Assembly (NCBI RefSeq): GCF_947496515.1
Contig: NZ_CANMDB010000010.1
Location: forward strand, 124,001-188,000
DNA: 64,000 nucleotides
DNA from: an uncultured Roseobacter sp.
GTDB taxonomy: Bacteria; Pseudomonadota; Alphaproteobacteria; Rhodobacterales; Rhodobacteraceae
Reading direction: 5' to 3'
Of this stretch, positions 1 through 64,000 are shown in pieces. Within the stretch, counting starts at the first letter, position 1, and the number at the start of each line of letters is the position of its first letter. The notes under the pieces are model-generated. The model was not told the DNA's origin and did no database searches. It saw only the letters and a list, made by a program, of their open reading frames with translations. Both the position numbers and the translations under genes were made by a program.

Positions 1-876
<876 letters not shown>

Positions 877-954
877 TCATGGGGGCGCGCTCCCCTGTCA
901 TCTTGCCAAATAAACTCCCGCCGGAGGCATCTGTCCTTGATCTGGCGCAACCTC

Positions 955-3900
955 TCATTGTGCTGCCACCCCTTCGAGCTGGTCTTCCAGATCATCCGCC
1001 GCGTCCTGCAGTGCTGCCAGCGTGTCCGCATCGGGCGACCAGTAGTTGCGGTCATTGGCCTCCAGCAAACGGTTGGCCATCCGGCTCGACGCGGTCGGGT
1101 TCAGATCCGCCAGCCGCCGCCGCATCTCAGCGTCCAGCACAAAGGTCTCCGATATCCGCTGGTAGACCCAGTCATCCACCTCACCGGTGGTCGCCGACCA
1201 GCCCAGGGTATTGGTGACATGTGCCTCGATCTGGCGCACACCTTCGGCGCCATGCTTCAACAGCCCTTCGAAAAACTTCGGGTTCAGGCTTCGGGTCCGC
1301 GTCTCCAACGCCACCTGATCGCGCAACGTGCGGACCTTGCCCGCCCCGCGCGTCTGATCACCGATGTAAACTGCCGCGTCCGAGCCCTTGGCCCGCTTCA
1401 CCGCGCGGGCGATGCCCCCCAGCGTGTCAAAGTAGTGATCAACCGTGGTAACCCCCAGCTCGACCGATTCCAGGTTCTGATAGGCCACATCCACTTCGGC
1501 CAGCGTCGCCTGCAGCAAGGCCGCATTGGCTGCCGCCTTGCCATCGGTGCCATAGGCAAAGCTTTTGCGCGCCTCATAGGCATCCGCCAGCTCATCCTCA
1601 TCACCAAAGGCAGAGCTATCGACGAGCCCGTTCACATTGGATCCGTAGGCGCCTTCCGCATTCGAAAAGACCCGCAGGGCGGCCTCTTCCATGGCGCAGC
1701 CTGTCTTCTCTGCGTAGGCCAGCGCATGGGCGCGGATGTAATTCTGCTCCAGCGATTCCTCTGCCGTCGCACATTTCAACGCGGCCTCTGCCAACATGCG
1801 CGTCTGCAAGGGCAGCAGATCGCGGAAGATGCCCGAAAGTGTCATCACCACATCGATCCTCGGCCGCCCCAGCTCCGCCAGCGGCACCAGATCCGCACCG
1901 CTCAGCCGCCCGAAACTGTCGAACCGCGGGACACAGCCCATCAACGCCAGTGCCTGCGCGATCGGGCCGCCATCGGATTTGATGTTGTCGCTGCCCCAAA
2001 GCACCAGCGCCACGGTGCGCGGCAGGCTCTCATGGGTCTCCAGCAACAGATCCGCCTGCTTGCGACCATCCTGACACGCAAAGGCGGTTGGCATCCGGAA
2101 CGGATCAAAGGCGTGGATGTTGCGCCCCGTGGGCAGGATCTCCGGCGAGCGGATCAGATCCCCGCCCGCCACAGGCGGTGTGAAATGCGCCGAAAGCGCG
2201 CGCATCAACGCATCAAGTTCCGTCTCGCGCTGCAGGGCAGCATCAATCCGCGCCCGCGCGTCACCGTCCATTTCAGGCAGGATACGCAGATACTCGGCCC
2301 GCGCCGCCGCACTCAACGGCTCACCCACCACATGCAGACCTTCGGGGATCAGGGCGTCCTCGGTCTCCAGCAACCGCACCCAGAGCGCTTCTGCAGGGAC
2401 ATCGCCCATGTCAACCGCCGCTGCCTGATCGGCGATCAGCGCCTCGATCTCGGCGCGCTCCGGTGCCTCCGGCGCCGTGCGGCGCCACCGGGTGAGACTG
2501 TCCTTCAACTCCGCCAGACCCTTGTAAAGCCCCGCCGCCGCCAGGGGCGGTGTCAAATGGCTGACGGTCACGGCATTGGAACGTCGCTTGGCCAGCGTCG
2601 CCTCGGACGGGTTGTTGGCCGCATAAAGATACACATTCGGCATATCGCCGATCAGCCGATCCGGCCAATCCGCACCGCTGGGACCTGCCTGCTTGCCCGG
2701 CATGAACTCCAGCGCGCCGTGCATCCCGAAATGCAACAGGACATCGGCCTTCAGCGTGTTCTTCAGCCACAGATAAAACGCGGCAAAGGCATGTGTGGGC
2801 GCAAAGCCCCGCTCAAACAGCAGCCGCATCGGGTCGCCCTCATACCCGAACCCGGGCTGCAACCCGACAAACACCTTGCCGAAATGCGCACCCAGCACGA
2901 AGACACCGCGCCCGTCCGACTGCACGCGCCCGGGTGCAGGACCCCACTGCGCCTCGATCTCGGAGAGCCACGGGGTACCGGCCACGATCTCATCGGCGCT
3001 CACATGGGCGGCCACATTGGCCTCCTGACCGTAGGTCTGCGCCGACCCCCGCAGAACCGCCTCGCGCAGGGCGTCCACGTCCCGGGGCACATCAACGTCA
3101 TAGCCCTCGGCCTTCATCCGCGTGAGCGTATTGAAGAGGCTTTCAAAGACGCTGAGATACGCCGCCGTGCCAGCCGCCCCTGCGTTGGGCGGAAAGCCGA
3201 AAAGCACAATCCCCACGGTCTGATCGGACACCGGCTGACGCCGCAGCCGCGCCTGCCGGATCGTCCGCGCCACGAGCGCCTCGATCCGCTCCGGACAAGG
3301 TGCCATGGTCTTGGCCCCGCCATCCCCGTCACAGCGCCGGAAACAGCCTTCACAGGCCGCAGGTCCGTGCCGTCCGGCAAAAACCGTCGGCGTCGTCGCA
3401 CCATCCAGTTCCGGCAGGGCAATCAGCATCGTGGTCTCGATGGGGCCCAGACCCTGCGGCGACGCCGCCCACTGACCCAGCGTCTGAAACTCCAGCGGGT
3501 GTGCTGCGATATAGGGCACATCCAGTTCTTGCAGAACCTCGATAGCCGCTGAATTGTCGTTATAGGCAGGCCCGCCCACGAGGCTGAACCCCGTCAGGGA
3601 AACCAGTGCGTCGATGCAGACACCATTCGCATCATGGAAGTAAGCCTCGATGGCAGGGCGTGCGTCCAGCCCGCCCGAGAAGCCCGCAAGCACCCGGATC
3701 CCCCGCGCCTCGAACGCGCGAATGACCGCATCGTAATGGGCCGTATCAGAGGACAACACATAAGACCGCATCATCAACAGCCCGACGGTCATCGTGGCGT
3801 CGACGGGGCCGGGCACCGCGCGCACGTCCGTGGTGATGCGCCCGGGCAGATCGGGGTGGTACAAGGCGGCGTCCGGGTATTCGATGGGGGCGGCAGCCTC

Positions 3901-4516
3901 GGGCGCCGCCCGCCAGCCCGTGCCGGTCGCATAGCGCCCCAGCAGGAACCGAACCATCGCCTCGACGTTGTCGTCAGACCCGCCCAGCCAGTATTGCATG
4001 GTCAAAAACCACGCGCGCAGATCCTGGCTCTTGCCCGGGATGAACTTCAGGATCTTCGGCAGGCGGCGCAGCAAGGCCATCTTCTGCGCACCCGAGGAAC
4101 TCGATGGTTTGGACGAGCCGCGCAGCCGCTTCATCAGCTTCATGGTGCCGGACTGCGGCGCCATCATGTCAAGCGATCCCATCCGCGTCAGCCGCACGAT
4201 GGCCGCATCCGCAATCACCCCGATCATCGCATCGCAATGGTCCCGTCGCGCCTGCAGAGTGGGAAGGATGCGCGCGATATGCTCTTCGAGAAACAGCAGG
4301 TTGGCGATGATGATGTCGCCCGTCTCCACCGCCTCGCGCGCCGCCTCGAACGCCCCCGGCGTCTCGCCCCACTCGGCGGCCGCATGGATCGACAGCGAGA
4401 GCCCGGGATAATCCGCCCCCAGCCGCTCCATCGCGCGCAGCGCGGGACCCGCCGCATGGCTGTCCAGCGTCAGAATGACGACGCGGTATCCGGGCAACCG
4501 GCCCCCTATGCTGCGG

Positions 4517-4527
<11 letters not shown>
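955..4527 (-). CDS. bchH: BchH, magnesium chelatase large (H) subunit
   Basis: BchH is the porphyrin-binding catalytic subunit of Mg-chelatase, which with BchI and BchD inserts Mg2+ into protoporphyrin IX at the committed step to bacteriochlorophyll. The 1190 residues match the usual BchH length. The N-terminus reads [20 protein letters not shown], and motifs such as [16 protein letters not shown] and [16 protein letters not shown] are typical of the CobN/Mg-chelatase family. I chose the ATG at 4527 because it overlaps the bchB stop by 11 bp and gives the expected N-terminus. A longer open frame to 4578 adds only arginine-rich non-conserved residues. bchI and bchD are not in this window. Confidence 0.96.
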
Positions 4528-7940
<3,413 letters not shown>

Positions 7941-7996
7941 ATCTGGAATGTCTTTGCCCTCTTGCCCCGTTGACGGTAGCTGCTTTGGCGGAAAAG

Positions 7997-8014
7997 TGTC
8001 AACTATAACTTACA
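7997..8014. promoter_or_regulatory. PpsR/CrtJ binding box upstream of bchF
   Basis: The sequence TGTCAACTATAACTTACA is a perfect TGT-N12-ACA palindrome, the recognition pattern of the aerobic photosynthesis repressor PpsR/CrtJ. Read on the minus strand it contains TTGACA, which could act as the -35 of the bchF promoter, with a weak TACCGT about 18 bp further on. Binding here would cover the promoter. The ppsR gene itself lies about 1 kb away. Confidence 0.85.
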
Positions 8015-8052
8015 CTGGCAAAACTGACAGTTTGTGAGGCGAAACCACAGAG

Positions 8053-8093
8053 ATTTCCTAATAGCTGAGCATCAGCAGCGCTATTCAGGAAAT
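8053..8093. repeat. Long imperfect inverted repeat between the two PpsR boxes
   Basis: The left arm ATTTCCTAATAGC (8053-8065) and the right arm GCTATTCAGGAAAT (8080-8093) are complementary over 13 pairs with one extra base in the right arm, around a 14-base loop. It lies in the middle of the bchF-ppaA divergent region. It may be a binding site for a second regulator or an RNA hairpin in a 5' leader. There is no T-run, so a terminator is unlikely. Confidence 0.6.
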
Positions 8094-8139
8094 ATCCGCT
8101 CCGGGATGGGCCGGGATCTTTTGGCAATCCGGCGAGATC

Positions 8140-8157
8140 TGTCAATTTAGTTTGACA
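8140..8157. promoter_or_regulatory. PpsR/CrtJ binding box upstream of ppaA/aerR
   Basis: TGTCAATTTAGTTTGACA fits TGT-N12-ACA perfectly and is nearly fully palindromic. It lies about 97 bp before the ppaA/aerR start and 126 bp from the bchF-side box. The TTGACA at its right end (8152-8157) could serve as a -35 for rightward transcription. The -10 is not clear. Paired distant boxes are known to allow cooperative PpsR/CrtJ binding in Rhodobacter. Confidence 0.83.
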
Positions 8158-8253
8158 TTCTGCCGCTCAGAGCCGAAGCTATGGCGTGGAGTACGACTCG
8201 CACGGGCCGTCGTTCGTGCTTCCTGAAAGACCCAAGTCAATTCAGGTGGTGCC

Positions 8254-9036
8254 ATGTCGGAAAGCAATCAATCTCAAACGCACAATTGGTCAGGCCAATG
8301 CCCGGACCGGGTGGATGCACTCGCAACACGGGTCATTTCCGTTCTGAGGGATCGTCAGGTCGGCACATCGGACGGGGTGCGGCGCTTTGTTGTGGACCAC
8401 CTGGTGCGCGCCATCCTGGCCCGCGGCAAGTTCGACCCGATTTTGGTCCTGGATGAGATGCGCGGCCATCGGCTGACGCTGGATGATGTCATTGATCAGT
8501 ATATCCCCCGTGCCGCCACGCTGCTGGGCGAAAAATGGGCAGCGGACGAGATCAGCTTTGCCGATGTGACCGTCGGCGCGTTGCGGCTGCAGTCCCTTCT
8601 CAGCGAGGCAGCCTGTCAGGCGCGAACCGACCTGCCCACGGACGAGACACGACCGAGCACGATGGTCGTTCTGCCGCAGGGAGAGCAGCATTTCCTGGGC
8701 CTCAGCGTTGTGGCCGCACAGCTCAGACGTATCGGTTGCGATGTATCCGTTTCCTATGACGAAACGCCGGGCAGCCTGCGCGCACGGCTGAAACTGGACC
8801 GTCCTGACCTGGTGCTGATTTCCTGTGCCCGTCGCGAAGGCCTTGAAACCGTTGCCGAAACGGTGCAAACCATCCGAACGTCGGCGCCCGCCGGCACCAT
8901 CATTGCACTTGGTGGCGCCGTCTTGCAGGACGCGGACGCGTTGGAGGAACGGACGGGCGTGGACATCGTGACGCGGAATGCAAAAGACGCGGTTTCTCAG
9001 TTTTCCAGATCCGGCAGGACGCCGACGCGGTCATGA
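8254..9036 (+). CDS. ppaA: PpaA/AerR, cobalamin-binding antirepressor of photosynthesis genes
   Basis: The 260-residue protein has the B12-binding fold seen in PpaA/AerR, which binds cobalamin and modulates PpsR/CrtJ in response to light and oxygen. Residues 40-125 form the helical cap (RAATLLGEKWAADEISFADV). GEQHFLGL follows, with His146 in the position of the cobalt-ligating His145 of Rhodobacter capsulatus AerR. Residues 165-250 form a Rossmann-like domain (RPDLVLISCARREG, IIALGGAVLQD). It is directly upstream of ppsR with an ATGA overlap, so the antirepressor and the repressor are made together. A PpsR box lies upstream. The SD is AGGTGG before the ATG at 8254. Confidence 0.9.
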   Translation: MSESNQSQTHNWSGQCPDRVDALATRVISVLRDRQVGTSDGVRRFVVDHLVRAILARGKFDPILVLDEMRGHRLTLDDVIDQYIPRAATLLGEKWAADEISFADVTVGALRLQSLLSEAACQARTDLPTDETRPSTMVVLPQGEQHFLGLSVVAAQLRRIGCDVSVSYDETPGSLRARLKLDRPDLVLISCARREGLETVAETVQTIRTSAPAGTIIALGGAVLQDADALEERTGVDIVTRNAKDAVSQFSRSGRTPTRS

Positions 9037-10451
9037 CGACCGATGGCAATACGTTCTGGAGCAGCGGTGCAATACCGCTGATCGAACCCGAATTCCTCAG
9101 CAGCATCATCGCCGCGGCGTCAGACATCGCACTGGTGGTGTCGTCGGAGGGGATCATCCTGTCCGTGGTGCTGAACACCCACAGCGAATCCTTCGGCAAT
9201 CTCAAGCATTGGGAAGGGCGCCCCGTCGTTGACTTCCTGACCCGCGAGACCGCGCCAAAATTCGAGGCAGCACATGCGGCCTTTCTGGCCGATGAGGTGC
9301 CGCGCAAGCAGCTGGAGCTGAACCACAGCGACAATGCGGTTTGGCAATACCCGGTGCGCTATACGTTTCACCGCTTCGGGCACGAGAATGCCGCCCTGCT
9401 GCTGGGCCGGGATCTGCGGCCCATCGCGGAGACGCAGCAGCAGTTGGTGCAGGCGCAGATCGCGCTGGAGCAGGGCTACGAGGCGCGGCGTGAATTCGAT
9501 GCGCGGTTCCGTGTGCTGCTGGCCGAGACGGAAGAGGCGGTCGTTTACGTTTCTGTGCAGAGCGGGCGTATTGACGACGCAAACGAGGCGGCAGCGGCGC
9601 TTTTGGGTGTGACACTGGACGCGCTCAAGGGCAGCAGTTTTGCCCAGCAGTTTGCCAATCGCTCGACGGTGGAGCTGACCGAAAGCCTGATGAATGCCAC
9701 GCTGGCCGAAGAAGGCGGGCGCGTCACCCTCAAGGCACATCGGGGCGGACGGGCGCTTGTCATTCTGCCGACCGTCTTTAGGGCGGGCGGGCAGCGGGTG
9801 TTGCTGTGCCGGATCCGGCCCGAAGGCGGCGCGACACCGGTTGTCGATACGGCGTCCAGTCAGGCGCTTGCGCTCTTTCGGTCCGGCAGTGACGCAATGC
9901 TCTTCATGACCGGCAAAGGGATCATCACGTCGGTCAACGACCGGTTGCTCGATATGGTGGGGGCCGCGCATCTGTCGGATGTGGTCGGGCGCAGCTTTGC
10001 GGATTTTCTGGGCCGGGGGCAGATTGACCTCGGCGTGCTGACCGATCAGGCTCAGCGCAGCGGGCAGATGCGGATCTATGCCACCAAGCTGGTCAATGAG
10101 CTGGGGGCGCGGCTGTCGGTGGAGATTTCGGGCGGGCCGCTGGATGACATGCCGGAGCCCGTGATCGGCTGCGTCATCCGCGATGTGAGCCATGTTGAAG
10201 CCACCCGGGCGCATCCCAGCACGTCCCATGTGCCGCAGGAACCCGCGCGCAACGTGATGGATCTGGTGGGGTCTGCCTCGCTCAAGGAGATCGTCGCGGA
10301 GACCACCGATGTGGTCGAAAAGATGTGCATCGAGACTGCGGTGGAGCTGACCAACAACAACCGCGTCGCCGCCGCAGAGATGCTCGGCCTGTCGCGGCAG
10401 AGCCTCTACGTGAAGCTGCGCAAATACGGGCTGCTGAGCAAGAACGGCTGA
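9033..10451 (+). CDS. ppsR: PpsR/CrtJ, redox-responsive repressor of photosynthesis genes
   Basis: PpsR represses bch, crt and puc genes under oxygen by binding TGT-N12-ACA. The 472-residue protein has an N-terminal region, a coiled Q-linker (residues 133-155, TQQQLVQAQIALEQGYEARR), two PAS-like domains (about 160-265 and 280-390) and a C-terminal Fis-type helix-turn-helix (VAAAEMLGLSRQSLYVKLRK). Cys259 in the PAS region and Cys432 at the start of the DNA-binding helix bundle match the redox-active cysteine pair described for Rhodobacter PpsR/CrtJ. The gene overlaps ppaA by 4 bp, and target boxes lie on both sides of it. Confidence 0.94.
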   Translation: MTTDGNTFWSSGAIPLIEPEFLSSIIAAASDIALVVSSEGIILSVVLNTHSESFGNLKHWEGRPVVDFLTRETAPKFEAAHAAFLADEVPRKQLELNHSDNAVWQYPVRYTFHRFGHENAALLLGRDLRPIAETQQQLVQAQIALEQGYEARREFDARFRVLLAETEEAVVYVSVQSGRIDDANEAAAALLGVTLDALKGSSFAQQFANRSTVELTESLMNATLAEEGGRVTLKAHRGGRALVILPTVFRAGGQRVLLCRIRPEGGATPVVDTASSQALALFRSGSDAMLFMTGKGIITSVNDRLLDMVGAAHLSDVVGRSFADFLGRGQIDLGVLTDQAQRSGQMRIYATKLVNELGARLSVEISGGPLDDMPEPVIGCVIRDVSHVEATRAHPSTSHVPQEPARNVMDLVGSASLKEIVAETTDVVEKMCIETAVELTNNNRVAAAEMLGLSRQSLYVKLRKYGLLSKNG

Positions 10452-10481
10452 GCCCGCCCTGCCTCTTGCGTCGACTCAAAC

Positions 10482-10499
10482 TGTCAGCCATAGTTGACA
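10482..10499. promoter_or_regulatory. PpsR/CrtJ box abutting the bchG start codon
   Basis: TGTCAGCCATAGTTGACA is a perfect TGT-N12-ACA site ending one base before the bchG ATG (10501). It occupies the place where a ribosome-binding site would be, and no clear SD is seen. If the contained TTGACA were a -35, transcription would start inside bchG, so the box more likely acts on a promoter overlapping or lying within the end of ppsR. Confidence 0.8.
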
Positions 10500-10500
10500 C

Positions 10501-11400
10501 ATGTCTGTCACTCAGGTCATACAGTCGCGCCGTTTTCCTGACCCCGCCGCCACCCTTCGGCTGATCAAGCCGATCACGTGGTTCCCGCCCATGTGGGCGT
10601 ATCTTTGCGGTGTCATCTCGTCGGGCGTCTCACCTACCGGTCAATGGTGGCTGGTGCTGCTGGGCGTCGTGCTCGCGGGACCCATCGTCTGTGGGATGAG
10701 CCAGGCGGCCAATGACTGGTGCGACCGTCACGTTGACGCCATCAATGAGCCTGACCGCCCGATCCCCTCGGGCCGGATCCCGGGCCGCTGGGGGCTGTGG
10801 ATCGCGCTCGCGATGTCCGTGCTGTCGTTGATCGTCGGCTGGCAGTTCGGGCCCTGGGGCTTTGGCGCCACCATCGTGGGCGTGCTGGCCGCCTGGGCCT
10901 ATTCGGCAGAACCCGTCCGGCTCAAGCGCTCCGGCATCTGGGGGCCCGGCCTTGTCGGGCTCAGCTATGAGACACTGCCCTGGTTCACCGGAGCTGCCAT
11001 TCTCAGCGCGGGCGCGCCCTCCCTGCCGGTGATGATGGTTGCGCTGCTCTACGGCATCGGCGCCCACGGCATCATGACACTGAATGATTTCAAGGCGCTG
11101 GAGGGCGACCGTCAGACCGGTGTCAATTCCCTGCCGGTGACGCTGGGGCCACGACGGGCCGCACAGGTCGCCTGCACCGTCATGTCGCTGCCGCAGGCGG
11201 GGGTGATCGGGTTACTGCTCTTCTGGGGCAAACCGCTGCATGCCGCCGGTGTTGCCGCCGTGCTGCTCGCGCAGTTCTGGGCGATGACGGTGATGTTCAA
11301 GGATCCCCGCGCCAAGGCGCCGTGGTACAACGGCACCGGCGTTTTGCTGTATGTCAGCGGCATGATGATCACGGCCTTCGCCGTCCGGGGGCTGGCATGA
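10501..11400 (+). CDS. bchG: BchG, (bacterio)chlorophyll synthase
   Basis: BchG esterifies bacteriochlorophyllide a with geranylgeranyl diphosphate at the membrane. It belongs to the UbiA prenyltransferase family: the 299 residues include the aspartate-rich motif NDWCDRHVDAINEPDRPIPS and several membrane helices. The start region LRLIKPITWFPPMWAY is typical of BchG. The gene follows ppsR by 49 bp, with a PpsR box in the gap, and overlaps the next gene by 4 bp (ATGA). Its product is the substrate of BchP two genes downstream. Confidence 0.95.
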   Translation: MSVTQVIQSRRFPDPAATLRLIKPITWFPPMWAYLCGVISSGVSPTGQWWLVLLGVVLAGPIVCGMSQAANDWCDRHVDAINEPDRPIPSGRIPGRWGLWIALAMSVLSLIVGWQFGPWGFGATIVGVLAAWAYSAEPVRLKRSGIWGPGLVGLSYETLPWFTGAAILSAGAPSLPVMMVALLYGIGAHGIMTLNDFKALEGDRQTGVNSLPVTLGPRRAAQVACTVMSLPQAGVIGLLLFWGKPLHAAGVAAVLLAQFWAMTVMFKDPRAKAPWYNGTGVLLYVSGMMITAFAVRGLA

Positions 11401-12701
11401 CGCTGGGCTGGGGTGGCATCGCGCGATTGGGTCTGGTGCAACTGGCGCTCGGTTCCGTCGTGGTGCTGACCACCGCGACCATGAACCGGGTGATGGTGGT
11501 CGAACTGGCTTTGCCCGCGATCCTGCCCGGCCTGCTCGTCTCTCTCTATTACGGCACACAATTCCTGCGGCCCCGGTTCGGGCACGGCGCTGACCGGGGC
11601 GGACGGCGGACACCGTGGATCATCGGCGGTGTCGCACTGCTGGCCGCCGGTGCGCTTGGCGCAGCGCTCTCCGTCGGGCTGATGGCGCGGCATACCGGGA
11701 TGGGTATCGCAGCCGCGGTGCCGTCGTTTCTGTTGATCGGGCTGGGCATCGGGTCTGCGGGCACGAACCTGCTGGCGCTGCTGGCCGCGCGCGTCAAACC
11801 GGAGCATCAGGCGCCTGCAGGCAGCCTTGTCTGGATCATGATGATCTTTGGACTCGCCGCCACGGGCATCACCGCGGGTATTCTGCTCGACCCCTACAGC
11901 CATGCGCGGCTGGTGGCCGTGACCTTTGGCGTGTGCACGCTGGCGATGTGCCTGACACTGCTGGGCCTGTGGGGGCAGGAGCGCGGGCAGACCGCCGCGC
12001 GAGACAAGACCGCCCTCCCCTTCCGCGCCGTCATCGCCGAGCTTTGGACAGACCGGCGGGTGCGGATTTTCACGGTGTTCGTCTTTGCCTCCATGCTGGC
12101 CTACAACCTGCAGGACCTCATTCTGGAGCCCTTTGCGGGCCATGTGTTTGGTATGACTGTCGGCGAAAGCACCCAACTCGGCGGGATGCACCACGCAGGT
12201 GCGCTGATAGGCATGCTGGCGGTGCTGCTGGGCGGCACGCTGCTCGCACGCTGGATTACCGTGCCGCTGCGCGTCTGGGTCGTTGGCGGGTGCGTGCTGT
12301 CGGGCCTGTCGCTGGTGGGTCTGGCCTACGGCGGGTTTCACGCCGCGCGCTGGCCGATCGCCGTGAATATCTTCACCCTCGGGCTCGCCAATGGCGCCTT
12401 TGCCGTCGCGGCCATTGGCGCGATGATGGGCCTCGCCCGCGAGGGCGGGGAGGGCGCAGAGGGCCTGCGCATGGGGCTGTTTGGCGCCGCTCAGGCCATC
12501 GCCTTTGGGCTGGGCGCCTTTATCGGCACCGCCATGGTCGATGTGATGCGCCTCCTGACAACACTGGACGCGCTGGCCTACGGCACTGTCTTTGCCCTTG
12601 AGGGCGGTGTCTTTCTGATCGCTGCAGTGCTTGCGCTGCGTTTGACCTCACCCCAAGCGACGCGTCCCGATGGAAGTGCCGCACTGATGCCGGGAGAATG
12701 A
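11397..12701 (+). CDS. Bch2/PucC-family membrane protein of the bchG-bchP interval
   Basis: This 434-residue protein has about twelve hydrophobic helices and belongs to the PucC/LhaA/Bch2 branch of major-facilitator-like proteins. These act in light-harvesting complex assembly or pigment handling. Family stretches include LNRVMVVELALPAILPGLLV-like sequence at residues 20-45, RPRFGHGADRGGRRTPWIIG and YNLQDLILEPFAGHVFGM. It sits between bchG and bchP, where the Rhodobacter gene known as orf428/bch2 is found. The start at 11397 overlaps the bchG stop; an upstream extension in the same frame runs inside bchG and is not credible. The precise role of Bch2 is not settled. Confidence 0.88.
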   Translation: MTLGWGGIARLGLVQLALGSVVVLTTATMNRVMVVELALPAILPGLLVSLYYGTQFLRPRFGHGADRGGRRTPWIIGGVALLAAGALGAALSVGLMARHTGMGIAAAVPSFLLIGLGIGSAGTNLLALLAARVKPEHQAPAGSLVWIMMIFGLAATGITAGILLDPYSHARLVAVTFGVCTLAMCLTLLGLWGQERGQTAARDKTALPFRAVIAELWTDRRVRIFTVFVFASMLAYNLQDLILEPFAGHVFGMTVGESTQLGGMHHAGALIGMLAVLLGGTLLARWITVPLRVWVVGGCVLSGLSLVGLAYGGFHAARWPIAVNIFTLGLANGAFAVAAIGAMMGLAREGGEGAEGLRMGLFGAAQAIAFGLGAFIGTAMVDVMRLLTTLDALAYGTVFALEGGVFLIAAVLALRLTSPQATRPDGSAALMPGE

Positions 12702-12704
12702 ACG

Positions 12705-13883
12705 ATGTATGATGTCTTTGTCGTGGGCGGTGGACCGTCGGGGGCCACCGCGGCGCTGGATCTGCTGCACTCGGGCCATAGCGTGGCACTGCTGGACCGC
12801 GAGGGGCGGATCAAACCCTGCGGTGGCGCCATTCCACCCCGGCTGATGCAGGATTTCGGCATCACAGATGATCAGCTGGTCGCCAAGGTCAACACGGCCC
12901 GCATGATCTCTCCCACCGGGCGGCACGTGGATATCCCTATCGAGAACGGCTTTGTCGGCATGGTGGACCGCAAGGATTTCGACCCGTTCCTGCGCGCCCG
13001 GGCGGAAGCCGCCGGCGCCACGGCGCTGACCGGGACCTTTCTGCGGATCGAGCGCGAGGGCGTGCGCACCTTCGTGGTCTACCGCGAAAAGGCAAGTGGC
13101 GAGGAACGCCGGGTGCAGACCAAGCTGGTGATCGGCGCGGATGGCGCGCGCTCCAAAGTTGGTCGCGCAGAAGTGCCGGGTGGTGACAAGATCCCTTATG
13201 TGCTGGCCTATCACGAAATCATCAAGGCACCGCCCAAGTCGGACATCTACGATCCCGTCCGCTGTGACGTGATCTACGATGGTGACATCTCGCCCGATTT
13301 CTACGGCTGGATCTTCCCGCATGGCGACAGCGCCAGCGTCGGCATGGGCACAGAGGTGTCGTCGGTCGATCTGAAACAGGCGACCGCCGCATTGCGCGAA
13401 ACCGCAGGTCTGGCGGGCTGCGAGACCCTCCGGCGCGAAGGTGCGCCGATCCCGCTGAAACCGCTCGACCGCTGGGACAATGGCCGCGACGTGGTGCTGG
13501 CAGGCGATGCGGCTGGTGTCGTCGCACCCTCCTCCGGCGAAGGGATCTACTACGCGATGGTTGGCGGGCGCGTGGCGGCCACCGCCTGTGCAGCCACGCT
13601 GGCCTCGGGCCGGGTGCGCGATCTTCGGCTGGCGCGCAGCCTTTTCATGAAGGAGCACAAGACCGTGTTCCGCGTGCTTGGCTCCATGCAGAACGCATAC
13701 TACCGCAGTGACGAGCGGCGCGAGCGCTTCGTGTCGCTCTGCCATGACATCGACGTACAGCGGCTGACCTTCGAGGCCTACATGAACAAGAAGCTGGTGA
13801 AGGCGCGGCCCATGGCGCATCTGAAAATCGGGTTGAAGAACCTTGCGCATCTCAGCGGTCTGGTGGCACCTACGCGCGTATGA
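12705..13883 (+). CDS. bchP: BchP, geranylgeranyl bacteriochlorophyll reductase
   Basis: BchP reduces the geranylgeranyl tail of bacteriochlorophyll to phytyl in three NADPH-dependent steps. The 392-residue flavoprotein starts with the FAD-binding motif VVGGGPSGATAALDLL. It has the family signature KPCGGAIPPRLM near residue 35 and the second FAD motif VVLAGDAAGVVAPSSGEGI around residues 265-283. It begins 3 bp after the bch2 stop and overlaps idi by 4 bp, so bchG, bch2, bchP and idi read as one operon. Confidence 0.95.
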   Translation: MYDVFVVGGGPSGATAALDLLHSGHSVALLDREGRIKPCGGAIPPRLMQDFGITDDQLVAKVNTARMISPTGRHVDIPIENGFVGMVDRKDFDPFLRARAEAAGATALTGTFLRIEREGVRTFVVYREKASGEERRVQTKLVIGADGARSKVGRAEVPGGDKIPYVLAYHEIIKAPPKSDIYDPVRCDVIYDGDISPDFYGWIFPHGDSASVGMGTEVSSVDLKQATAALRETAGLAGCETLRREGAPIPLKPLDRWDNGRDVVLAGDAAGVVAPSSGEGIYYAMVGGRVAATACAATLASGRVRDLRLARSLFMKEHKTVFRVLGSMQNAYYRSDERRERFVSLCHDIDVQRLTFEAYMNKKLVKARPMAHLKIGLKNLAHLSGLVAPTRV

Positions 13884-14419
13884 CGATCATGATCCCCGCC
13901 TGGGTCAAAGGCACGCTGACCCCGGTTGAAAAGCTCGAAGCGCACGTCAAAGGACTGCGGCACAAGGCGGTGTCGGTCTTTGTACTGGCGGGCGATGCGG
14001 TGCTGATGCAGCAGCGGGCCCTGTGCAAATACCACACGCCCGGTCTCTGGACGAACACCTGTTGTACCCATCCGGCGTGGGAGGAAGATCCGCTCGACTG
14101 TGCCATGCGGCGGCTGGACGAAGAGATCGGTGTGACCGGGCTGACCCCTGAGCATCGGCACCATCTGGAATATCGCGCCGATGTGGGCGGCGGGCTGACG
14201 GAGCATGAGGTGGTGGAGGTCTATGTGGCGCAGGCCACACGGGATCTCAGCGTCACGCCGAACCCCGAAGAGGTCATGGCCGTGGAGTGGATGCGCTTTG
14301 ACGCGCTGCGCGCGGCGGTGGCTGAGACGCCCGAGCGGTTCACACCCTGGCTGCGGATCTATCTGGCCGAGCACGGGCAGAAGATCTTTGGCGATCTGGC
14401 GACGCTGTCGCAGCGGTAG
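13880..14419 (+). CDS. idi: Isopentenyl-diphosphate delta-isomerase, type I
   Basis: Idi interconverts IPP and DMAPP to feed the geranylgeranyl tail and carotenoid pathways. The 179-residue Nudix-fold protein carries GLWTNTCCTHP, in which Cys62 aligns with the catalytic cysteine of E. coli Idi. The downstream acidic motif LDEEIGVTG completes the active site. Its place directly after bchP, with an ATGA overlap, is the usual one in Rhodobacterales photosynthesis clusters. It is the last gene of this run; a structured repeat follows. Confidence 0.95.
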   Translation: MTIMIPAWVKGTLTPVEKLEAHVKGLRHKAVSVFVLAGDAVLMQQRALCKYHTPGLWTNTCCTHPAWEEDPLDCAMRRLDEEIGVTGLTPEHRHHLEYRADVGGGLTEHEVVEVYVAQATRDLSVTPNPEEVMAVEWMRFDALRAAVAETPERFTPWLRIYLAEHGQKIFGDLATLSQR

Positions 14420-14514
14420 ACATTGCGTCTTAATGAGCTAACCGGTTTGAACAGCGGCTGCGCGACACCCCTGTAGTTGCCGTCCAGATCCAAGGGCAAC
14501 GACCGAGCCTAAAG

Positions 14515-14676
14515 GATCTGACCTTCAACCTGAGACACACCGCTTCGTTCAGAGCACCCGCGCAACAGGCACTGTTGCGCCGCGCCGTTCCGCCCCCAAG
14601 GGGCGGCGCGATTGCGCCACCCCTCGGAACGGCGCTTCAGCATGAACGTCGGGTGTCTCAGGTTGAAGGTCGGATG
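14515..14676. repeat. Structured MITE-like intergenic repeat, copy 1
   Basis: The element is bounded by perfect 19-bp terminal inverted repeats, GACCTTCAACCTGAGACAC at 14520-14538 and its complement at 14653-14671. It contains a perfect 9-bp hairpin (GCGCAACAG/CTGTTGCGC, 14560-14580) and a second nested pair GCCGTTCC/GGAACGGC. A related copy lies inverted at 21612-21790. The 14420-14836 gap otherwise holds no gene I can support. Open frames in the repeat are incidental. Confidence 0.8.
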
Positions 14677-14836
14677 CTTCAGGGTGGACGAGAAGTGCCC
14701 TCCCCGAGGAAGGGTCGGGCGCTGCCCGGCGCTGCCGCCGGTCGAGAGGTCTCAAATATCTGTTTGAAAACCGATAAGTCTTGGATGCTTCAGAGATCGT
14801 TCCCCGGGCAGTAAAAACCGCCTGGGGGTTCTTGCA

Positions 14837-17128
<2,292 letters not shown>

Positions 17129-18049
17129 ATGATTGGGCTCACGCTGAAACACATGCGATACTTTCAGGCCTTGGCCGCTCACGGGCACTTCGGTCGGGCG
17201 GCGGAGGCCTGCAATATCTCGCAACCCGCCCTGTCATTGCAGATCAAGGAGTTGGAGACATTGATCGGTGCCCCGCTCGTGGAACGCAGCGCGCGACAGA
17301 TCCGGCTGACCACGCTGGGCGAGGACTTTCTGGCGCGGGCGCAGGACATCACCCTGCGCGTGGAGGAGTTGGAGAACCTGCAACGCTCCGCCACGGGGCC
17401 GCTGTCCGGACGCCTGCGGCTGGGGGTGATTCCCACGGTCGCGCCCTACTTGCTGCCGCGGATCATCGGGTTGCTGGCCGCGCGGATGCCCGATCTGGAC
17501 TTGCAGCCGCGTGAGGCGATCACCGGCTCGCTGGTGGAAGGGTTGCTTGATGCCCGGCTCGACATCGCGGTCGTGGCCCTGCCCATCTCGGAGCCGAGCC
17601 TGCGCGAGTTCGCGCTGTTCGACGAAGACTTCCTGCTGGTGCGGCCAGCGACGGACGGGGCCAAACCGGTGCCCAGCCTCAGCGCACTGCGCACCATGCG
17701 GCTCTTGCTGCTGGAGGAAGGGCACTGCTTTCGCGAACAGGCGCTGGCGTTTTGCGATATCTCGGGCAGCGCGCCACAGGAATTGATGGAAGGCAGCTCG
17801 CTCTCGACCCTGGTGCAGATGGTCGGTGCCGGCATCGGCGTGACGTTGATCCCCGAAATGGCCGTCCCGCTGGAGACCCGCACGGCAGATGTGGCCGTCA
17901 CCCGCTTTCCCGCGCCCTGCCCGCAGCGCACCATCGGCATGGTCTGGCGCAAGACCAACCCGCTGGGCGAGCAGCTGATGCAGATCGGCGCGCTGATCCG
18001 CAGGGCCGCCGAGACCCGCGCCACAGGGGGGCTTTCGCTGGGCGGGTGA
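17129..18049 (+). CDS. oxyR: OxyR, peroxide-sensing LysR-type regulator
   Basis: The 306-residue LysR-family protein has an N-terminal winged helix (FGRAAEACNISQPALSLQIK) and a substrate-like sensing domain. It carries EEGHCFREQALAFC with Cys200 and Cys209, which match the redox pair Cys199/Cys208 of E. coli OxyR, so it is a true peroxide sensor and not a generic LysR protein. It is divergent from katG, its expected target. The ATG at 17129 has no clear SD, but the conserved LTLKHMRYF start requires it. Confidence 0.93.
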   Translation: MIGLTLKHMRYFQALAAHGHFGRAAEACNISQPALSLQIKELETLIGAPLVERSARQIRLTTLGEDFLARAQDITLRVEELENLQRSATGPLSGRLRLGVIPTVAPYLLPRIIGLLAARMPDLDLQPREAITGSLVEGLLDARLDIAVVALPISEPSLREFALFDEDFLLVRPATDGAKPVPSLSALRTMRLLLLEEGHCFREQALAFCDISGSAPQELMEGSSLSTLVQMVGAGIGVTLIPEMAVPLETRTADVAVTRFPAPCPQRTIGMVWRKTNPLGEQLMQIGALIRRAAETRATGGLSLGG

Positions 18050-18090
18050 AAGGCTCTAGGGTGCTGGAACGTCAGCGAAAAGGAACTGCC

Positions 18091-18867
18091 ATGCCCGCGC
18101 CTCTCAACAGCTTCAAGAAATCACTGGCCGAGGGGGAGACGCTCTTTGGCTGCTGGATGAGCCTCGCTGAGGCGATCACCGCAGAGATCCTCGGCAGCGC
18201 GGGCTTTGACTGGCTGCTGATCGACGGGGAGCATTCGCCCAACGACATCCGCTCGATCCGCGATCAGCTGGTGGCGCTCAAGGGCAGTGCCAGCCATCCG
18301 GTGGTTCGCCTGCCGATCGGAGAGACCTGGCTGATCAAACAGGTGCTGGATGTGGGCGCGCAGACGATCCTCGTACCCATGGTCGAGACGGCCGATCAGG
18401 CCCGCGAGCTGGTGCGCGCCTGCCGGTATCCCCCCGCGGGCACACGCGGTGTCGGATATGCGGTGGGGCGCGTGTCGGACTTTGGGCAAATGGATAACTA
18501 CGGCCCTACGGCGGACGCGCAGATCTGCCTTCTGGTGCAGGTCGAGAGCAAGACCGGTCTCGACAACCTCGACGACATTCTGGGTGTCGAGGGCGTTGAC
18601 GGTGTCTTTATCGGCCCTGCGGATCTGTCTGCGAGCCTTGGATACCTCGGCCAGACCATGCACCCGAATATGCAGGCGACCATCCTGGATGCACTCACGC
18701 GGATCAGCGATAGCGGCAAGGCGGCGGGTATTCTCACGCCCGATGACATCATGATCCAGTCCTCGCTGAACGCGGGTGCCCGATTTGTCGCGGTGGCCAT
18801 GGATATTGCGCTGCTGCTCAACAACGCCAAGGCGGTTTCGGCCAAATGGAAGGACGCAGAGGGCTAA
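18091..18867 (+). CDS. HpcH/HpaI-family class II aldolase
   Basis: This 258-residue TIM-barrel enzyme belongs to the 2-keto-3-deoxy-acid aldolase (HpcH/HpaI) family, which cleaves 2-keto-4-hydroxy acids to pyruvate and an aldehyde with a divalent metal. Visible are LIDGEHSPND, the metal-binding glutamate and aspartate regions VQVESKTGLDNL and FIGPADLSASLGY, and GRVSDFG. The start ATG follows AAAGGAACTGCC. It stands alone between oxyR and asd. The substrate cannot be told from context. Confidence 0.85.
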   Translation: MPAPLNSFKKSLAEGETLFGCWMSLAEAITAEILGSAGFDWLLIDGEHSPNDIRSIRDQLVALKGSASHPVVRLPIGETWLIKQVLDVGAQTILVPMVETADQARELVRACRYPPAGTRGVGYAVGRVSDFGQMDNYGPTADAQICLLVQVESKTGLDNLDDILGVEGVDGVFIGPADLSASLGYLGQTMHPNMQATILDALTRISDSGKAAGILTPDDIMIQSSLNAGARFVAVAMDIALLLNNAKAVSAKWKDAEG

Positions 18868-18936
18868 CGGCTCTTTCCTCCGCCGGGCAAGAGGTATAAC
18901 AGGCGCGCACCATCCCTTTGAACTGGAGTAAGACAG

Positions 18937-19959
18937 ATGGGTTACCGCGTCGTCATTGCGGGTGCCACAGGTAATGTGGGCCGCGAAATGCTGAACATCC
19001 TCGCCGAACGCCACTTTCCGGTGGACGAGATCACGGTGCTGGCCTCGCGCAAGTCGCTGGGTACGGAGGTCAGCTTTGGCGACAAGACGCTCAAGACAAA
19101 GGATCTGGACACCTTTGATTTCACCGGCTGGGACATCGCGCTCTTTGCCGTGGGGTCCGAGGCCACCAAGAAATACGCGCCCGCAGCGGCCAAGGCGGGA
19201 TGCGTGGTGATCGACAATTCCTCGCTCTACCGCTACGACCCGGACGTCCCGCTGATCGTGCCCGAGGTGAACCCGCAGGCGATCACGGGCTATGCCAAGA
19301 AGAACATCATCGCCAACCCCAACTGCTCCACCGCGCAGATGGTGGTGGCACTCAAGCCCCTGCACGACCGCGCGACGATCAAGCGCGTCGTTGTCTCGAC
19401 CTACCAATCTGTGTCGGGTGCGGGCAGGGAGGGGATAGACGAGCTGTGGGATCAGACAAAGTCGATCTACAACCCGACCGATGACAAGCCCGCCCGAAAG
19501 TTCACCAAGCAGATCGCGTTCAATGTGATCCCGCATATCGACGTGTTCATGGAAGACGGTTCCACCAAGGAAGAGTGGAAGATGGTGGCGGAGACCAAAA
19601 AGATCGTGGACCCCAAGATCAAGGTCACGGCGACCTGCGTGCGGGTGCCGGTGTTCGTGGGCCATTCCGAAGCCGTCAACATCGAGTTCGAAGAGCATCT
19701 GGACGAGGAAGAAGCCCGCGAGATCCTGCGCGAGGCGCCTGGCATCATGGTGATCGACAAGCGCGAGGACGGCGGCTACGTCAGTCCCGTCGAATGCGTT
19801 GGCGATTTCGCCACATTCATCAGCCGCATCCGGCAGGACAGCACGATCGACAATGGTCTGAACCTCTGGTGCGTCAGTGACAACCTGCGCAAGGGCGCAG
19901 CCCTGAACGCCGTGCAGATCGCCGAACTTCTGGGCCGCGAAGTCCTCAAGAAAGGCTGA
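18937..19959 (+). CDS. asd: Aspartate-semialdehyde dehydrogenase
   Basis: Asd converts aspartyl phosphate to aspartate semialdehyde, a branch point for lysine/diaminopimelate, threonine and methionine. The 340-residue protein opens with the NADP-binding motif VIAGATGNVGREML. It has the active-site segment NPNCSTAQMVVALKPL with Cys130, then STYQSVSGAGREGIDEL. CVRVPVFVGHSEAVNIEF is also typical. It is a single-gene unit with SD CTGGAG before the ATG. Confidence 0.96.
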   Translation: MGYRVVIAGATGNVGREMLNILAERHFPVDEITVLASRKSLGTEVSFGDKTLKTKDLDTFDFTGWDIALFAVGSEATKKYAPAAAKAGCVVIDNSSLYRYDPDVPLIVPEVNPQAITGYAKKNIIANPNCSTAQMVVALKPLHDRATIKRVVVSTYQSVSGAGREGIDELWDQTKSIYNPTDDKPARKFTKQIAFNVIPHIDVFMEDGSTKEEWKMVAETKKIVDPKIKVTATCVRVPVFVGHSEAVNIEFEEHLDEEEAREILREAPGIMVIDKREDGGYVSPVECVGDFATFISRIRQDSTIDNGLNLWCVSDNLRKGAALNAVQIAELLGREVLKKG

Positions 19960-20253
19960 GAGAGCAGAGCTCGTCCGAGTTCCGGGTGCGGCGGGCCTGC
20001 TGCACCTGACCGGAACAGATCGCCCGGGAGATCAGCGCCCCGGCGCAGAGCGTCTGAGCAAAAAGTCCCGGTCTGACGCCCGCAGCAAAGGCGACAACGT
20101 GCCCCTGTGTCCACGAAAGCTCCGCGAGCGCGGATCGTGTGGCTCCGTTACCTGCGCGTCCCGCTCGGCGGTGGGTTTGCTCTCCATTGACCCTAAGTAG
20201 CGCAGGGCACCGATGGCGCGTTGCCTGCGGTCGAACGAAATGGCGGGAACAAT
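19960..20253. other. Intergenic stretch without recognised features
   Basis: Between asd and the DUF2254 gene there are 294 bp. I see no gene, tRNA or repeat. The promoter of the DUF2254 gene is presumably in its right half but is not distinct. Confidence 0.5.
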
Positions 20254-21516
20254 ATGCACCGGTTGAAGTGGCCCCTTCTGATCTTTCTGCGGTATTACCG
20301 CAACCTTGGCTTGCGGGTCACGCTCTACGCGCTGTTGTCGGTCATCGTGGCGCTGACCAGCCCCTTGATCCGCCGGTTTCTGAGCGATGACCTGTCGGAT
20401 CTCGTCGATATCGCCGCGGTCAAACCCATCCTGACGATCATGGCCTCCGCCATGCTGGGGGTCTCGACCTTCTCGCTCAATGTCATGGTCACCGCGCACA
20501 GGGCAGCCGCCGCCAGCACGACGCCCCGGGTGCACCGGCTACTATTGGAGGACACCACGACACAATCGGTTCTGTCAGTTTTCATCGGCGGGTTCGTCTA
20601 CTTCCTGACGGCCATCGTCATGGTGCAGGCCGGGCTTTATCCCGATGATGTGGCGATTGTCGTGATGGCGGTGGCAGTGCTCGTGGTCGTGCTGATCATC
20701 ATCGCGATGCTGCGCTGGATCCAGCACCTGAGCGATCTGGGCAGCATGGACAACAGCCTGCGGGCGGTGTCCGACCGCACGATCACGGCCCTGGAAACCC
20801 TGGCACGGCAGCCAGCGCTTGGTGCCAATCCGATCACCGACGATACCGTCCTTCCTGAAAGCACCACCAGCCTGTCCGCGCCGCGTTCGGGGTATCTGCA
20901 ACTGATCGACGTCTCGGGGCTGCAAAAACAGCTGCCGGAGCAAGGGTTGATCTATGTCTCCTGCCTGCCGGGCACCCATGTGCTGAAAGGTGAGATCATC
21001 GCGCAGGTCTCCGGTCCGGTGGACGACGCTTGTCTGGAGGCCTTGCAGGAGGGTTTCGTCTTTGGGGATACGCGCACCTACGAACAGGACGCGACGCTTG
21101 GCGTCGATGTGCTGTCCGAGATTGCCGCAAGGGCGTTGTCACCCGGCATCAACGACCCCGGCACGGCCATCGCGGTCATCCTGCGGCTGAAATCCGTGCT
21201 GTGGCGCTATGGTGCTACAGAAGCGGACAGTGACCCACCGGAGGCGTCCCGCGTCTTTGTCCCGACACCGGCGCCAGCGAGGCTGATCGAAGCGGCCTTT
21301 GCCCAGACTGCGCGGGACGGTGCGGGCATGATCGAGGTCGCCCGCCATCTGCGGCAGAGCCTGCAGGCGCTGGCAGGCTGTCCCCGGGACGGGATGTCCG
21401 TTGCAGCCGCCGACATGGCAGCGCTGGCCCTGGCCTATACGGAACAGGCCAATCTGGTGGAGGCGGAACGCCGCAGTCTGCGCGCGATCGAGATGCCCAA
21501 GACCGGGGTTCAGTGA
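20254..21516 (+). CDS. DUF2254 family membrane protein
   Basis: A 420-residue protein of the DUF2254 family. Four hydrophobic helices lie in the first 150 residues (YALLSVIVALTSPLI, PILTIMASAMLGVS, FIGGFVYFLTAIVMV and a very hydrophobic V/I stretch). A large soluble C-terminal part follows with the conserved SPGINDPGTAIAVI. The family has no established function and is thought to sit in the inner membrane. The ATG at 20254 has GGGAA six bases upstream; a TTG at 20221 in the same frame is less likely. Confidence 0.82.
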   Translation: MHRLKWPLLIFLRYYRNLGLRVTLYALLSVIVALTSPLIRRFLSDDLSDLVDIAAVKPILTIMASAMLGVSTFSLNVMVTAHRAAAASTTPRVHRLLLEDTTTQSVLSVFIGGFVYFLTAIVMVQAGLYPDDVAIVVMAVAVLVVVLIIIAMLRWIQHLSDLGSMDNSLRAVSDRTITALETLARQPALGANPITDDTVLPESTTSLSAPRSGYLQLIDVSGLQKQLPEQGLIYVSCLPGTHVLKGEIIAQVSGPVDDACLEALQEGFVFGDTRTYEQDATLGVDVLSEIAARALSPGINDPGTAIAVILRLKSVLWRYGATEADSDPPEASRVFVPTPAPARLIEAAFAQTARDGAGMIEVARHLRQSLQALAGCPRDGMSVAAADMAALALAYTEQANLVEAERRSLRAIEMPKTGVQ

Positions 21517-21611
21517 TCTACGCTGCCTCTCGCGCAGGTGCTCAGCGTTTGCCGGACGAAGGCTGCCAAAGAGATCCGCACGGACGGCTTGCCGCCAACC
21601 CCCATCCAAAT

Positions 21612-21790
21612 CATCCCACCTTAAATTTGAGACACCCAATGTTCATGCTGAAGCGCCGGCCCAAAGGGTGGCGCAATCGCGACGCCCGTTTTGCCAGAGG
21701 CAAACCTCCGGTTTGACGGGGGCTGTGCAACAGTGCCTGTTGCGCAAGTGCTCTGAGCGAAGCGGGGTGTCTCAGGTTGAAGGTCGGATG
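21612..21790. repeat. Structured MITE-like intergenic repeat, copy 2 (inverted relative to copy 1)
   Basis: Its right end GTGTCTCAGGTTGAAGGTC (21767-21785) is identical to the end of copy 1, and the left end (21612-21636) is a diverged version of the same. Inner blocks GTTCATGCTGAAGCGCC, GCAACAGTGCCTGTTGC and GAGCGAAGCGGGGTGTC are shared in reverse order. The middle differs in sequence but is still self-complementary. With its flanks it fills the 325-bp gap between the DUF2254 gene and the ligase gene. Confidence 0.8.
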
Positions 21791-21841
21791 ATTTGGAGAC
21801 AGTCTTCGCTTTGCCTCGGGGTTTTGCCCACGCCGGGACCT

Positions 21842-23329
21842 TCACACCAAAGCGGCCAGTTTCAGCCTCTGGATCTTGCCGGATGGCCCCTTGGGCAGCT
21901 CGCTCAGAAAGTGGATGCAGTCGGGCGATTTGAACCTGCCGAGCCGTTCGTGACAGAGCGCGATGAGCGCTGCCTCCGACAGGACGGACCCGGGTTTGAC
22001 CGCCACTGCCGCCTCCACCCGCTCCCCGTAGCTGGTGCAAGGTCGGGCAAAAGCAGCCGCTTCGATGATGTCGGGCTCGGAGTAGAGCACCTCGTCAATC
22101 TCGCGCGGGGCGATGTTCTCGCCTCCCTTGATGATCAGCTCCTTCAAGCGACCCGTGACAAAGACATACCCCTCCGCATCCATATGCCCCAGGTCACCGG
22201 TGCGCAGCCAGTCGCCCGCGAAGCTTTGGGCCGTGGCGTCGGGGTTGCGCAGGTATTCGATCATCACATTCGGACCCCGCACGGCGATTTCCCCTTCGGT
22301 CAGGGGCGGGGCGGGGTCAAGATCCCTGGTCAGAATGCGGATCTCGTTGCCATAGCCGGTTCCGGGCGAGCCGATCTTGCGGACACCGGGCGGCAGCGGG
22401 TTCGACAGGATCTGCGCGGCGGTTTCCGTCAGCCCCATCGTTTCGATCACCGGAACCTGAAAGCGGCTCTCAAACGCTGATTGCGTCTCCACCGCCAGCG
22501 CGGAGGAGGCCGACCGGCCAAAGCGCAACCGCTTGCGCGCGGCCTCGCTGGGGTTGGTGTCGCTGTGCAGCAGGTGGCTGATGATCGTCGGCACGACCGA
22601 GAACCACGTGACCTCTGCCGCGTCCGCCTGATCCCAGAACCGGCTGGCAGAGAACCGCGCCGTCATGGCCAGCGAGCCACCCGAGACCAGCGCGCCCATC
22701 ATCGTCACACAGAGCCCGTTGATATGATAGATGGGCAGCACGCAAAAGCCGCGATCCTGCGGCGTCAGCGCGTGAGCCATCGCGGTGGTCCAACCCCCCG
22801 CCAGCAGGCTCGCGTGACTGTGCACCACACCCTTGGGCTGACCCGTCGTGCCGGAGGTATACATCAGGAGCGCATGCTGATCTGCACCAAAGGCGGGAAT
22901 GTCCAGCCGGTGTTCGAGCATCGGCGCATCGAGGATTGTCAGGCGGTCGGGGGCGATGGCGCGGATCGCTTCGCACTGGTGATCGTGCACAAAGGCAAAG
23001 CGCGCCGCACTGTGATCCAGCGCATAGGCAATGGCGTCAGGGCCCGCCGCCAGGTTGATCATCGTCGCCCGGAACCCGCCATAAAGTGCCGCATAAACCG
23101 CCAGCACCCCGGCTCGCCCGTTGGGGTGGACGATGGCGACGCTCTCACCCTGCGCTATCCCCAGCCCAGTCAGCCCGCGCGCCATGTCACGGGCGGTATC
23201 GCGCAGATCGCGCCAGCTGAGCGCCTCACCCGTTTCGGGAAAGACGACCGCGATGCCATCACCGTCAGCGCGCGCATCCAGCCACTGCCGCACCGTCCCC
23301 TGCGGCGGCGTCTCCGGATCAAAGATCAC
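21842..23329 (-). CDS. sauT: AMP-forming acyl-CoA ligase, probable sulfoacetate-CoA ligase
   Basis: This 495-residue adenylate-forming enzyme has the P-loop-like motif LLMYTSGTTGQPKGVVHSH, the MGLTETA box, the GDWLRTGDLG hinge region and the C-terminal catalytic lysine region PKGPSGKIQRLKL. Alone, the family only says carboxylate-CoA ligation. The neighbouring acylating aldehyde dehydrogenase (4-bp overlap), TTT importer and regulator match the sulfoacetate route known from Cupriavidus necator, where SauT makes sulfoacetyl-CoA and SauS reduces it. The symbol is an inference from context; another short carboxylate is possible. Confidence 0.6.
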   Translation of the reverse strand: MIFDPETPPQGTVRQWLDARADGDGIAVVFPETGEALSWRDLRDTARDMARGLTGLGIAQGESVAIVHPNGRAGVLAVYAALYGGFRATMINLAAGPDAIAYALDHSAARFAFVHDHQCEAIRAIAPDRLTILDAPMLEHRLDIPAFGADQHALLMYTSGTTGQPKGVVHSHASLLAGGWTTAMAHALTPQDRGFCVLPIYHINGLCVTMMGALVSGGSLAMTARFSASRFWDQADAAEVTWFSVVPTIISHLLHSDTNPSEAARKRLRFGRSASSALAVETQSAFESRFQVPVIETMGLTETAAQILSNPLPPGVRKIGSPGTGYGNEIRILTRDLDPAPPLTEGEIAVRGPNVMIEYLRNPDATAQSFAGDWLRTGDLGHMDAEGYVFVTGRLKELIIKGGENIAPREIDEVLYSEPDIIEAAAFARPCTSYGERVEAAVAVKPGSVLSEAALIALCHERLGRFKSPDCIHFLSELPKGPSGKIQRLKLAALV

Positions 23330-24729
23330 TTGCCTGCCTCATCCCAATAATCCGCAAAGATGTCCTCGACACTGGGTTCATTGGCGGGGATTTCCCGCAC
23401 GATCTTGGTCGTCTGCATGAAATGCCGCCAGTGCAGATTGGTGTCGATCGAGTTCCCGCCCCAGGACCCGCATCCCATGGAGAGCGAGAACGGCATCCCG
23501 TTGGTGAAGGAACCACCGGTCGCAAATGTATGCGCCTGATTGACGATGACCCGGCTGGTGGGGATCGCCTTGGCCAGCATCAGGGCCCGGTCCTGCGTTT
23601 GGGTATGCAGACCAACGGAATGGCCCGCACCCTGATGCAACTGGATATGCTGAGTGATCCGCAGGGCGTCATCGAAGTCCCGCGCGCGGTAGAGCGCCAG
23701 TACCCGGCTGAGCTTCTCTCCCGAGAGCGGATGCTCCGGCCCGATCCCGCGTGTCTCGACTGCAAGATAGGAGGTGCCCTCGGGCACCGCGCCCGTCAGC
23801 CCGAGCGCCGCGATCATTTCGGGCGCATCCTGCGCGATGACCTGCGGGTTCAGATGCCCTTTGACCCAGTGTTTGGCCGTTACCAGCCGCTCGTCCGTGA
23901 TCAAGGCACCGCCGGTGCGGGACATCTCAGCCACGAAGGCATCATAGACGGCGTCCACCACCACGACCGCGTTTTCCGAGGAACAGGAGGTGGCGTTGTC
24001 GAACGTCTTGGACGCTTCGATTTTCTTCGCCGCAGCAGCCAGATCCGCGGTCTCATCCACGATCACCGCGACATTACCCGCACCCACCGCCAGGGCGGGT
24101 GTCCCGGAGGTATAGGCGCGTTTCACGTTGTTCTGGCTGCCGGTCACGACGAGCAGATCCGCGATCTCCAGCAGGCGTTGCGTCTTTTCCTTCGATCCGC
24201 GGCCCGGGATCATCTGCACCAGATCGCGGTCCACGCCTAGCTTGTCGAATTCCGCGTGTATGTAGCCCAGCAGCGCCTCACAGGTGGGCACCCCCTTGGG
24301 CGAGGGAGAGAGCACGATCGCGTTGCCGCATTTCAGCGCATTGATGATGTTGTTGGCGGGTGTCGCACCGGGATTGGTCGAGGGTACAACGGCACCGATC
24401 ACGCCCATGGCGCGCGCGACCTCGGTGATGCCGGTAGCGGGATCATCGCGGATCACCCCAAAGGTCCGCGCTTGTTGAATGTCGCGCATCAGCCCCAGCG
24501 TCTTGCGGTGGTTCTTGGTGATCTTGTCAGCCACATTCCCAAGGCCGGTCGTTTCGACCGCAAGCTCCGCCAGATGGCGGTTGCGCGCGGGCTCCATGAT
24601 GGCCCACCCCGCCGCCTGTGCCGCGCGGTCGTAAGCCTCTTGCGAGCCGCCCTGCTCAAACCGGTGCTGTGCTGCGCGGGCGCGGGCAACGATGGCTTCT
24701 ACCTCTGCGATTGCGTCAACACTGTTCAT
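23326..24729 (-). CDS. sauS: Acylating aldehyde dehydrogenase, probable sulfoacetaldehyde dehydrogenase
   Basis: The 467-residue protein belongs to the CoA-acylating branch of aldehyde dehydrogenases (EutE/AdhE-like). It has VVPSTNPGATPANNIINALK near residues 115-135, SPSPKG for cofactor binding, TGSQNNVKRAYTSGTP, and the catalytic cysteine in TFDNATSCSSENAVV. It lacks the alcohol dehydrogenase domain of AdhE. It precedes the ligase gene with ATGA overlap. In a sulfoacetate pathway it would reduce sulfoacetyl-CoA to sulfoacetaldehyde, which other enzymes outside this window (for example Xsc) would use. Confidence 0.65.
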   Translation of the reverse strand: MNSVDAIAEVEAIVARARAAQHRFEQGGSQEAYDRAAQAAGWAIMEPARNRHLAELAVETTGLGNVADKITKNHRKTLGLMRDIQQARTFGVIRDDPATGITEVARAMGVIGAVVPSTNPGATPANNIINALKCGNAIVLSPSPKGVPTCEALLGYIHAEFDKLGVDRDLVQMIPGRGSKEKTQRLLEIADLLVVTGSQNNVKRAYTSGTPALAVGAGNVAVIVDETADLAAAAKKIEASKTFDNATSCSSENAVVVVDAVYDAFVAEMSRTGGALITDERLVTAKHWVKGHLNPQVIAQDAPEMIAALGLTGAVPEGTSYLAVETRGIGPEHPLSGEKLSRVLALYRARDFDDALRITQHIQLHQGAGHSVGLHTQTQDRALMLAKAIPTSRVIVNQAHTFATGGSFTNGMPFSLSMGCGSWGGNSIDTNLHWRHFMQTTKIVREIPANEPSVEDIFADYWDEAGK

Positions 24730-24783
24730 GTCACTGTCCTGATAAGAAAGGCAGCGCCCGACACCTGGGCGCTACCTTTTGGT

Positions 24784-25755
24784 TTAGAGACCTGCCAGAA
24801 GCTCTTCGAGCGTTTTCTGACGGGCTGCCCACATCTCCAGTACCTCGTCGCGCGTCATGATCGCCATGGGCGAGCCACCGGCGGCCATCCGGCTTTGCAC
24901 CCGCTGGTTTTCGAACATCGCCGGCACGGTCTCCGCCAGCTTGTCGATGATCCCCTGTGGGGTGCCCTTGGGCACCATCACGCCCCGGAAATTCACGGAG
25001 GCGTTGTCGATGTCAAAGCCCTGTTCCTGCATCGTGGGCACATCGGGCAGGAATTCCGCGTTCCGTTCCAGATCGAACACGCCGAGGATTTTGACATTGC
25101 CCGCCTGCTGCGCCCGGAACGCATCCGACAGGTTGTTGACACCGCCCAGAACGTCACCGGCGATCACCGCGCGCATGGCACCGGCACCGCCCGCGTTATT
25201 TGGGATGTAGGCCAGCTTGACCCCTGCCGCTTTCTCAAGCTGCAGCGCCGCGATGTGGTGGCCCACGAAGAGACCGGCCCCGGAGAAGGTCAGCCCGCCG
25301 GGATTCTCCTTGGCATAGGCAACAACATCCTCCATCGAGTTGAACGCGCTGTCCGCCCCCACCACGAAGACTGCCGGATCGGCACCCCAGTTGGCGATGG
25401 GCTCAAAGCTGTCAGCGGAATAGGACACGCCGCCCTCGATCGACTGTGCGATGAAGTGCGGGATATTGTAGGCGCCCAGCGTATAGCCGTCCGCCTCCGC
25501 CTCAGAGGCGAACCAGTTCCAGCCGACGCGCCCGCCTGCGCCGGGGCGGTTGACGATAGCGATCGGCATGCCCAGAGCGTCCTCATTTCCCGCCGTCATG
25601 GTAACGATGCGCGCCTGAAAATCGGTGGCACCCCCTGCGCCGTAGCTGACCATCATCATGACCGGCCGGTCGGGATAGTCCGCGTGACCGTCGGCAAAGG
25701 CCGATCCCGTCATCGCGGCCATGGCCAGCGCTGCTCCTGCAATCAAGTGTTTCAT
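24784..25755 (-). CDS. tctC: TctC-like periplasmic substrate-binding protein of a TTT transporter
   Basis: A 323-residue exported protein with a Sec signal (MKHLIAGAALAMAAMTGSAFA, cleavage after about residue 21). The mature sequence is that of a tripartite tricarboxylate transporter binding protein: YPDRPVMMMVSYGAGGATD, NRPGAGGRVGWNWFA and the C-terminal PKGTPQGIIDKLAETVPA. It captures a carboxylate for TctAB. The gene lies third from the start of the leftward operon tctA-tctB-tctC-sauS-sauT. High expression of the binding protein is usual. Confidence 0.9.
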   Translation of the reverse strand: MKHLIAGAALAMAAMTGSAFADGHADYPDRPVMMMVSYGAGGATDFQARIVTMTAGNEDALGMPIAIVNRPGAGGRVGWNWFASEAEADGYTLGAYNIPHFIAQSIEGGVSYSADSFEPIANWGADPAVFVVGADSAFNSMEDVVAYAKENPGGLTFSGAGLFVGHHIAALQLEKAAGVKLAYIPNNAGGAGAMRAVIAGDVLGGVNNLSDAFRAQQAGNVKILGVFDLERNAEFLPDVPTMQEQGFDIDNASVNFRGVMVPKGTPQGIIDKLAETVPAMFENQRVQSRMAAGGSPMAIMTRDEVLEMWAARQKTLEELLAGL

Positions 25756-25793
25756 AGGTTCCTCCCTAGGGTTAAGTCCGCCGCTCTTGCGGT

Positions 25794-26258
25794 TCAGAAA
25801 AAGATCTCTCTCGGTGTGAAGACATTCAGCAGTTGCGCGAAAAGACCGTACATGACCGCCATGAAACCAGCGGTGATCAGGATCCGTTTGAGCCAGCTTT
25901 TGATGTCAGAATGCGGTGCCGGATCGTAGAGCGATAGCAGGACGAAAAACGCAGCACCCGTGGCGGTATAAAACCCGAGCGCCTTGGCGGCCCAGTAGAT
26001 GTAGACGATCGCGACACCCAGCCCGGGCAGCATCCGGCGCAGAGCCACGCCACTGATCCCGTTGCCGACCTTTGTCCGGCCCAGCACCGCCTTGACGAAG
26101 GTCCAGACAGCCAGCACAGCAAAGACCGACGCGATGAGCCGCGGAAAGATGAACGCATCCGCGGGTTCCTGCGTAAAGCTGATATAGGCGATGCTGATGC
26201 CAATCGCAGCAATCAGTCCGGACGCCGCGATATGCTGGGTGCGGGGCAGATCGGTCAT
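25794..26258 (-). CDS. tctB: TctB-like small membrane subunit of a TTT transporter
   Basis: A 154-residue protein with four predicted membrane helices (LIAAIGISIAYISFT, LIASVFAVLAVWTFV, GLGVAIVYIYWAAKALGF, ILITAGFMAVMYGLFAQLL), the usual size and form of TctB. It overlaps the tctA stop by 4 bp. TctB has no conserved catalytic residues and works with TctA as the membrane part of the importer. Confidence 0.88.
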   Translation of the reverse strand: MTDLPRTQHIAASGLIAAIGISIAYISFTQEPADAFIFPRLIASVFAVLAVWTFVKAVLGRTKVGNGISGVALRRMLPGLGVAIVYIYWAAKALGFYTATGAAFFVLLSLYDPAPHSDIKSWLKRILITAGFMAVMYGLFAQLLNVFTPREIFF

Positions 26259-27784
26259 GACAGCGCCTCCTCCTTGGCGACCGCGTCGTCCTTGGTGGTA
26301 TAGCGGCGGGCCGTGATCTCCATCCAGACCGAATAGCTGACCGAGGCCAGGACGATCAGGATCAGCAGCCAGTTCAGCCAGCCGGTGAAGAAATAGGCGC
26401 CCGTGCCCACGGTGGCATTTGCGATCATTGAGCCCTGGATGAAGTTCGCCTCTGCAATGGGCCCGAGGATCAGGCCGAGAACCAGCGGGGCCGCCGAAAA
26501 GCCGAAGCGTTCGAGAAAATACATCGCGATCCCAAGTGTGGCCATGACATAGACGTCACCCATGGAGTTCTGCACCGAGTAGCTGCCAAAGACGGCAAGG
26601 CCCAGCACGGTTGCGGCCATAACCGCATGGGGCACCCGGGCGACGCTGGCGGCGAGCCCCGCGATGTAGAGCCCGAGCACACACATCAGGATCTGGCCTA
26701 TGAGCATGGAGTTGATGAAGGTCCAGGCCACCTGCGGGTAGTTCATGAAGAGATCCGGGCCGGGAAAGATCCCGTGGATCAAGAGCCCGCCCAGCAGCAC
26801 CGCAGCCGTCGGCGAGCCCGGGATCGATAGCGTGAGCAGGGGCACCAGCGACGGGCCCACCATGGCGTTATTGGCGCTTTCCGCCGCGATCACGCCTTCG
26901 CTGTGGCCGGTCCCGAACTTCTCGCTCTCCCGGCTGAATTTCTTGGACTGGTCATAGGCCACAAGCCCCGCGATCTGCCCGCCTACGCCGGGGATCAGCC
27001 CGATGATCGACCCGGTGAGTGTCCCGATGGCAAGGGCCGTCTTGCGCCTGAACACCTCGATAAAGGCCAGCCGGATGGGGTGTCGCTCGACGCTGATCAC
27101 CTCGGCATCCTCGCTGGAGCGACCCTTGGTGAACATGGTGATCACCTGCGGGATGGCAAAGAGCCCGATCAGGGCCGGTATCACGTTGATGCCGCCGCTG
27201 ACCGACGGGTGAAAGATGAACCGCTGCGCCCCCATGATGTCGTCAAACCCGATGGTGGCGAGCCACAGCCCGATGCAGCCCGACAGCAACCCCTTGACCA
27301 CCGAACTGGAATCAAGCGTGCCGATCACGGTCACCCCCAGAATGGCTAGCCAGAAAAGATGCGACGGCCCGAAGGCCAGCGCCCACCCGGCCAGAACCGG
27401 TGTCAGAAAGATCAACAGGAACACACCGAAGAGGCCCCCCACGGCGGAGGCCAGAAACGACAGCTGTAGGGCCTTGGCCCCTTCGCCCTTGGTGGCCATC
27501 GTATGCCCGTCCAGTGTCGTGGCGATATTGGCGGGCGCACCCGGGATCTTGAGCAGGATGGCACTCACAGCACCCCCCGCCACGGTGGAGGTATAGGCGG
27601 CCCCCAGCAGGATCAGCCCCTGCTGCGGTTCCAGCTTGAAGGTAAAGGGGATGAGCAGCGCCACCGCCATGGTCGGTGACAGACCCGGCGTTGCCCCCAG
27701 GATCAACCCGCCGACGGTGCCAAGCAGCAGCAGGCCGAAGTTTATGGGCGTGAACACATCGCCGAGGTAGAACAGAAACTCCAT
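26255..27784 (-). CDS. tctA: TctA-like large membrane subunit of a TTT transporter
   Basis: A 509-residue protein with about twelve membrane helices and the TctA signatures LILGATPGLSPTMAVALLIP near residue 27 and IGLIPGVGGQIAGLVAYDQSK around residue 265. It forms the ion-driven channel of the importer. The ATG at 27784 has GGGAGGAG nine bases upstream; a TTG nine bases earlier touches this SD and is unlikely. As the first gene of the operon it faces the divergent LacI regulator. Confidence 0.92.
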   Translation of the reverse strand: MEFLFYLGDVFTPINFGLLLLGTVGGLILGATPGLSPTMAVALLIPFTFKLEPQQGLILLGAAYTSTVAGGAVSAILLKIPGAPANIATTLDGHTMATKGEGAKALQLSFLASAVGGLFGVFLLIFLTPVLAGWALAFGPSHLFWLAILGVTVIGTLDSSSVVKGLLSGCIGLWLATIGFDDIMGAQRFIFHPSVSGGINVIPALIGLFAIPQVITMFTKGRSSEDAEVISVERHPIRLAFIEVFRRKTALAIGTLTGSIIGLIPGVGGQIAGLVAYDQSKKFSRESEKFGTGHSEGVIAAESANNAMVGPSLVPLLTLSIPGSPTAAVLLGGLLIHGIFPGPDLFMNYPQVAWTFINSMLIGQILMCVLGLYIAGLAASVARVPHAVMAATVLGLAVFGSYSVQNSMGDVYVMATLGIAMYFLERFGFSAAPLVLGLILGPIAEANFIQGSMIANATVGTGAYFFTGWLNWLLILIVLASVSYSVWMEITARRYTTKDDAVAKEEALS

Positions 27785-27831
27785 CCGGCCCAACTCCTCC
27801 CAAACTCAGGCTTGACGTCTTACGCTAAGCG

Positions 27832-27859
27832 ATGAAAATAGTTTTGCAAATGTTTTCAT
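27832..27859. promoter_or_regulatory. Probable operator palindrome of the LacI-type regulator
   Basis: In the tctA-lacI divergent gap an imperfect 28-bp dyad runs from ATGAAAATAGTT to AAATGTTTTCAT around a TTGC centre. Nine of twelve positions pair between the arms, the style of operators used by LacI-family proteins. It lies 48 bp from tctA and 25 bp from the regulator start, so it could control both. Confidence 0.55.
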
Positions 27860-27883
27860 AAATCCCGCAAACCCGTGTGTTAA

Positions 27884-28915
27884 ATGGCTGATAAAAATCC
27901 GAAAAAAGCGGATATCATCACGGTGGCCAAGGCCGCCCGGGTATCTGCCTCAACGGTGTCGCGATACTTCAACCACCCCGATTTGCTCAAACCGGCGACG
28001 CGCAAAAGGATCGATACTGCGGTCCGGCGCACGGGCTACATCCGTAACCGCGCGGCACAAACCATCCACGGGATCCGGTCAGGCACCATTGGCGTGCTGA
28101 TCCCGACGCTCGATCACGCGATCTTTGCCGAAGTGGTACAAGCATTCTCGGACACGGTCGCGGCACAGGGGTTCACGATCCTGCTGGCTTCGCACGGATA
28201 TGACCTGCAGCGCGAATACGCGATCCTGCGCAAGTTTCTCGAACACCGGGTCGACGGTGTGGTGCTGACCGGGCTGGATCATGACGAGGCCGTGTTTCAA
28301 TTGATCGACAGCCAAAGGATCCCCTGCGTGCTGATGTGGAACTATTCGAAGGGCGCGCGCTACCCTGCGATTGGCGCGGACAACGCGCTGGCAGGCAGGC
28401 TGATCGCCGAGCATGTGCTGTCGCTCGGTCACAAAAAGATCGCATGTATGTTCGCGCCAACCGAAGGAAACGACCGGGCGCTGGCGCGGCGCGACACTGT
28501 CATGAACACACTGCGCGCGTCGGGCATCGAGGTCCCGGAGCATTGGGCGCTGCAGACCCGCTACAGCATTTCTGATTCCAAACAGGACGCGCGGCGGCTT
28601 TTTTCGCGCGAGATACTGCCCACCGCCGTGATCTGCGGGAACGACATTCTGGCGACCGGTGCAATGCTCGGTGCAGTGTCCTGCGGATTGCGTGTGCCGG
28701 ACGATGTGTCGATTGTGGGGATCGGTGACTTCAAAGGATCCTCCGAGTTTGAACCCGCACTGACAACTGTACGGCTTCCGGCGCGCCGGATCGGGCAGGA
28801 AGCAGGCCGGCAACTGGCGGCCACCATAGTGCAGACGGACGAACAGCCCGGTACCAGCCTGCACTGCACACCTGAGTTGATCGTGCGCCGTTCAAGCGCG
28901 CCGCCGCGCCCCTGA
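27884..28915 (+). CDS. LacI-family transcriptional regulator of the TTT/ligase operon
   Basis: A 343-residue LacI/GalR-type regulator. The N-terminal helix-turn-helix reads ITVAKAARVSASTVSRYFNH, and the hinge and periplasmic-binding-protein-like core follow (SGTIGVLIPTLDHAIFAEVV, DGVVLTGLDHDEAV, PTAVICGNDILATGAM, VSIVGIGDFKGSS). It is divergent from tctA with a dyad in between, so it most likely controls uptake and breakdown of the transported carboxylate. The effector is unknown. Confidence 0.88.
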   Translation: MADKNPKKADIITVAKAARVSASTVSRYFNHPDLLKPATRKRIDTAVRRTGYIRNRAAQTIHGIRSGTIGVLIPTLDHAIFAEVVQAFSDTVAAQGFTILLASHGYDLQREYAILRKFLEHRVDGVVLTGLDHDEAVFQLIDSQRIPCVLMWNYSKGARYPAIGADNALAGRLIAEHVLSLGHKKIACMFAPTEGNDRALARRDTVMNTLRASGIEVPEHWALQTRYSISDSKQDARRLFSREILPTAVICGNDILATGAMLGAVSCGLRVPDDVSIVGIGDFKGSSEFEPALTTVRLPARRIGQEAGRQLAATIVQTDEQPGTSLHCTPELIVRRSSAPPRP

Positions 28916-29340
28916 GCAAACGGATTTGACGTCCTTGGTAACGACCCGCAACGGTCTTGCAGACCTTCCACATCGGGGAGACCGCCTCTTCACCCGAAGG
29001 GCTTCTATCGACACATTTTACTTTGTGCATATCGGTGAGAAGACACTGACCATCATTGCCCGCTCGTTGAAGACCTGAGGTCAGCATGGCTCGGTTCAAG
29101 ACAATCACCCGTAAGAAACCCCGTCCCGATGGCACGGGGCCTTACCGCCTGATGGGTATCCGCATCATGGGTCTTTGCATCTCCGGCCAGACATCGGGCT
29201 AGATGCTCCGCGTGAACCGTCACGCTAGTAGATCTGCATCCTCGCGTGACCGAAGTGTTGTGCCGCGATGCGAGGCTTTTGACCCTGAATCATGACGCGG
29301 CCCAACCCGCGCGCGGATCGACAGCAGAGGTAAACCGCAG
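28916..29340. other. Intergenic stretch without supported genes
   Basis: This 425-bp gap lies between the lacI-type gene and the end of the convergent SDR gene. It holds a short basic reading frame of 38 codons (29086-29202, starting MARFKTITRKKPRPDG) that has no SD or recognisable family. I see no tRNA, repeat or clear terminator. Confidence 0.4.
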
Positions 29341-30066
29341 TCAGATATGCTGGCCGCCGTTGATTTCGATCTCGGTGCCGGTCACATAGGACGCCTTGTC
29401 CGAGCAGAGGAAATAGATCACATCGGCGACTTCTTCCGTCTGCCCGATGCGGCGCAGGGGCAGGCCTGCAACGATCTCATCCGTTCCCGGCGACAGGATG
29501 GAGGTTTCAATCTCGCCCGGTGCAATGGCATTCACCCGAACACCGCGCGGTCCGAAATCATGGGCCATCTCGCGTGTCAGCGCTGCCAGCGCGGCCTTTG
29601 AGGTTGCATAGGCCGCACCCGCAAAGGGATGCACCCGGGAGCCTGCAATCGACGTCACATTCACCACCGCCCCGCCTGCCTCGGCCAGTTCTTCAATCAA
29701 ACCGCGCGCCAGCACGATCGGGGCAAAGAAATTGACGTGAAAGACCTTCCCCCATGTCATCAGATCCGTATCCAGCGTGTTCAGCCGCCCGCCCTGCGCG
29801 CTTTTGGGCGAAATGCCCGCATTGCTCACCAACCCATGCAAGGGGCCGTCCAGACGTTCGCGGATCACCTCGACCGCGTTGATCGTTTCGGCCGGATCGG
29901 ACAGATCCAGCTGGATGTGGTTATCCTCGCCCCCGGGCCAGGGGCAGTTCGCGTCGAAGGGTTGACGCGAACAGGTGATCACCCGCCACCCTTCGCTGGA
30001 GAATTTCTTGACGGTCGAATGACCGATACCGCGGCTTGCGCCCGTCAACAGGAGTGTCTTGGACAT
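29341..30066 (-). CDS. Short-chain dehydrogenase/reductase
   Basis: A 241-residue classical SDR. The NAD(P)-binding motif is TGASRGIGHS near the N-terminus, then GLVSNAGIS. The catalytic triad is Ser in VVNVTSIAGS with Tyr and Lys in YATSKAALA. The C-terminus SYVTGTEIEINGGQHI is typical. The ATG at 30066 has GGAG eight bases upstream; the longer frame to 30111 lacks this. It resembles 3-oxoacyl reductase-type SDRs, but the substrate cannot be told. It is just downstream of the ABC-like membrane gene on the same strand, with an 87-bp gap. Confidence 0.85.
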   Translation of the reverse strand: MSKTLLLTGASRGIGHSTVKKFSSEGWRVITCSRQPFDANCPWPGGEDNHIQLDLSDPAETINAVEVIRERLDGPLHGLVSNAGISPKSAQGGRLNTLDTDLMTWGKVFHVNFFAPIVLARGLIEELAEAGGAVVNVTSIAGSRVHPFAGAAYATSKAALAALTREMAHDFGPRGVRVNAIAPGEIETSILSPGTDEIVAGLPLRRIGQTEEVADVIYFLCSDKASYVTGTEIEINGGQHI

Positions 30067-30153
30067 CAAAGGGGCTCCGTGCTGTAAAGGGTTTGTGCCA
30101 GTAGACAGCACCGGTGACGCAACGCAATGCCCGATGCAGAGATTGACCGGAAA

Positions 30154-30963
30154 TCATTGCGGAGGGCGGTGCGGCCCTGCCAGATCCCGTGCGACGGCGG
30201 CAGCACTCTTGCGGTTTTCCTGAAACAGGCTGGCCGCGGTAGCGAGGTTTCGGACCTGCAGCAGGATCAGGACAATGAGAACCAGCGCCGCGAGGGCATC
30301 TCGGTCCGCCACAAGACCGCTGGCCACGAACACGAGCGCGATCATCGTGAGCATAAAGAGCAGACCCAGTGTTGCGTCAATGACGACAAAGCGCAGATAG
30401 CACTGCCTGTAGGTGCCGAGTCGCGCCAACCGGTCGGACAGGGGCGCTGCGTGACCGTCCAGCAGCATGTTGCGCGCGCTGCGCACCCGTCCGATCATCC
30501 GACCACGCCAGCGCACGTAGACAAGCAGCGGTGCCGCCGCCAGCGCGACGCCACCGATCACCAGCACCGAAGAGACCGGATCCAGACGGTAGAGCTGGAT
30601 CAGGTAGATCAGGCTCGCAAAAGTCTGCCCCGGCACAAAGACGTAGAACCCGATCACACCCACTGCGAGGGTCACGTCGTTGTTGGCACGGGAGGCGGGA
30701 ATCCCGGGGATCTCCATCAGGCGCGCGCGCAGGTCGATGTCCACCTTGGCGCTGGCGTAGTTCGACAGGAACCCCGTGGCATAGGCCGCCAGCACACCCG
30801 CGGCGAAAATCAGCGCAAAAGCGGAGGCTACGGTGCCTCCCTCCTGCCCGGTACGCAGCATTGACAGCCCAAAGAGGTTGATCGCGACCGTCACGATTTG
30901 CAGCACCGCACCGGCGATGATTTCAACCCAAACGCTCCGGGTGATTGTCTGTGCGAATGACAC
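30154..30963 (-). CDS. ABC-exporter-like membrane domain protein without ATPase domain
   Basis: A 269-residue membrane protein with about six hydrophobic helices, starting at GTG with a strong GGAGAGG Shine-Dalgarno. The stretch ASAKVDIDLRARLMEIPGIP followed by helices resembles the transmembrane domain of type I ABC exporters, in which a short coupling segment contacts the ATPase. No Walker A, signature or Walker B motif follows, so it would need a separate ATPase or serve another role. It lies downstream of the TOMM operon on the same strand, about 750 bp beyond the GNAT gene. A part in export or immunity is possible but unproven. Confidence 0.55.
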   Translation of the reverse strand: MSFAQTITRSVWVEIIAGAVLQIVTVAINLFGLSMLRTGQEGGTVASAFALIFAAGVLAAYATGFLSNYASAKVDIDLRARLMEIPGIPASRANNDVTLAVGVIGFYVFVPGQTFASLIYLIQLYRLDPVSSVLVIGGVALAAAPLLVYVRWRGRMIGRVRSARNMLLDGHAAPLSDRLARLGTYRQCYLRFVVIDATLGLLFMLTMIALVFVASGLVADRDALAALVLIVLILLQVRNLATAASLFQENRKSAAAVARDLAGPHRPPQ

Positions 30964-31202
30964 CGCAGCGCCTCTCCTGTCCGCTCATTGGGTTAAGAGT
31001 ATCGCGCCAGAACACCGGTGGACGGGCCCTCCGAATGATGAGCGGCAGCCCGCAGACGCGGCGGCGGTTGAGCAGCGGTAATCTGCCGGGCGGAAAGCGC
31101 CTTGTGACGGCGGCAACCGACCGCCAACCGGCACCGCGGTAACGGGCCGGAACACGCCGCTTGCGTCCTCAGAAAGCGCTTTTTTAAGCCTCCGCACGAC
31201 CA

Positions 31203-31421
31203 ATGGGTAGACTGGCGACGCGTCCCCGAAAGCTGCCAAAACGGGCCTTCATGCCAATCGCCTATGCCCTCACCGCCACTCTCGTTCTCGCTCTTTTCGT
31301 GTCGTTTTCAGCGGCCCTGACGGACGCCGTCCGGGATCGCGCCGCGCACACCGCTGCGTGCAACATCCTGCCGTCGCTGTCAGCGCAGACGCGGCTTTCC
31401 TGCGCTGGCGGCGCCAACTGA
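31203..31421 (+). CDS. Hypothetical small membrane-anchored protein
   Basis: A 72-residue open frame with a basic start (RLATRPRKLPKR) and one hydrophobic helix (AYALTATLVLALFVSFSAAL), then a short tail ending near CNILPSLSAQTRLSCAGG. Translation could also start at the ATG at 31251, which leaves 56 residues. There is no good SD. Its stop overlaps the ATG of the next plus-strand frame as TGATG, the main support that it is real. Function unknown. Confidence 0.35.
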   Translation: MGRLATRPRKLPKRAFMPIAYALTATLVLALFVSFSAALTDAVRDRAAHTAACNILPSLSAQTRLSCAGGAN

Positions 31422-31825
31422 TGCGGCTGCATCCCGCGCGGGACCGACCGTGTGTGGACCGCGATGTCCTGCCGTTCATGAGGCGTATCGCAAAAGAGCG
31501 CTATCCCCATCTTGCCTTTGATGAGGTCCGCGCGCGGACCTGGCTGTTCAGCTTTCACACTCCTGATGACCGTGCCGAGTTGCACTGGTTTGCACCCGAC
31601 GTATTGATTGCACTCCGGAAGGAGCGGTTTTCAGTCACTTGCACCACGATCTGGCGGGCCAGCGTCTTTGCGACAGAGACCACCGAGGTGACAGGGATCC
31701 TGTCCGGGATCATGAAGGATCGTGACGCGCCGATATGCCTGCTTTGCGAGCGGGAGACCGGGGGTGTTTTCCTTGGCCATCAGTATCTTCTGAGCGCATC
31801 AGATACGTGCGCTGAACCGGCCTGA
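31421..31825 (+). CDS. Hypothetical protein opposing the end of the TOMM operon
   Basis: A 134-residue frame starting at the TGATG junction with the previous gene. It contains a protein-like central part (RTWLFSFHTPDDRAELHWF, TCTTIWRASVFATETTEVTG), and its third-codon composition is GC-rich but less biased than its neighbours. The last 116 bp overlap, on the opposite strand, the C-terminal tail of the GNAT gene, so at least one of the two tails may be unconserved. I recognise no family. Confidence 0.42.
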   Translation: MRLHPARDRPCVDRDVLPFMRRIAKERYPHLAFDEVRARTWLFSFHTPDDRAELHWFAPDVLIALRKERFSVTCTTIWRASVFATETTEVTGILSGIMKDRDAPICLLCERETGGVFLGHQYLLSASDTCAEPA

Positions 31826-32249
31826 ACCCAAAGGCGCGCAGCAGACGGTCCGAGGACTGCAGCCGCACACCGGAGGACACACCGAACTCCACCGCATCTA
31901 CCCGGTGGCTGTGCGCCCAGGTCAGGAAGCTGCGGATCAATCGGGGGCCGGTCAGGCTGCCCGCGCGCTGATGTGTCACGAAGGTAAAGACGTTGATGGC
32001 GCGTCGACCCAGAACCCAGTCAAGATCGTCTATCTCTGCGACCATCACACCGCAGACGGCAGTATCGCGACCCCGCGCGATCACACCCAGCCGGGGCTTG
32101 TCCTGATCGTATATCACCCGCCGAGCCATGGCCTCGACGGCAGCGGGATCCAGCCCAAAGGCCTGCCATTCGGATTCCTCCAGCATCTCCCGTGCCGCTT
32201 GTGTAACATCGGCAATATCAGCGGGCTTGAGCGGGCAAAGCGACGTCAC
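31710..32249 (-). CDS. GNAT-family acetyltransferase of the TOMM operon
   Basis: A 179-residue protein with a GNAT-like fold: an N-terminal helix pair (DVTQAAREMLEESEWQAFGL), strand region LGVIARGRDTAVCGVMVAEI, the probable acetyl-CoA segment FVTHQRAGSLTGPRLIRSFL, and a final strand GFRPVQRTYLMR. The start is GTG, overlapping the previous stop as GTGA, so it is coupled to the upstream gene; the longer ATG frame to 32501 lies inside that gene. In RiPP clusters GNAT enzymes cap the peptide N-terminus or a side chain. It is the last gene of the tightly packed operon. Confidence 0.65.
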   Translation of the reverse strand: MTSLCPLKPADIADVTQAAREMLEESEWQAFGLDPAAVEAMARRVIYDQDKPRLGVIARGRDTAVCGVMVAEIDDLDWVLGRRAINVFTFVTHQRAGSLTGPRLIRSFLTWAHSHRVDAVEFGVSSGVRLQSSDRLLRAFGFRPVQRTYLMRSEDTDGQGKHPRSPARKAGISARHDPS

Positions 32250-33133
32250 GGCGTACACCAGAGCGTGCCGTCCGCCTCGATTTCGCGCGGTTTCACCGGG
32301 CATCGGGCATTGGCCTGCCAGCTTAACCGATGGATGATCCCATCGGTCGGCATCCCAGCCAACAGCGCTGGCACGTCTCCGGCCCTGGGGCGACCAACGA
32401 TCCCGACACTGCCGTCCTGGCTCAGCACCATCTGCCGCGCACCGCGACACAAGGAGAGACCCCGCGTGCCATCGGATAAATGGGCGGGCGAGACCTGCCA
32501 CCCGTCAAGCTCCAGCTGCACCGCCAGTGCGAATGTCTCGCGCGGCTCAGACAGCGCCTGGATCCAGACCGCCTCCCCGACCTCTTCCCATCGCGGCCAT
32601 ACTGTCCGGGGCCGCGGGGGCAGCGGGTAGACCGGGACTGCGGTGTATCTGTCCCCCTGCCGCGTGGCGCGGAATGTCATGCTCTCGCCCGCGAGCCGGA
32701 GCGCGAAATAGGCGTGATCCGCCGTGATCGGCGGCACGGCAGCTGTCGCCGGTGCCAGATGGACCTCGAGCGTCTGCGCGCCCTGCCGCGGTGCTGCCGT
32801 GAGCATGGCGGTGATCAGCGGATCCTCCGCTCCAATATTGGCCGCGCTGCCAAACTCTTGCGTCCAGAGGGCAGCGCCCAGCCAGACAGCCCATTCGAAG
32901 TTCACCGGACCGTCGCGGGCACAGGATGCAACAGGGCGCGACAGTTCATAGAGCGCGTGGATCTGCGCCCGCGTCTCCGCTCGGGACCGCCTGAACCGGT
33001 GCAACAGATCCTTGAGCGCGGGGGGCACGGGCTGCTGCAACCGATGTTCGATTTGCGCGATCCGGTCCTGTCGCAGCGCGGTCTCATAGTCAGCGGCATC
33101 AAAGACCGGGTGGGTTTGGGTCGCGCCTAGCAT
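32246..33133 (-). CDS. Uncharacterised protein of the TOMM operon
   Basis: A 295-residue soluble protein that I cannot assign to a family. It starts MLGATQTHPVFDAADYETAL with the ATG overlapping the GS-like gene by 7 bp. Visible stretches include a helical N-terminus (RIAQIEHRLQQPVPPALKDL, LLHRFRRSRAETRAQIHALY), a middle part with FEWAVWLGAALWTQEFGSAA, and a beta-rich C-terminal half. There is no signal peptide or membrane helix. Its coupling to both neighbours suggests a role in maturing the peptide, such as a protease, scaffold or further tailoring enzyme. Confidence 0.6.
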   Translation of the reverse strand: MLGATQTHPVFDAADYETALRQDRIAQIEHRLQQPVPPALKDLLHRFRRSRAETRAQIHALYELSRPVASCARDGPVNFEWAVWLGAALWTQEFGSAANIGAEDPLITAMLTAAPRQGAQTLEVHLAPATAAVPPITADHAYFALRLAGESMTFRATRQGDRYTAVPVYPLPPRPRTVWPRWEEVGEAVWIQALSEPRETFALAVQLELDGWQVSPAHLSDGTRGLSLCRGARQMVLSQDGSVGIVGRPRAGDVPALLAGMPTDGIIHRLSWQANARCPVKPREIEADGTLWCTP

Positions 33134-34389
33134 CCCAGATGAAGCTGCATTTCCGCAACCGACGCGGACATTGCCAGCGCATCCAGCTCCCGGCACCGAA
33201 AGGCACGGTAGGCGGGGGCAAAACGCGGGTGCGCACCCGCCGCCTCCAGCACAGGGCCCAAGGCGTCCATCGCCTGATCAAGCAAGGGCCGCATGGCCAG
33301 CACCGGCGCATAGTCAGGCACAGGCATCGGCTCGGGCGCGCGCAGAAAGAGGCTGGCCAGGATCACGGTCAGCATCGCGTAAGGGTCGCCTGACGCATCG
33401 GGAAAACGCAGCTCGATCCGCCCCACATCTCCGCCGCCAGCGTGGATCAGACGGATCAACGCCCGTCGGTCCGCGTATCCCGCAACTGGACGACCGCCAA
33501 GCCCCTGCCGCATCATCCACAATCGTCTCAGCCCGGAGGGTGACGGGGTGCAGAACGCCGACAGGCTGGGGATGGCGGCCGCGAGCGTCCGCAGGATCCG
33601 CCGCCCCTCATCCGAGCGTCTGCCGCCGGTGTAGAGCATATCCTGCCCCGCACGACCGGCGGAGATATGGACATGCAGCCCGCTGCCGGGGCACCAGGAC
33701 AAGGGCAGCGGCATGAAGCTGGCGGTCAGCCCGTCGTGATCCGCCATCTCGTGTGTCGTGAGTTTCAGGACCGATAGCGCATCACAGGCCGCCACCGGCG
33801 GTTGCGGCGCCAGCGCGATTTCCTGCTGGCCGGGACCCGCTTCGTGATCGTGATGTGTCACGCCGACACCGCGCGCCGCCAATTGCTGCACGATCCGGCG
33901 ACGCAGCTTTGCGTGCCGGTCAAAAGGCGGGGGCCGAAACTGCATCCGCGGATAGCCGACCCGGTAGGGTTGCGGATCTGCGGCGTCACGCAGAACCATA
34001 TCGACGCTCTCCAGCCGGACCCGGCTGTGGCTGAGACCTGTCTCCACCTCCGCCTTCTCAAAGATGTAGAATTCTGCCTCCAGACCGATGCGCAGCTCGA
34101 TCCCCTGATCGGCCAGCAAACCGGTCACCCGACCGAGCATCGCCCGGCTGTCGAACCACGCAGGAGAGCCGTGGCGGGCGTGGGTGATGGTGCCGAACGC
34201 CAGCTCTGCCGTGGCCCCGAAGCTTGCGGCCGCGTCGGGGTGAAAGACAAGATCGCTGTGCTGAGGGCGGCACCATTCAGGCAGAACGGAGCCTGAGAAA
34301 CTGCCGGAGCTTTTCTGCGGTATGGTGCAGATCCGGCCCGCCATGTCGGTAAACACGAACGCAGGCTCCGGCGCATCATCCCCCATCAT
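33127..34389 (-). CDS. Glutamine-synthetase-like ligase of the TOMM operon
   Basis: A 420-residue protein of the glutamine synthetase superfamily. The metal and substrate motifs are present: GLEAEFYIFEKAE near residue 102 (ExE pair), HHDHEAGPGQQEIALAP near 179 (second pair of glutamates), GSGLHVHIS near 235 (metal histidine) and GRIELRFPDASGDPY later (phosphate-binding arginine region). It should therefore be able to activate a carboxylate with ATP and join it to an amine or ammonia. It resembles non-assimilatory GS relatives more than GlnA. It overlaps the gene before it by 14 bp. The substrate is probably the modified peptide, but this is inference. Confidence 0.75.
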   Translation of the reverse strand: MMGDDAPEPAFVFTDMAGRICTIPQKSSGSFSGSVLPEWCRPQHSDLVFHPDAAASFGATAELAFGTITHARHGSPAWFDSRAMLGRVTGLLADQGIELRIGLEAEFYIFEKAEVETGLSHSRVRLESVDMVLRDAADPQPYRVGYPRMQFRPPPFDRHAKLRRRIVQQLAARGVGVTHHDHEAGPGQQEIALAPQPPVAACDALSVLKLTTHEMADHDGLTASFMPLPLSWCPGSGLHVHISAGRAGQDMLYTGGRRSDEGRRILRTLAAAIPSLSAFCTPSPSGLRRLWMMRQGLGGRPVAGYADRRALIRLIHAGGGDVGRIELRFPDASGDPYAMLTVILASLFLRAPEPMPVPDYAPVLAMRPLLDQAMDALGPVLEAAGAHPRFAPAYRAFRCRELDALAMSASVAEMQLHLGC

Positions 34390-34813
34390 CGCCGAGCGGT
34401 TCGGGGCGCAGCACAACGCGGAACGGGCGTTCGGCATCCTGGGTATAGAACAGGCCGAAAAGCGTATTCTGCGCATCCGGTTCCAGGACGATCATGTTGT
34501 GCTCTCCCATCCAGATGATGAGCTCTCCGCCCACTTCGCGGCAGGGAGTGATCGTCTCGCCCGCTTGCTCCACCAGCACATTTTCACCCCATGACACATA
34601 CGCCATGCAGCCGCCTGCATCGTCAGGTTGCAGAGCAAAGACCACGTCGAGCGTTCCTTCCCATTTACCCTGCCACAGCCCCGCAAAGTCGGCGAACTGC
34701 GGTGCGACCTCCTGCGCGACCGTCTCTGGCCGCGGCGCAGGTGCAAGCGTGTCCGCCCCATCACTTGCCCAGACACCCGTTGCCGACAAACACAAGATGA
34801 GCAGCCATCTCAT
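34376..34813 (-). CDS. Small exported protein of the TOMM operon
   Basis: A 145-residue protein with a Sec-type signal (MRWLLILCLSATGVWASDGA; a lipobox is not obvious, so probably periplasmic). The mature part has alternating beta-type stretches (FAGLWQGKWEGTLDVVFAL, GCMAYVSWGENVLV, GELIIWMGEHNMIVLEP), reminiscent of small lipocalin-like beta-barrels. It sits between the PCMT gene (ATGA overlap) and the GS-like gene. It could be a self-protection protein binding the product in the periplasm. No family is recognised with confidence. Confidence 0.6.
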   Translation of the reverse strand: MRWLLILCLSATGVWASDGADTLAPAPRPETVAQEVAPQFADFAGLWQGKWEGTLDVVFALQPDDAGGCMAYVSWGENVLVEQAGETITPCREVGGELIIWMGEHNMIVLEPDAQNTLFGLFYTQDAERPFRVVLRPEPLGDDGG

Positions 34814-35949
34814 GAGGTGCGGACCGTCGCAGTAAGGGACAGCGCCGTGCCGTCCGCAGTAGGCTCGCCCGTCCGGATGGAGAGATCACCCGGGGCGGGG
34901 CGCAAAACCGCCGTCCAGCGCGCGATCAGGCGGTCCAGCTCGGCGGAGGCCGCCTCGGCGCTGCCCTGCACCAGCACACCGTCGCGGTCGGTGATCGTGA
35001 CAGCGCCGCCCGGATAGGTCGTGCCATAAGCCCAGCCGGGCGTGGGCTTTCCTGTCGCCGGGTCGGGCCTGCGGGTGAAAAAACCGGTGTCTTCCGTCGC
35101 AGCCACAAAGGACCGCAGACCAAAGCCCGGATCCGGCAGACGGGCAATGCGCGCGCTCAACGTCTCGCTACGGGGGCCGGGGTGCGACAGTCTGGTGGCG
35201 TCACGCCAGTCCGGCAGCAGGGCCGCCACGCTGAACACGCCCGACGCAGGGACAAAAAGCGTCGGCAACTGGGACATCACCTGTCCCGAGCGGTTCAGCA
35301 TCAGCGACGCGTTCACCGCATGCGCCATGGTCACCGGCAACAACAGTACGCCCTCGGGGCTCAGTGCGTCCAGCATGACGCGCGGCACCCGGTCAAACGC
35401 GGCTGTCGCCACGATCCTGTCCTGCGGTGGCAGACCCGGCAGCACGTCGTTGAAGTCACCTTCGTGCAACACCAGGTTCCGGGGGCCGATCCGGGCCTGC
35501 CGGGCAGCCGCGGCGCGTGCAACCTCCGGCAAAATCTCGATGCCATGCACGATGCCCTCGGTGCCCACACGTCGCGCCATCATGGCAGCCATCCAGCCGC
35601 AACCCGATCCGATCTCCGTGACATGGTGCCCGGGCTGCAAATCCAGGAGAGAGATGAATTTCAATACGATCGACGGTGCCGATATGGTCGACACCGGCAG
35701 CCCCACATTATCGTAGGCCAGCACGAGCGGCGCGTCGCTCCATACCTCTTTGGACTGCTGCGGACTGGCGTCAAAGCTCTTGAAACGCGGCGCGCCCATC
35801 ACGGCGTAGCGATCCGCGTATCGTTCGCGCGGCACCTCCCGGAGCAGCGACAGCAGTTCCTCATCCTCGGCCAGTTCGGGGAATTGTCGCAGGATCTGAC
35901 GGACCAGCCCGTCCATCAGCGCGGTGCTGTCCTCTGCCGCGAGCGTCAT
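34810..35949 (-). CDS. PCMT-like (isoaspartyl-type) O-methyltransferase of the TOMM operon
   Basis: A 379-residue SAM-dependent methyltransferase related to protein-L-isoaspartate O-methyltransferase. The substrate-side motif STISAPSIVLKFI lies near residue 87 and the SAM motif I VTEIGSGCGWMAAMMARRVG near 110-129, with further conserved ILPEVARAAA. About 150 residues follow the methyltransferase domain, as in RiPP-linked PCMT homologues that methylate a precursor aspartate and drive aspartimide formation. The gene is fused by overlap to sagB (TGATG) and to the exported-protein gene. The expected target is an Asp of the precursor (51, 56 or 63). Confidence 0.78.
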   Translation of the reverse strand: MTLAAEDSTALMDGLVRQILRQFPELAEDEELLSLLREVPRERYADRYAVMGAPRFKSFDASPQQSKEVWSDAPLVLAYDNVGLPVSTISAPSIVLKFISLLDLQPGHHVTEIGSGCGWMAAMMARRVGTEGIVHGIEILPEVARAAAARQARIGPRNLVLHEGDFNDVLPGLPPQDRIVATAAFDRVPRVMLDALSPEGVLLLPVTMAHAVNASLMLNRSGQVMSQLPTLFVPASGVFSVAALLPDWRDATRLSHPGPRSETLSARIARLPDPGFGLRSFVAATEDTGFFTRRPDPATGKPTPGWAYGTTYPGGAVTITDRDGVLVQGSAEAASAELDRLIARWTAVLRPAPGDLSIRTGEPTADGTALSLTATVRTS

Positions 35950-36794
35950 CAGACGGGCGTCTTTTCATCAGTGGCGCCCAGCAGGATGCAGCCGATCACC
36001 GTCTCGTCCACGCCGTTGACGCCCAGGATCGCGTTGATCTCATCGTCGATATAGCCGCCCCAACAGAGGCTCGCCAATCCTTCGGCTGTGGCGGCATCCA
36101 GCAGGCATTGTGCCGCGCAGCCCGCCTCCGTCAGGGCAAACCTGTAGCCGCGCGCGCCATATTTCGCGGTGCTGCGCTGGTGGATCACCGTTTGCAACAC
36201 GACAGCCGCCGGTGTGCCCAGCCGGTCCTGATCTGTCGCCAGCACGCCAAAAAGCCGCTGGGGGGAGAGCCCGGTGGCAACCTGTGCCAGCGCACCACGA
36301 TGCGGATCAACGTACCAGGCGTCAAACGCCGTCCCGGTCTGGCCCGGCAGCAGCGCATAATGCTCCACCGGGAACAGACCACCCGCCGACGGATACCGCC
36401 CGAGCGCATAGACCACATCCTCCAGCGCGGCGGCCTGTCTGCGCCGGTCCCGGCGCAGTGCGGTGGCAAGGGTACGCTCCACTGCACCCAGATGCTGCGC
36501 CGAATAGGCCGGGAAGCGGCGCGCGGACTCGCGCAGCCCCGCCTCACCCGCCGCTGGCGGCAACGGGCGCGATGGCGCATCAAGATAAACCTTGTATCCA
36601 TGCGCCCCGGCCCTCACCGTGGCCTCGTTGCGCAGATGCGGGATGATCCGGTACCTGTGCGCGCGGATGTTGCTCTGCCGCAGCTTTGTGTTCTCCGCAA
36701 ACAACTCCACCAGATCGTGACCGTCGCGCTCCATACCCGCGATGCGGATCGTGGGGGTCACACTCGACAGGGGCAGACGCTCGGTGAGGGACAT
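35949..36794 (-). CDS. SagB-type FMN-dependent azoline dehydrogenase
   Basis: A 281-residue nitroreductase-fold protein of the SagB/ThcOx type, which oxidises azolines made by a YcaO complex to aromatic azoles. Visible are RRFPAYSAQHLGAVE, the typical ALGRYPSAGGLFPVEHYALL, VVLQTVIHQRSTAKYGARGY and ALTEAGCAAQCLLDAATAEG. The C-terminus has the conserved GYIDDEINAILGV. It follows the YcaO gene by 17 bp. Its presence implies that the product carries thiazole or oxazole rings. Confidence 0.88.
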   Translation of the reverse strand: MSLTERLPLSSVTPTIRIAGMERDGHDLVELFAENTKLRQSNIRAHRYRIIPHLRNEATVRAGAHGYKVYLDAPSRPLPPAAGEAGLRESARRFPAYSAQHLGAVERTLATALRRDRRRQAAALEDVVYALGRYPSAGGLFPVEHYALLPGQTGTAFDAWYVDPHRGALAQVATGLSPQRLFGVLATDQDRLGTPAAVVLQTVIHQRSTAKYGARGYRFALTEAGCAAQCLLDAATAEGLASLCWGGYIDDEINAILGVNGVDETVIGCILLGATDEKTPV

Positions 36795-36811
36795 TGCGGA
36801 ACCTTCTTCGG

Positions 36812-38146
36812 TCAGGGAAAGGGATGGGGGTCACGGTTGAGCGTTACCTCGGTCACGCCCAGATGATGCGCCGCGACCTCCAGACGCCGGAGATCGTCGG
36901 GAATGGCCAGACCGCTGTAGAGCGGCTGAAGCCCGGGCACGACGACCTTGCCCACCGCCAGACCAAGCTGTGCGGCATCAAGGCCGGTCATATCGAACCA
37001 CACCGGGATATGCCCCGCATCGCCAACCCGATCGAGCAATCGCTGCAATGTCTCCGTTGCGCTGCTACCCGGCGAGAAATCGGTGCTGTAGTCGGTCACG
37101 GGGCCTTCGGTCAGCCACCAGAAGGCAGGCTTGCGCGCGGGGTCCAGGTAGTATTCCGCGTGCTCCAGAAAATTCGAGATGTCCTCGAAGGCAACGGGTT
37201 TCGTCCCCAGAAGCCTTTGTTGCGCCAGATAGGTCCAGCAGTGGATCGCCTCGCACACGGCCTTGGTGACGGCCTGATCCAGGGTGGGTTTGCACGAGGC
37301 GCCGATGCAAAAGACCGATCCATCTCTGTTGGATAGCACGACGAGGATCGTGGGAATATCCACGTCCACGCGGATGTCGTAGACCCGCACCACATGCGAC
37401 CGGCTCTCCATCAACTCACGCACCTGCCGGGGGAGCGAAAGCGTGCCCAGCTGAGCGGCGGGAATGGCGTTCGGCGCGCGGCGCAACATCCAGTGGCAGG
37501 CAAAGGCGTCACGCTCGATCACCTCGCACAACCCGCCAAGGCGCGCGGCATCGATGTCCTGCCCGGCGGCGATGCCGTTGGACGTATTATGGGACAGCAG
37601 TTCGTGGTCGTGTTCCATGTGGTAGTTGAAGACAACCGTTTGCGCCGCCAGCCAGACCGGCTGCCCATCGAGCAGCGAGAGCCCGCGCACCCACCCGCGC
37701 GGCAGGTCGCGGTCATACTCGTGAAAGAACACATCCGCGTCCGCCAGCATCTCCGGCGAGAACCGGATCAGCCGCTGCATGATGCTATCATCAATACCCA
37801 GCTCATCACAGGTGCCGTGCACGATGGCGTCTTCGGGAAAGATCGCGGCGCTATAGCGCTCGACCGACTCGCCCACCGTCGCCCAGAGCGCATCTGTGGC
37901 GTTGCACCCGAGCGCACCACCGCGAATGGCTTTTTCGCTGGCCCGGCTGCGTCCGCGGCGCAGGCGGCGCACATCGGCGAGGGAAGCGCTGTATTGATGA
38001 AAACGCGGCAGATCATGGGGAACCGGCGTCTCCACCATCGTCTTGATCAGGCCAAAGCGGGGATGTGTGGCGCGCGCAATCGCATCGCGCAACGCGCCCG
38101 GCAGAGCAAAACCGTCAATCCGCTTGATATCCGCCAGCTCAGTCAT
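36812..38146 (-). CDS. YcaO-domain cyclodehydratase (TOMM D protein)
   Basis: A 444-residue YcaO protein that uses ATP to activate backbone amides so that Cys, Ser or Thr side chains can form azoline rings. The nucleotide and Mg motifs are ATVGESVERYSA (Glu93, Glu96) and LCEVIERDAFACHWML (Glu208, Glu211), with SNGIAAGQDIDAARL between. The C-terminus ends in PHPFP, the PxPxP tail typical of azoline-forming YcaO proteins. It overlaps the E1-like partner gene by 8 bp. The two are separate proteins here, not fused. Confidence 0.92.
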   Translation of the reverse strand: MTELADIKRIDGFALPGALRDAIARATHPRFGLIKTMVETPVPHDLPRFHQYSASLADVRRLRRGRSRASEKAIRGGALGCNATDALWATVGESVERYSAAIFPEDAIVHGTCDELGIDDSIMQRLIRFSPEMLADADVFFHEYDRDLPRGWVRGLSLLDGQPVWLAAQTVVFNYHMEHDHELLSHNTSNGIAAGQDIDAARLGGLCEVIERDAFACHWMLRRAPNAIPAAQLGTLSLPRQVRELMESRSHVVRVYDIRVDVDIPTILVVLSNRDGSVFCIGASCKPTLDQAVTKAVCEAIHCWTYLAQQRLLGTKPVAFEDISNFLEHAEYYLDPARKPAFWWLTEGPVTDYSTDFSPGSSATETLQRLLDRVGDAGHIPVWFDMTGLDAAQLGLAVGKVVVPGLQPLYSGLAIPDDLRRLEVAAHHLGVTEVTLNRDPHPFP

Positions 38147-39119
38147 TGACGTCCCGCTCGTGTGTCTCCCACACCAGCCGACCCGTTCGCACGGGCGATG
38201 CCGGGGCGAAATCCGGCCGGGTCCCGCACACAGCGCACCGCGGCGCCTTGAGCACGATACCGGCCTCGAAGGTACCCGAGAGGAACTCCTGCTCCCGCAC
38301 CGTACCGAGTGGCGCGGTATGCTCCATCCCCGACATATGCGCGATCATCAGGGCGACGGCGTTTGTGGCCGCCGCCGTCGCCACCAAGGCACTCGGCCGC
38401 GCCACGGGTGGGGTGAGGGTGTCGTCCGGCTGCGCGGTCAACCAGTCTTCGGTGGCGCGACCCGCTTTGCCGTGCGCCGCGCGCCGTTCAAAGTGGCAGG
38501 CGTAGCAGGCTGCATCCTGCCCCCAGCACAGCGGCCCCGCGACCGCACGGGTCATATCCACATAGGCAAAGAGGTAAGGAAGGCCTGTCTTGGACAGTCG
38601 CTCATTTTGTCGGGAGAAGCCGTCGTGATCCCAGTGGTCCGCGCAGACGATTGCGGCATCCGCCCCCTCGGCGCCCGGTGCGGGATCGGCCAGTGCCAGC
38701 CCCGCTTCGCGGCAGAGCGCTGCCACACGGCTCGCCACCTGACCGCTCCCGATAACCGACAGGACCGGTTGGGCGAGCGCCTGGGTGTCGACCCTCTCGG
38801 GATCGTCCCCCAGAACCTGCTGAAACGCGCGCCGGGCGAGGTCGAGAGATTGAACGAACATGTCTTCACTCCAACTCAGAGGTGTCTCGATCAGCGCGCC
38901 GCGGTTCTTCAGCGCCGCGAAACCCGGTGTACCCGGGCCCAGGACCCCCGATCGTAGGGCCGCAGCAAGCGCCTCGTTATCCTGAACCGCAAAGCTGTCG
39001 GTCGCACTGCGGAACATGATGCGACGACCGTGTTCGGGGCCCCGCTCCGGGTCCTCTTCAAACGCGGAGGGCGCGCGCGCAGTGAGGCGACGCGCATCCA
39101 GAGCGGGGTGCAAGTGCAT
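38139..39119 (-). CDS. E1-like/TOMM cyclodehydratase partner (C protein)
   Basis: A 326-residue protein of the bacteriocin-cyclodehydratase (SagC/E1-like) type, which binds the leader peptide and presents it to the YcaO enzyme. The N-terminal 110 residues look like the winged-helix leader-binding part, followed by a Rossmann-like SVIGSGQVASRVAALC. Two CxxC pairs, Cys205/Cys208 (ACYACHFERR) and Cys295/Cys298 (PRCAVCG), form the expected structural zinc site. The ATG is 10 bp after the precursor stop, with a GAGG SD overlapping that stop. Confidence 0.85.
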   Translation of the reverse strand: MHLHPALDARRLTARAPSAFEEDPERGPEHGRRIMFRSATDSFAVQDNEALAAALRSGVLGPGTPGFAALKNRGALIETPLSWSEDMFVQSLDLARRAFQQVLGDDPERVDTQALAQPVLSVIGSGQVASRVAALCREAGLALADPAPGAEGADAAIVCADHWDHDGFSRQNERLSKTGLPYLFAYVDMTRAVAGPLCWGQDAACYACHFERRAAHGKAGRATEDWLTAQPDDTLTPPVARPSALVATAAATNAVALMIAHMSGMEHTAPLGTVREQEFLSGTFEAGIVLKAPRCAVCGTRPDFAPASPVRTGRLVWETHERDVND

Positions 39120-39129
39120 GGATCAGACC

Positions 39130-39342
39130 TCAGGCGCGGACGCTGGAGGCCATGTCACAGAAGACGGTGCAGAAGTCCGGCGATTGCGTGTCGCCACCGC
39201 CGCCACCGCCTCCGCCACCACCGAATGTGGCACCCTGATCCTGATAGGTCTTGGGGTTGGCAAGCGCAGGTGCAGGGTCAAAGGTATCGTTGTAGCTGTC
39301 GAGGATCGCGATGGTGTCTTGGTCAGTCGTCGTGTGGTTCAT
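39130..39342 (-). CDS. TOMM precursor peptide with deca-glycine linker
   Basis: A 70-residue peptide starting MNHTTTDQDTIAILDSYNDT, with CCGGAGAATATACA before the ATG giving a good SD. The first 40 residues are acidic and polar, as expected of a leader. Gly41-Gly50 form an unbroken run of ten glycines written with mixed GGC, GGT and GGA codons. The last 20 residues (DTQSPDFCTVFCDMASSVRA) hold the cyclisable Cys58 and Cys62 plus Thr52, Ser54, Thr59, Ser66 and Ser67. The design resembles the microcin B17 precursor, in which a Gly run precedes the ring-forming part. It is the first gene of the operon. The longer frame to 39498 has no SD. Confidence 0.85.
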   Translation of the reverse strand: MNHTTTDQDTIAILDSYNDTFDPAPALANPKTYQDQGATFGGGGGGGGGGDTQSPDFCTVFCDMASSVRA

Positions 39343-39690
39343 TGTATATTCTCCGGTTTGGGGGATCAGACAGAAGTGTCCGCGATGATCCCGATCGGTG
39401 ATTAAACGCTGATATGGAAAGCCGCCGGGTTCGGCACTTTCGGCGATGACACTAACAAACGACCAATGACTACCGACGCGGGAATCGGATCTGGCCATGA
39501 CCTTGGCAACTTCACGCTAAAGCACCCGCGTCGGCGCGGCAGCTTTCGGCTGTCGGCGAAACTTTACCTGCGCGGAACACTTGGTCGGGTTGCTTACCGC
39601 CGATTCGCAGCGGCGGGGAGCGTACAGCGTGCAGGGCAGTCGATCCTTCTGCGGAGACCGTCGTTGCGCGCAAAGTCTCAGAGCGACAGA
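39343..39690. promoter_or_regulatory. Upstream region of the TOMM operon
   Basis: This 348-bp gap separates the precursor start from the end of the 2-hydroxyacid dehydrogenase gene. It must contain the operon promoter and the end of the sugar operon. It is less GC-rich near 39390-39480. No clear -35/-10 pair, operator dyad or terminator could be fixed. The small plus-strand frames in it look incidental. Confidence 0.45.
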
Positions 39691-40713
39691 CTAATTCCTG
39701 GAAACCGGCTTTGAGCGCATGCGAGCCACGGTTTCACGCTCCGCGCGCTTGCAGCGCATCGGTGGCAGACCCTGATCCAGAAGCCGCAGATCCTCCAGCA
39801 CCATGTCGCCCATCTGCTTGAACGCCACATCGAGCGCGCCCGCCCGGTGCGCGGACCGCAGGAAACCCGACAACTGCCGGACCTCGTGATCGCGCGGCAA
39901 TGGCTCCTCCGGAAAGACATCACTTGCGGCAAGGATATGTCCCGACCGCACGGCGGCCATCAGATCATCGAAGTCGACCACATCCGCCCGGCTCAGCAGG
40001 ATCAACCGCGCGCCCTGGCGCATCCTGGCAAAGGCGTCTGCGTTCAGAAACCCCTTGTTCTCCTGCGTGACACTGGCAACCACAAAGACCGTCTCACTCT
40101 CGCACAGGATCTCGTCCAGTGACGCGGGCCGGATCCCCGCCTCGCGCAGCAGCGAGGGCGGCAACCAGGGGTCAAAGGCAGAGATCTCCGCGCGAAAGCC
40201 CTGCAGCAACCGGGCAAGCGCACGTCCGAGATCCCCGAACCCGATGATCCCGATCCGCGAGTGCGACAGCAGCCGGGCGCTGTGATTGCTGTCCCCGCCC
40301 CAGATCTCGCGCCCCTGCCGAAACGCCAGATCCGCGTCGATCACATCGCGCGCCAGACACAGGGCCATCGCCAGACCGATCTCGGCCACCGGCTCGGCAA
40401 AGACAGCCCCCGTGGTGACCACATGGATGCCCCTTTCGAACAGATGATCATAGGGCATGTTGTTGATCAGATTGCTCTCCACGTTGAAGATACAGCGCAG
40501 ATTTTCCATCTGCACCAGCGTCTCGCGTGACAAGGCAGGCTGACCGATGATGTAGCTAATCCGTCTCAGGGTCTGCGGATCGAGGGTTTCGATCTCCTCC
40601 GGCGCGACCTCCAGCAGATCGTAGTTCGCATGCAAGGCGGCCCGGGCCTCCGCCGAAAAAATCAGATCGAGCGACCGGGGATCGGGTGCGGAAAGGACAA
40701 GCGGTTTGGTCAT
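39691..40713 (-). CDS. D-isomer-specific 2-hydroxyacid dehydrogenase
   Basis: A 340-residue enzyme of the phosphoglycerate-dehydrogenase-like family. The NAD-binding motif is IGIIGFGDLGRALARLL near residue 160. The catalytic region includes GARLILLSRADVVDFDDL and the late RSAHRAGALD, in which the His takes the usual catalytic place. The N-terminal substrate domain precedes it. The ATG at 40713 overlaps the kinase stop by 4 bp. It ends the sugar operon and probably oxidises or reduces an intermediate acid of that pathway. Confidence 0.82.
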   Translation of the reverse strand: MTKPLVLSAPDPRSLDLIFSAEARAALHANYDLLEVAPEEIETLDPQTLRRISYIIGQPALSRETLVQMENLRCIFNVESNLINNMPYDHLFERGIHVVTTGAVFAEPVAEIGLAMALCLARDVIDADLAFRQGREIWGGDSNHSARLLSHSRIGIIGFGDLGRALARLLQGFRAEISAFDPWLPPSLLREAGIRPASLDEILCESETVFVVASVTQENKGFLNADAFARMRQGARLILLSRADVVDFDDLMAAVRSGHILAASDVFPEEPLPRDHEVRQLSGFLRSAHRAGALDVAFKQMGDMVLEDLRLLDQGLPPMRCKRAERETVARMRSKPVSRN

Positions 40714-41582
40714 GAGGCCCTGTGTGTGCGTGAGATATGCGCGGCGGCGGCGGTGCTTGCCTGCTCCAGCGCGGGCTGCAAGGGGAGGTCTTCGGCCAAA
40801 GCCCGGCACAGTGTCCCGATAAAGGCATCGCCCGCACCATGGGTGCTGACCACGTCAACGGGATGGGCCGGCAAGGCGCCTGATCCTTTGCCGCGTTCGG
40901 CCCAGGCGACACCATCGCCACCGGCGGTGACGACAACAGTTGGGATATGCTCGGAGAGCGAGATTGCCGCCGCCTCGGCGCTGGCAAGATCGCTGACAGC
41001 AGCCGTGCCCATATCCTCCGCCTCGATCGCGTTCACGACCAGAACGTCGAGCGCATCCCGCAACGCCGGCGACAGAGCGCGGTGGGGAGCGGCGTTGAGG
41101 CAGATCCGCAGGCCATGGGCTTGCGCCGCCCGGGCCGCTGCAAAGTTCACCGCCTCGGGGACTTCGTTTTGCAGGATCAACACCTTCGCATCCTGCCAAA
41201 GCGCCGGGTCGGCGAATTGCGCGGTGTCGATATGAAGATTGGCCCCCGATACGATCACCGCACCGTAGTCTCCCTCCGCATCGACAATGGCCACGCTCAT
41301 CCCCGTGCCGCACCCCGCAATTCGCTGCACATCATCGGTGGCAATCCCTGCATCGCGCAACGTCGACAGCATCAGCTGAGCAAAATCATCCTCGCCCACC
41401 GCCCCGACAAACCGCGTCTGGGCACCGGCCTGCGCCGCAGCCACCGCCTGATTGCCGCCCTTGCCGCCAAATTTCGGATACCACGCCTGCCCGGTGACCG
41501 TCTCACCCTTGCGGGGGCGGTCGGGCGCCTCGACCATCAGATCATAGTGCAGGCTGCCCACGACAACGACGGCCCCGCTCAT
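40710..41582 (-). CDS. Ribokinase-like (PfkB family) sugar kinase
   Basis: A 290-residue PfkB-family kinase. The N-terminal signature is WYPKFGGKGGNQAVAAAQAG, and the ATP/anion-hole motif with the catalytic base is STHGAGDAFIGTLCRALAED near the C-terminus. Between them is VVNAIEAEDMG. It is close to RbsK in layout but the substrate may be another sugar. It is coupled by ATGA overlaps to the RpiR gene before it and the dehydrogenase after it. The ATG at 41582 gives the conserved start MSGAVVVVGSLHYD. Confidence 0.85.
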   Translation of the reverse strand: MSGAVVVVGSLHYDLMVEAPDRPRKGETVTGQAWYPKFGGKGGNQAVAAAQAGAQTRFVGAVGEDDFAQLMLSTLRDAGIATDDVQRIAGCGTGMSVAIVDAEGDYGAVIVSGANLHIDTAQFADPALWQDAKVLILQNEVPEAVNFAAARAAQAHGLRICLNAAPHRALSPALRDALDVLVVNAIEAEDMGTAAVSDLASAEAAAISLSEHIPTVVVTAGGDGVAWAERGKGSGALPAHPVDVVSTHGAGDAFIGTLCRALAEDLPLQPALEQASTAAAAHISRTHRAS

Positions 41583-42439
41583 CCCTCGCGTTTCGCGGCG
41601 ACAGCGCCCATGGTCTTGCCTAGGTTGACTTCGGCGGTTTTGAAATCCCGCTGCGCGATGGCGACATAGAGCGCATCGAGGATGTTCAGCTGCGCGATAC
41701 GGGCCGCGGCGTTCTCTCCCAGCAAGGGCGAGCCGCGCGAGGTCGAGCACAGCACCACATCCGCTGCCTCGGCCACGGTGCTTTCGGCGTAGTTCGTGAC
41801 GGCGATGGTCCGGGCACCCTGCTTGCGGGCAAGCCGCATCGGCTCCAGCACCGCGGTGGTCGCACCGGAATGGCTGAAGACCATGACCGCATCGTCAGGT
41901 TTCAGCACAGACGCCGACATCAGCATCATATGCGCGTCATCGTAAACGGAGGCCCGCATGCCAATGCGCAGGAACTTGTGGGCCACATCGCGGGCGATCT
42001 GGGCCGAGCCGCCGATGCCGTAGAAATCCCGGTTGTGCGCGCGGTACATGATGTCCGCCGCCCGGTCAAAAGCCTCAATGTCCAGAATGGCGATGGTCTC
42101 CTCCAGCGCCTGCATAGAGGTGCGGAAAACCTTCTGGATGATGCTGGCGGAGCTGTCGTCGGGCGAGATCTCGCTGTAAAGGCTGGCCACATCGGATTGC
42201 TTGTATTCCACCAGCCCCCCGCGTAGCGCCCGAAATCCGCTGAACCCCAGCTTCTTGGCGATCTTGACGATCATCGCCTCCGAGACGGAGGCATCGGTCG
42301 CCACCTGCTTGATGGAGGTCGCCTCGGTCAGGTCCTCGCGGGAGGTGATGGTATCCACCACGCGCAGTTCCAGCGGGGTCAGCTGCGGCAAGCGCATGCG
42401 GATCTGGGCGCCAATGGCGCGCGCATCCTGTCCGCTCAT
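41579..42439 (-). CDS. RpiR-family transcriptional regulator
   Basis: A 286-residue regulator with an N-terminal helix-turn-helix (SIKQVATDASVSEAMIVKIA) and a C-terminal SIS sugar-phosphate-binding domain (FYGIGGSAQIARDVAHKFLR, DDAVMVFSHSGATTAVLEPM). Such proteins sense phosphorylated sugars. It lies within the operon, 3 bp after the permease gene and overlapping the kinase gene, so it is autoregulated with its likely targets. Confidence 0.9.
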   Translation of the reverse strand: MSGQDARAIGAQIRMRLPQLTPLELRVVDTITSREDLTEATSIKQVATDASVSEAMIVKIAKKLGFSGFRALRGGLVEYKQSDVASLYSEISPDDSSASIIQKVFRTSMQALEETIAILDIEAFDRAADIMYRAHNRDFYGIGGSAQIARDVAHKFLRIGMRASVYDDAHMMLMSASVLKPDDAVMVFSHSGATTAVLEPMRLARKQGARTIAVTNYAESTVAEAADVVLCSTSRGSPLLGENAAARIAQLNILDALYVAIAQRDFKTAEVNLGKTMGAVAAKREG

Positions 42440-42442
42440 GGA

Positions 42443-43408
42443 TTATCTCCCTCTCGTGGCACGGTCGATCAGCATTGCAACGATGATGATGATACCGGTG
42501 GCAAGCAGTTGATAGAAGGCCTGAACGTTCATCAAGGTCAGACCGTTGCGCAGCGCACCAAGGATGATGGCACCGATGATCGTCCCCACGATGCTGCCCT
42601 TGCCGCCCATCAGGGACGCCCCGCCGATGGCAGCGGCGGCGATGGCGTCAAGCTCCCACAGGTTTCCGATGGTGGGCTCTGCCGCCCCCAGCCGTCCCAC
42701 CAGAATGAGCGCCGCGATAGAGGCAAGGCCGCCCGAGATCACAAAGGTCGCCACCTTGGTGCGTGCCACTGGCACACCCGCGATGCGCGCGGCCTCCTCA
42801 TTGCCGCCCACGGCGAGGATGTATTCCCCCAGCGGGGTCTTGTTCAGCACCACCCACAGCAGCAGCGCGATCACCCCCACGACAATCACCGCATTGGGGA
42901 TCCCCATTATATTGCCATTGGTCAGCGCACGAAACTCCGGCGGGATGCCAAAGATCGGGTTGCCGCCTGTGTAGATCAGCGCCAGCGCACGGTAGAGCGA
43001 CAGCCCCCCCAGCGTGACGATAAAGGGCTGCAGACCCGCATAGGCGACCAACACCCCGTTGAAGAGACCGCACATCACGCCCACGCCCAGCGACCCCATG
43101 ATGGCCAGCGGCACGGGCACCCCGGCGACCATCAGGCTCGCCCCGATCACCGCGGACAGCGCGGCGGTGGGTCCGACGGACAGATCAATCCCGCCCGAGA
43201 TGATCACCAGCGTCATACCCAGGGCAATCGCCGCATTGATCGAGGACTGCTGCAAGATGTTGATCAGATTGGGGGTGGTCAGAAACACCGGAGACAACGA
43301 TGCAAAGACCACCACAATCAGCGCAAGACCCAGCAAGGTGCCCGCATCGCGGATGTTGACCTTCAGGTTCAGGCCGGGCTTTGCGGTGCCGGGTGTCTTC
43401 TGGTTCAT
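42443..43408 (-). CDS. Sugar ABC transporter permease (RbsC-like)
   Basis: A 321-residue inner-membrane permease of the ribose/xylose class. The helices are many, and the family motifs GMTLVIISGGIDLSVGPTAAL near residue 75 and GGASLMGGKGSIVGTIIGAII near 250 are clear. It would form a homodimer with the ATPase encoded 30 bp upstream. The ATG at 43408 follows a weak SD. Confidence 0.9.
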   Translation of the reverse strand: MNQKTPGTAKPGLNLKVNIRDAGTLLGLALIVVVFASLSPVFLTTPNLINILQQSSINAAIALGMTLVIISGGIDLSVGPTAALSAVIGASLMVAGVPVPLAIMGSLGVGVMCGLFNGVLVAYAGLQPFIVTLGGLSLYRALALIYTGGNPIFGIPPEFRALTNGNIMGIPNAVIVVGVIALLLWVVLNKTPLGEYILAVGGNEEAARIAGVPVARTKVATFVISGGLASIAALILVGRLGAAEPTIGNLWELDAIAAAAIGGASLMGGKGSIVGTIIGAIILGALRNGLTLMNVQAFYQLLATGIIIIVAMLIDRATRGR

Positions 43409-43438
43409 GAATGTCGCCTCTTTCGTCTTTGGGCTGCG

Positions 43439-44944
43439 TCAGGCCGTTGCCTGCTCTTTCCGGGGGATCGCGTGAAAGGCGATGTCGGTCTCGGAAATCC
43501 GGTCCTGGCCGAGATCGGCCACAATCCGGCCCTCGCGCATCACCAGAACCCGGTCCGACAGGCGGATGATCTCCGGCATCTCGGAGGAGACCACGAGGAT
43601 CGCATTGCCCTGTGATGCCAGTTTTTCGATCAGGTCGTAGATCTCGGATTTGGCGCCCACGTCGATCCCGCGGGTAGGCTCATCAAAGAGGAAAATCCGG
43701 GTGGCCGCCGCAAGCCACCGGCCGATGATCGCCTTTTGCTGGTTGCCGCCGCTGAAGGTCCCGATGGGTTGACGCACGTTCAAGGGGCGCAGCCGCAGAT
43801 CCGACATCACCTCCTGCGACCGGGCGTGCAGCCTGCCATGCCGCAAAAGGCCGCCGCGGGTGTAGGTCCCCATCGTCGGCAGCGCCATGTTGGAGGCGAC
43901 AGATCGCGCATGCACGATGCCCTCCTTCTTGCGCTCTTCCGGGACCAGCCCGATGCCGGCCCGTATGGCCGCGCGCGGATCGTTTGGACGCACGGCTTTA
44001 CCCCTGACACGCACCTCTCCGGCGGTGGGCCGGTCGATGCCCGCAATCAGCCGCAGCAATTCCGTTCGGCCAGCGCCAACAAGCCCCGAGATCCCCAGAA
44101 CCTCGCCCGCGTGCAGGGTCAGGTCTGCGTCCATCACGGCGGTACCGCGGCTGAGCCCCTGCACCGTCAGCACCGGATCGGCGGTGGCATGAGAGACATG
44201 CGCCGCGCTCAGCACCTCGCGCCCGACCATCCGTGCAACGATACTATCTTCGGTTTCATCGGCAATGGTGACGACGGCAACGCGCTTGCCATCGCGCAGG
44301 ATCGTCGCGCGGTCACACACCCGGAACACCTCGTCCATCTTGTGCGACACGTATATCACGGACACGCCCCGCGCCGACAGATCTGCGATCAGGGTCGCGA
44401 GGTTCTCGAACTCCGCGGGTGTCAGGCTCGACGTCGGCTCGTCCATGGCAATCACGCGCGCCTCGTCAATCAAGGCGCGGGCAATCTCCACGATCTGTTG
44501 TTGCGCCACTTTCAACGTGTTGATCTTGACCGATGGGTCGATGGTCGGATCCAGCCCGGCAAGCACGGCCCTCGCGCGCCGCTCCTGCTCCTGCCGCCGG
44601 ACGAGCACACCGCCCAGCCCCGTCAGCGGCCGACCCAGAAAGATGTTCTGTGCCACCGTCAGCTCCGGCACAAGCTGCAACTCCTGATGGATCATCGCGA
44701 TCCCGGCAGCGCGCGCATCGAGTGGCGTCCTGACGGTCAGCGGCGTGCCATCCACGGCGATCTCGCCGGTATCGCCCGGCCTGACGCCCGATAGTATATT
44801 GAGCATGGTGGATTTGCCCGCGCCATTCTCCCCCAGCAGGCCGTGGACCTCGCCCGGGGCCACCCGAAACGTCACATCATCCAGAGCGACGATACCCGGG
44901 TAGGTTTTGGTCGCACCGGTGATGCTCAGGCGGTCGGGGGGCAT
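43439..44944 (-). CDS. Sugar ABC transporter ATPase, two fused ATP-binding domains (RbsA-like)
   Basis: A 501-residue protein with two ABC domains. The first has Walker A GLLGENGAGKSTMLNILSG and Walker B ARVIAMDEPTSSLTP. The second has the degenerate Walker A GISGLVGAGRTELLRLIAG and signature FSGGNQQKAIIGRWLAAATR. This matches RbsA/XylG-type ATPases, which power a monosaccharide importer. I chose ATG 44944 because it gives MPPDRLSITGATKTYPGIVA; a longer frame to 44992 adds non-conserved residues. Confidence 0.92.
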   Translation of the reverse strand: MPPDRLSITGATKTYPGIVALDDVTFRVAPGEVHGLLGENGAGKSTMLNILSGVRPGDTGEIAVDGTPLTVRTPLDARAAGIAMIHQELQLVPELTVAQNIFLGRPLTGLGGVLVRRQEQERRARAVLAGLDPTIDPSVKINTLKVAQQQIVEIARALIDEARVIAMDEPTSSLTPAEFENLATLIADLSARGVSVIYVSHKMDEVFRVCDRATILRDGKRVAVVTIADETEDSIVARMVGREVLSAAHVSHATADPVLTVQGLSRGTAVMDADLTLHAGEVLGISGLVGAGRTELLRLIAGIDRPTAGEVRVRGKAVRPNDPRAAIRAGIGLVPEERKKEGIVHARSVASNMALPTMGTYTRGGLLRHGRLHARSQEVMSDLRLRPLNVRQPIGTFSGGNQQKAIIGRWLAAATRIFLFDEPTRGIDVGAKSEIYDLIEKLASQGNAILVVSSEMPEIIRLSDRVLVMREGRIVADLGQDRISETDIAFHAIPRKEQATA

Positions 44945-45022
44945 GTCGGGGCGTCCATGGATCGATGGTCGGGGAAGGAACGCACCGCGCACGGTGCGTC
45001 CCGGCTTTCACGTGCGGGCAGG

Positions 45023-46069
45023 TTACTCCGCCAGCAGCACCTCGCGTAGTGCCCCCATATCGGACGTGGCGTAGGCATCGACGTTGTCGGCGGTGATCAG
45101 CGCCTGCGGGGTGGAGACCACGCGCGGCAGATCCTGACCGTCCAGCATCCGCAACACGACCTCCATCGCGATCTCGCCGGTCAGAACGGGAAAGCTGTCC
45201 ACCGTCCCGGTCAAATCGCCCGCCCGGATCGACGCATAGGCATCCGAGATCCCGTCCGTCCCGAAGACGGCGACCTGCTCTTGCAGACCGGCGGCCTTGA
45301 CCGCCTCCATCACACCGAGCGCCATGCCGTCATTATTGGCATAAAACCCGATCAGATCGGGGTGCTGCTGCAGAATGGTGGAGGCCGCGTTGAACGCCTG
45401 CTCCCGGCTCCAGTTGGCGGGTACGGAGGCGACCACATCAAAGCCATCCGCACCTTCGGCTGTCTCGGTGAACCCGGCGGTGCGCTGGCCTGCCGCAAAA
45501 ACGCCCGGCTGCCCCTCGATCACGGCGAGCTTTCCGCCGTCGGTGTTGTCGATGAACCACTGGGCGACGCGCACGCCATTGTCCTTTTGCACGTTGCCCA
45601 CGTAGTTGGCGACCAGCGGGATCACCGCGTCGTTTACGTTCAGCACGGGGACGTCCTGAGCGACCGCAGTCTCATAGGCAGGCAGCAGATTGGCATCGGT
45701 CTGCGGTGAGAGCAAAAGCGCGTCGAACCCTTGGGTGATCAGGGTCTCTGCGATGGACAACTGGCCCAGCTGATCACCCTCGTTCGCCGCGGCCTGATAG
45801 ACGACATCCACATCATGCGCCTTGGCCATGTTCGCGTAGCCCTCCCCAAGAGAGCGCCAGTATTCATTGGTCAGCGTTTTCGACACACCGCCCACGCGCG
45901 TCCCCTCCGGCACCTCCGGAAAGGCGCCGAACTTCTCTTCCAGCTCGGACCAGTCCATCCGGTCCGGCTCACTGTCGGAGTTGAGCGGCGCAAGATCCTG
46001 TGCCTGTGCGGCGCCAACCGTCAGTGCCAGCGCGCTCACCGTCAGAAACGTCTTGATAGAGTTAGTCAT
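45023..46069 (-). CDS. Sugar ABC transporter substrate-binding protein
   Basis: A 348-residue periplasmic protein with a Sec signal (about residues 1-23, ending AAQAQDL) and the two-lobed fold of ribose-type binding proteins (GVSKTLTNEYWRSLGEGYAN, DALLLSPQTDANLLPAYETA, DLIGFYANNDGMALGVMEAV, AVFGTDGISDAYASIRAGDL). It captures the sugar for the permease and ATPase encoded downstream. It follows the isomerase gene by 33 bp. Ligand identity is not evident from sequence. Confidence 0.88.
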   Translation of the reverse strand: MTNSIKTFLTVSALALTVGAAQAQDLAPLNSDSEPDRMDWSELEEKFGAFPEVPEGTRVGGVSKTLTNEYWRSLGEGYANMAKAHDVDVVYQAAANEGDQLGQLSIAETLITQGFDALLLSPQTDANLLPAYETAVAQDVPVLNVNDAVIPLVANYVGNVQKDNGVRVAQWFIDNTDGGKLAVIEGQPGVFAAGQRTAGFTETAEGADGFDVVASVPANWSREQAFNAASTILQQHPDLIGFYANNDGMALGVMEAVKAAGLQEQVAVFGTDGISDAYASIRAGDLTGTVDSFPVLTGEIAMEVVLRMLDGQDLPRVVSTPQALITADNVDAYATSDMGALREVLLAE

Positions 46070-46102
46070 GGTTTCCTCCCTTAGAATTCTTGATTTGGAT
46101 CG

Positions 46103-47086
46103 CTACGTGCCTTCGAGGGCCGCATTGACGATCTGCTGTGCCGTCACCGCGTCCTGCCGGCTCGTTGCCTCGCTCAGCCGGTTATCCGCGGACAACCGCC
46201 CCGCTGCGCGCAGCAACCGCTCCACGGTCTCGATATTCGCTTCGCACTCCGCGACCGGGTCGAGCCCGCTGGCATCGGGGAAGGTGTCGAAATAGATCGC
46301 CCCGTCATAGCCGTCGCGCTGGATCTGGACGAGCAGTTCCAGCGTTGCCTTGGTATTGACGGACCCCACCATCAGACCGTCATCGCGCTTGCCGTAGCCA
46401 TCGTTGAGATGGACGCCCAGCAGCCTGGAATGGCGGTGAATCATCGCGGCGGCAAAGGCGGGCACCTCATCCGCATAGAGCACATGGGCGAAATCGAGCG
46501 TGACACCCAGATTGGGCGATCCCGCCTCCTTGATGGCCAGCAGCGTCGTGGCCATGTCCGGCAGCAGGCTGAAGGCGCGGGGCTCATTGGGTTTGTATTC
46601 AATGCTGATCTGGCAGTCGGGATCGTGCTCCGCCACCTCGCGGATCGCCGCCACCTCATCTGCCCACATGCGGTTGTAGTCAGCCTGAAAGCTGTAGTCG
46701 AACCCATCCTGCCCGAGCCATATGGTCATCAGATCAGACCCGGTCTCGCGCGCGGCATCGATCCCTTTCTTGGTCAGGTCAATGGCCTCCTGCCGCACCG
46801 CGGGATCGGGATGCGTAAACGCGCCCAGCTTGAAGTTGGGGTTGGTATAGTACCGCATGGCAAGACCGTTCACCCCCAGCCCCAGATCCGCCAGACGCCG
46901 GGTCTGTGCTGCCATGTCATCGCCTGCGTGATCGGGATAGTTGAGATCAAGGTCCGTGAGACCCCGAACCGTGGCCGCCCGCTCCGCCATCTGCATGGGC
47001 GTCGGTTTGCCCGTCAGATCGGGCCAGTAGGACTGCGCATTAGACGCAAAAGAGTTCAACCGGGTCGCATATCTGTATGATGTCAT
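46103..47086 (-). CDS. Sugar isomerase/epimerase, xylose-isomerase-like TIM barrel
   Basis: A 327-residue TIM-barrel protein of the AP-endonuclease-2/xylose-isomerase type. Metal-binding positions are suggested by CQISIEYKPNEPRAF (Glu), LGVTLDFAHVLYADE (Asp, His), LLGVHLNDGYGKRDDG (His, Asp) and the final YFDTFPDASGLDPVAE. It would interconvert the imported sugar with its ketose or epimer before phosphorylation. It is the first gene of the operon. The substrate cannot be assigned. Confidence 0.8.
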   Translation of the reverse strand: MTSYRYATRLNSFASNAQSYWPDLTGKPTPMQMAERAATVRGLTDLDLNYPDHAGDDMAAQTRRLADLGLGVNGLAMRYYTNPNFKLGAFTHPDPAVRQEAIDLTKKGIDAARETGSDLMTIWLGQDGFDYSFQADYNRMWADEVAAIREVAEHDPDCQISIEYKPNEPRAFSLLPDMATTLLAIKEAGSPNLGVTLDFAHVLYADEVPAFAAAMIHRHSRLLGVHLNDGYGKRDDGLMVGSVNTKATLELLVQIQRDGYDGAIYFDTFPDASGLDPVAECEANIETVERLLRAAGRLSADNRLSEATSRQDAVTAQQIVNAALEGT

Positions 47087-47322
47087 CAGATTCTCCGCTT
47101 AATTCACAGCTTCATGTTTTTTTGTAAAGTTTGCAATAGTCACTTTCGCCACCACAAATAGTGTACTGTTTCCAGACCGTTGATGAGCCCAATATGGCCA
47201 TCAGAAGCGCGGTGAGCACCGACAGTGGCATTGCGCACCCGAGCCGCGCCACGCCGCCCATGCGCCGCGACCGAACGGACGCCGCCCATCGTCACGGGCA
47301 GCGGTCCAGTTCTCCCGAATAC
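47087..47322. promoter_or_regulatory. Promoter region of the sugar operon and dps tail
   Basis: The first 70 bp upstream of the isomerase start (47087-47160) are AT-rich (ATGTTTTTTTGTAAAGTTTG and nearby) and probably hold the operon promoter and an RpiR operator. No exact dyad was fixed. The rest of the gap up to the dps terminator holds no gene I can support. Confidence 0.45.
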
Positions 47323-47347
47323 AAAAAAGCCGCCCCACCGGGACGGC
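47323..47347 (-). terminator. Rho-independent terminator of dps
   Basis: Read on the minus strand, an 8-bp stem GCCGTCCC/GGGGCGGC (one G-T pair) closes a three-base loop and is followed by six T residues. It begins 23 bp after the dps stop, so it ends the dps transcript. Confidence 0.88.
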
Positions 47348-47370
47348 CTTTCAATCGGTTCAGGGTGCGC

Positions 47371-47841
47371 TTACGCGAGATGCGAGCGCAGGAACCAGGC
47401 GAATTTCTCGTGGGTCTGGCCACGTGCGATGCACAGATCCTCGGTGAGCGTATCGCCGTGCTCCGCCGCCAGCGCGCCGCACCCGGCCAATGTCGCGGCC
47501 AGTGTTTCCTGCGCCGTCTGCATCACCTTGATCATCTCCTGATCACTGGCGTGACCGTCGTGTTCCTTGACCTTCGAGCGGGCGAGCATACCGGCCAGTG
47601 TACCTTCCGCATGCGCATCGAGCGACTTGACCCGCTCGGCCAGATCATCCTGCGCCACGAAGTGATCCTCGTAAATCTTTTGAAACAGGTCGTGCAGCGG
47701 CCCAAAGGCCATTCCTGTCACGTTCCAATGAAAATTCTGTGCCAACATGGTGGCAACCGCGGTTTCGGCGACCGATTGATTCAACGCATCCGCAATCGCG
47801 GTCCGCGCGTCCGTTGACAGTGCTACAGCTGTTTGGGTCAT
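47371..47841 (-). CDS. dps: Dps, ferritin-like DNA-protection protein
   Basis: A 156-residue Dps protein that forms a dodecamer oxidising and storing iron with peroxide. The ferroxidase motif is LAQNFHWNVTGMAFGPLHDL with IYEDHFVAQDDLAERV giving the metal-binding His, Asp and Glu residues at the subunit interface. It has its own terminator. An Irr/ICE-like palindrome lies about 97 bp upstream, and neighbouring genes also point to iron handling. Confidence 0.95.
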   Translation of the reverse strand: MTQTAVALSTDARTAIADALNQSVAETAVATMLAQNFHWNVTGMAFGPLHDLFQKIYEDHFVAQDDLAERVKSLDAHAEGTLAGMLARSKVKEHDGHASDQEMIKVMQTAQETLAATLAGCGALAAEHGDTLTEDLCIARGQTHEKFAWFLRSHLA

Positions 47842-47937
47842 ACCAAGCTCCCTCTAATTCAGTTCGCTGGCTCGCATCAGGCTGGCTGGCTTACGAAGCA
47901 ATATCTAGGAAGCCAACCCATCCGAGGCAAGAAGTTT

Positions 47938-47954
47938 TTTAGAATTATTCTAAA
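47938..47954. promoter_or_regulatory. Irr/ICE-like iron-control palindrome
   Basis: TTTAGAATTATTCTAAA is a perfect 17-bp palindrome of the TTAGAA-N5-TTCTAA kind reported for the heme-responsive regulator Irr in alphaproteobacteria. It lies upstream of dps, and its right part overlaps the stop codon (47952-47950) of the minus-strand gene that ends here. Confidence 0.7.
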
Positions 47955-48372
47955 CCAGAGAGAAAGACTCGACTACGCGCGTCAACAGGAACCGGATCAG
48001 ACGGCGATGTTCGGCCCGGACCCGCGACCTCAGAAGGAAGGAAATGCTGGCATCATCGCCACGCGACATGGCCCGGCCCAGTTGCACCAGCCAGCTTTCA
48101 TCGAACGTCATCTCGGCCGTGCCGGGGGCATGCAGACGCGCCGCCTTGCCCAGAGCCTCGTCCAGGCACCGCATCAACGCCTCCATATGCGCCGCCTGCG
48201 ACGCCGATCGGCTGACATGCAGCAGCGCGCAGGCCTCGAAAAGATCCGCGCGCGGTTTGGCCCGGCAGGACATGGACATGACCCGCAGGCTGTCGATAAA
48301 CGAATAGCCGCTCGCAGGCAGGGGCCGCGCGGGGCGGTGCTCTTTACCGAAATCCAGTTGCAGGGGCCGCAT
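47950..48372 (-). CDS. Hypothetical protein next to the iron locus
   Basis: A 140-residue soluble, helix-rich protein starting MRPLQLDFGKEHRPARPLPA, with GGAGAG about ten bases before the ATG at 48372. An upstream ATG at 48393 has no SD, and the remaining upstream frame lies opposite the di-heme gene. The sequence has a Cys/Met-bearing helix (ALLHVSRSASQAAHMEALMR) and a basic C-terminus (RSRVRAEHRRLIRFLL). I recognise no domain. It diverges from the di-heme oxidoreductase gene across 73 AT-rich bp. Confidence 0.55.
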   Translation of the reverse strand: MRPLQLDFGKEHRPARPLPASGYSFIDSLRVMSMSCRAKPRADLFEACALLHVSRSASQAAHMEALMRCLDEALGKAARLHAPGTAEMTFDESWLVQLGRAMSRGDDASISFLLRSRVRAEHRRLIRFLLTRVVESFSLV

Positions 48373-48445
48373 GTCGCAGGTCTCTCCGATCATAAGAGGC
48401 AGGAATCGCCTCGCCTTTCTATAATCCTGAGTATATTTATAAGTT

Positions 48446-49969
48446 ATGAGACAGATCGCAAGAATAATGCCGACACTACTTGTCGGAATACTGTCAATTC
48501 CAGTTGACGCTGTGGCGGAATTGCCAGATTTACACCTGTCGGTGGTCCCCAGAACCGCCGCAGAGGCCGCGCGCATCGCGGAGGCGACCCGACCCACCAC
48601 CGATTTCTCCGAACCGGAAAGGTTTGAGGGCAACCCCGCGGGGGCGGCGACGGTCCGGCCCAGCAGCACCACAAACGCCTTCAGCCAACCCTCCGGCAAC
48701 ATCAGCTTTGAGAAGGAGCTGGACTTCAAGGTCGGCAACGGGCTCTTCAAAAAACTCTGGGTCTCCTCTCCCTCCTCCACACTGGCATCAGACGGCCTTG
48801 GCCCGCTTTACAACGCCCGTTCCTGCCAACGCTGCCACCTGAAAGACGGGCGCGGCCACCCGCCGGAGGATCCCGGCGACAGTGCCACATCGTTGCTGAT
48901 GCGCGTCTCCATCCCCGGTGGCACCGGACCTGCGGAGATCGAAGGCTACCTCGCGACGCTGCCCGATCCGATATACGGCAGACAGATCCAGGATTTTTCG
49001 GTCGCCGGGATTGCAGCCGAAGCCAGGGTCGAGATCACCTATACCGAGGAGGTGATCGCTCTCTCCGGTGGCGAGACAGCCTCCCTGCGCAGCCCCCGGT
49101 ACAGCCTCGCAAACCTGGGCTACGGCCCTTTGCACCCGGATATCATGATCAGCCCCCGCGTCGCGCCACAGATGATCGGGCTTGGCCTGCTAGACGCGAT
49201 TCCGGCGGCTGACATCCTCGCGAGGGTAGATCCGGATGATGCGGACGGAGACGGGATCTCCGGCCGTGCGCAGATCGTGATGTCCAGCGAACACGGTGTT
49301 CCGATGCTCGGGCGCTTCGGGCTCAAGGCCGGTCAGCCATCGGTCAAGGAGCAATCGGCTTCGGCTTTCGCGGGGGACATTGGCATCTCGTCGACACTGC
49401 ACCCCGATGGTTTCGGCGAATGCACCGCAGCGCAGACCGCCTGCCGCAGTGCCGCCCACGGCAATACCGATGCGCATGACGGTGCGGAGATCGGCACCGA
49501 AGGCCTTGATCTGGTCACGTTCTATTCGTCGAACCTCGGCGTGCCCGCGCGCCGCGATGTGGACGATACGCAGGTGCTGCACGGCAAGCGGGTGTTTTAT
49601 GAAACCGGCTGCATCGCCTGCCACACGCCCAAGCATGTCACCCACCGCCTGACCGACCAGCCGGAACAAAGCTTTCAGCTGATCTGGCCCTATACGGACA
49701 TGCTGCTGCACGACATGGGCCCCGGTCTCGCCGACAATCGGCCCGAAGCCCGCGCAACCGGGCGCGAATGGCGCACGCCGCCGCTCTGGGGCATCGGGCT
49801 GACCGAACAGGTCTCGGGGCATACGTATTTTCTGCACGATGGCCGCGCCCGCAGCCTGCTTGAGGCGGTGCTTTGGCACGGTGGCGAGGCCGAGGCGCAA
49901 CGGCAATCGGTCATCGACATGCCCCCACCCGACCGCGCCGCCCTGATCCGCTTTCTGGAAAGTCTCTGA
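48446..49969 (+). CDS. Di-heme oxidoreductase (DUF1111/thiol-oxidoreductase family)
   Basis: A 507-residue exported c-type cytochrome with a signal peptide (about residues 1-24, ending DAVAEL) and two heme motifs, SCQRCH at 127-131 and GCIACH near 389-393. FSQPSGNISFEKELDF and LHDGRARSLLEAVLWHGGEA are typical of the family often encoded with imelysins. It likely acts in the periplasm in iron-related redox chemistry, though the reaction is not known. The imelysin gene starts 2 bp after its stop. Confidence 0.88.
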   Translation: MRQIARIMPTLLVGILSIPVDAVAELPDLHLSVVPRTAAEAARIAEATRPTTDFSEPERFEGNPAGAATVRPSSTTNAFSQPSGNISFEKELDFKVGNGLFKKLWVSSPSSTLASDGLGPLYNARSCQRCHLKDGRGHPPEDPGDSATSLLMRVSIPGGTGPAEIEGYLATLPDPIYGRQIQDFSVAGIAAEARVEITYTEEVIALSGGETASLRSPRYSLANLGYGPLHPDIMISPRVAPQMIGLGLLDAIPAADILARVDPDDADGDGISGRAQIVMSSEHGVPMLGRFGLKAGQPSVKEQSASAFAGDIGISSTLHPDGFGECTAAQTACRSAAHGNTDAHDGAEIGTEGLDLVTFYSSNLGVPARRDVDDTQVLHGKRVFYETGCIACHTPKHVTHRLTDQPEQSFQLIWPYTDMLLHDMGPGLADNRPEARATGREWRTPPLWGIGLTEQVSGHTYFLHDGRARSLLEAVLWHGGEAEAQRQSVIDMPPPDRAALIRFLESL

Positions 49970-49970
49970 C

Positions 49971-50939
49971 ATGCGCCTTGCCCTGATCTTCTGCGTCCTC
50001 GCCCTGCCAGCCCTGGCGGATGTCGAAACCGTGCTGGAGGATCACATCCTGCCCGGCCACCAAAGACTGGTGGAGGAAACGGCGACACTGGCGGAAACCG
50101 CCCGCGCCGATTGCACCGCAGAGACCCTGCGCCCCGCTTTCCACGAGGCCTATGACGCCTGGATTTCCGTCAGTCATATCCAGTTCGGCCCGATCGAAGA
50201 CCGCGCCCTGACCATCGCCATGACCTTCTGGCCGGATCCCAAGGACAGCACGGGCAAAGCGCTCACGCGCCTTGTCGCAGCCGCTGATCCCATCGTGGAT
50301 CAACCCGAGGCCTTTCGCGATGTCTCCGCGGCGGCACAGGGATTTACCGCGCTGGAGCGGCTGCTCTACGACCCGCAGCCCGACGCGGACTACGGGTGTC
50401 GCCTGACCCGGGCCATCACCACAGAGCTGGCGCGAAAATCCACGATCCTGGCTGAGGACTGGCCTGATTTCGCCGCGCAGATGCGGACCGCCGGTCAGCC
50501 CAACAACACCCGCTTTCAAAGCGACCGGGAGGTGCAACGGGCGCTATACACGGCCCTCTCCACGGGTCTGGAATTCCTGCACGACCAGCGCCTTGGCCGA
50601 CCGTTGGGCACCTTTGACCGCCCCCGCCCCCGCCGTGCAGAGGCCCGGCGCTCCGAAAGATCGCTGCGCCATGTGGCACTGTCTCTTGCGGCCCTCGAAG
50701 AGCTTGCGCTCATGATGTCCGATGCCGCGCTGCCGGACACCCGCAACACCTTCACCATCGCCCGCAGCCGCGCGGCTGATCTTGATGATCCGTCCCTTCA
50801 AGGTGTCGCCGACCCCGGCGGGCGTTTCCGTGTGGAGCTGATCCAGCAAGCGGTCAGGGATGTGCAAGTTGCCGTGATCCGTGAGATCGGCACACCGCTC
50901 GGCATCACGGCGGGCTTCAATTCGCTCGACGGTGACTGA
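49971..50939 (+). CDS. Imelysin-family periplasmic protein
   Basis: A 322-residue exported protein (signal MRLALIFCVLALPALADVET, cleaved after about residue 16) of the imelysin/insulin-cleaving-membrane-protein family, two helical bundles linked to iron uptake and not to proteolysis in known cases. Stretches ETLRPAFHEAYDAWISVSHI and AAQGFTALERLLYDP are typical. It forms an operon with the di-heme oxidoreductase. The usual larger locus has a second imelysin before the di-heme gene and a DUF1513 gene after; neither is here. Confidence 0.87.
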   Translation: MRLALIFCVLALPALADVETVLEDHILPGHQRLVEETATLAETARADCTAETLRPAFHEAYDAWISVSHIQFGPIEDRALTIAMTFWPDPKDSTGKALTRLVAAADPIVDQPEAFRDVSAAAQGFTALERLLYDPQPDADYGCRLTRAITTELARKSTILAEDWPDFAAQMRTAGQPNNTRFQSDREVQRALYTALSTGLEFLHDQRLGRPLGTFDRPRPRRAEARRSERSLRHVALSLAALEELALMMSDAALPDTRNTFTIARSRAADLDDPSLQGVADPGGRFRVELIQQAVRDVQVAVIREIGTPLGITAGFNSLDGD

Positions 50940-51047
50940 TGTCAGCCCCACGCTGCCGGACAGATCACCCGCGCCGAAAACCATGTCTCATCCAAGGTCA
51001 TGACACCCGCTCTCACCGCCATCTACCCCACCACGAAAGGACACCCC

Positions 51048-51368
51048 ATGTTCATCGCGATGAACCGTTTCACCGTCGCCAAAGAGAATGAAGACGCTTT
51101 CGAGGCCTTGTGGCTCGGGCGGGACAGCCATCTGAAAACCATGGACGGGTTCGTCGAATTTCACATGCTGAAGGGCCCCGAGGCCGGGGATGGCACGCGG
51201 CTCTACGCCTCTCACACCATCTGGTCGTCCGAAGAGACCTTTCGCGCCTGGACCCGGTCCGGCGCATTCCGCGCGGCGCACAAGGACGCGGGCAGCACCG
51301 CCAAACTGCATGTGGGCAGCCCCACCTTTGAAGGGTTCTCCGTGATCCAGGAAATCGCCGCGGACTGA
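51048..51368 (+). CDS. IsdG-like heme-degrading/antibiotic-biosynthesis monooxygenase
   Basis: A 106-residue ferredoxin-like dimeric-barrel protein. Asn6 (MFIAMNRFTV), the Trp in SHTIWSSEETFRAW and a downstream His (FRAAHKDAG) match the catalytic Asn-Trp-His layout of IsdG-type heme monooxygenases, which release iron from heme. The start ATG at 51048 has AAAGGA upstream. It lies 108 bp after the imelysin gene, and the iron context supports this reading over a polyketide-type monooxygenase. Confidence 0.72.
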   Translation: MFIAMNRFTVAKENEDAFEALWLGRDSHLKTMDGFVEFHMLKGPEAGDGTRLYASHTIWSSEETFRAWTRSGAFRAAHKDAGSTAKLHVGSPTFEGFSVIQEIAAD

Positions 51369-51488
51369 CGCATAGGCCCGCGGGGATCGCGGAGCGGACG
51401 ACCCGTGTCCGAGGCTGGATGACAGTTGCGGGGTGTCGTTTCGGGACCGGATCACGGCACGAACAAGGGCGACCAAAACGCCCTTATC

Positions 51489-51899
51489 TCACCCGTCGCG
51501 CGGATCCTTGGGCTTACCCGGACCAAAGCGCCGCAGAAAGGTGACATAGGAAAAGCCCAGATCCGCCGTGTTGCACAGTTTGTGACCGCTGGTCTCCGTA
51601 TGCAGCGACAACCCGCCCCAGGCGATTCTCAGAAAATACCCGTGCCGACGCAGGCGCACATCCAGATCGTCCCAGCCGGTAGCCTCCGCCATGTCGCGAA
51701 ACAGCAGCTTTTGCAGGGCAAAGACCAGCCGCGGATCGACCGCCTCCTTTTTCTTCTTGGCGCTCTTGTGTGCCGCGAGATGGGCAACCAGCAAATCCTC
51801 AACGATCTTTGCGACAGTGCCTTCCTGCTCCGTCGCCAGATCATGGACCGCCAGCGCCAGATCTGCTGGCAGTTGAATCGAAACAGTACGACTATTCAT
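51489..51899 (-). CDS. Ribbon-helix-helix-like hypothetical protein
   Basis: A 136-residue protein whose N-terminus (SRTVSIQLPADLALAVHDLA) looks like a ribbon-helix-helix DNA-binding domain. A lysine-rich linker (KSAKKKKEAV) follows, then a C-terminal part with MAEATGWDDLDVRLRRHGYF and GGLSLHTETSGHKLCNTADL. That C-terminal pattern is seen in small conserved proteins of Rhodobacterales, but I can name no function. It stands alone on the minus strand, 36 bp after the PII-like gene. Confidence 0.6.
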   Translation of the reverse strand: MNSRTVSIQLPADLALAVHDLATEQEGTVAKIVEDLLVAHLAAHKSAKKKKEAVDPRLVFALQKLLFRDMAEATGWDDLDVRLRRHGYFLRIAWGGLSLHTETSGHKLCNTADLGFSYVTFLRRFGPGKPKDPRDG

Positions 51900-51935
51900 G
51901 CCGCCGACATTTCCTTAATTCTGGTTTATAAAGAG

Positions 51936-52247
51936 TTAAAAACGCTCGGCCCGTAACACATCACAGTCAACAATTGTCACCACACCGATGTGTCGCTCCA
52001 CAACGGCAAAGGCCGCATCCAGCAAACGGTCGAGCTTCTCGGGGCGCACGATGCAGATCACCTGGACCATGCCGCTGGCACGCCCGATCTCACCAGCGCG
52101 GGTCCAGGCACCGGACCGCCCCGAGCCGCCCAGCACCGGCAGGATCGTAAACCCCGTCACCTCCGCCTCTTCCAACGCTGCGGTCAGTCGGGATTGCATG
52201 ATGGCCTCAATGGTGATCTCGACCCGTTTGGCGCTGTGCGTCTTCAT
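51936..52247 (-). CDS. PII-like signalling protein of the bicarbonate transporter
   Basis: A 103-residue PII-superfamily protein (KRVEITIEAIMQSRLTAALE, FTILPVLGGSGRSGAWTRAG, VQVICIVRPEKLDRLLDAAF). It lacks the uridylylation-site pattern of GlnB. It follows the SbtA-type transporter gene by 4 bp, the partner arrangement of cyanobacterial SbtA-SbtB, in which the PII-like protein gates the transporter in response to adenine nucleotides. Confidence 0.78.
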   Translation of the reverse strand: MKTHSAKRVEITIEAIMQSRLTAALEEAEVTGFTILPVLGGSGRSGAWTRAGEIGRASGMVQVICIVRPEKLDRLLDAAFAVVERHIGVVTIVDCDVLRAERF

Positions 52248-52251
52248 AGGA

Positions 52252-53229
52252 TCAGGCTCCTGTCATGGCTGTGGCCACCGCCACATAAAGCGGAATGCCC
52301 AGCGTGAGGTTGAATGGAAAGGTCACCCCCAGCGACAGGGTGAGGTAGATCGCCGGGTTGGCTTCGGGCAGGGCCACGCGCATGGCGGCGGGCACCGCGA
52401 TGTAGGAGGCCGAGGCCGACAGCACCATGAAGAGCGCAACCCCGCCGGTGGACAGCCCCAGCAGCAGCCCCGCGACCAGCCCAAAGCCACTGCCGATCAC
52501 CGGCATCAGCAGGCCAAAAGCCAGCGCACCGGGTCGCAACGCACCGCTGCGCCCGCGCAGCCCCCGGCCCGCCACCAGCCCCATATCCAGCAGAAAGAGG
52601 CACAGCACACCTTTGAAAGGCGCGACCACAAAGCTGGAGATTTCGGCCAGCCCTTCCTCGCCGGTGGCCCAGCCAATGAAGAAGGCGCCCACGAGCAGCA
52701 CGATGGACCCGTTCAGCAGGATCTCCCGCCACAAATCGCTGTCCATCCGCTGCCCGTCGCCACTGCGCGAAATCAGCCAGAGGGCGGAGAGGATCGCGGG
52801 CGCTTCCATGGCGGCGGCGACCGCGACCATATAGCCTTCGGCGGCGATCCCGCTGCTCTCCAGCACGGAGGTCGCGGCCACGAAGGTCACGATGGAGATC
52901 GACCCGTAGTGCGCCGCCACCGCCGCCGCATCGAGCCGGCTCAGCCCGGTCATCACATTCAACAGCGCAAAGGCCACCAGCGGCAAGGCTGCCGAAAGGA
53001 TCACGCCTGCCAGAAGCGACAACCCAAGCGTTGCGTCGATCCCGTGCGAGGACACGCTGACCCCGCCTTTGAACCCGATGGCAAAGAGCAGATAGATCGA
53101 CAGCGCCTTGGCCGCCGCCTCCGGAACACTCAGATCAGACCGCGCGAGCGCCGCCGCCACCCCAAGGGCAAAGGACAGGATGATGGGTGACACCAGGTTC
53201 GCCGCTGCAAGAGAAAGGATCTGCTCCAA
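52252..53229 (-). CDS. sbtA: SbtA-family sodium-dependent bicarbonate transporter
   Basis: A 325-residue membrane protein of the SbtA (DUF897) family with about ten helices. Typical stretches are LVSPIILSFALGVAAALARS at the start, YLLFAIGFKGGVSVSSHGID and HYGSISIVTFVAATSVLESS. Cyanobacterial members import bicarbonate with sodium. It is followed by a PII-like gene and preceded 39 bp upstream by a beta-carbonic anhydrase gene on the same strand, so the three form an inorganic-carbon unit. Confidence 0.85.
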   Translation of the reverse strand: MEQILSLAAANLVSPIILSFALGVAAALARSDLSVPEAAAKALSIYLLFAIGFKGGVSVSSHGIDATLGLSLLAGVILSAALPLVAFALLNVMTGLSRLDAAAVAAHYGSISIVTFVAATSVLESSGIAAEGYMVAVAAAMEAPAILSALWLISRSGDGQRMDSDLWREILLNGSIVLLVGAFFIGWATGEEGLAEISSFVVAPFKGVLCLFLLDMGLVAGRGLRGRSGALRPGALAFGLLMPVIGSGFGLVAGLLLGLSTGGVALFMVLSASASYIAVPAAMRVALPEANPAIYLTLSLGVTFPFNLTLGIPLYVAVATAMTGA

Positions 53230-53268
53230 AGTATACGCTCCTGCTGTGCCTCAAGGATCTGACCGGGG

Positions 53269-53919
53269 TCAGACCGGCTGGAATGCCTGTTTTGCGGGGT
53301 TGAAATATTCCAGCCCACCGGCCCCGATGTCCGTCCAGAGCCCGTGCAGTGTCAAGGTGCCCTCCGCAAGCCGCGTCGCGATAAAGGGAAAGCTGGCCAG
53401 ATTTTCGAGGCTGACGAGAACGGCGTGCTTTTCCAGTTGCTGGGCCTGTTTGACCGGATCGTTTTCCTCTGCAACGCGCTCATACCGCGGCTTGAGAATA
53501 TCCATCCAGCGCCCGATGAAGCTTTCCTTTTCCTCCAGCTCCGGCGCCTGGCCGCGGCACATGTCGATGCACCCCTGCACACCGCCACAGCCCGAATGCC
53601 CCATCACGATCAGATGCGTCACGCGCAGCATGTTCACCGCGTATTCCACCGCTGCCGAGGTCCCGTGATGATCGCCATCGGGCTGATAGGGCGGCACCAG
53701 ATTGGCGATATTGCGGTGAATGAAGAATTCGCCCTGATCGGCGCCAAAAAGCGTTGTCGCGTTCACCCGGCTGTCACAACAGCAGATGACCATCGCCCGC
53801 GGGTGCTGACCTTCGCTTGCCAGATGCCGGTACCATGCTTCGTTGTCCGCGTAGCCGGTGGCCTTCCAGCCATGATAGCGTTGCGCCAGGTATCCCGGCA
53901 ACGGTTTCGCCTGATCCAT
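53269..53919 (-). CDS. Beta-carbonic anhydrase
   Basis: A 216-residue beta-class enzyme interconverting CO2 and bicarbonate. The zinc ligands are in MVICCCDSRVNATTLFGAD (Cys with the Asp-Arg dyad) and LIVMGHSGCGGVQGCIDMC (His and Cys). FFIHRNIANLVPPY is also typical. It is the first gene of the carbonic anhydrase-SbtA-PII unit. The ATG at 53919 starts MDQAKPLPGYLAQRYHGWKA. No signal peptide, so cytoplasmic. Confidence 0.93.
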   Translation of the reverse strand: MDQAKPLPGYLAQRYHGWKATGYADNEAWYRHLASEGQHPRAMVICCCDSRVNATTLFGADQGEFFIHRNIANLVPPYQPDGDHHGTSAAVEYAVNMLRVTHLIVMGHSGCGGVQGCIDMCRGQAPELEEKESFIGRWMDILKPRYERVAEENDPVKQAQQLEKHAVLVSLENLASFPFIATRLAEGTLTLHGLWTDIGAGGLEYFNPAKQAFQPV

Positions 53920-54060
53920 ATACCGCCCGTTCTCTTTCGTGTTGCGCAGTTAAACCCATTTTGAAACGAATTCGAGCGGAAAGATGACGTCGCCTAAACT
54001 CTTTGGAGAGGTTTTTTCTTCATAAGATGACGTCTGCGGGGGCAGATGAGGGTGAGTGTA

Positions 54061-54441
54061 ATGGACCAGGTCCTGAAAAGCGGGCTGAAGGAAACGGTGC
54101 GCGTCGATCAAGACCGCCTCGCGGCGCTCTACGCCGAGATGGGTGATCTCGGTGCAGAAGACGTGGTATGCCGCGCGATGGAAGAGCTGGCGCACCGCCT
54201 GTCCCTGTGCAGCCGTCTTTATGCCGCCGGGGAACTCACTGAACTGAGAAAATGCGCCCGCTCCCTGATCGCGATCGGTGACCAGATTGGCATGCACATG
54301 CTGATCCGGGTCGCGGGCCACGTGACAGACGCCATCGACGCCGGTGACGGGCCGGCCATCGCGGCGACGCTGGCGCGGCTCATCCGCATCGGGGAGCAAT
54401 CGCTCAGCGCAATCTGGGACCTGCAGGACATCACCATCTGA
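54061..54441 (+). CDS. Hypothetical helical protein
   Basis: A 126-residue helix-rich cytosolic protein starting MDQVLKSGLKETVRVDQDRL, with GAGGGTGAG before the ATG; an ATG 15 bases upstream lies over this SD. Helical stretches include DVVCRAMEELAHRLSLCSRL and IGDQIGMHMLIRVAGHVTDA. The four-helix pattern is reminiscent of histidine-phosphotransfer domains, but no clear active histidine motif is seen. It is preceded by the divergent carbonic anhydrase gene and followed by a leucyl aminopeptidase gene. Confidence 0.6.
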   Translation: MDQVLKSGLKETVRVDQDRLAALYAEMGDLGAEDVVCRAMEELAHRLSLCSRLYAAGELTELRKCARSLIAIGDQIGMHMLIRVAGHVTDAIDAGDGPAIAATLARLIRIGEQSLSAIWDLQDITI

Positions 54442-54504
54442 TCCCTTGCACCGCGACCGCAAGAGACTACGCTACCCCGCAGCAGTCTCCTGAAAGGTCC
54501 AGCC

Positions 54505-55887
54505 ATGCCCCTGCCCCTCTTTGCCGATGCCTCCGAGCCTGCACGTGATCTGCATGTCATCGATCAGGACGGTTTTGACACATGGCTGGCGGAGCAATCC
54601 GCTGACGTGAAAACATGGGTCACCGCCGCCGGGTTCGACGGCGGTCAGGGACAGGCCCTGTTGTTACCCATGGGTAACGAAACGCCTTCCGTGGCCCTGG
54701 CGGGCTACGGCACGGAGAAAAGCCGCGCGCGGACCCGTTTCGCGCTGGCTGCCGCCGCCGCCAAGCTGCCCAAAGGGACCTACCGCATCGCCTCCGGCCT
54801 CACGGGCCGCGCGTTGGAGGTGGAGACGCTGGGCTGGCTTCTGTCAGGCTACCGCTTTGACCGCTACAAGAGCCAGCCCGGGATGGGCGCCCGGCTGATC
54901 GCACCCGACGGGCTTAACGCCGGCGCGATCAGCGCCGTTGTCACCGGCGAGGCGCTGACCCGCGATCTGATCAACACGCCTGCCTCCGACATGGGTCCCG
55001 ACGATCTGGAGGAGGCAGCCCGCGATCTTGCTGCCGCACAGAATGCGCAGATCTCGGTCATCCTTGGCGATGCGCTGCTGGCGGAGAACTTCCCGATGAT
55101 CCACACTGTCGGCCGCGCGGCTCACCGGGCACCGCGGCTCATTGACATGCGGTGGGGGGATACCGGGCCACAGATCACGCTGGTGGGCAAGGGCGTGTGT
55201 TTTGACACGGGCGGGCTCAATCTGAAACCGGGTGCCTCAATGGGGTTGATGAAAAAGGACATGGGCGGGGCCGCCGCGGTGCTGGGGCTGGCGCAGATGA
55301 TCATGGCCAGCGGTCTGGCCGTCCGACTGCGCGTGCTGATCCCGGCGGTGGAAAACGCCGTCTCCGGCAACGCCTTCCGCCCCGGTGACATCCTCACGGC
55401 GCGCAACGGCCTGACGGTGGAAATCAACAACACCGACGCAGAAGGCCGCCTGGTGCTGGCCGATGCGCTGAGCCTCGCGCAAGAGGAAGATCCCGATCTT
55501 GTCGTGTCCATGGCAACGCTGACCGGTGCCGCGCGGGTGGCCGTGGGCCCGGATCTCGCGCCCTACTATTGTGACGATGACACCTTTGCGTCCCTGCTCG
55601 AAGACGCGGCCCGCAACCAGGCCGACCCGGTCTGGCGCATGCCCTTCCACACGCCCTACGAGGCGATGATCGAACCGGGCATCGCCGATCTCGACAACGC
55701 GCCCAAAGGCGGGTTCGCAGGCTCCATCACCGCAGCACTGTTCCTGCGCCGTTTCGTGGGCAAGGCCAGATACGCGCATTTCGACATCTACGGCTGGCAG
55801 CCCACCGATGCCCCCGCCCGACCCAAGGGCGGCATCGGTCAAGCCACCCGTGCGTTGCTGGATGCTCTCGGGCGCTTCCCCCAATGA
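54505..55887 (+). CDS. Leucyl aminopeptidase, M17 family
   Basis: A 460-residue cytosolic metallo-aminopeptidase that trims N-terminal residues from peptides. The catalytic C-terminal domain has LVGKGVCFDTGGLNLKPGAS, MKKDMGGAAAVLG and the M17 signature NTDAEGRLVLADALSL, covering the two-zinc ligands. The N-terminal domain is shorter than in PepA. It overlaps the NlpC/P60 gene by ATGA, a pairing common in Rhodobacterales. Confidence 0.92.
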   Translation: MPLPLFADASEPARDLHVIDQDGFDTWLAEQSADVKTWVTAAGFDGGQGQALLLPMGNETPSVALAGYGTEKSRARTRFALAAAAAKLPKGTYRIASGLTGRALEVETLGWLLSGYRFDRYKSQPGMGARLIAPDGLNAGAISAVVTGEALTRDLINTPASDMGPDDLEEAARDLAAAQNAQISVILGDALLAENFPMIHTVGRAAHRAPRLIDMRWGDTGPQITLVGKGVCFDTGGLNLKPGASMGLMKKDMGGAAAVLGLAQMIMASGLAVRLRVLIPAVENAVSGNAFRPGDILTARNGLTVEINNTDAEGRLVLADALSLAQEEDPDLVVSMATLTGAARVAVGPDLAPYYCDDDTFASLLEDAARNQADPVWRMPFHTPYEAMIEPGIADLDNAPKGGFAGSITAALFLRRFVGKARYAHFDIYGWQPTDAPARPKGGIGQATRALLDALGRFPQ

Positions 55888-56672
55888 GCCGCGACCGTCG
55901 CGAAACACCCGATCCCGCGGAAATCACCGAGGAGACGCCAGCACAGATCTGCCAGCCGGTGGCCGATCTGTGCCGGAGCCCGGGCGGCCCCCGCGACCGT
56001 CAGGTGCTGCTGGGCGATGCCGTCACCCTCCTCGGGCAGACGTCGGGCGTATCGCTCATCCGCGCGGTCAAGGACGGCTATTGCGGCTACGTGAAATCCG
56101 ACGCGCTCTGCCCGCCCAGCGCAGCCACCCACAGCATCATCGCGCGCGCAACCCACGCCTACAGCGCGCCAGACATCAAATCACCCGAGCGCTGCAGCCT
56201 CACCTTCGGCAGCCGGGTCACCGCGCTGTCCGAAACGCCCGGGTTCATCGAGACAGCGCAGGGGTTTCTGCCACGTCAACATCTGGCCCCAGTGGATCAG
56301 GTCGAGACGGATCCTGCAGGCATCGCGTTGCGCTTTCTCGGCACCCCCTACCTGTGGGGCGGCAATACGGGCTGGGGGATCGACTGCTCGGGGCTTGTGC
56401 AGGCCGCCTGCCACGCCTGCCACATTCCCTGTCCAGGTGACAGCGACCAGCAATGCGCGCGGCTGGGCAGGACGCTCCCTCCAGGCACGCCCTACCAGCG
56501 CAACGATCTGCTCTTCTGGAAGGGCCACGTGGCCTGGGTCACTGATCCGGCGACCCTGCTCCACGCCAACGCGTGCCATATGGCCGTGGCGCAGGAGCCC
56601 ATCGACAGCGCCATCGCCCGCATCACCGCGCAGGGCGACGGCCCGGTAACCGCGCACAAAAGGCTGGCATGA
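55884..56672 (+). CDS. NlpC/P60-family cell-wall peptidase
   Basis: A 262-residue protein with SH3-like N-terminal parts (VTLLGQTSGVSLIRAVKDGY, CGYVKSDALC) and a C-terminal NlpC/P60 domain: LGTPYLWGGNTGWGIDCSGL with the catalytic Cys, and a later GHVAWVTDPATLLHANACH with His residues. It probably cleaves D-Glu-gamma-diaminoacid bonds in peptidoglycan peptides; no signal peptide is seen, so it may act on recycled peptides in the cytosol with the upstream aminopeptidase. Confidence 0.88.
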   Translation: MSRDRRETPDPAEITEETPAQICQPVADLCRSPGGPRDRQVLLGDAVTLLGQTSGVSLIRAVKDGYCGYVKSDALCPPSAATHSIIARATHAYSAPDIKSPERCSLTFGSRVTALSETPGFIETAQGFLPRQHLAPVDQVETDPAGIALRFLGTPYLWGGNTGWGIDCSGLVQAACHACHIPCPGDSDQQCARLGRTLPPGTPYQRNDLLFWKGHVAWVTDPATLLHANACHMAVAQEPIDSAIARITAQGDGPVTAHKRLA

Positions 56673-56764
56673 CGCAGACCGACTGACCCGGTCGCCAGGA
56701 CGCAAGCGCCGGAGGCGGTTGCAAACATCACGTGGCCCGGAACGGGCCGCCGGTTAGCAAAGGC

Positions 56765-57115
56765 TCAGTCGCCCACGGCCCGGATCAGCTTGCGCTCCAG
56801 TACGCGCAGCACGGTCTTGAGGTCATGCCCCCGGCGCAGGATCTGGCCGTCCAGCCCCACCACCGCGTACATCCCTTGCTTGTCGCGCAGCTTGGGCCGC
56901 TTCTCGATCCGGTAGAGCGGGGTCTCCGCGGTCCGCCGGAACACCGAGAAAATCGCCACCTCGCGCAGGCAGGAAATGCCGTAATCGCGCCACTCCCCGG
57001 CCGCCACGAAACGACCGTAAAGCGACAGGATCAGGGAGAGTTCCTTGCGGTGAAACGCGACCTGGGCGGGCGGCAACTGATGCAGGTTCGCGGGCTGCGA
57101 CACGGGGCTATTCAT
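56765..57115 (-). CDS. DUF2794 family protein
   Basis: A 116-residue conserved alphaproteobacterial protein (QVAFHRKELSLILSLYGRFV, GEWRDYGISCLREVAIFSVF, LYRIEKRPKLRDKQGMYAVV, ILRRGHDLKTVLRVLERKLI). Function unknown. The ATG at 57115 gives the usual family length; a longer frame to 57202 is not supported. Confidence 0.8.
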   Translation of the reverse strand: MNSPVSQPANLHQLPPAQVAFHRKELSLILSLYGRFVAAGEWRDYGISCLREVAIFSVFRRTAETPLYRIEKRPKLRDKQGMYAVVGLDGQILRRGHDLKTVLRVLERKLIRAVGD

Positions 57116-57231
57116 GGGAGCAGAGTTGCGCCCTTGGCCGCACAAATCAAGCCCCGAGGTTTGGATATACAGGCGCGCCGCTTTCGTGTTACGGATTTTC
57201 ACAAGAGGGGGGATTTTGGAAACATGACATT

Positions 57232-57681
57232 GTGACCGGTGAAAGCCCGCAATCGCGCGCGGAGAAATGCGCGGCCATCCTGATGGAACGGGACGCCGCC
57301 AGCCGCGCTCTCGGTATCGAGATCGCGCAGATCGCGCCGGGACAGGCCACGCTGACCCTTCAGGTGCGCGACGACATGCTGAACGGCCACGGCATCTGCC
57401 ACGGCGGCATGATCTTCACCCTGGCAGACAGCGCCTTTGCCTTTGCCTGCAACAGCTACAATGAGCGCACGGTCGCCCAGCAAAACCAGATCACCTACCT
57501 CGCCCCCGCCCGCTACGGCGACAGGCTGACGGCCACCGCCACGGAGGTGGCAAGGGCCGGGCGCTCGGGCACCTATGACGTCACCGTCACGGATCAGGCA
57601 GGGATCACCATCGCGCTGATGCGGGGTCTCGCGCGCTCTGTCAAAGGCCAGCATTTTGAGGAAAGCAGCGACCCGTCATGA
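57232..57681 (+). CDS. paaI: PaaI, hydroxyphenylacetyl-CoA thioesterase
   Basis: A 149-residue hot-dog-fold thioesterase. The signature is MLNGHGICHGGMIFTLADSA with the catalytic Asp nearby, and ALGIEIAQIAPGQATLTLQV precedes it. It removes dead-end CoA thioesters in phenylacetate breakdown. The start is probably the GTG at 57232, with GGAAAC upstream. It overlaps paaK by 4 bp (ATGA). The rest of the paa pathway is not in the window. Confidence 0.85.
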   Translation: MTGESPQSRAEKCAAILMERDAASRALGIEIAQIAPGQATLTLQVRDDMLNGHGICHGGMIFTLADSAFAFACNSYNERTVAQQNQITYLAPARYGDRLTATATEVARAGRSGTYDVTVTDQAGITIALMRGLARSVKGQHFEESSDPS

Positions 57682-58973
57682 AGGATCTGACCCCCGCCCC
57701 CGCCACGTTGGAGCCCATCGAGACCGCCAGCCGCGACGAAATCGCAGCACTTCAGACCGACCGTTTGCGCTGGTCGCTGAGGCATGCCTACGACAACGTG
57801 CCTTTCTACTGCCAGAGCTTCGATGCCGCTGGCGTGCATCCGGATGATCTGACCGGGCTGGAGGATCTCGCCCGTTTTCCCTTCACGCTCAAGACCGACC
57901 TGCGCGCCAGCTACCCCTTTGGCATGTTCGCCGTCCCGCGTAACCAAGTGGCGCGGATCCATGCCTCCTCCGGCACCACGGGTCAGCCCACCGTCGTGGG
58001 ATATACCGAAAACGACCTCGCGACCTGGGGCCATGTGGTCGCGCGCTCCCTGCGGGCGGCGGGGCTGAGGCAGGGGGATCTTTTGCACAACGCCTATGGC
58101 TACGGGCTCTTTACCGGCGGGCTGGGGATCCAGCTGGGCGCGGATGCCCTGGGGCTCAGCACCGTGCCGGTCTCGGGCGGGATGACACCGCGGCAGGTGC
58201 GGCTGATCACGGATTTCCAGCCCAAGGGGATCACTGTCACCCCGTCCTACGCGCTCTCGATCCTCGATGAATGTGCGGCTCAGGGGATCGACCCGCGCGG
58301 CACGTCGCTCCAGGTTGGCATCTTTGGCGCCGAACCCTGGACCAACGCCATGCGGTCAGAGATCGAGGCTGCCTTCGACATGCACGCGCTCGACATCTAC
58401 GGCCTGTCGGAAGTCATGGGCCCCGGCGTCTCCATGGAATGTGTCGAGGCCAAGGATGGGCTGCACATCTGGGAGGATCATTTCTACCCGGAGGTCATCG
58501 ACCCTGAGACAGGCATCCCCGTGGCCGATGGGGAACGGGGCGAGCTGGTCTTTACTTCCCTGACAAAGGAAGCCTTTCCCATCATCCGCTACCGCACCCG
58601 CGATCTGACCCGGCTGCTGCCCGGGACCGCGCGCAGCATGCGCCGGATGGAAAAGGTCACGGGCCGGTCGGACGATATGATCATCCTGCGCGGCGTGAAC
58701 GTCTTTCCCACCCAGATCGAGGAAGCGTTGATGGCCACTCCCGGCCTCGCCCCGCATTTCCAGATCGAACTGACGCGCCCCGACCGGATGGACCGGATGC
58801 GGGTGCTGTGCGAGATGGCCGCGGGCGCGACCGATACCGACACCGGCGCGGCGCTGGCAGCGAAGATCAAGCAGACGGTCGGGGTCACCGTTGACGTGAC
58901 AGTGGGCGCGCCGGGATCGGTCGCCCGGTCCGAGGGCAAGGCCCTGCGCATCCTCGACCGGCGCACCGGCTGA
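57678..58973 (+). CDS. paaK: PaaK, phenylacetate-CoA ligase
   Basis: A 431-residue adenylate-forming enzyme that starts phenylacetate degradation by making phenylacetyl-CoA. The AMP-binding motif is IHASSGTTGQPTVVGYTEND near residue 95; LDIYGLSEVMGPGVSMECVE and RGVNVFPTQIEEALMATPGL are PaaK hallmarks. It is coupled to paaI. A strong family match. Confidence 0.93.
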   Translation: MKDLTPAPATLEPIETASRDEIAALQTDRLRWSLRHAYDNVPFYCQSFDAAGVHPDDLTGLEDLARFPFTLKTDLRASYPFGMFAVPRNQVARIHASSGTTGQPTVVGYTENDLATWGHVVARSLRAAGLRQGDLLHNAYGYGLFTGGLGIQLGADALGLSTVPVSGGMTPRQVRLITDFQPKGITVTPSYALSILDECAAQGIDPRGTSLQVGIFGAEPWTNAMRSEIEAAFDMHALDIYGLSEVMGPGVSMECVEAKDGLHIWEDHFYPEVIDPETGIPVADGERGELVFTSLTKEAFPIIRYRTRDLTRLLPGTARSMRRMEKVTGRSDDMIILRGVNVFPTQIEEALMATPGLAPHFQIELTRPDRMDRMRVLCEMAAGATDTDTGAALAAKIKQTVGVTVDVTVGAPGSVARSEGKALRILDRRTG

Positions 58974-59321
58974 GCCGCCGTGCCCCGCCTCGCACAGCCG
59001 CCAAAATAGGCGCGGCATGGGTTACACCAGCAACTTCTTGCCAAACCTCTTAGGGCACGGCGGGCCTGCCCCTCGGGGCACCCGTTCAGATCGCTTGGCC
59101 CCCGCGGCACCGCTCATATCCCGAAAAACACCCTCGTTTCATAATCCAAACGGACACCAGCGCCGCTCCCGCCACAGGGCCAGCGGAGGGAGCCTGCCGA
59201 TCTCCGCGCCGCGCGGCCAAATGCCGCCGCTCACTTTCCCGTTTATACCGATTTTCCACTTCTCAGCGGAGAGGCCGCGTGGTTTTCTTAACCAAACCAA
59301 ACAATTCGGGTGGATCCATTC
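58974..59321. other. Intergenic stretch upstream of the ABC importer
   Basis: The 348-bp gap between paaK and the binding-protein gene holds no supported gene. The region near 59235-59310 is less GC-rich (TTTATACCGATTTTCC and TTCTTAACC) and probably contains the promoter of the importer operon. I could not fix a riboswitch or terminator. Confidence 0.4.
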
Positions 59322-60323
59322 ATGACGTCTCTTTTCTCCAACACGACTTCCCGCCGCCGGTTTCTTCAGGTCGGCGGGGCAGCCCTGGCCGCCGGAACCC
59401 TGCCCGCCTGGCGGGCCGGTGCGGCAGATCCGGTGACCTTTCAGCTGTCCTGGCTGCATTCGGTGCAATTCGGCGGCAGCTATATCGCGGCGGAGCGCGG
59501 CTACTGGCAGGAGGAGGGCATCGACGTGAGCCTCGCGCCCGGCGGACCCAACGCACCCGTGGAGCCGCCCGTCGTCACCGGCACAGCGCTCATGGGCATC
59601 TCCGCCGCGGACTACACGGCAGCCGCGGTCGAGAATGGCGCGCCTTTCAAGATCCTCGCCGTCGCGATGCAGCGCAACCCCTTCGCCATCTCCTCTCTGC
59701 CGGACAATCCGGTGAACACACCCGCGGATCTCGAAGGCAAATCCATCGGTATGGCGACGGCGAATACGCCCGTGCTCAAGGCGCTCTGCGATATGAACGG
59801 CGTGGATATGAACGCCATCGAGGTCGTGCCCACGCAGTATGACGGGGCGCCACTTCTGTCGGGTCAGGTGGATTGCCTGCTCTCCTGGTCCACCGATCTG
59901 CCCGTTGCGATGGTGATGCAGGGGGCCGAGCCTGCGGTCATGCTGCTGGCGGATCATGGCTACTCCGTCCACTCGCAGACCTACATCGCGACAGAGGACG
60001 CCATCGCCAACCGCCGCGCCGATCTTGTGGCCCTGCTCAAGGGTGAGGTGCGCGGCTGGAACGACTACCTTGCCGACACCGATGCCGCAGCCGAGCTGAC
60101 CGTCGCGCGCTATCCCGATGCGGGACTGGATCTGGCCACGCAGAAGCTGCAGGCCGAACGGCAGGTGCCCTTGATGTTCTCCGATCTGACGGAGGAGAGC
60201 GGCTTTGGCTGGTTCACGGACGAGACCGTCGCCGCCAATGTGGAGACGCTGGGCTTGCTGGGCCGCAACGTGACGCCGGATCTCTGGGATCGCTCCATTC
60301 TGGAAGAGGTGCATGGGGCCTGA
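59322..60323 (+). CDS. NMT1/THI5-like ABC substrate-binding protein
   Basis: A 333-residue exported protein with a twin-arginine type signal (TTSRRRFLQVGGAALAAGTL). The mature part is of the NMT1/THI5 class (VTFQLSWLHSVQFGGSYIAA, ERGYWQEEGIDVSLAPGGPN, VDCLLSWSTDLPVAMVM), which includes binding proteins for pyrimidine thiamine precursors, riboflavin, nitrate and sulfonates. I chose the ATG at 59322 with GGTGGA upstream over a GTG at 59310. It overlaps the ATPase gene by 11 bp. Confidence 0.85.
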   Translation: MTSLFSNTTSRRRFLQVGGAALAAGTLPAWRAGAADPVTFQLSWLHSVQFGGSYIAAERGYWQEEGIDVSLAPGGPNAPVEPPVVTGTALMGISAADYTAAAVENGAPFKILAVAMQRNPFAISSLPDNPVNTPADLEGKSIGMATANTPVLKALCDMNGVDMNAIEVVPTQYDGAPLLSGQVDCLLSWSTDLPVAMVMQGAEPAVMLLADHGYSVHSQTYIATEDAIANRRADLVALLKGEVRGWNDYLADTDAAAELTVARYPDAGLDLATQKLQAERQVPLMFSDLTEESGFGWFTDETVAANVETLGLLGRNVTPDLWDRSILEEVHGA

Positions 60324-61119
60324 GCCAAGCGCACCCGTGCCAGTAGAGATCCGCCTGACGGGCGTTTCCAAGACCTTCACCGGCGCGCGCGGCCATGTGC
60401 CCGTGTTGTCGCCCATGGACCTGACCGTCGCGGGTGGCAGCACCCTCGCGCTGGTCGGTCCCTCGGGTTGCGGGAAATCCACCCTGCTGCGCATCGCCGC
60501 CGGGTTGGAGAGCAGCGACACCGGCACCGTGGCCTTGGGCGGGGACAGCCCCGACATCTTGCGCGCACGCGGGGCGCTGGCCGTCGCCTTTCAGGAGGAC
60601 GCGCTGCTGCCCTGGCGGACGCTGCAGGGCAATGTGGCACTCGGGCGGCGTCTTGCGCGGTTGCCGGGAGATACGGGGCTGGTCCGGGATCTGATCGCCC
60701 GCGTGGGGCTCGCCGGGTTCGAAGGGCACCGGCCCGGCGCGCTCTCGGGGGGGATGCGCCAGCGCGCCGCCATCGCGCGCTGTCTTGCAACGGGCCCGCA
60801 GGTGCTGCTGCTGGATGAGCCTTTCGGTGCGGTGGACGAGTTGACGCGGCGACGGCTCAACCTAGATCTGCCGCCACTCTGGCAGCAGACCAACGCCACG
60901 GTGCTGATGGTCACGCACTCGGTCTCGGAGGCCGTGCTGCTCTCCGATAGGGTGGTGGTGCTGTCCAACCGCCCTGCTTCCGTCGTTGCGGACATTAGCG
61001 TGGCGCTCGACCGTCCCCGAACGGCGAAGATGCTCAGCACAGCCGACTTCCGCAGTACGATTGCCCGGGTCGAACAGGCGCTGGCACAGGCGGAGACAAG
61101 CGCGCTGGCCGCGCAATGA
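60313..61119 (+). CDS. ABC importer ATPase of the nitrate/sulfonate/pyrimidine class
   Basis: A 268-residue ABC ATPase. Walker A is ALVGPSGCGKSTLLRIAAGL, the Q-loop VAFQEDALLPWRTLQ, the signature LSGGMRQRAAIARCLATGPQ and Walker B LLLDEPFGAVDELTRR. It powers import through the fused permease encoded next (ATGA overlap). The Q-loop wording is usual for TauB/SsuB/NrtD-like ATPases. Confidence 0.92.
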   Translation: MGPEPSAPVPVEIRLTGVSKTFTGARGHVPVLSPMDLTVAGGSTLALVGPSGCGKSTLLRIAAGLESSDTGTVALGGDSPDILRARGALAVAFQEDALLPWRTLQGNVALGRRLARLPGDTGLVRDLIARVGLAGFEGHRPGALSGGMRQRAAIARCLATGPQVLLLDEPFGAVDELTRRRLNLDLPPLWQQTNATVLMVTHSVSEAVLLSDRVVVLSNRPASVVADISVALDRPRTAKMLSTADFRSTIARVEQALAQAETSALAAQ

Positions 61120-62654
61120 TCGCCCTGCGCGCAGGCTTGGTCCTTGCGGGATTTCTGCTCGTCTGGGAAGGGGCCGCAGCAGCACTCGATGGTCGGTTCC
61201 TGCTGGCAGGCCCGCGCGATATCCTCGCCTACGGCCAGACCCACGCCGCCTTGCTGGGGCGCGCGCTGGCAGAGACATCGCGCGCGGCGGCCCTCGGTTA
61301 TCTCTGGGGCAATCTCGCGGCCCTCGCACTCGCCGCCATCGCGTTGCTGATGCCGATGTCAGAGCGGCTCGTCCGCACGCTGGCGCTGGTGGTGTTCTGC
61401 CTGCCCCTGGTCGCGACCGGACCCATCCTTCGCGTACTCTACGGCCCGGGCGCCGGGCCGCAAATCACCCTCTCCGCGCTGAGCGTTTTCTACACGACCC
61501 TCATTCCGTTGTTGGCGGGGCTGCGGGCGACGCCACGGGTCTGGCTCGATCTGGTGGCGAGCTACGGCCGCGGACGGTGGAGCGCGCTGACCAACGTCAG
61601 AGCCATGGCCGCCACGCCCTACCTCGTCGCGGGTCTGCAGATCGCGGCCCCTGCGGCCTTTCTGGGGGCCATGATCGGCGAGTTCACCGGGGCGGAGCGC
61701 GGCATGGGTGTGCTCACCCTGCGTGCCATGCGCAGCATTGATGTGGACGCGACCTGGACCCTCGCCACCCTGGCAGCCGCCGTCTCGATGTTGGCCTATG
61801 CGGCGGCAGGACAACTCGGGCGGCTCTTGTGGCCCGGCGCGCCGCCGGTGCTGCTCGTGGCGCCCGCGGCACCGAGATCCGCGCCGCTCTGGCAGCGCGC
61901 GCTGCAGCCGCTGGCGATGGCGGGGATCACACTGGCGCTCTGGCACGGGGTGATGGCCGCGTTTGACCTCAACCGGTTCTTTGCCAAACGCCCCGCGGAT
62001 GTATGGCAGTTCCTGACCACCCGCGAGGACGCGCGCGACACCCTGCTGAGCGCGCTGGCGGAGACCGCATCAACCGTCGGCCCCGGTTACCTCGCCGGGC
62101 TGGCCGCGGGCGCGGGGCTCGCCGGGCTCTGCGTGCTGCTGCCGCGCGCCGCGGCTGTCGTGCTGCCCGTCGCCGTCACCTTGCGCGCGGTCCCCATCGT
62201 GACAACCGCACCGCTGATCGTGCTGGCGGCAGGGCGGGGCGCAGGCGGGCTGGTGGCGATCGTCGCCGTGATGATCTTCTTCCCGACGCTGATCGCCTGT
62301 CTGCACGGGCTGCAACGGGTGCCAGCGGCCATCGTCGGCGTCTTCGACAGCTACGCCGCGGGCCGCTGGCGAATGCTGCTGGATGCGCGGATCCCTTCGG
62401 CCCTGCCCGCCTTCTTCGCCTCCGCCCGCATGGCGGTGCCTGCCGCGGTGCTTGCCGTGACGGTGGCGGAGTGGCTGGCCACGGGCACCGGCACCGGCAA
62501 CCTGATGGCGCTGGCCGCCTCCACATCGGATTACAACATGCTGTGGAGTGCGGTCGCCGCCCTCACGCTGCTGGCGGTTGCGGGTCACGCGCTGGTCGCC
62601 TGGGCGGAGGTTGCGGTCTTTGCCCGCTATGCGCCGGAGCAACTGGTGCGCTGA
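61116..62654 (+). CDS. Fused double-length ABC importer permease
   Basis: A 512-residue permease about twice the usual 250. Two copies of the TauC/SsuC-type domain can be followed: residues 1-235 with an EAA-like loop AMAATPYLVAGLQIAAPAAF, and residues 260-512 with ARIPSALPAFFASARMAVPA. Both permease subunits are therefore made as one chain. It follows the ATPase gene by ATGA overlap, and its stop abuts the stop of the convergent glycosyltransferase gene. Confidence 0.86.
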   Translation: MIALRAGLVLAGFLLVWEGAAAALDGRFLLAGPRDILAYGQTHAALLGRALAETSRAAALGYLWGNLAALALAAIALLMPMSERLVRTLALVVFCLPLVATGPILRVLYGPGAGPQITLSALSVFYTTLIPLLAGLRATPRVWLDLVASYGRGRWSALTNVRAMAATPYLVAGLQIAAPAAFLGAMIGEFTGAERGMGVLTLRAMRSIDVDATWTLATLAAAVSMLAYAAAGQLGRLLWPGAPPVLLVAPAAPRSAPLWQRALQPLAMAGITLALWHGVMAAFDLNRFFAKRPADVWQFLTTREDARDTLLSALAETASTVGPGYLAGLAAGAGLAGLCVLLPRAAAVVLPVAVTLRAVPIVTTAPLIVLAAGRGAGGLVAIVAVMIFFPTLIACLHGLQRVPAAIVGVFDSYAAGRWRMLLDARIPSALPAFFASARMAVPAAVLAVTVAEWLATGTGTGNLMALAASTSDYNMLWSAVAALTLLAVAGHALVAWAEVAVFARYAPEQLVR

Positions 62655-63716
62655 TCACAGGCGCGACAGTACCGCCGCCACCGTCGCCGCGGTATCGTCC
62701 CACAAGGGCTGCGCCCGGCCATGTCGCGCGGCAGCCTTGGCCAGCGCTGCGGCATGACCCGCATCGCTGAGCACCGCCCGCAAGGCGGCGGCGAAGGCAT
62801 CCGCGTCCCCCGGCGGCACCAGATGGCCCGCGTCTTCCGGGACGGTGTCAGGCACGGCCCCCGCCCGGCAGGTCACGATGGGCAGCCCGTAGGACAGCGC
62901 CTCGGCAAAGACCATGCCGTAGCCCTCATAATGCGTCGGCAGCGCAAAGAGGCTGGCCTGTGCGTAGTGCGCTGCCAGTGCCTCGGGCGGGACAGCCCCG
63001 GTAAAGCTGACGCGCGCACCGAGGCCGAGAGCCCCGACCTGAGCGCGCAGGCGCTCCGCATAGGCGGTGTCCGCCGTGCCGCCGACGAGCCGCGCGTGCC
63101 AGGGCAGATCCACCAGCTGCGCAAGCGCCGCCAGCAGCACATCCTGACCCTTGCGCGGCACCAACTGACCCACGCAGAGGATCTCCGGCGGGTCCGCAGG
63201 CGGGCCCTGCCGCGCGACGGGTGGATGAATACCGGGGCGCGCGATGGTGATCCGCTCCGCCGCGATGTCAAAATCAGAGGTCAGCACCGCTGCCGTGTGC
63301 GGGCTGGGCACCACCACATGCGCAGCGCGCGCCAGATTGGCCCGCTCGACCGCGACCAGATGGGCGGCCCGCGCGGGTGGCAAGCCGGTCTCATATCCCA
63401 GCGGATGATGGGTGATCGCCACAAAAGGCGCCCGCAGCGCGCGCAACCGCTCAGGCGGCATCGACCCGGGCAGGAACCCGTCGAGCAGCACGGGATCGTC
63501 AGGCGGCAAAGCGGCCAGCGCTGCCTCCGTCACGCTGAGATCAGCCTCTGTCGGGTCGGGGAAACTGCCGGGCAAGGCCAGATGATCCACCTCCCATCCG
63601 GCGCGGCGCAAGCCCATCAACACCTGCTTTTCGTAGATGTAGCCGCCCGTCAGCGCGTTCAGATCGCCCGGCACCGCAAAGGTTGCCCGCATCCTCACCA
63701 CCGGCACCCCATCCAT
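62655..63716 (-). CDS. Glycosyltransferase, GT4 family
   Basis: A 353-residue GT-B-fold transferase. The N-terminal acceptor domain includes GGYIYEKQVLMGLRRAGWEV. The C-terminal nucleotide-sugar domain has LCVGQLVPRKGQDVLLAALA and FALPTHYEGYGMVFAEALSY with the conserved ExxxxxxxE region, typical of GT4 enzymes that build glycolipids or exopolysaccharide. I chose the ATG at 63716 with GGAAA upstream; 63692 is an alternative. Its acceptor is unknown. Confidence 0.82.
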   Translation of the reverse strand: MDGVPVVRMRATFAVPGDLNALTGGYIYEKQVLMGLRRAGWEVDHLALPGSFPDPTEADLSVTEAALAALPPDDPVLLDGFLPGSMPPERLRALRAPFVAITHHPLGYETGLPPARAAHLVAVERANLARAAHVVVPSPHTAAVLTSDFDIAAERITIARPGIHPPVARQGPPADPPEILCVGQLVPRKGQDVLLAALAQLVDLPWHARLVGGTADTAYAERLRAQVGALGLGARVSFTGAVPPEALAAHYAQASLFALPTHYEGYGMVFAEALSYGLPIVTCRAGAVPDTVPEDAGHLVPPGDADAFAAALRAVLSDAGHAAALAKAAARHGRAQPLWDDTAATVAAVLSRL

Positions 63717-63826
63717 CGGAGGGTTTCCGCCGAAACAGCGACTGTAATGATTAAAAACGGAAAAGTCATTGGACCTCAAAAGTTAACGCGCCAATTTTGT
63801 CCGGCAGTAAACGCAGGATAGTCCAA

Positions 63827-64000
63827 GTGTCTCAACAAGTATCTGACCGCAGCGCGGCCGACCCCACCACATCTCCCCCCGCACAACTGCACCCCGACCG
63901 CCACCGGCGCACCGCGGAACGCGCCCGCCTTGTGGTAAGGCGACGGCTGGTGCTGGCCCTGAACCTTCTGACAATCGCAGCCTTGACTGCGGGCATGGTC
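63827..64000 (+). CDS. N-terminus of a membrane protein, possibly MdoH-like glucosyltransferase (cut by window edge)
   Basis: Fifty-eight codons from a GTG with GGATAG upstream remain open to the window end. The start is Pro-rich and hydrophilic (VSQQVSDRSAADPTTSPPAQ), then basic (RHRRTAERARLVVRRR), then enters a membrane helix (LVLALNLLTIAALTAGMV). This layout resembles OpgH/MdoH-type membrane glucosyltransferases of Rhodobacterales, and the glycosyltransferase neighbour fits, but too little is present to be sure. Confidence 0.45.
   Translation, partial: MSQQVSDRSAADPTTSPPAQLHPDRHRRTAERARLVVRRRLVLALNLLTIAALTAGMV

Follow-up and report, generated by a model that had tools for sequence, protein, structure and literature searches.

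Does the run of tightly packed genes on the minus strand of this Roseobacter sp. contig make one azole-modified peptide, and do the methyltransferase, glutamine synthetase (GS)-like ligase and acetyltransferase that it encodes act on that same peptide? The initial annotation of the 64,000-nucleotide stretch analysed here (the window) had described nine minus-strand genes in the order precursor, E1-like partner, YcaO, SagB dehydrogenase, PCMT-like methyltransferase, exported protein, GS-like ligase, a further protein and GNAT, and all nine open reading frames were found at 31710–39342 with the place and strand claimed [genes A to I, Table 1]. The junctions from A/B to H/I measured 10, −8, 17, −1, −4, −11, −7 and −13 bp (negative values denoting overlaps); that is, seven of the eight overlap or are no wider than 10 bp, as had been stated, and the sole larger gap is 17 bp. 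No sigma-70-like promoter was found, and a scan for promoters and terminators returned nothing above shuffled sequences. In all likelihood the cluster produces a small peptide carrying ring modifications, as a rare form of an established kind of peptide factory. That the whole pathway consists of a LAP/TOMM module with a second, aspartate-directed tailoring layer is a reading that we favor with moderate confidence.

Table 1 Features of the cluster, with positions in the window and the basis of each assignment.
Feature	Description	Position	Strand	Basis
Module	DNA similarity with A. ureilyticum	30203..39401		blastn
A	precursor peptide, 70 aa	39130..39342	-	A. ureilyticum counterpart
B	E1-like / leader-binding YcaO partner	38139..39119	-	TIGR03882
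C	YcaO cyclodehydratase	36812..38146	-	PF02624, TIGR03604
D	SagB/McbC-type flavin azoline dehydrogenase	35949..36794	-	PF00881, McbC structure
E	aspartyl O-methyltransferase (PIMT/PAMT-like), additional C-terminal domain	34810..35949	-	PF01135
F	putative exported 145-aa protein	34376..34813	-	Rhizobium homologue beside PCMT
G	glutamine-synthetase-fold amidoligase	33127..34386	-	PF00120, alignments
H	295-aa protein	32246..33133	-	A. ureilyticum homologue
I	GNAT-fold acetyltransferase	31710..32258	-	fold
J	protein convergent with I	31421..31825	+	A. ureilyticum homologue
K	membrane protein, six hydrophobic segments	30154..30963	-	hydropathy, A. ureilyticum homologue

The nine genes recur in the same order in Actibacterium ureilyticum, with 46–86% identity, and two genes additional to the nine, J and K, also belong to the block common to both genomes. 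When window positions 24001–44000 were compared by blastn with the 21.3-kb A. ureilyticum locus, DNA similarity of 66–73% was found at 30203–30957, 31299–32299 and 33028–39401, and of 85% over a 40-bp piece at 32874–32913, with no further piece at E ≤ 1e-5; tblastx over the same positions gave short scattered pieces beyond the block, which were taken for chance. As the DNA similarity does not extend past this block, the unit is taken to comprise 11 genes (A to K). Ratios of dN/dS between the two genomes ranged from 0.07 to 0.36 for the nine pairs (NG86) and were below 0.37 for all 11, values that are rough, dS being near or above 1. Occurrence at high identity was limited to two of the 394 family genomes and, with the whole set present in only one genome besides its own, conservation of the gene set rests on a pair. 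An empty site could not be defined, the upstream neighbor being found at E ≤ 1e-60 in one of 19 genus genomes (its own) and the downstream neighbor at E ≤ 1e-50 in five of the 19.

The single-pathway reading had been held to fail if homologous YcaO clusters lacked the PCMT, GS-like and GNAT genes or if the precursor was not conserved in front of the E1-like gene. It came through this comparison in A. ureilyticum, where the precursor precedes the E1-like gene and the three tailoring genes follow, but not in distant YcaO neighborhoods, which lack all three save for one PCMT; the set thus appears peculiar to a small subgroup. The exception is a distant locus of Rhizobium sp. L51/94 (pTiL51_94), with YcaO, SagB, PCMT and F in the same order, the YcaO gene interrupted by an IS3 element, and 82- and 539-aa proteins encoded downstream. 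No match to G, H, I, J or K was found in 22 kb around it. The ligase thus does not accompany the PAMT as a rule.

In profile searches with the E1-like, YcaO and SagB trio, each protein exceeded the cut-off of at least one model. B scored 40.9 bits against TIGR03882 (cut-off 36.9; 50.7 bits for the A. ureilyticum copy), as a LAP/TOMM E1-like protein. C, which is 86% identical in A. ureilyticum, matched PF02624 at 3e-56 and TIGR03604 with 235.2 bits (cut-off 219.25), and ends in PHPFP, a PxPxP C-terminus being the rule for such SagD-type YcaO cyclodehydratases. D scored 42.4 bits against PF00881 (cut-off 23.5) and aligned with the McbC structure 6gos at E 2.5e-11, including a Lys-Tyr pair; its score with the SagB model TIGR03605, 69.6 bits, was below the cut-off of 78.4.

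Precursor A is laid out as a leader (residues ~1–40), a Gly10 stretch (41–50) and a putative core containing Cys, Ser and Thr (51–70; DTQSPDFCTVFCDMASSVRA), as expected of a LAP/TOMM precursor, and has its counterpart, a 65-aa peptide with 80% identity, in one other genome only. The core is nearly frozen: the last 30 residues differ by two amino-acid changes and 13 synonymous codon changes, compared to 11 and 14, respectively, over the preceding 35 aligned residues. The core Cys residues, 58 and 62, each directly follow a Phe, and Asp51-Thr52, within Gly-Asp51-Thr52, is kept in A. ureilyticum. Judging from their families, B would bind the leader, C would act across the Gly10 spacer to cyclize Cys58 and Cys62, and perhaps also Thr59 and Ser, to azolines, and D would oxidize these to azoles; the leader would be removed by a protease encoded elsewhere, the genome harboring two TldD/PmbA-family genes. 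Microcin B17 (McbB/McbC/McbD) and streptolysin-type LAP systems have the same trio and a leader/core precursor, and in microcin B17 a poly-Gly stretch likewise precedes the core. Unlike those systems, the present one has two core Cys in place of many, adds PCMT, GS-like and GNAT genes and has no ABC ATPase family among its 11 proteins. Together with the synteny in A. ureilyticum, the family matches and the nearly frozen core support the proposal of a single azole-peptide (TOMM/LAP) operon.

F and K would have functions in the envelope, in export or in immunity. F appears to be exported, judging from its N-terminal residues, and its sole match at E ≤ 0.01 among 72,556 plasmid records is the pTiL51_94 protein adjoining the PCMT (30% identity over 128 aa). 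DUF1579 genes near Rhizobium LAP clusters were considered as relatives of F and rejected, three F proteins having no DUF1579 match. K, 64% identical and in the same place in A. ureilyticum, is a candidate export or immunity protein: its six segments give the impression of an ABC exporter, and it may play a role like that of McbE, microcin B17 having the ABC exporter/immunity pair McbE/McbF. Its profile met nothing meaningful among solved structures. J shares 53% identity over 129 aa with its A. ureilyticum homologue, in the same position and orientation; neither J nor K, nor A, F, H or I, matched a Pfam or NCBIfam family above cut-off. The earlier statement that no complete transporter is present stands, with the amendment that the set includes the membrane gene K. 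That none of the 11 proteins matched a recognized family for immunity or ABC transport, and an exported-looking F whose only plasmid match lies beside a PCMT, would also suit a non-lethal azole peptide (a signal or metal ligand) with F as its binding partner rather than an antibiotic. We regard this as less likely than not; nothing specific speaks against it, the sporadic distribution of the cluster being at least equally consistent with accessory weapons.

G matched PF00120 at 1e-45 and keeps, in the window and A. ureilyticum copies alike, 12 of 12 metal-, ATP- and acid-binding catalytic positions, in GlnA numbering. All four positions examined at or near the ammonia site are changed. At Asp50, Ser53 and Glu327, the ammonium-site residues of GlnA, G has Ser, Val and Leu (Ser, Val and Pro in A. 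ureilyticum), the alignment being gapped around 327 with no Glu between R321 and R339 in either copy. Given these changes and a GlnA model score of 142.3 bits, under 429.15, G is not a true GlnA. The same pattern of retained catalytic and altered ammonia-site positions marks the GS-like gamma-glutamylamide ligases (PuuA/GMAS kind), to which the GS paralogues of this genome presumably belong; G is remote from GS-like ligases (24–26% among the listed plasmid matches covering at least 94% of the query) and differs in sitting in a RiPP operon. We infer that G acts on the peptide. It would activate a carboxylate as an acyl phosphate and couple this to some amine that is not ammonia, thereby either attaching an amine to a carboxylate of the core or placing glutamate on an amine of the peptide, the least certain of the steps proposed. 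A GS-fold amidoligase that serves as a RiPP tailoring enzyme and, with E, converts a core carboxylate to a substituted amide (or else attaches gamma-glutamate) is put forward only tentatively. In our literature search, no azole-peptide cluster reported to contain a GS-fold enzyme came up; a 2009 paper reportedly dealt with GS-like amidoligases in peptide modification.

The GNAT assignment of I was confirmed by its fold (Foldseek, BH1408 ranked first), which Pfam and NCBIfam missed; the protein is conserved up to about residue 155, and its profile gave weak matches only among solved structures, two of them chains of BH1408. I may acetylate the freed N-terminus or protect the producer. H has the lowest identity (46%) and the highest dN/dS (0.36) of the block, and its structure model (pLDDT 34.7) was unusable. 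No plasmid-borne relatives of H, I or K were found at E ≤ 0.01 in the 72,556 records. This divergence of H, the lack of matches to G to K in the 22 kb around the Rhizobium locus and the existence elsewhere in the genome of four GS-fold paralogues in which largely the same ammonia-site positions are changed (paralogue L056, present in the GS alignments, being left out of every GS count) could mean that the azole peptide is the work of A to D, together with E and F, and that G, H and I are a travelling resistance or amine-metabolism unit not touching it. We consider this unlikely: the block limits are shared, and frames E to I overlap or nearly abut in both genomes, the last four junctions given above corresponding to −4, −14, 4 and 5 bp in A. 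ureilyticum.

The aspartate-directed layer of the pathway that we favor depends on E. This protein combines a PIMT catalytic domain (PF01135, 8e-29) with ~140 residues beyond the PIMT core, an extra C-terminal domain as in RiPP-associated PAMTs, which aligns with FxLD methyltransferases (two fxlM proteins). Trp345 and Pro351 are invariant in the window, A. ureilyticum, Rhizobium and fxlM proteins. They belong to the motif WXXXGXP, present in most RiPP-associated PAMT members according to PMC13001092, of which the Gly is replaced by Leu in E; the two FxLD proteins deviate too, and the Rhizobium PCMT homologue has the exact motif. The C-terminal part of window E alone matched no NCBIfam model, and E scored far below cut-off with the RiPP methyltransferase models TIGR04364 and TIGR04188, the A. 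ureilyticum copy covering positions 82–353 of 363 of the latter with 86.6 bits (cut-off 380). Known RiPP-associated PIMTs/PAMTs (those of lassimiditides, graspimiditides and imiditides, and OlvS) share the PIMT core, the C-terminal domain and a conserved core Asp, and differ in the Gly of the motif and in that the context here is a linear azole peptide. The two characterised lassimiditides have Asp-Thr in common with the core of A, and in both the modified Asp lies in a D-T motif (PMC13001092). From the resemblance of E to RiPP-associated aspartyl methyltransferases, aspartimide formation, perhaps at Asp51-Thr52, appears likelier than a simple ester: E would methylate one Asp, most likely Asp51, which would close to an aspartimide or open to isoAsp. 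Of the carboxyl-methylating PCMT proposed initially, the methyltransferase gene is retained, its activity more probably being like that of a RiPP aspartyl methyltransferase. That E is a plain carboxyl methylase or repair enzyme forming no aspartimide, as its best solved-structure matches (named protein-L-isoaspartate O-methyltransferase and aligned only within residues 35–227), the sub-cut-off scores and the Leu might suggest, is improbable given the extra C-terminal domain, which aligns with RiPP-associated proteins and keeps the Trp and Pro, and a location inside the operon next to F, a neighbor common to another YcaO-SagB-PCMT locus.

The pairing of methylating and amine-ligating enzymes had been described as not familiar from any characterised product. 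Our searches brought up no GS-fold case, and related combinations are published. PMC10787088 counts two clusters combining a LAP with such a methyltransferase, which may include the present one, and PMC8939145 describes amide ligases of the ATP-grasp type encoded next to YcaO or SagB-like genes. Those loci (branch 6, with YcaO/TfuA or SagB-like genes) resemble ours in having an amide- or ester-forming ligase alongside, and differ in that they pair an ATP-grasp enzyme with a TfuA-type YcaO where a GS fold is found here. In thiostrepton, also an azole RiPP, a formerly methylated carboxylate is amidated (PMC4525488), de-esterification and amidation involving TsrB/TsrC, of which TsrC is asparagine-synthetase-like and not GS-fold. 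Similarly, the GNAT enzyme GodH acetylates the N-terminus of the azole peptide goadsporin (PMC5303826).

With its clear limits and 11 genes in 9.2 kb, the cluster is practical to reconstitute. With its nearly frozen core, it offers a small, self-contained case in which to ask what role aspartimide chemistry has outside ring-shaped RiPPs and whether ribosomal peptides are modified by GS-fold ligases.

The azole-modified RiPP (LAP) cluster of the window is a real and rare module that is conserved in one other genome. When species genomes were scanned with the window's YcaO (31 pattern matches), relatives were encoded by two of them, Actibacterium ureilyticum (86%; locus L003) and a Competibacteraceae MAG (34%; L004). 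In L003, the nine minus-strand genes recurred in identical order, as the initial annotation had asked of other genomes: precursor (A), E1-like (B), YcaO (C), SagB/McbC-type dehydrogenase (D), PCMT/PAMT-like methyltransferase (E), putative exported protein (F), GS-fold ligase (G), 295-aa protein (H) and GNAT (I). Past I lay the window's same two genes, J, convergent with I, and K, whose membrane protein has six hydrophobic segments. By blastn of window positions 24001-44000 against L003, similar DNA spanned 30203 to 39401, gaps included, with no further piece at E <= 1e-5 beyond these limits. Given the common order of A-I, the shared J and K, and the limits of DNA similarity, we count all 11 genes, A-K, as the unit. 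The convergent overlap of I and J (31710-31825) is 116 bp in the window and 28 bp in L003. Upstream of the operon lies a 2-hydroxyacid dehydrogenase gene (39691-40809) for which no match at E <= 1e-60 was found among 18 other genomes of the genus, so that the operon's surroundings may be accessory too.

Across all 11 gene pairs of the window and L003, dN/dS was 0.07-0.36 (NG86), values that are rough because dS reached 0.9-1.7. Amino-acid and synonymous codon changes numbered two and 13, respectively, in the final 30 residues of the precursor, against 11 and 14 in the 35 aligned residues before them. This substitution pattern reads as that of a translated gene, the C-terminal part of which would be the product.

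Within a family sample of 394 genomes, almost one per genus, the window's YcaO found matches at E <= 1e-8 in 15, of which only its own genome and that of A. ureilyticum were of high identity, the remaining 13 lying at 25-31%. At E <= 1e-20, YcaO was present in 1/19 genomes of the window's genus, and it was found in the single genome (1/1) of the A. ureilyticum genus. The marker genes are rare in wider samples too, from whose draw A. ureilyticum was evidently left out: E aligned at E <= 1e-20 in 3/388 phylum genomes (the other two matches covering the methyltransferase domain only), B at E <= 1e-5 in 2/388, F at E <= 1e-4 in 1/289 class genomes, and H at E <= 1e-3 in 4/390 order genomes, three of them weak partial matches. 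Elsewhere in the window's genome is a second YcaO-like stretch (L002 1501-1818; G000:C6:242330-242647; 31% identity over query residues 187-289, E 8.7e-6).

Other YcaO loci
Locus	Accession	Positions	Content
L036	NZ_CP072145.1	92000-114000	YcaO-SagB-PCMT-F locus on Rhizobium plasmid pTiL51_94
L031		1482-10890	Distant LAP cluster: candidate precursor (65 aa, Cys-rich), E1-like, YcaO with C-terminal PHPFP, SagB
L004		7852-8085	77-aa Gly/Cys-rich ORF upstream of E1-like gene and YcaO, Competibacteraceae MAG
L028, L029			Rhizobium LAP clusters, three YcaO genes each, DUF1579 gene upstream

L031 also holds ABC-like genes and a ThiF-like protein, both named from sequence letters, and a second YcaO; the L004 YcaO is incomplete, the contig stopping inside it. 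On pTiL51_94 of Rhizobium sp. L51/94, YcaO, SagB, PCMT and an F homologue follow in that order. The YcaO, by description interrupted by an IS3 element, left a piece at 28% in a sequence search; SagB was recognised through PF00881; PCMT (24%, query coverage 84%, E 4e-15) and the F homologue (30%, E 3e-9) were also aligned pairwise. In 72,556 plasmid records, this homologue was the sole F match at E <= 0.01. Proteins of 82 and 539 aa without Pfam family follow the four genes.

Profiles of A-K were then run on 24 stretches. All eleven matched in L003 and in L049, by construction, as L003 sits in the profiles and L049 is of the same genome. C, D, E and F matched in the Rhizobium locus, C being the sole independent match there since its proteins were included in the D, E and F profiles. 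L034 and L035, both fetched for E, matched E only, and L050 gave zero matches. The anticipated company of PCMT, GS-like and GNAT genes with homologous YcaO clusters was complete in L003 and extended to PCMT in Rhizobium, whereas other YcaO loci matched B/C/D only, save for a weak E match in L040. Therefore, PCMT and F accompany azole machinery in two lineages; for G-K, this is shown in the close pair alone.

The methyltransferase E extends ~140 residues past its PIMT core. Scoring below cut-off, its L003 copy aligned with positions 82-353 (of 363) of the graspetide methyltransferase model, and the C-terminal part of window E alone matched no model. Trp345 and Pro351 were invariant in a five-protein alignment (window, L003, Rhizobium, two fxlM), the Gly of the WXXXGXP motif between them being Leu in window E and Gly in the Rhizobium protein. 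According to PMC13001092, the modified Asp precedes Thr in two characterised lassimiditides and Ser in seven predicted ones, a second group having Asp elsewhere. Asp51-Thr52 of the precursor, located between the Gly10 stretch and the Cys residues and conserved in L003, fits the Asp-Thr pattern, and Asp56-Phe and Asp63-Met/Leu would appear to fit it less well. The pamtide paper (PMC10787088) counts two LAP clusters for 9408 such methyltransferases, the core being rich in C/S/T/G and containing an Asp; these two may or may not be the window and L003 clusters. The aspartyl-methyltransferase layer of a LAP module accordingly has printed precedent (n = 2).

A family search of the 11 proteins showed no protease family, in agreement with the earlier remark that none is present. 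The window's genome carries two TldD/PmbA-family genes, of the kind that matures microcin B17. Gene I has a parallel in goadsporin, in which, according to PMC5303826, the GNAT GodH N-acetylates the azole peptide. K and F, assigned no family in family searches, are candidates for envelope functions.

The ligase G was compared with solved bacterial glutamine synthetases and the best GlnA of its own genome (L051). In Salmonella numbering, G retains 12/12 positions (E129, E131, E212, E220, G265, H269, R321, R339, R344, R355, E357, R359) and is altered at D50, S53, N264 and E327. The alignment has gaps in the loop at 327, but Glu is absent between R321 and R339 in both copies. Four other GS-fold paralogues in the genome (L052-L055) likewise retain all 12, with S53, N264 and E327 changed or gapped in 4/4 and D50 in 3/4. 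Because the ammonia-serving positions D50 and E327 are altered in G, an amine other than ammonia is likelier; the acid substrate may be either a peptide carboxylate or glutamate. Thiostrepton, as described in PMC4525488, is de-esterified and then amidated by an asparagine-synthetase-like protein, whereas G has the GS fold. The literature searched, including the accessible text of PMC13001092, PMC8939145 and the TOMM survey PMC4603692, yielded no azole-peptide cluster with a GS-fold enzyme; GS-like wording is limited in the first two to the title of a 2009 reference about GS-like and other amidoligases. ATP-grasp ligases, in contrast to the GS-fold G, adjoin YcaO and adjoin SagB-like genes in loci reported in PMC8939145, which counts against full novelty of the ligase layer. 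Of the two additions whose combination was unfamiliar to the initial annotation, the methyltransferase layer has a printed precedent, and for the GS-fold ligase none was found in that literature. The interest of the LAP module lies chiefly in this ligase.
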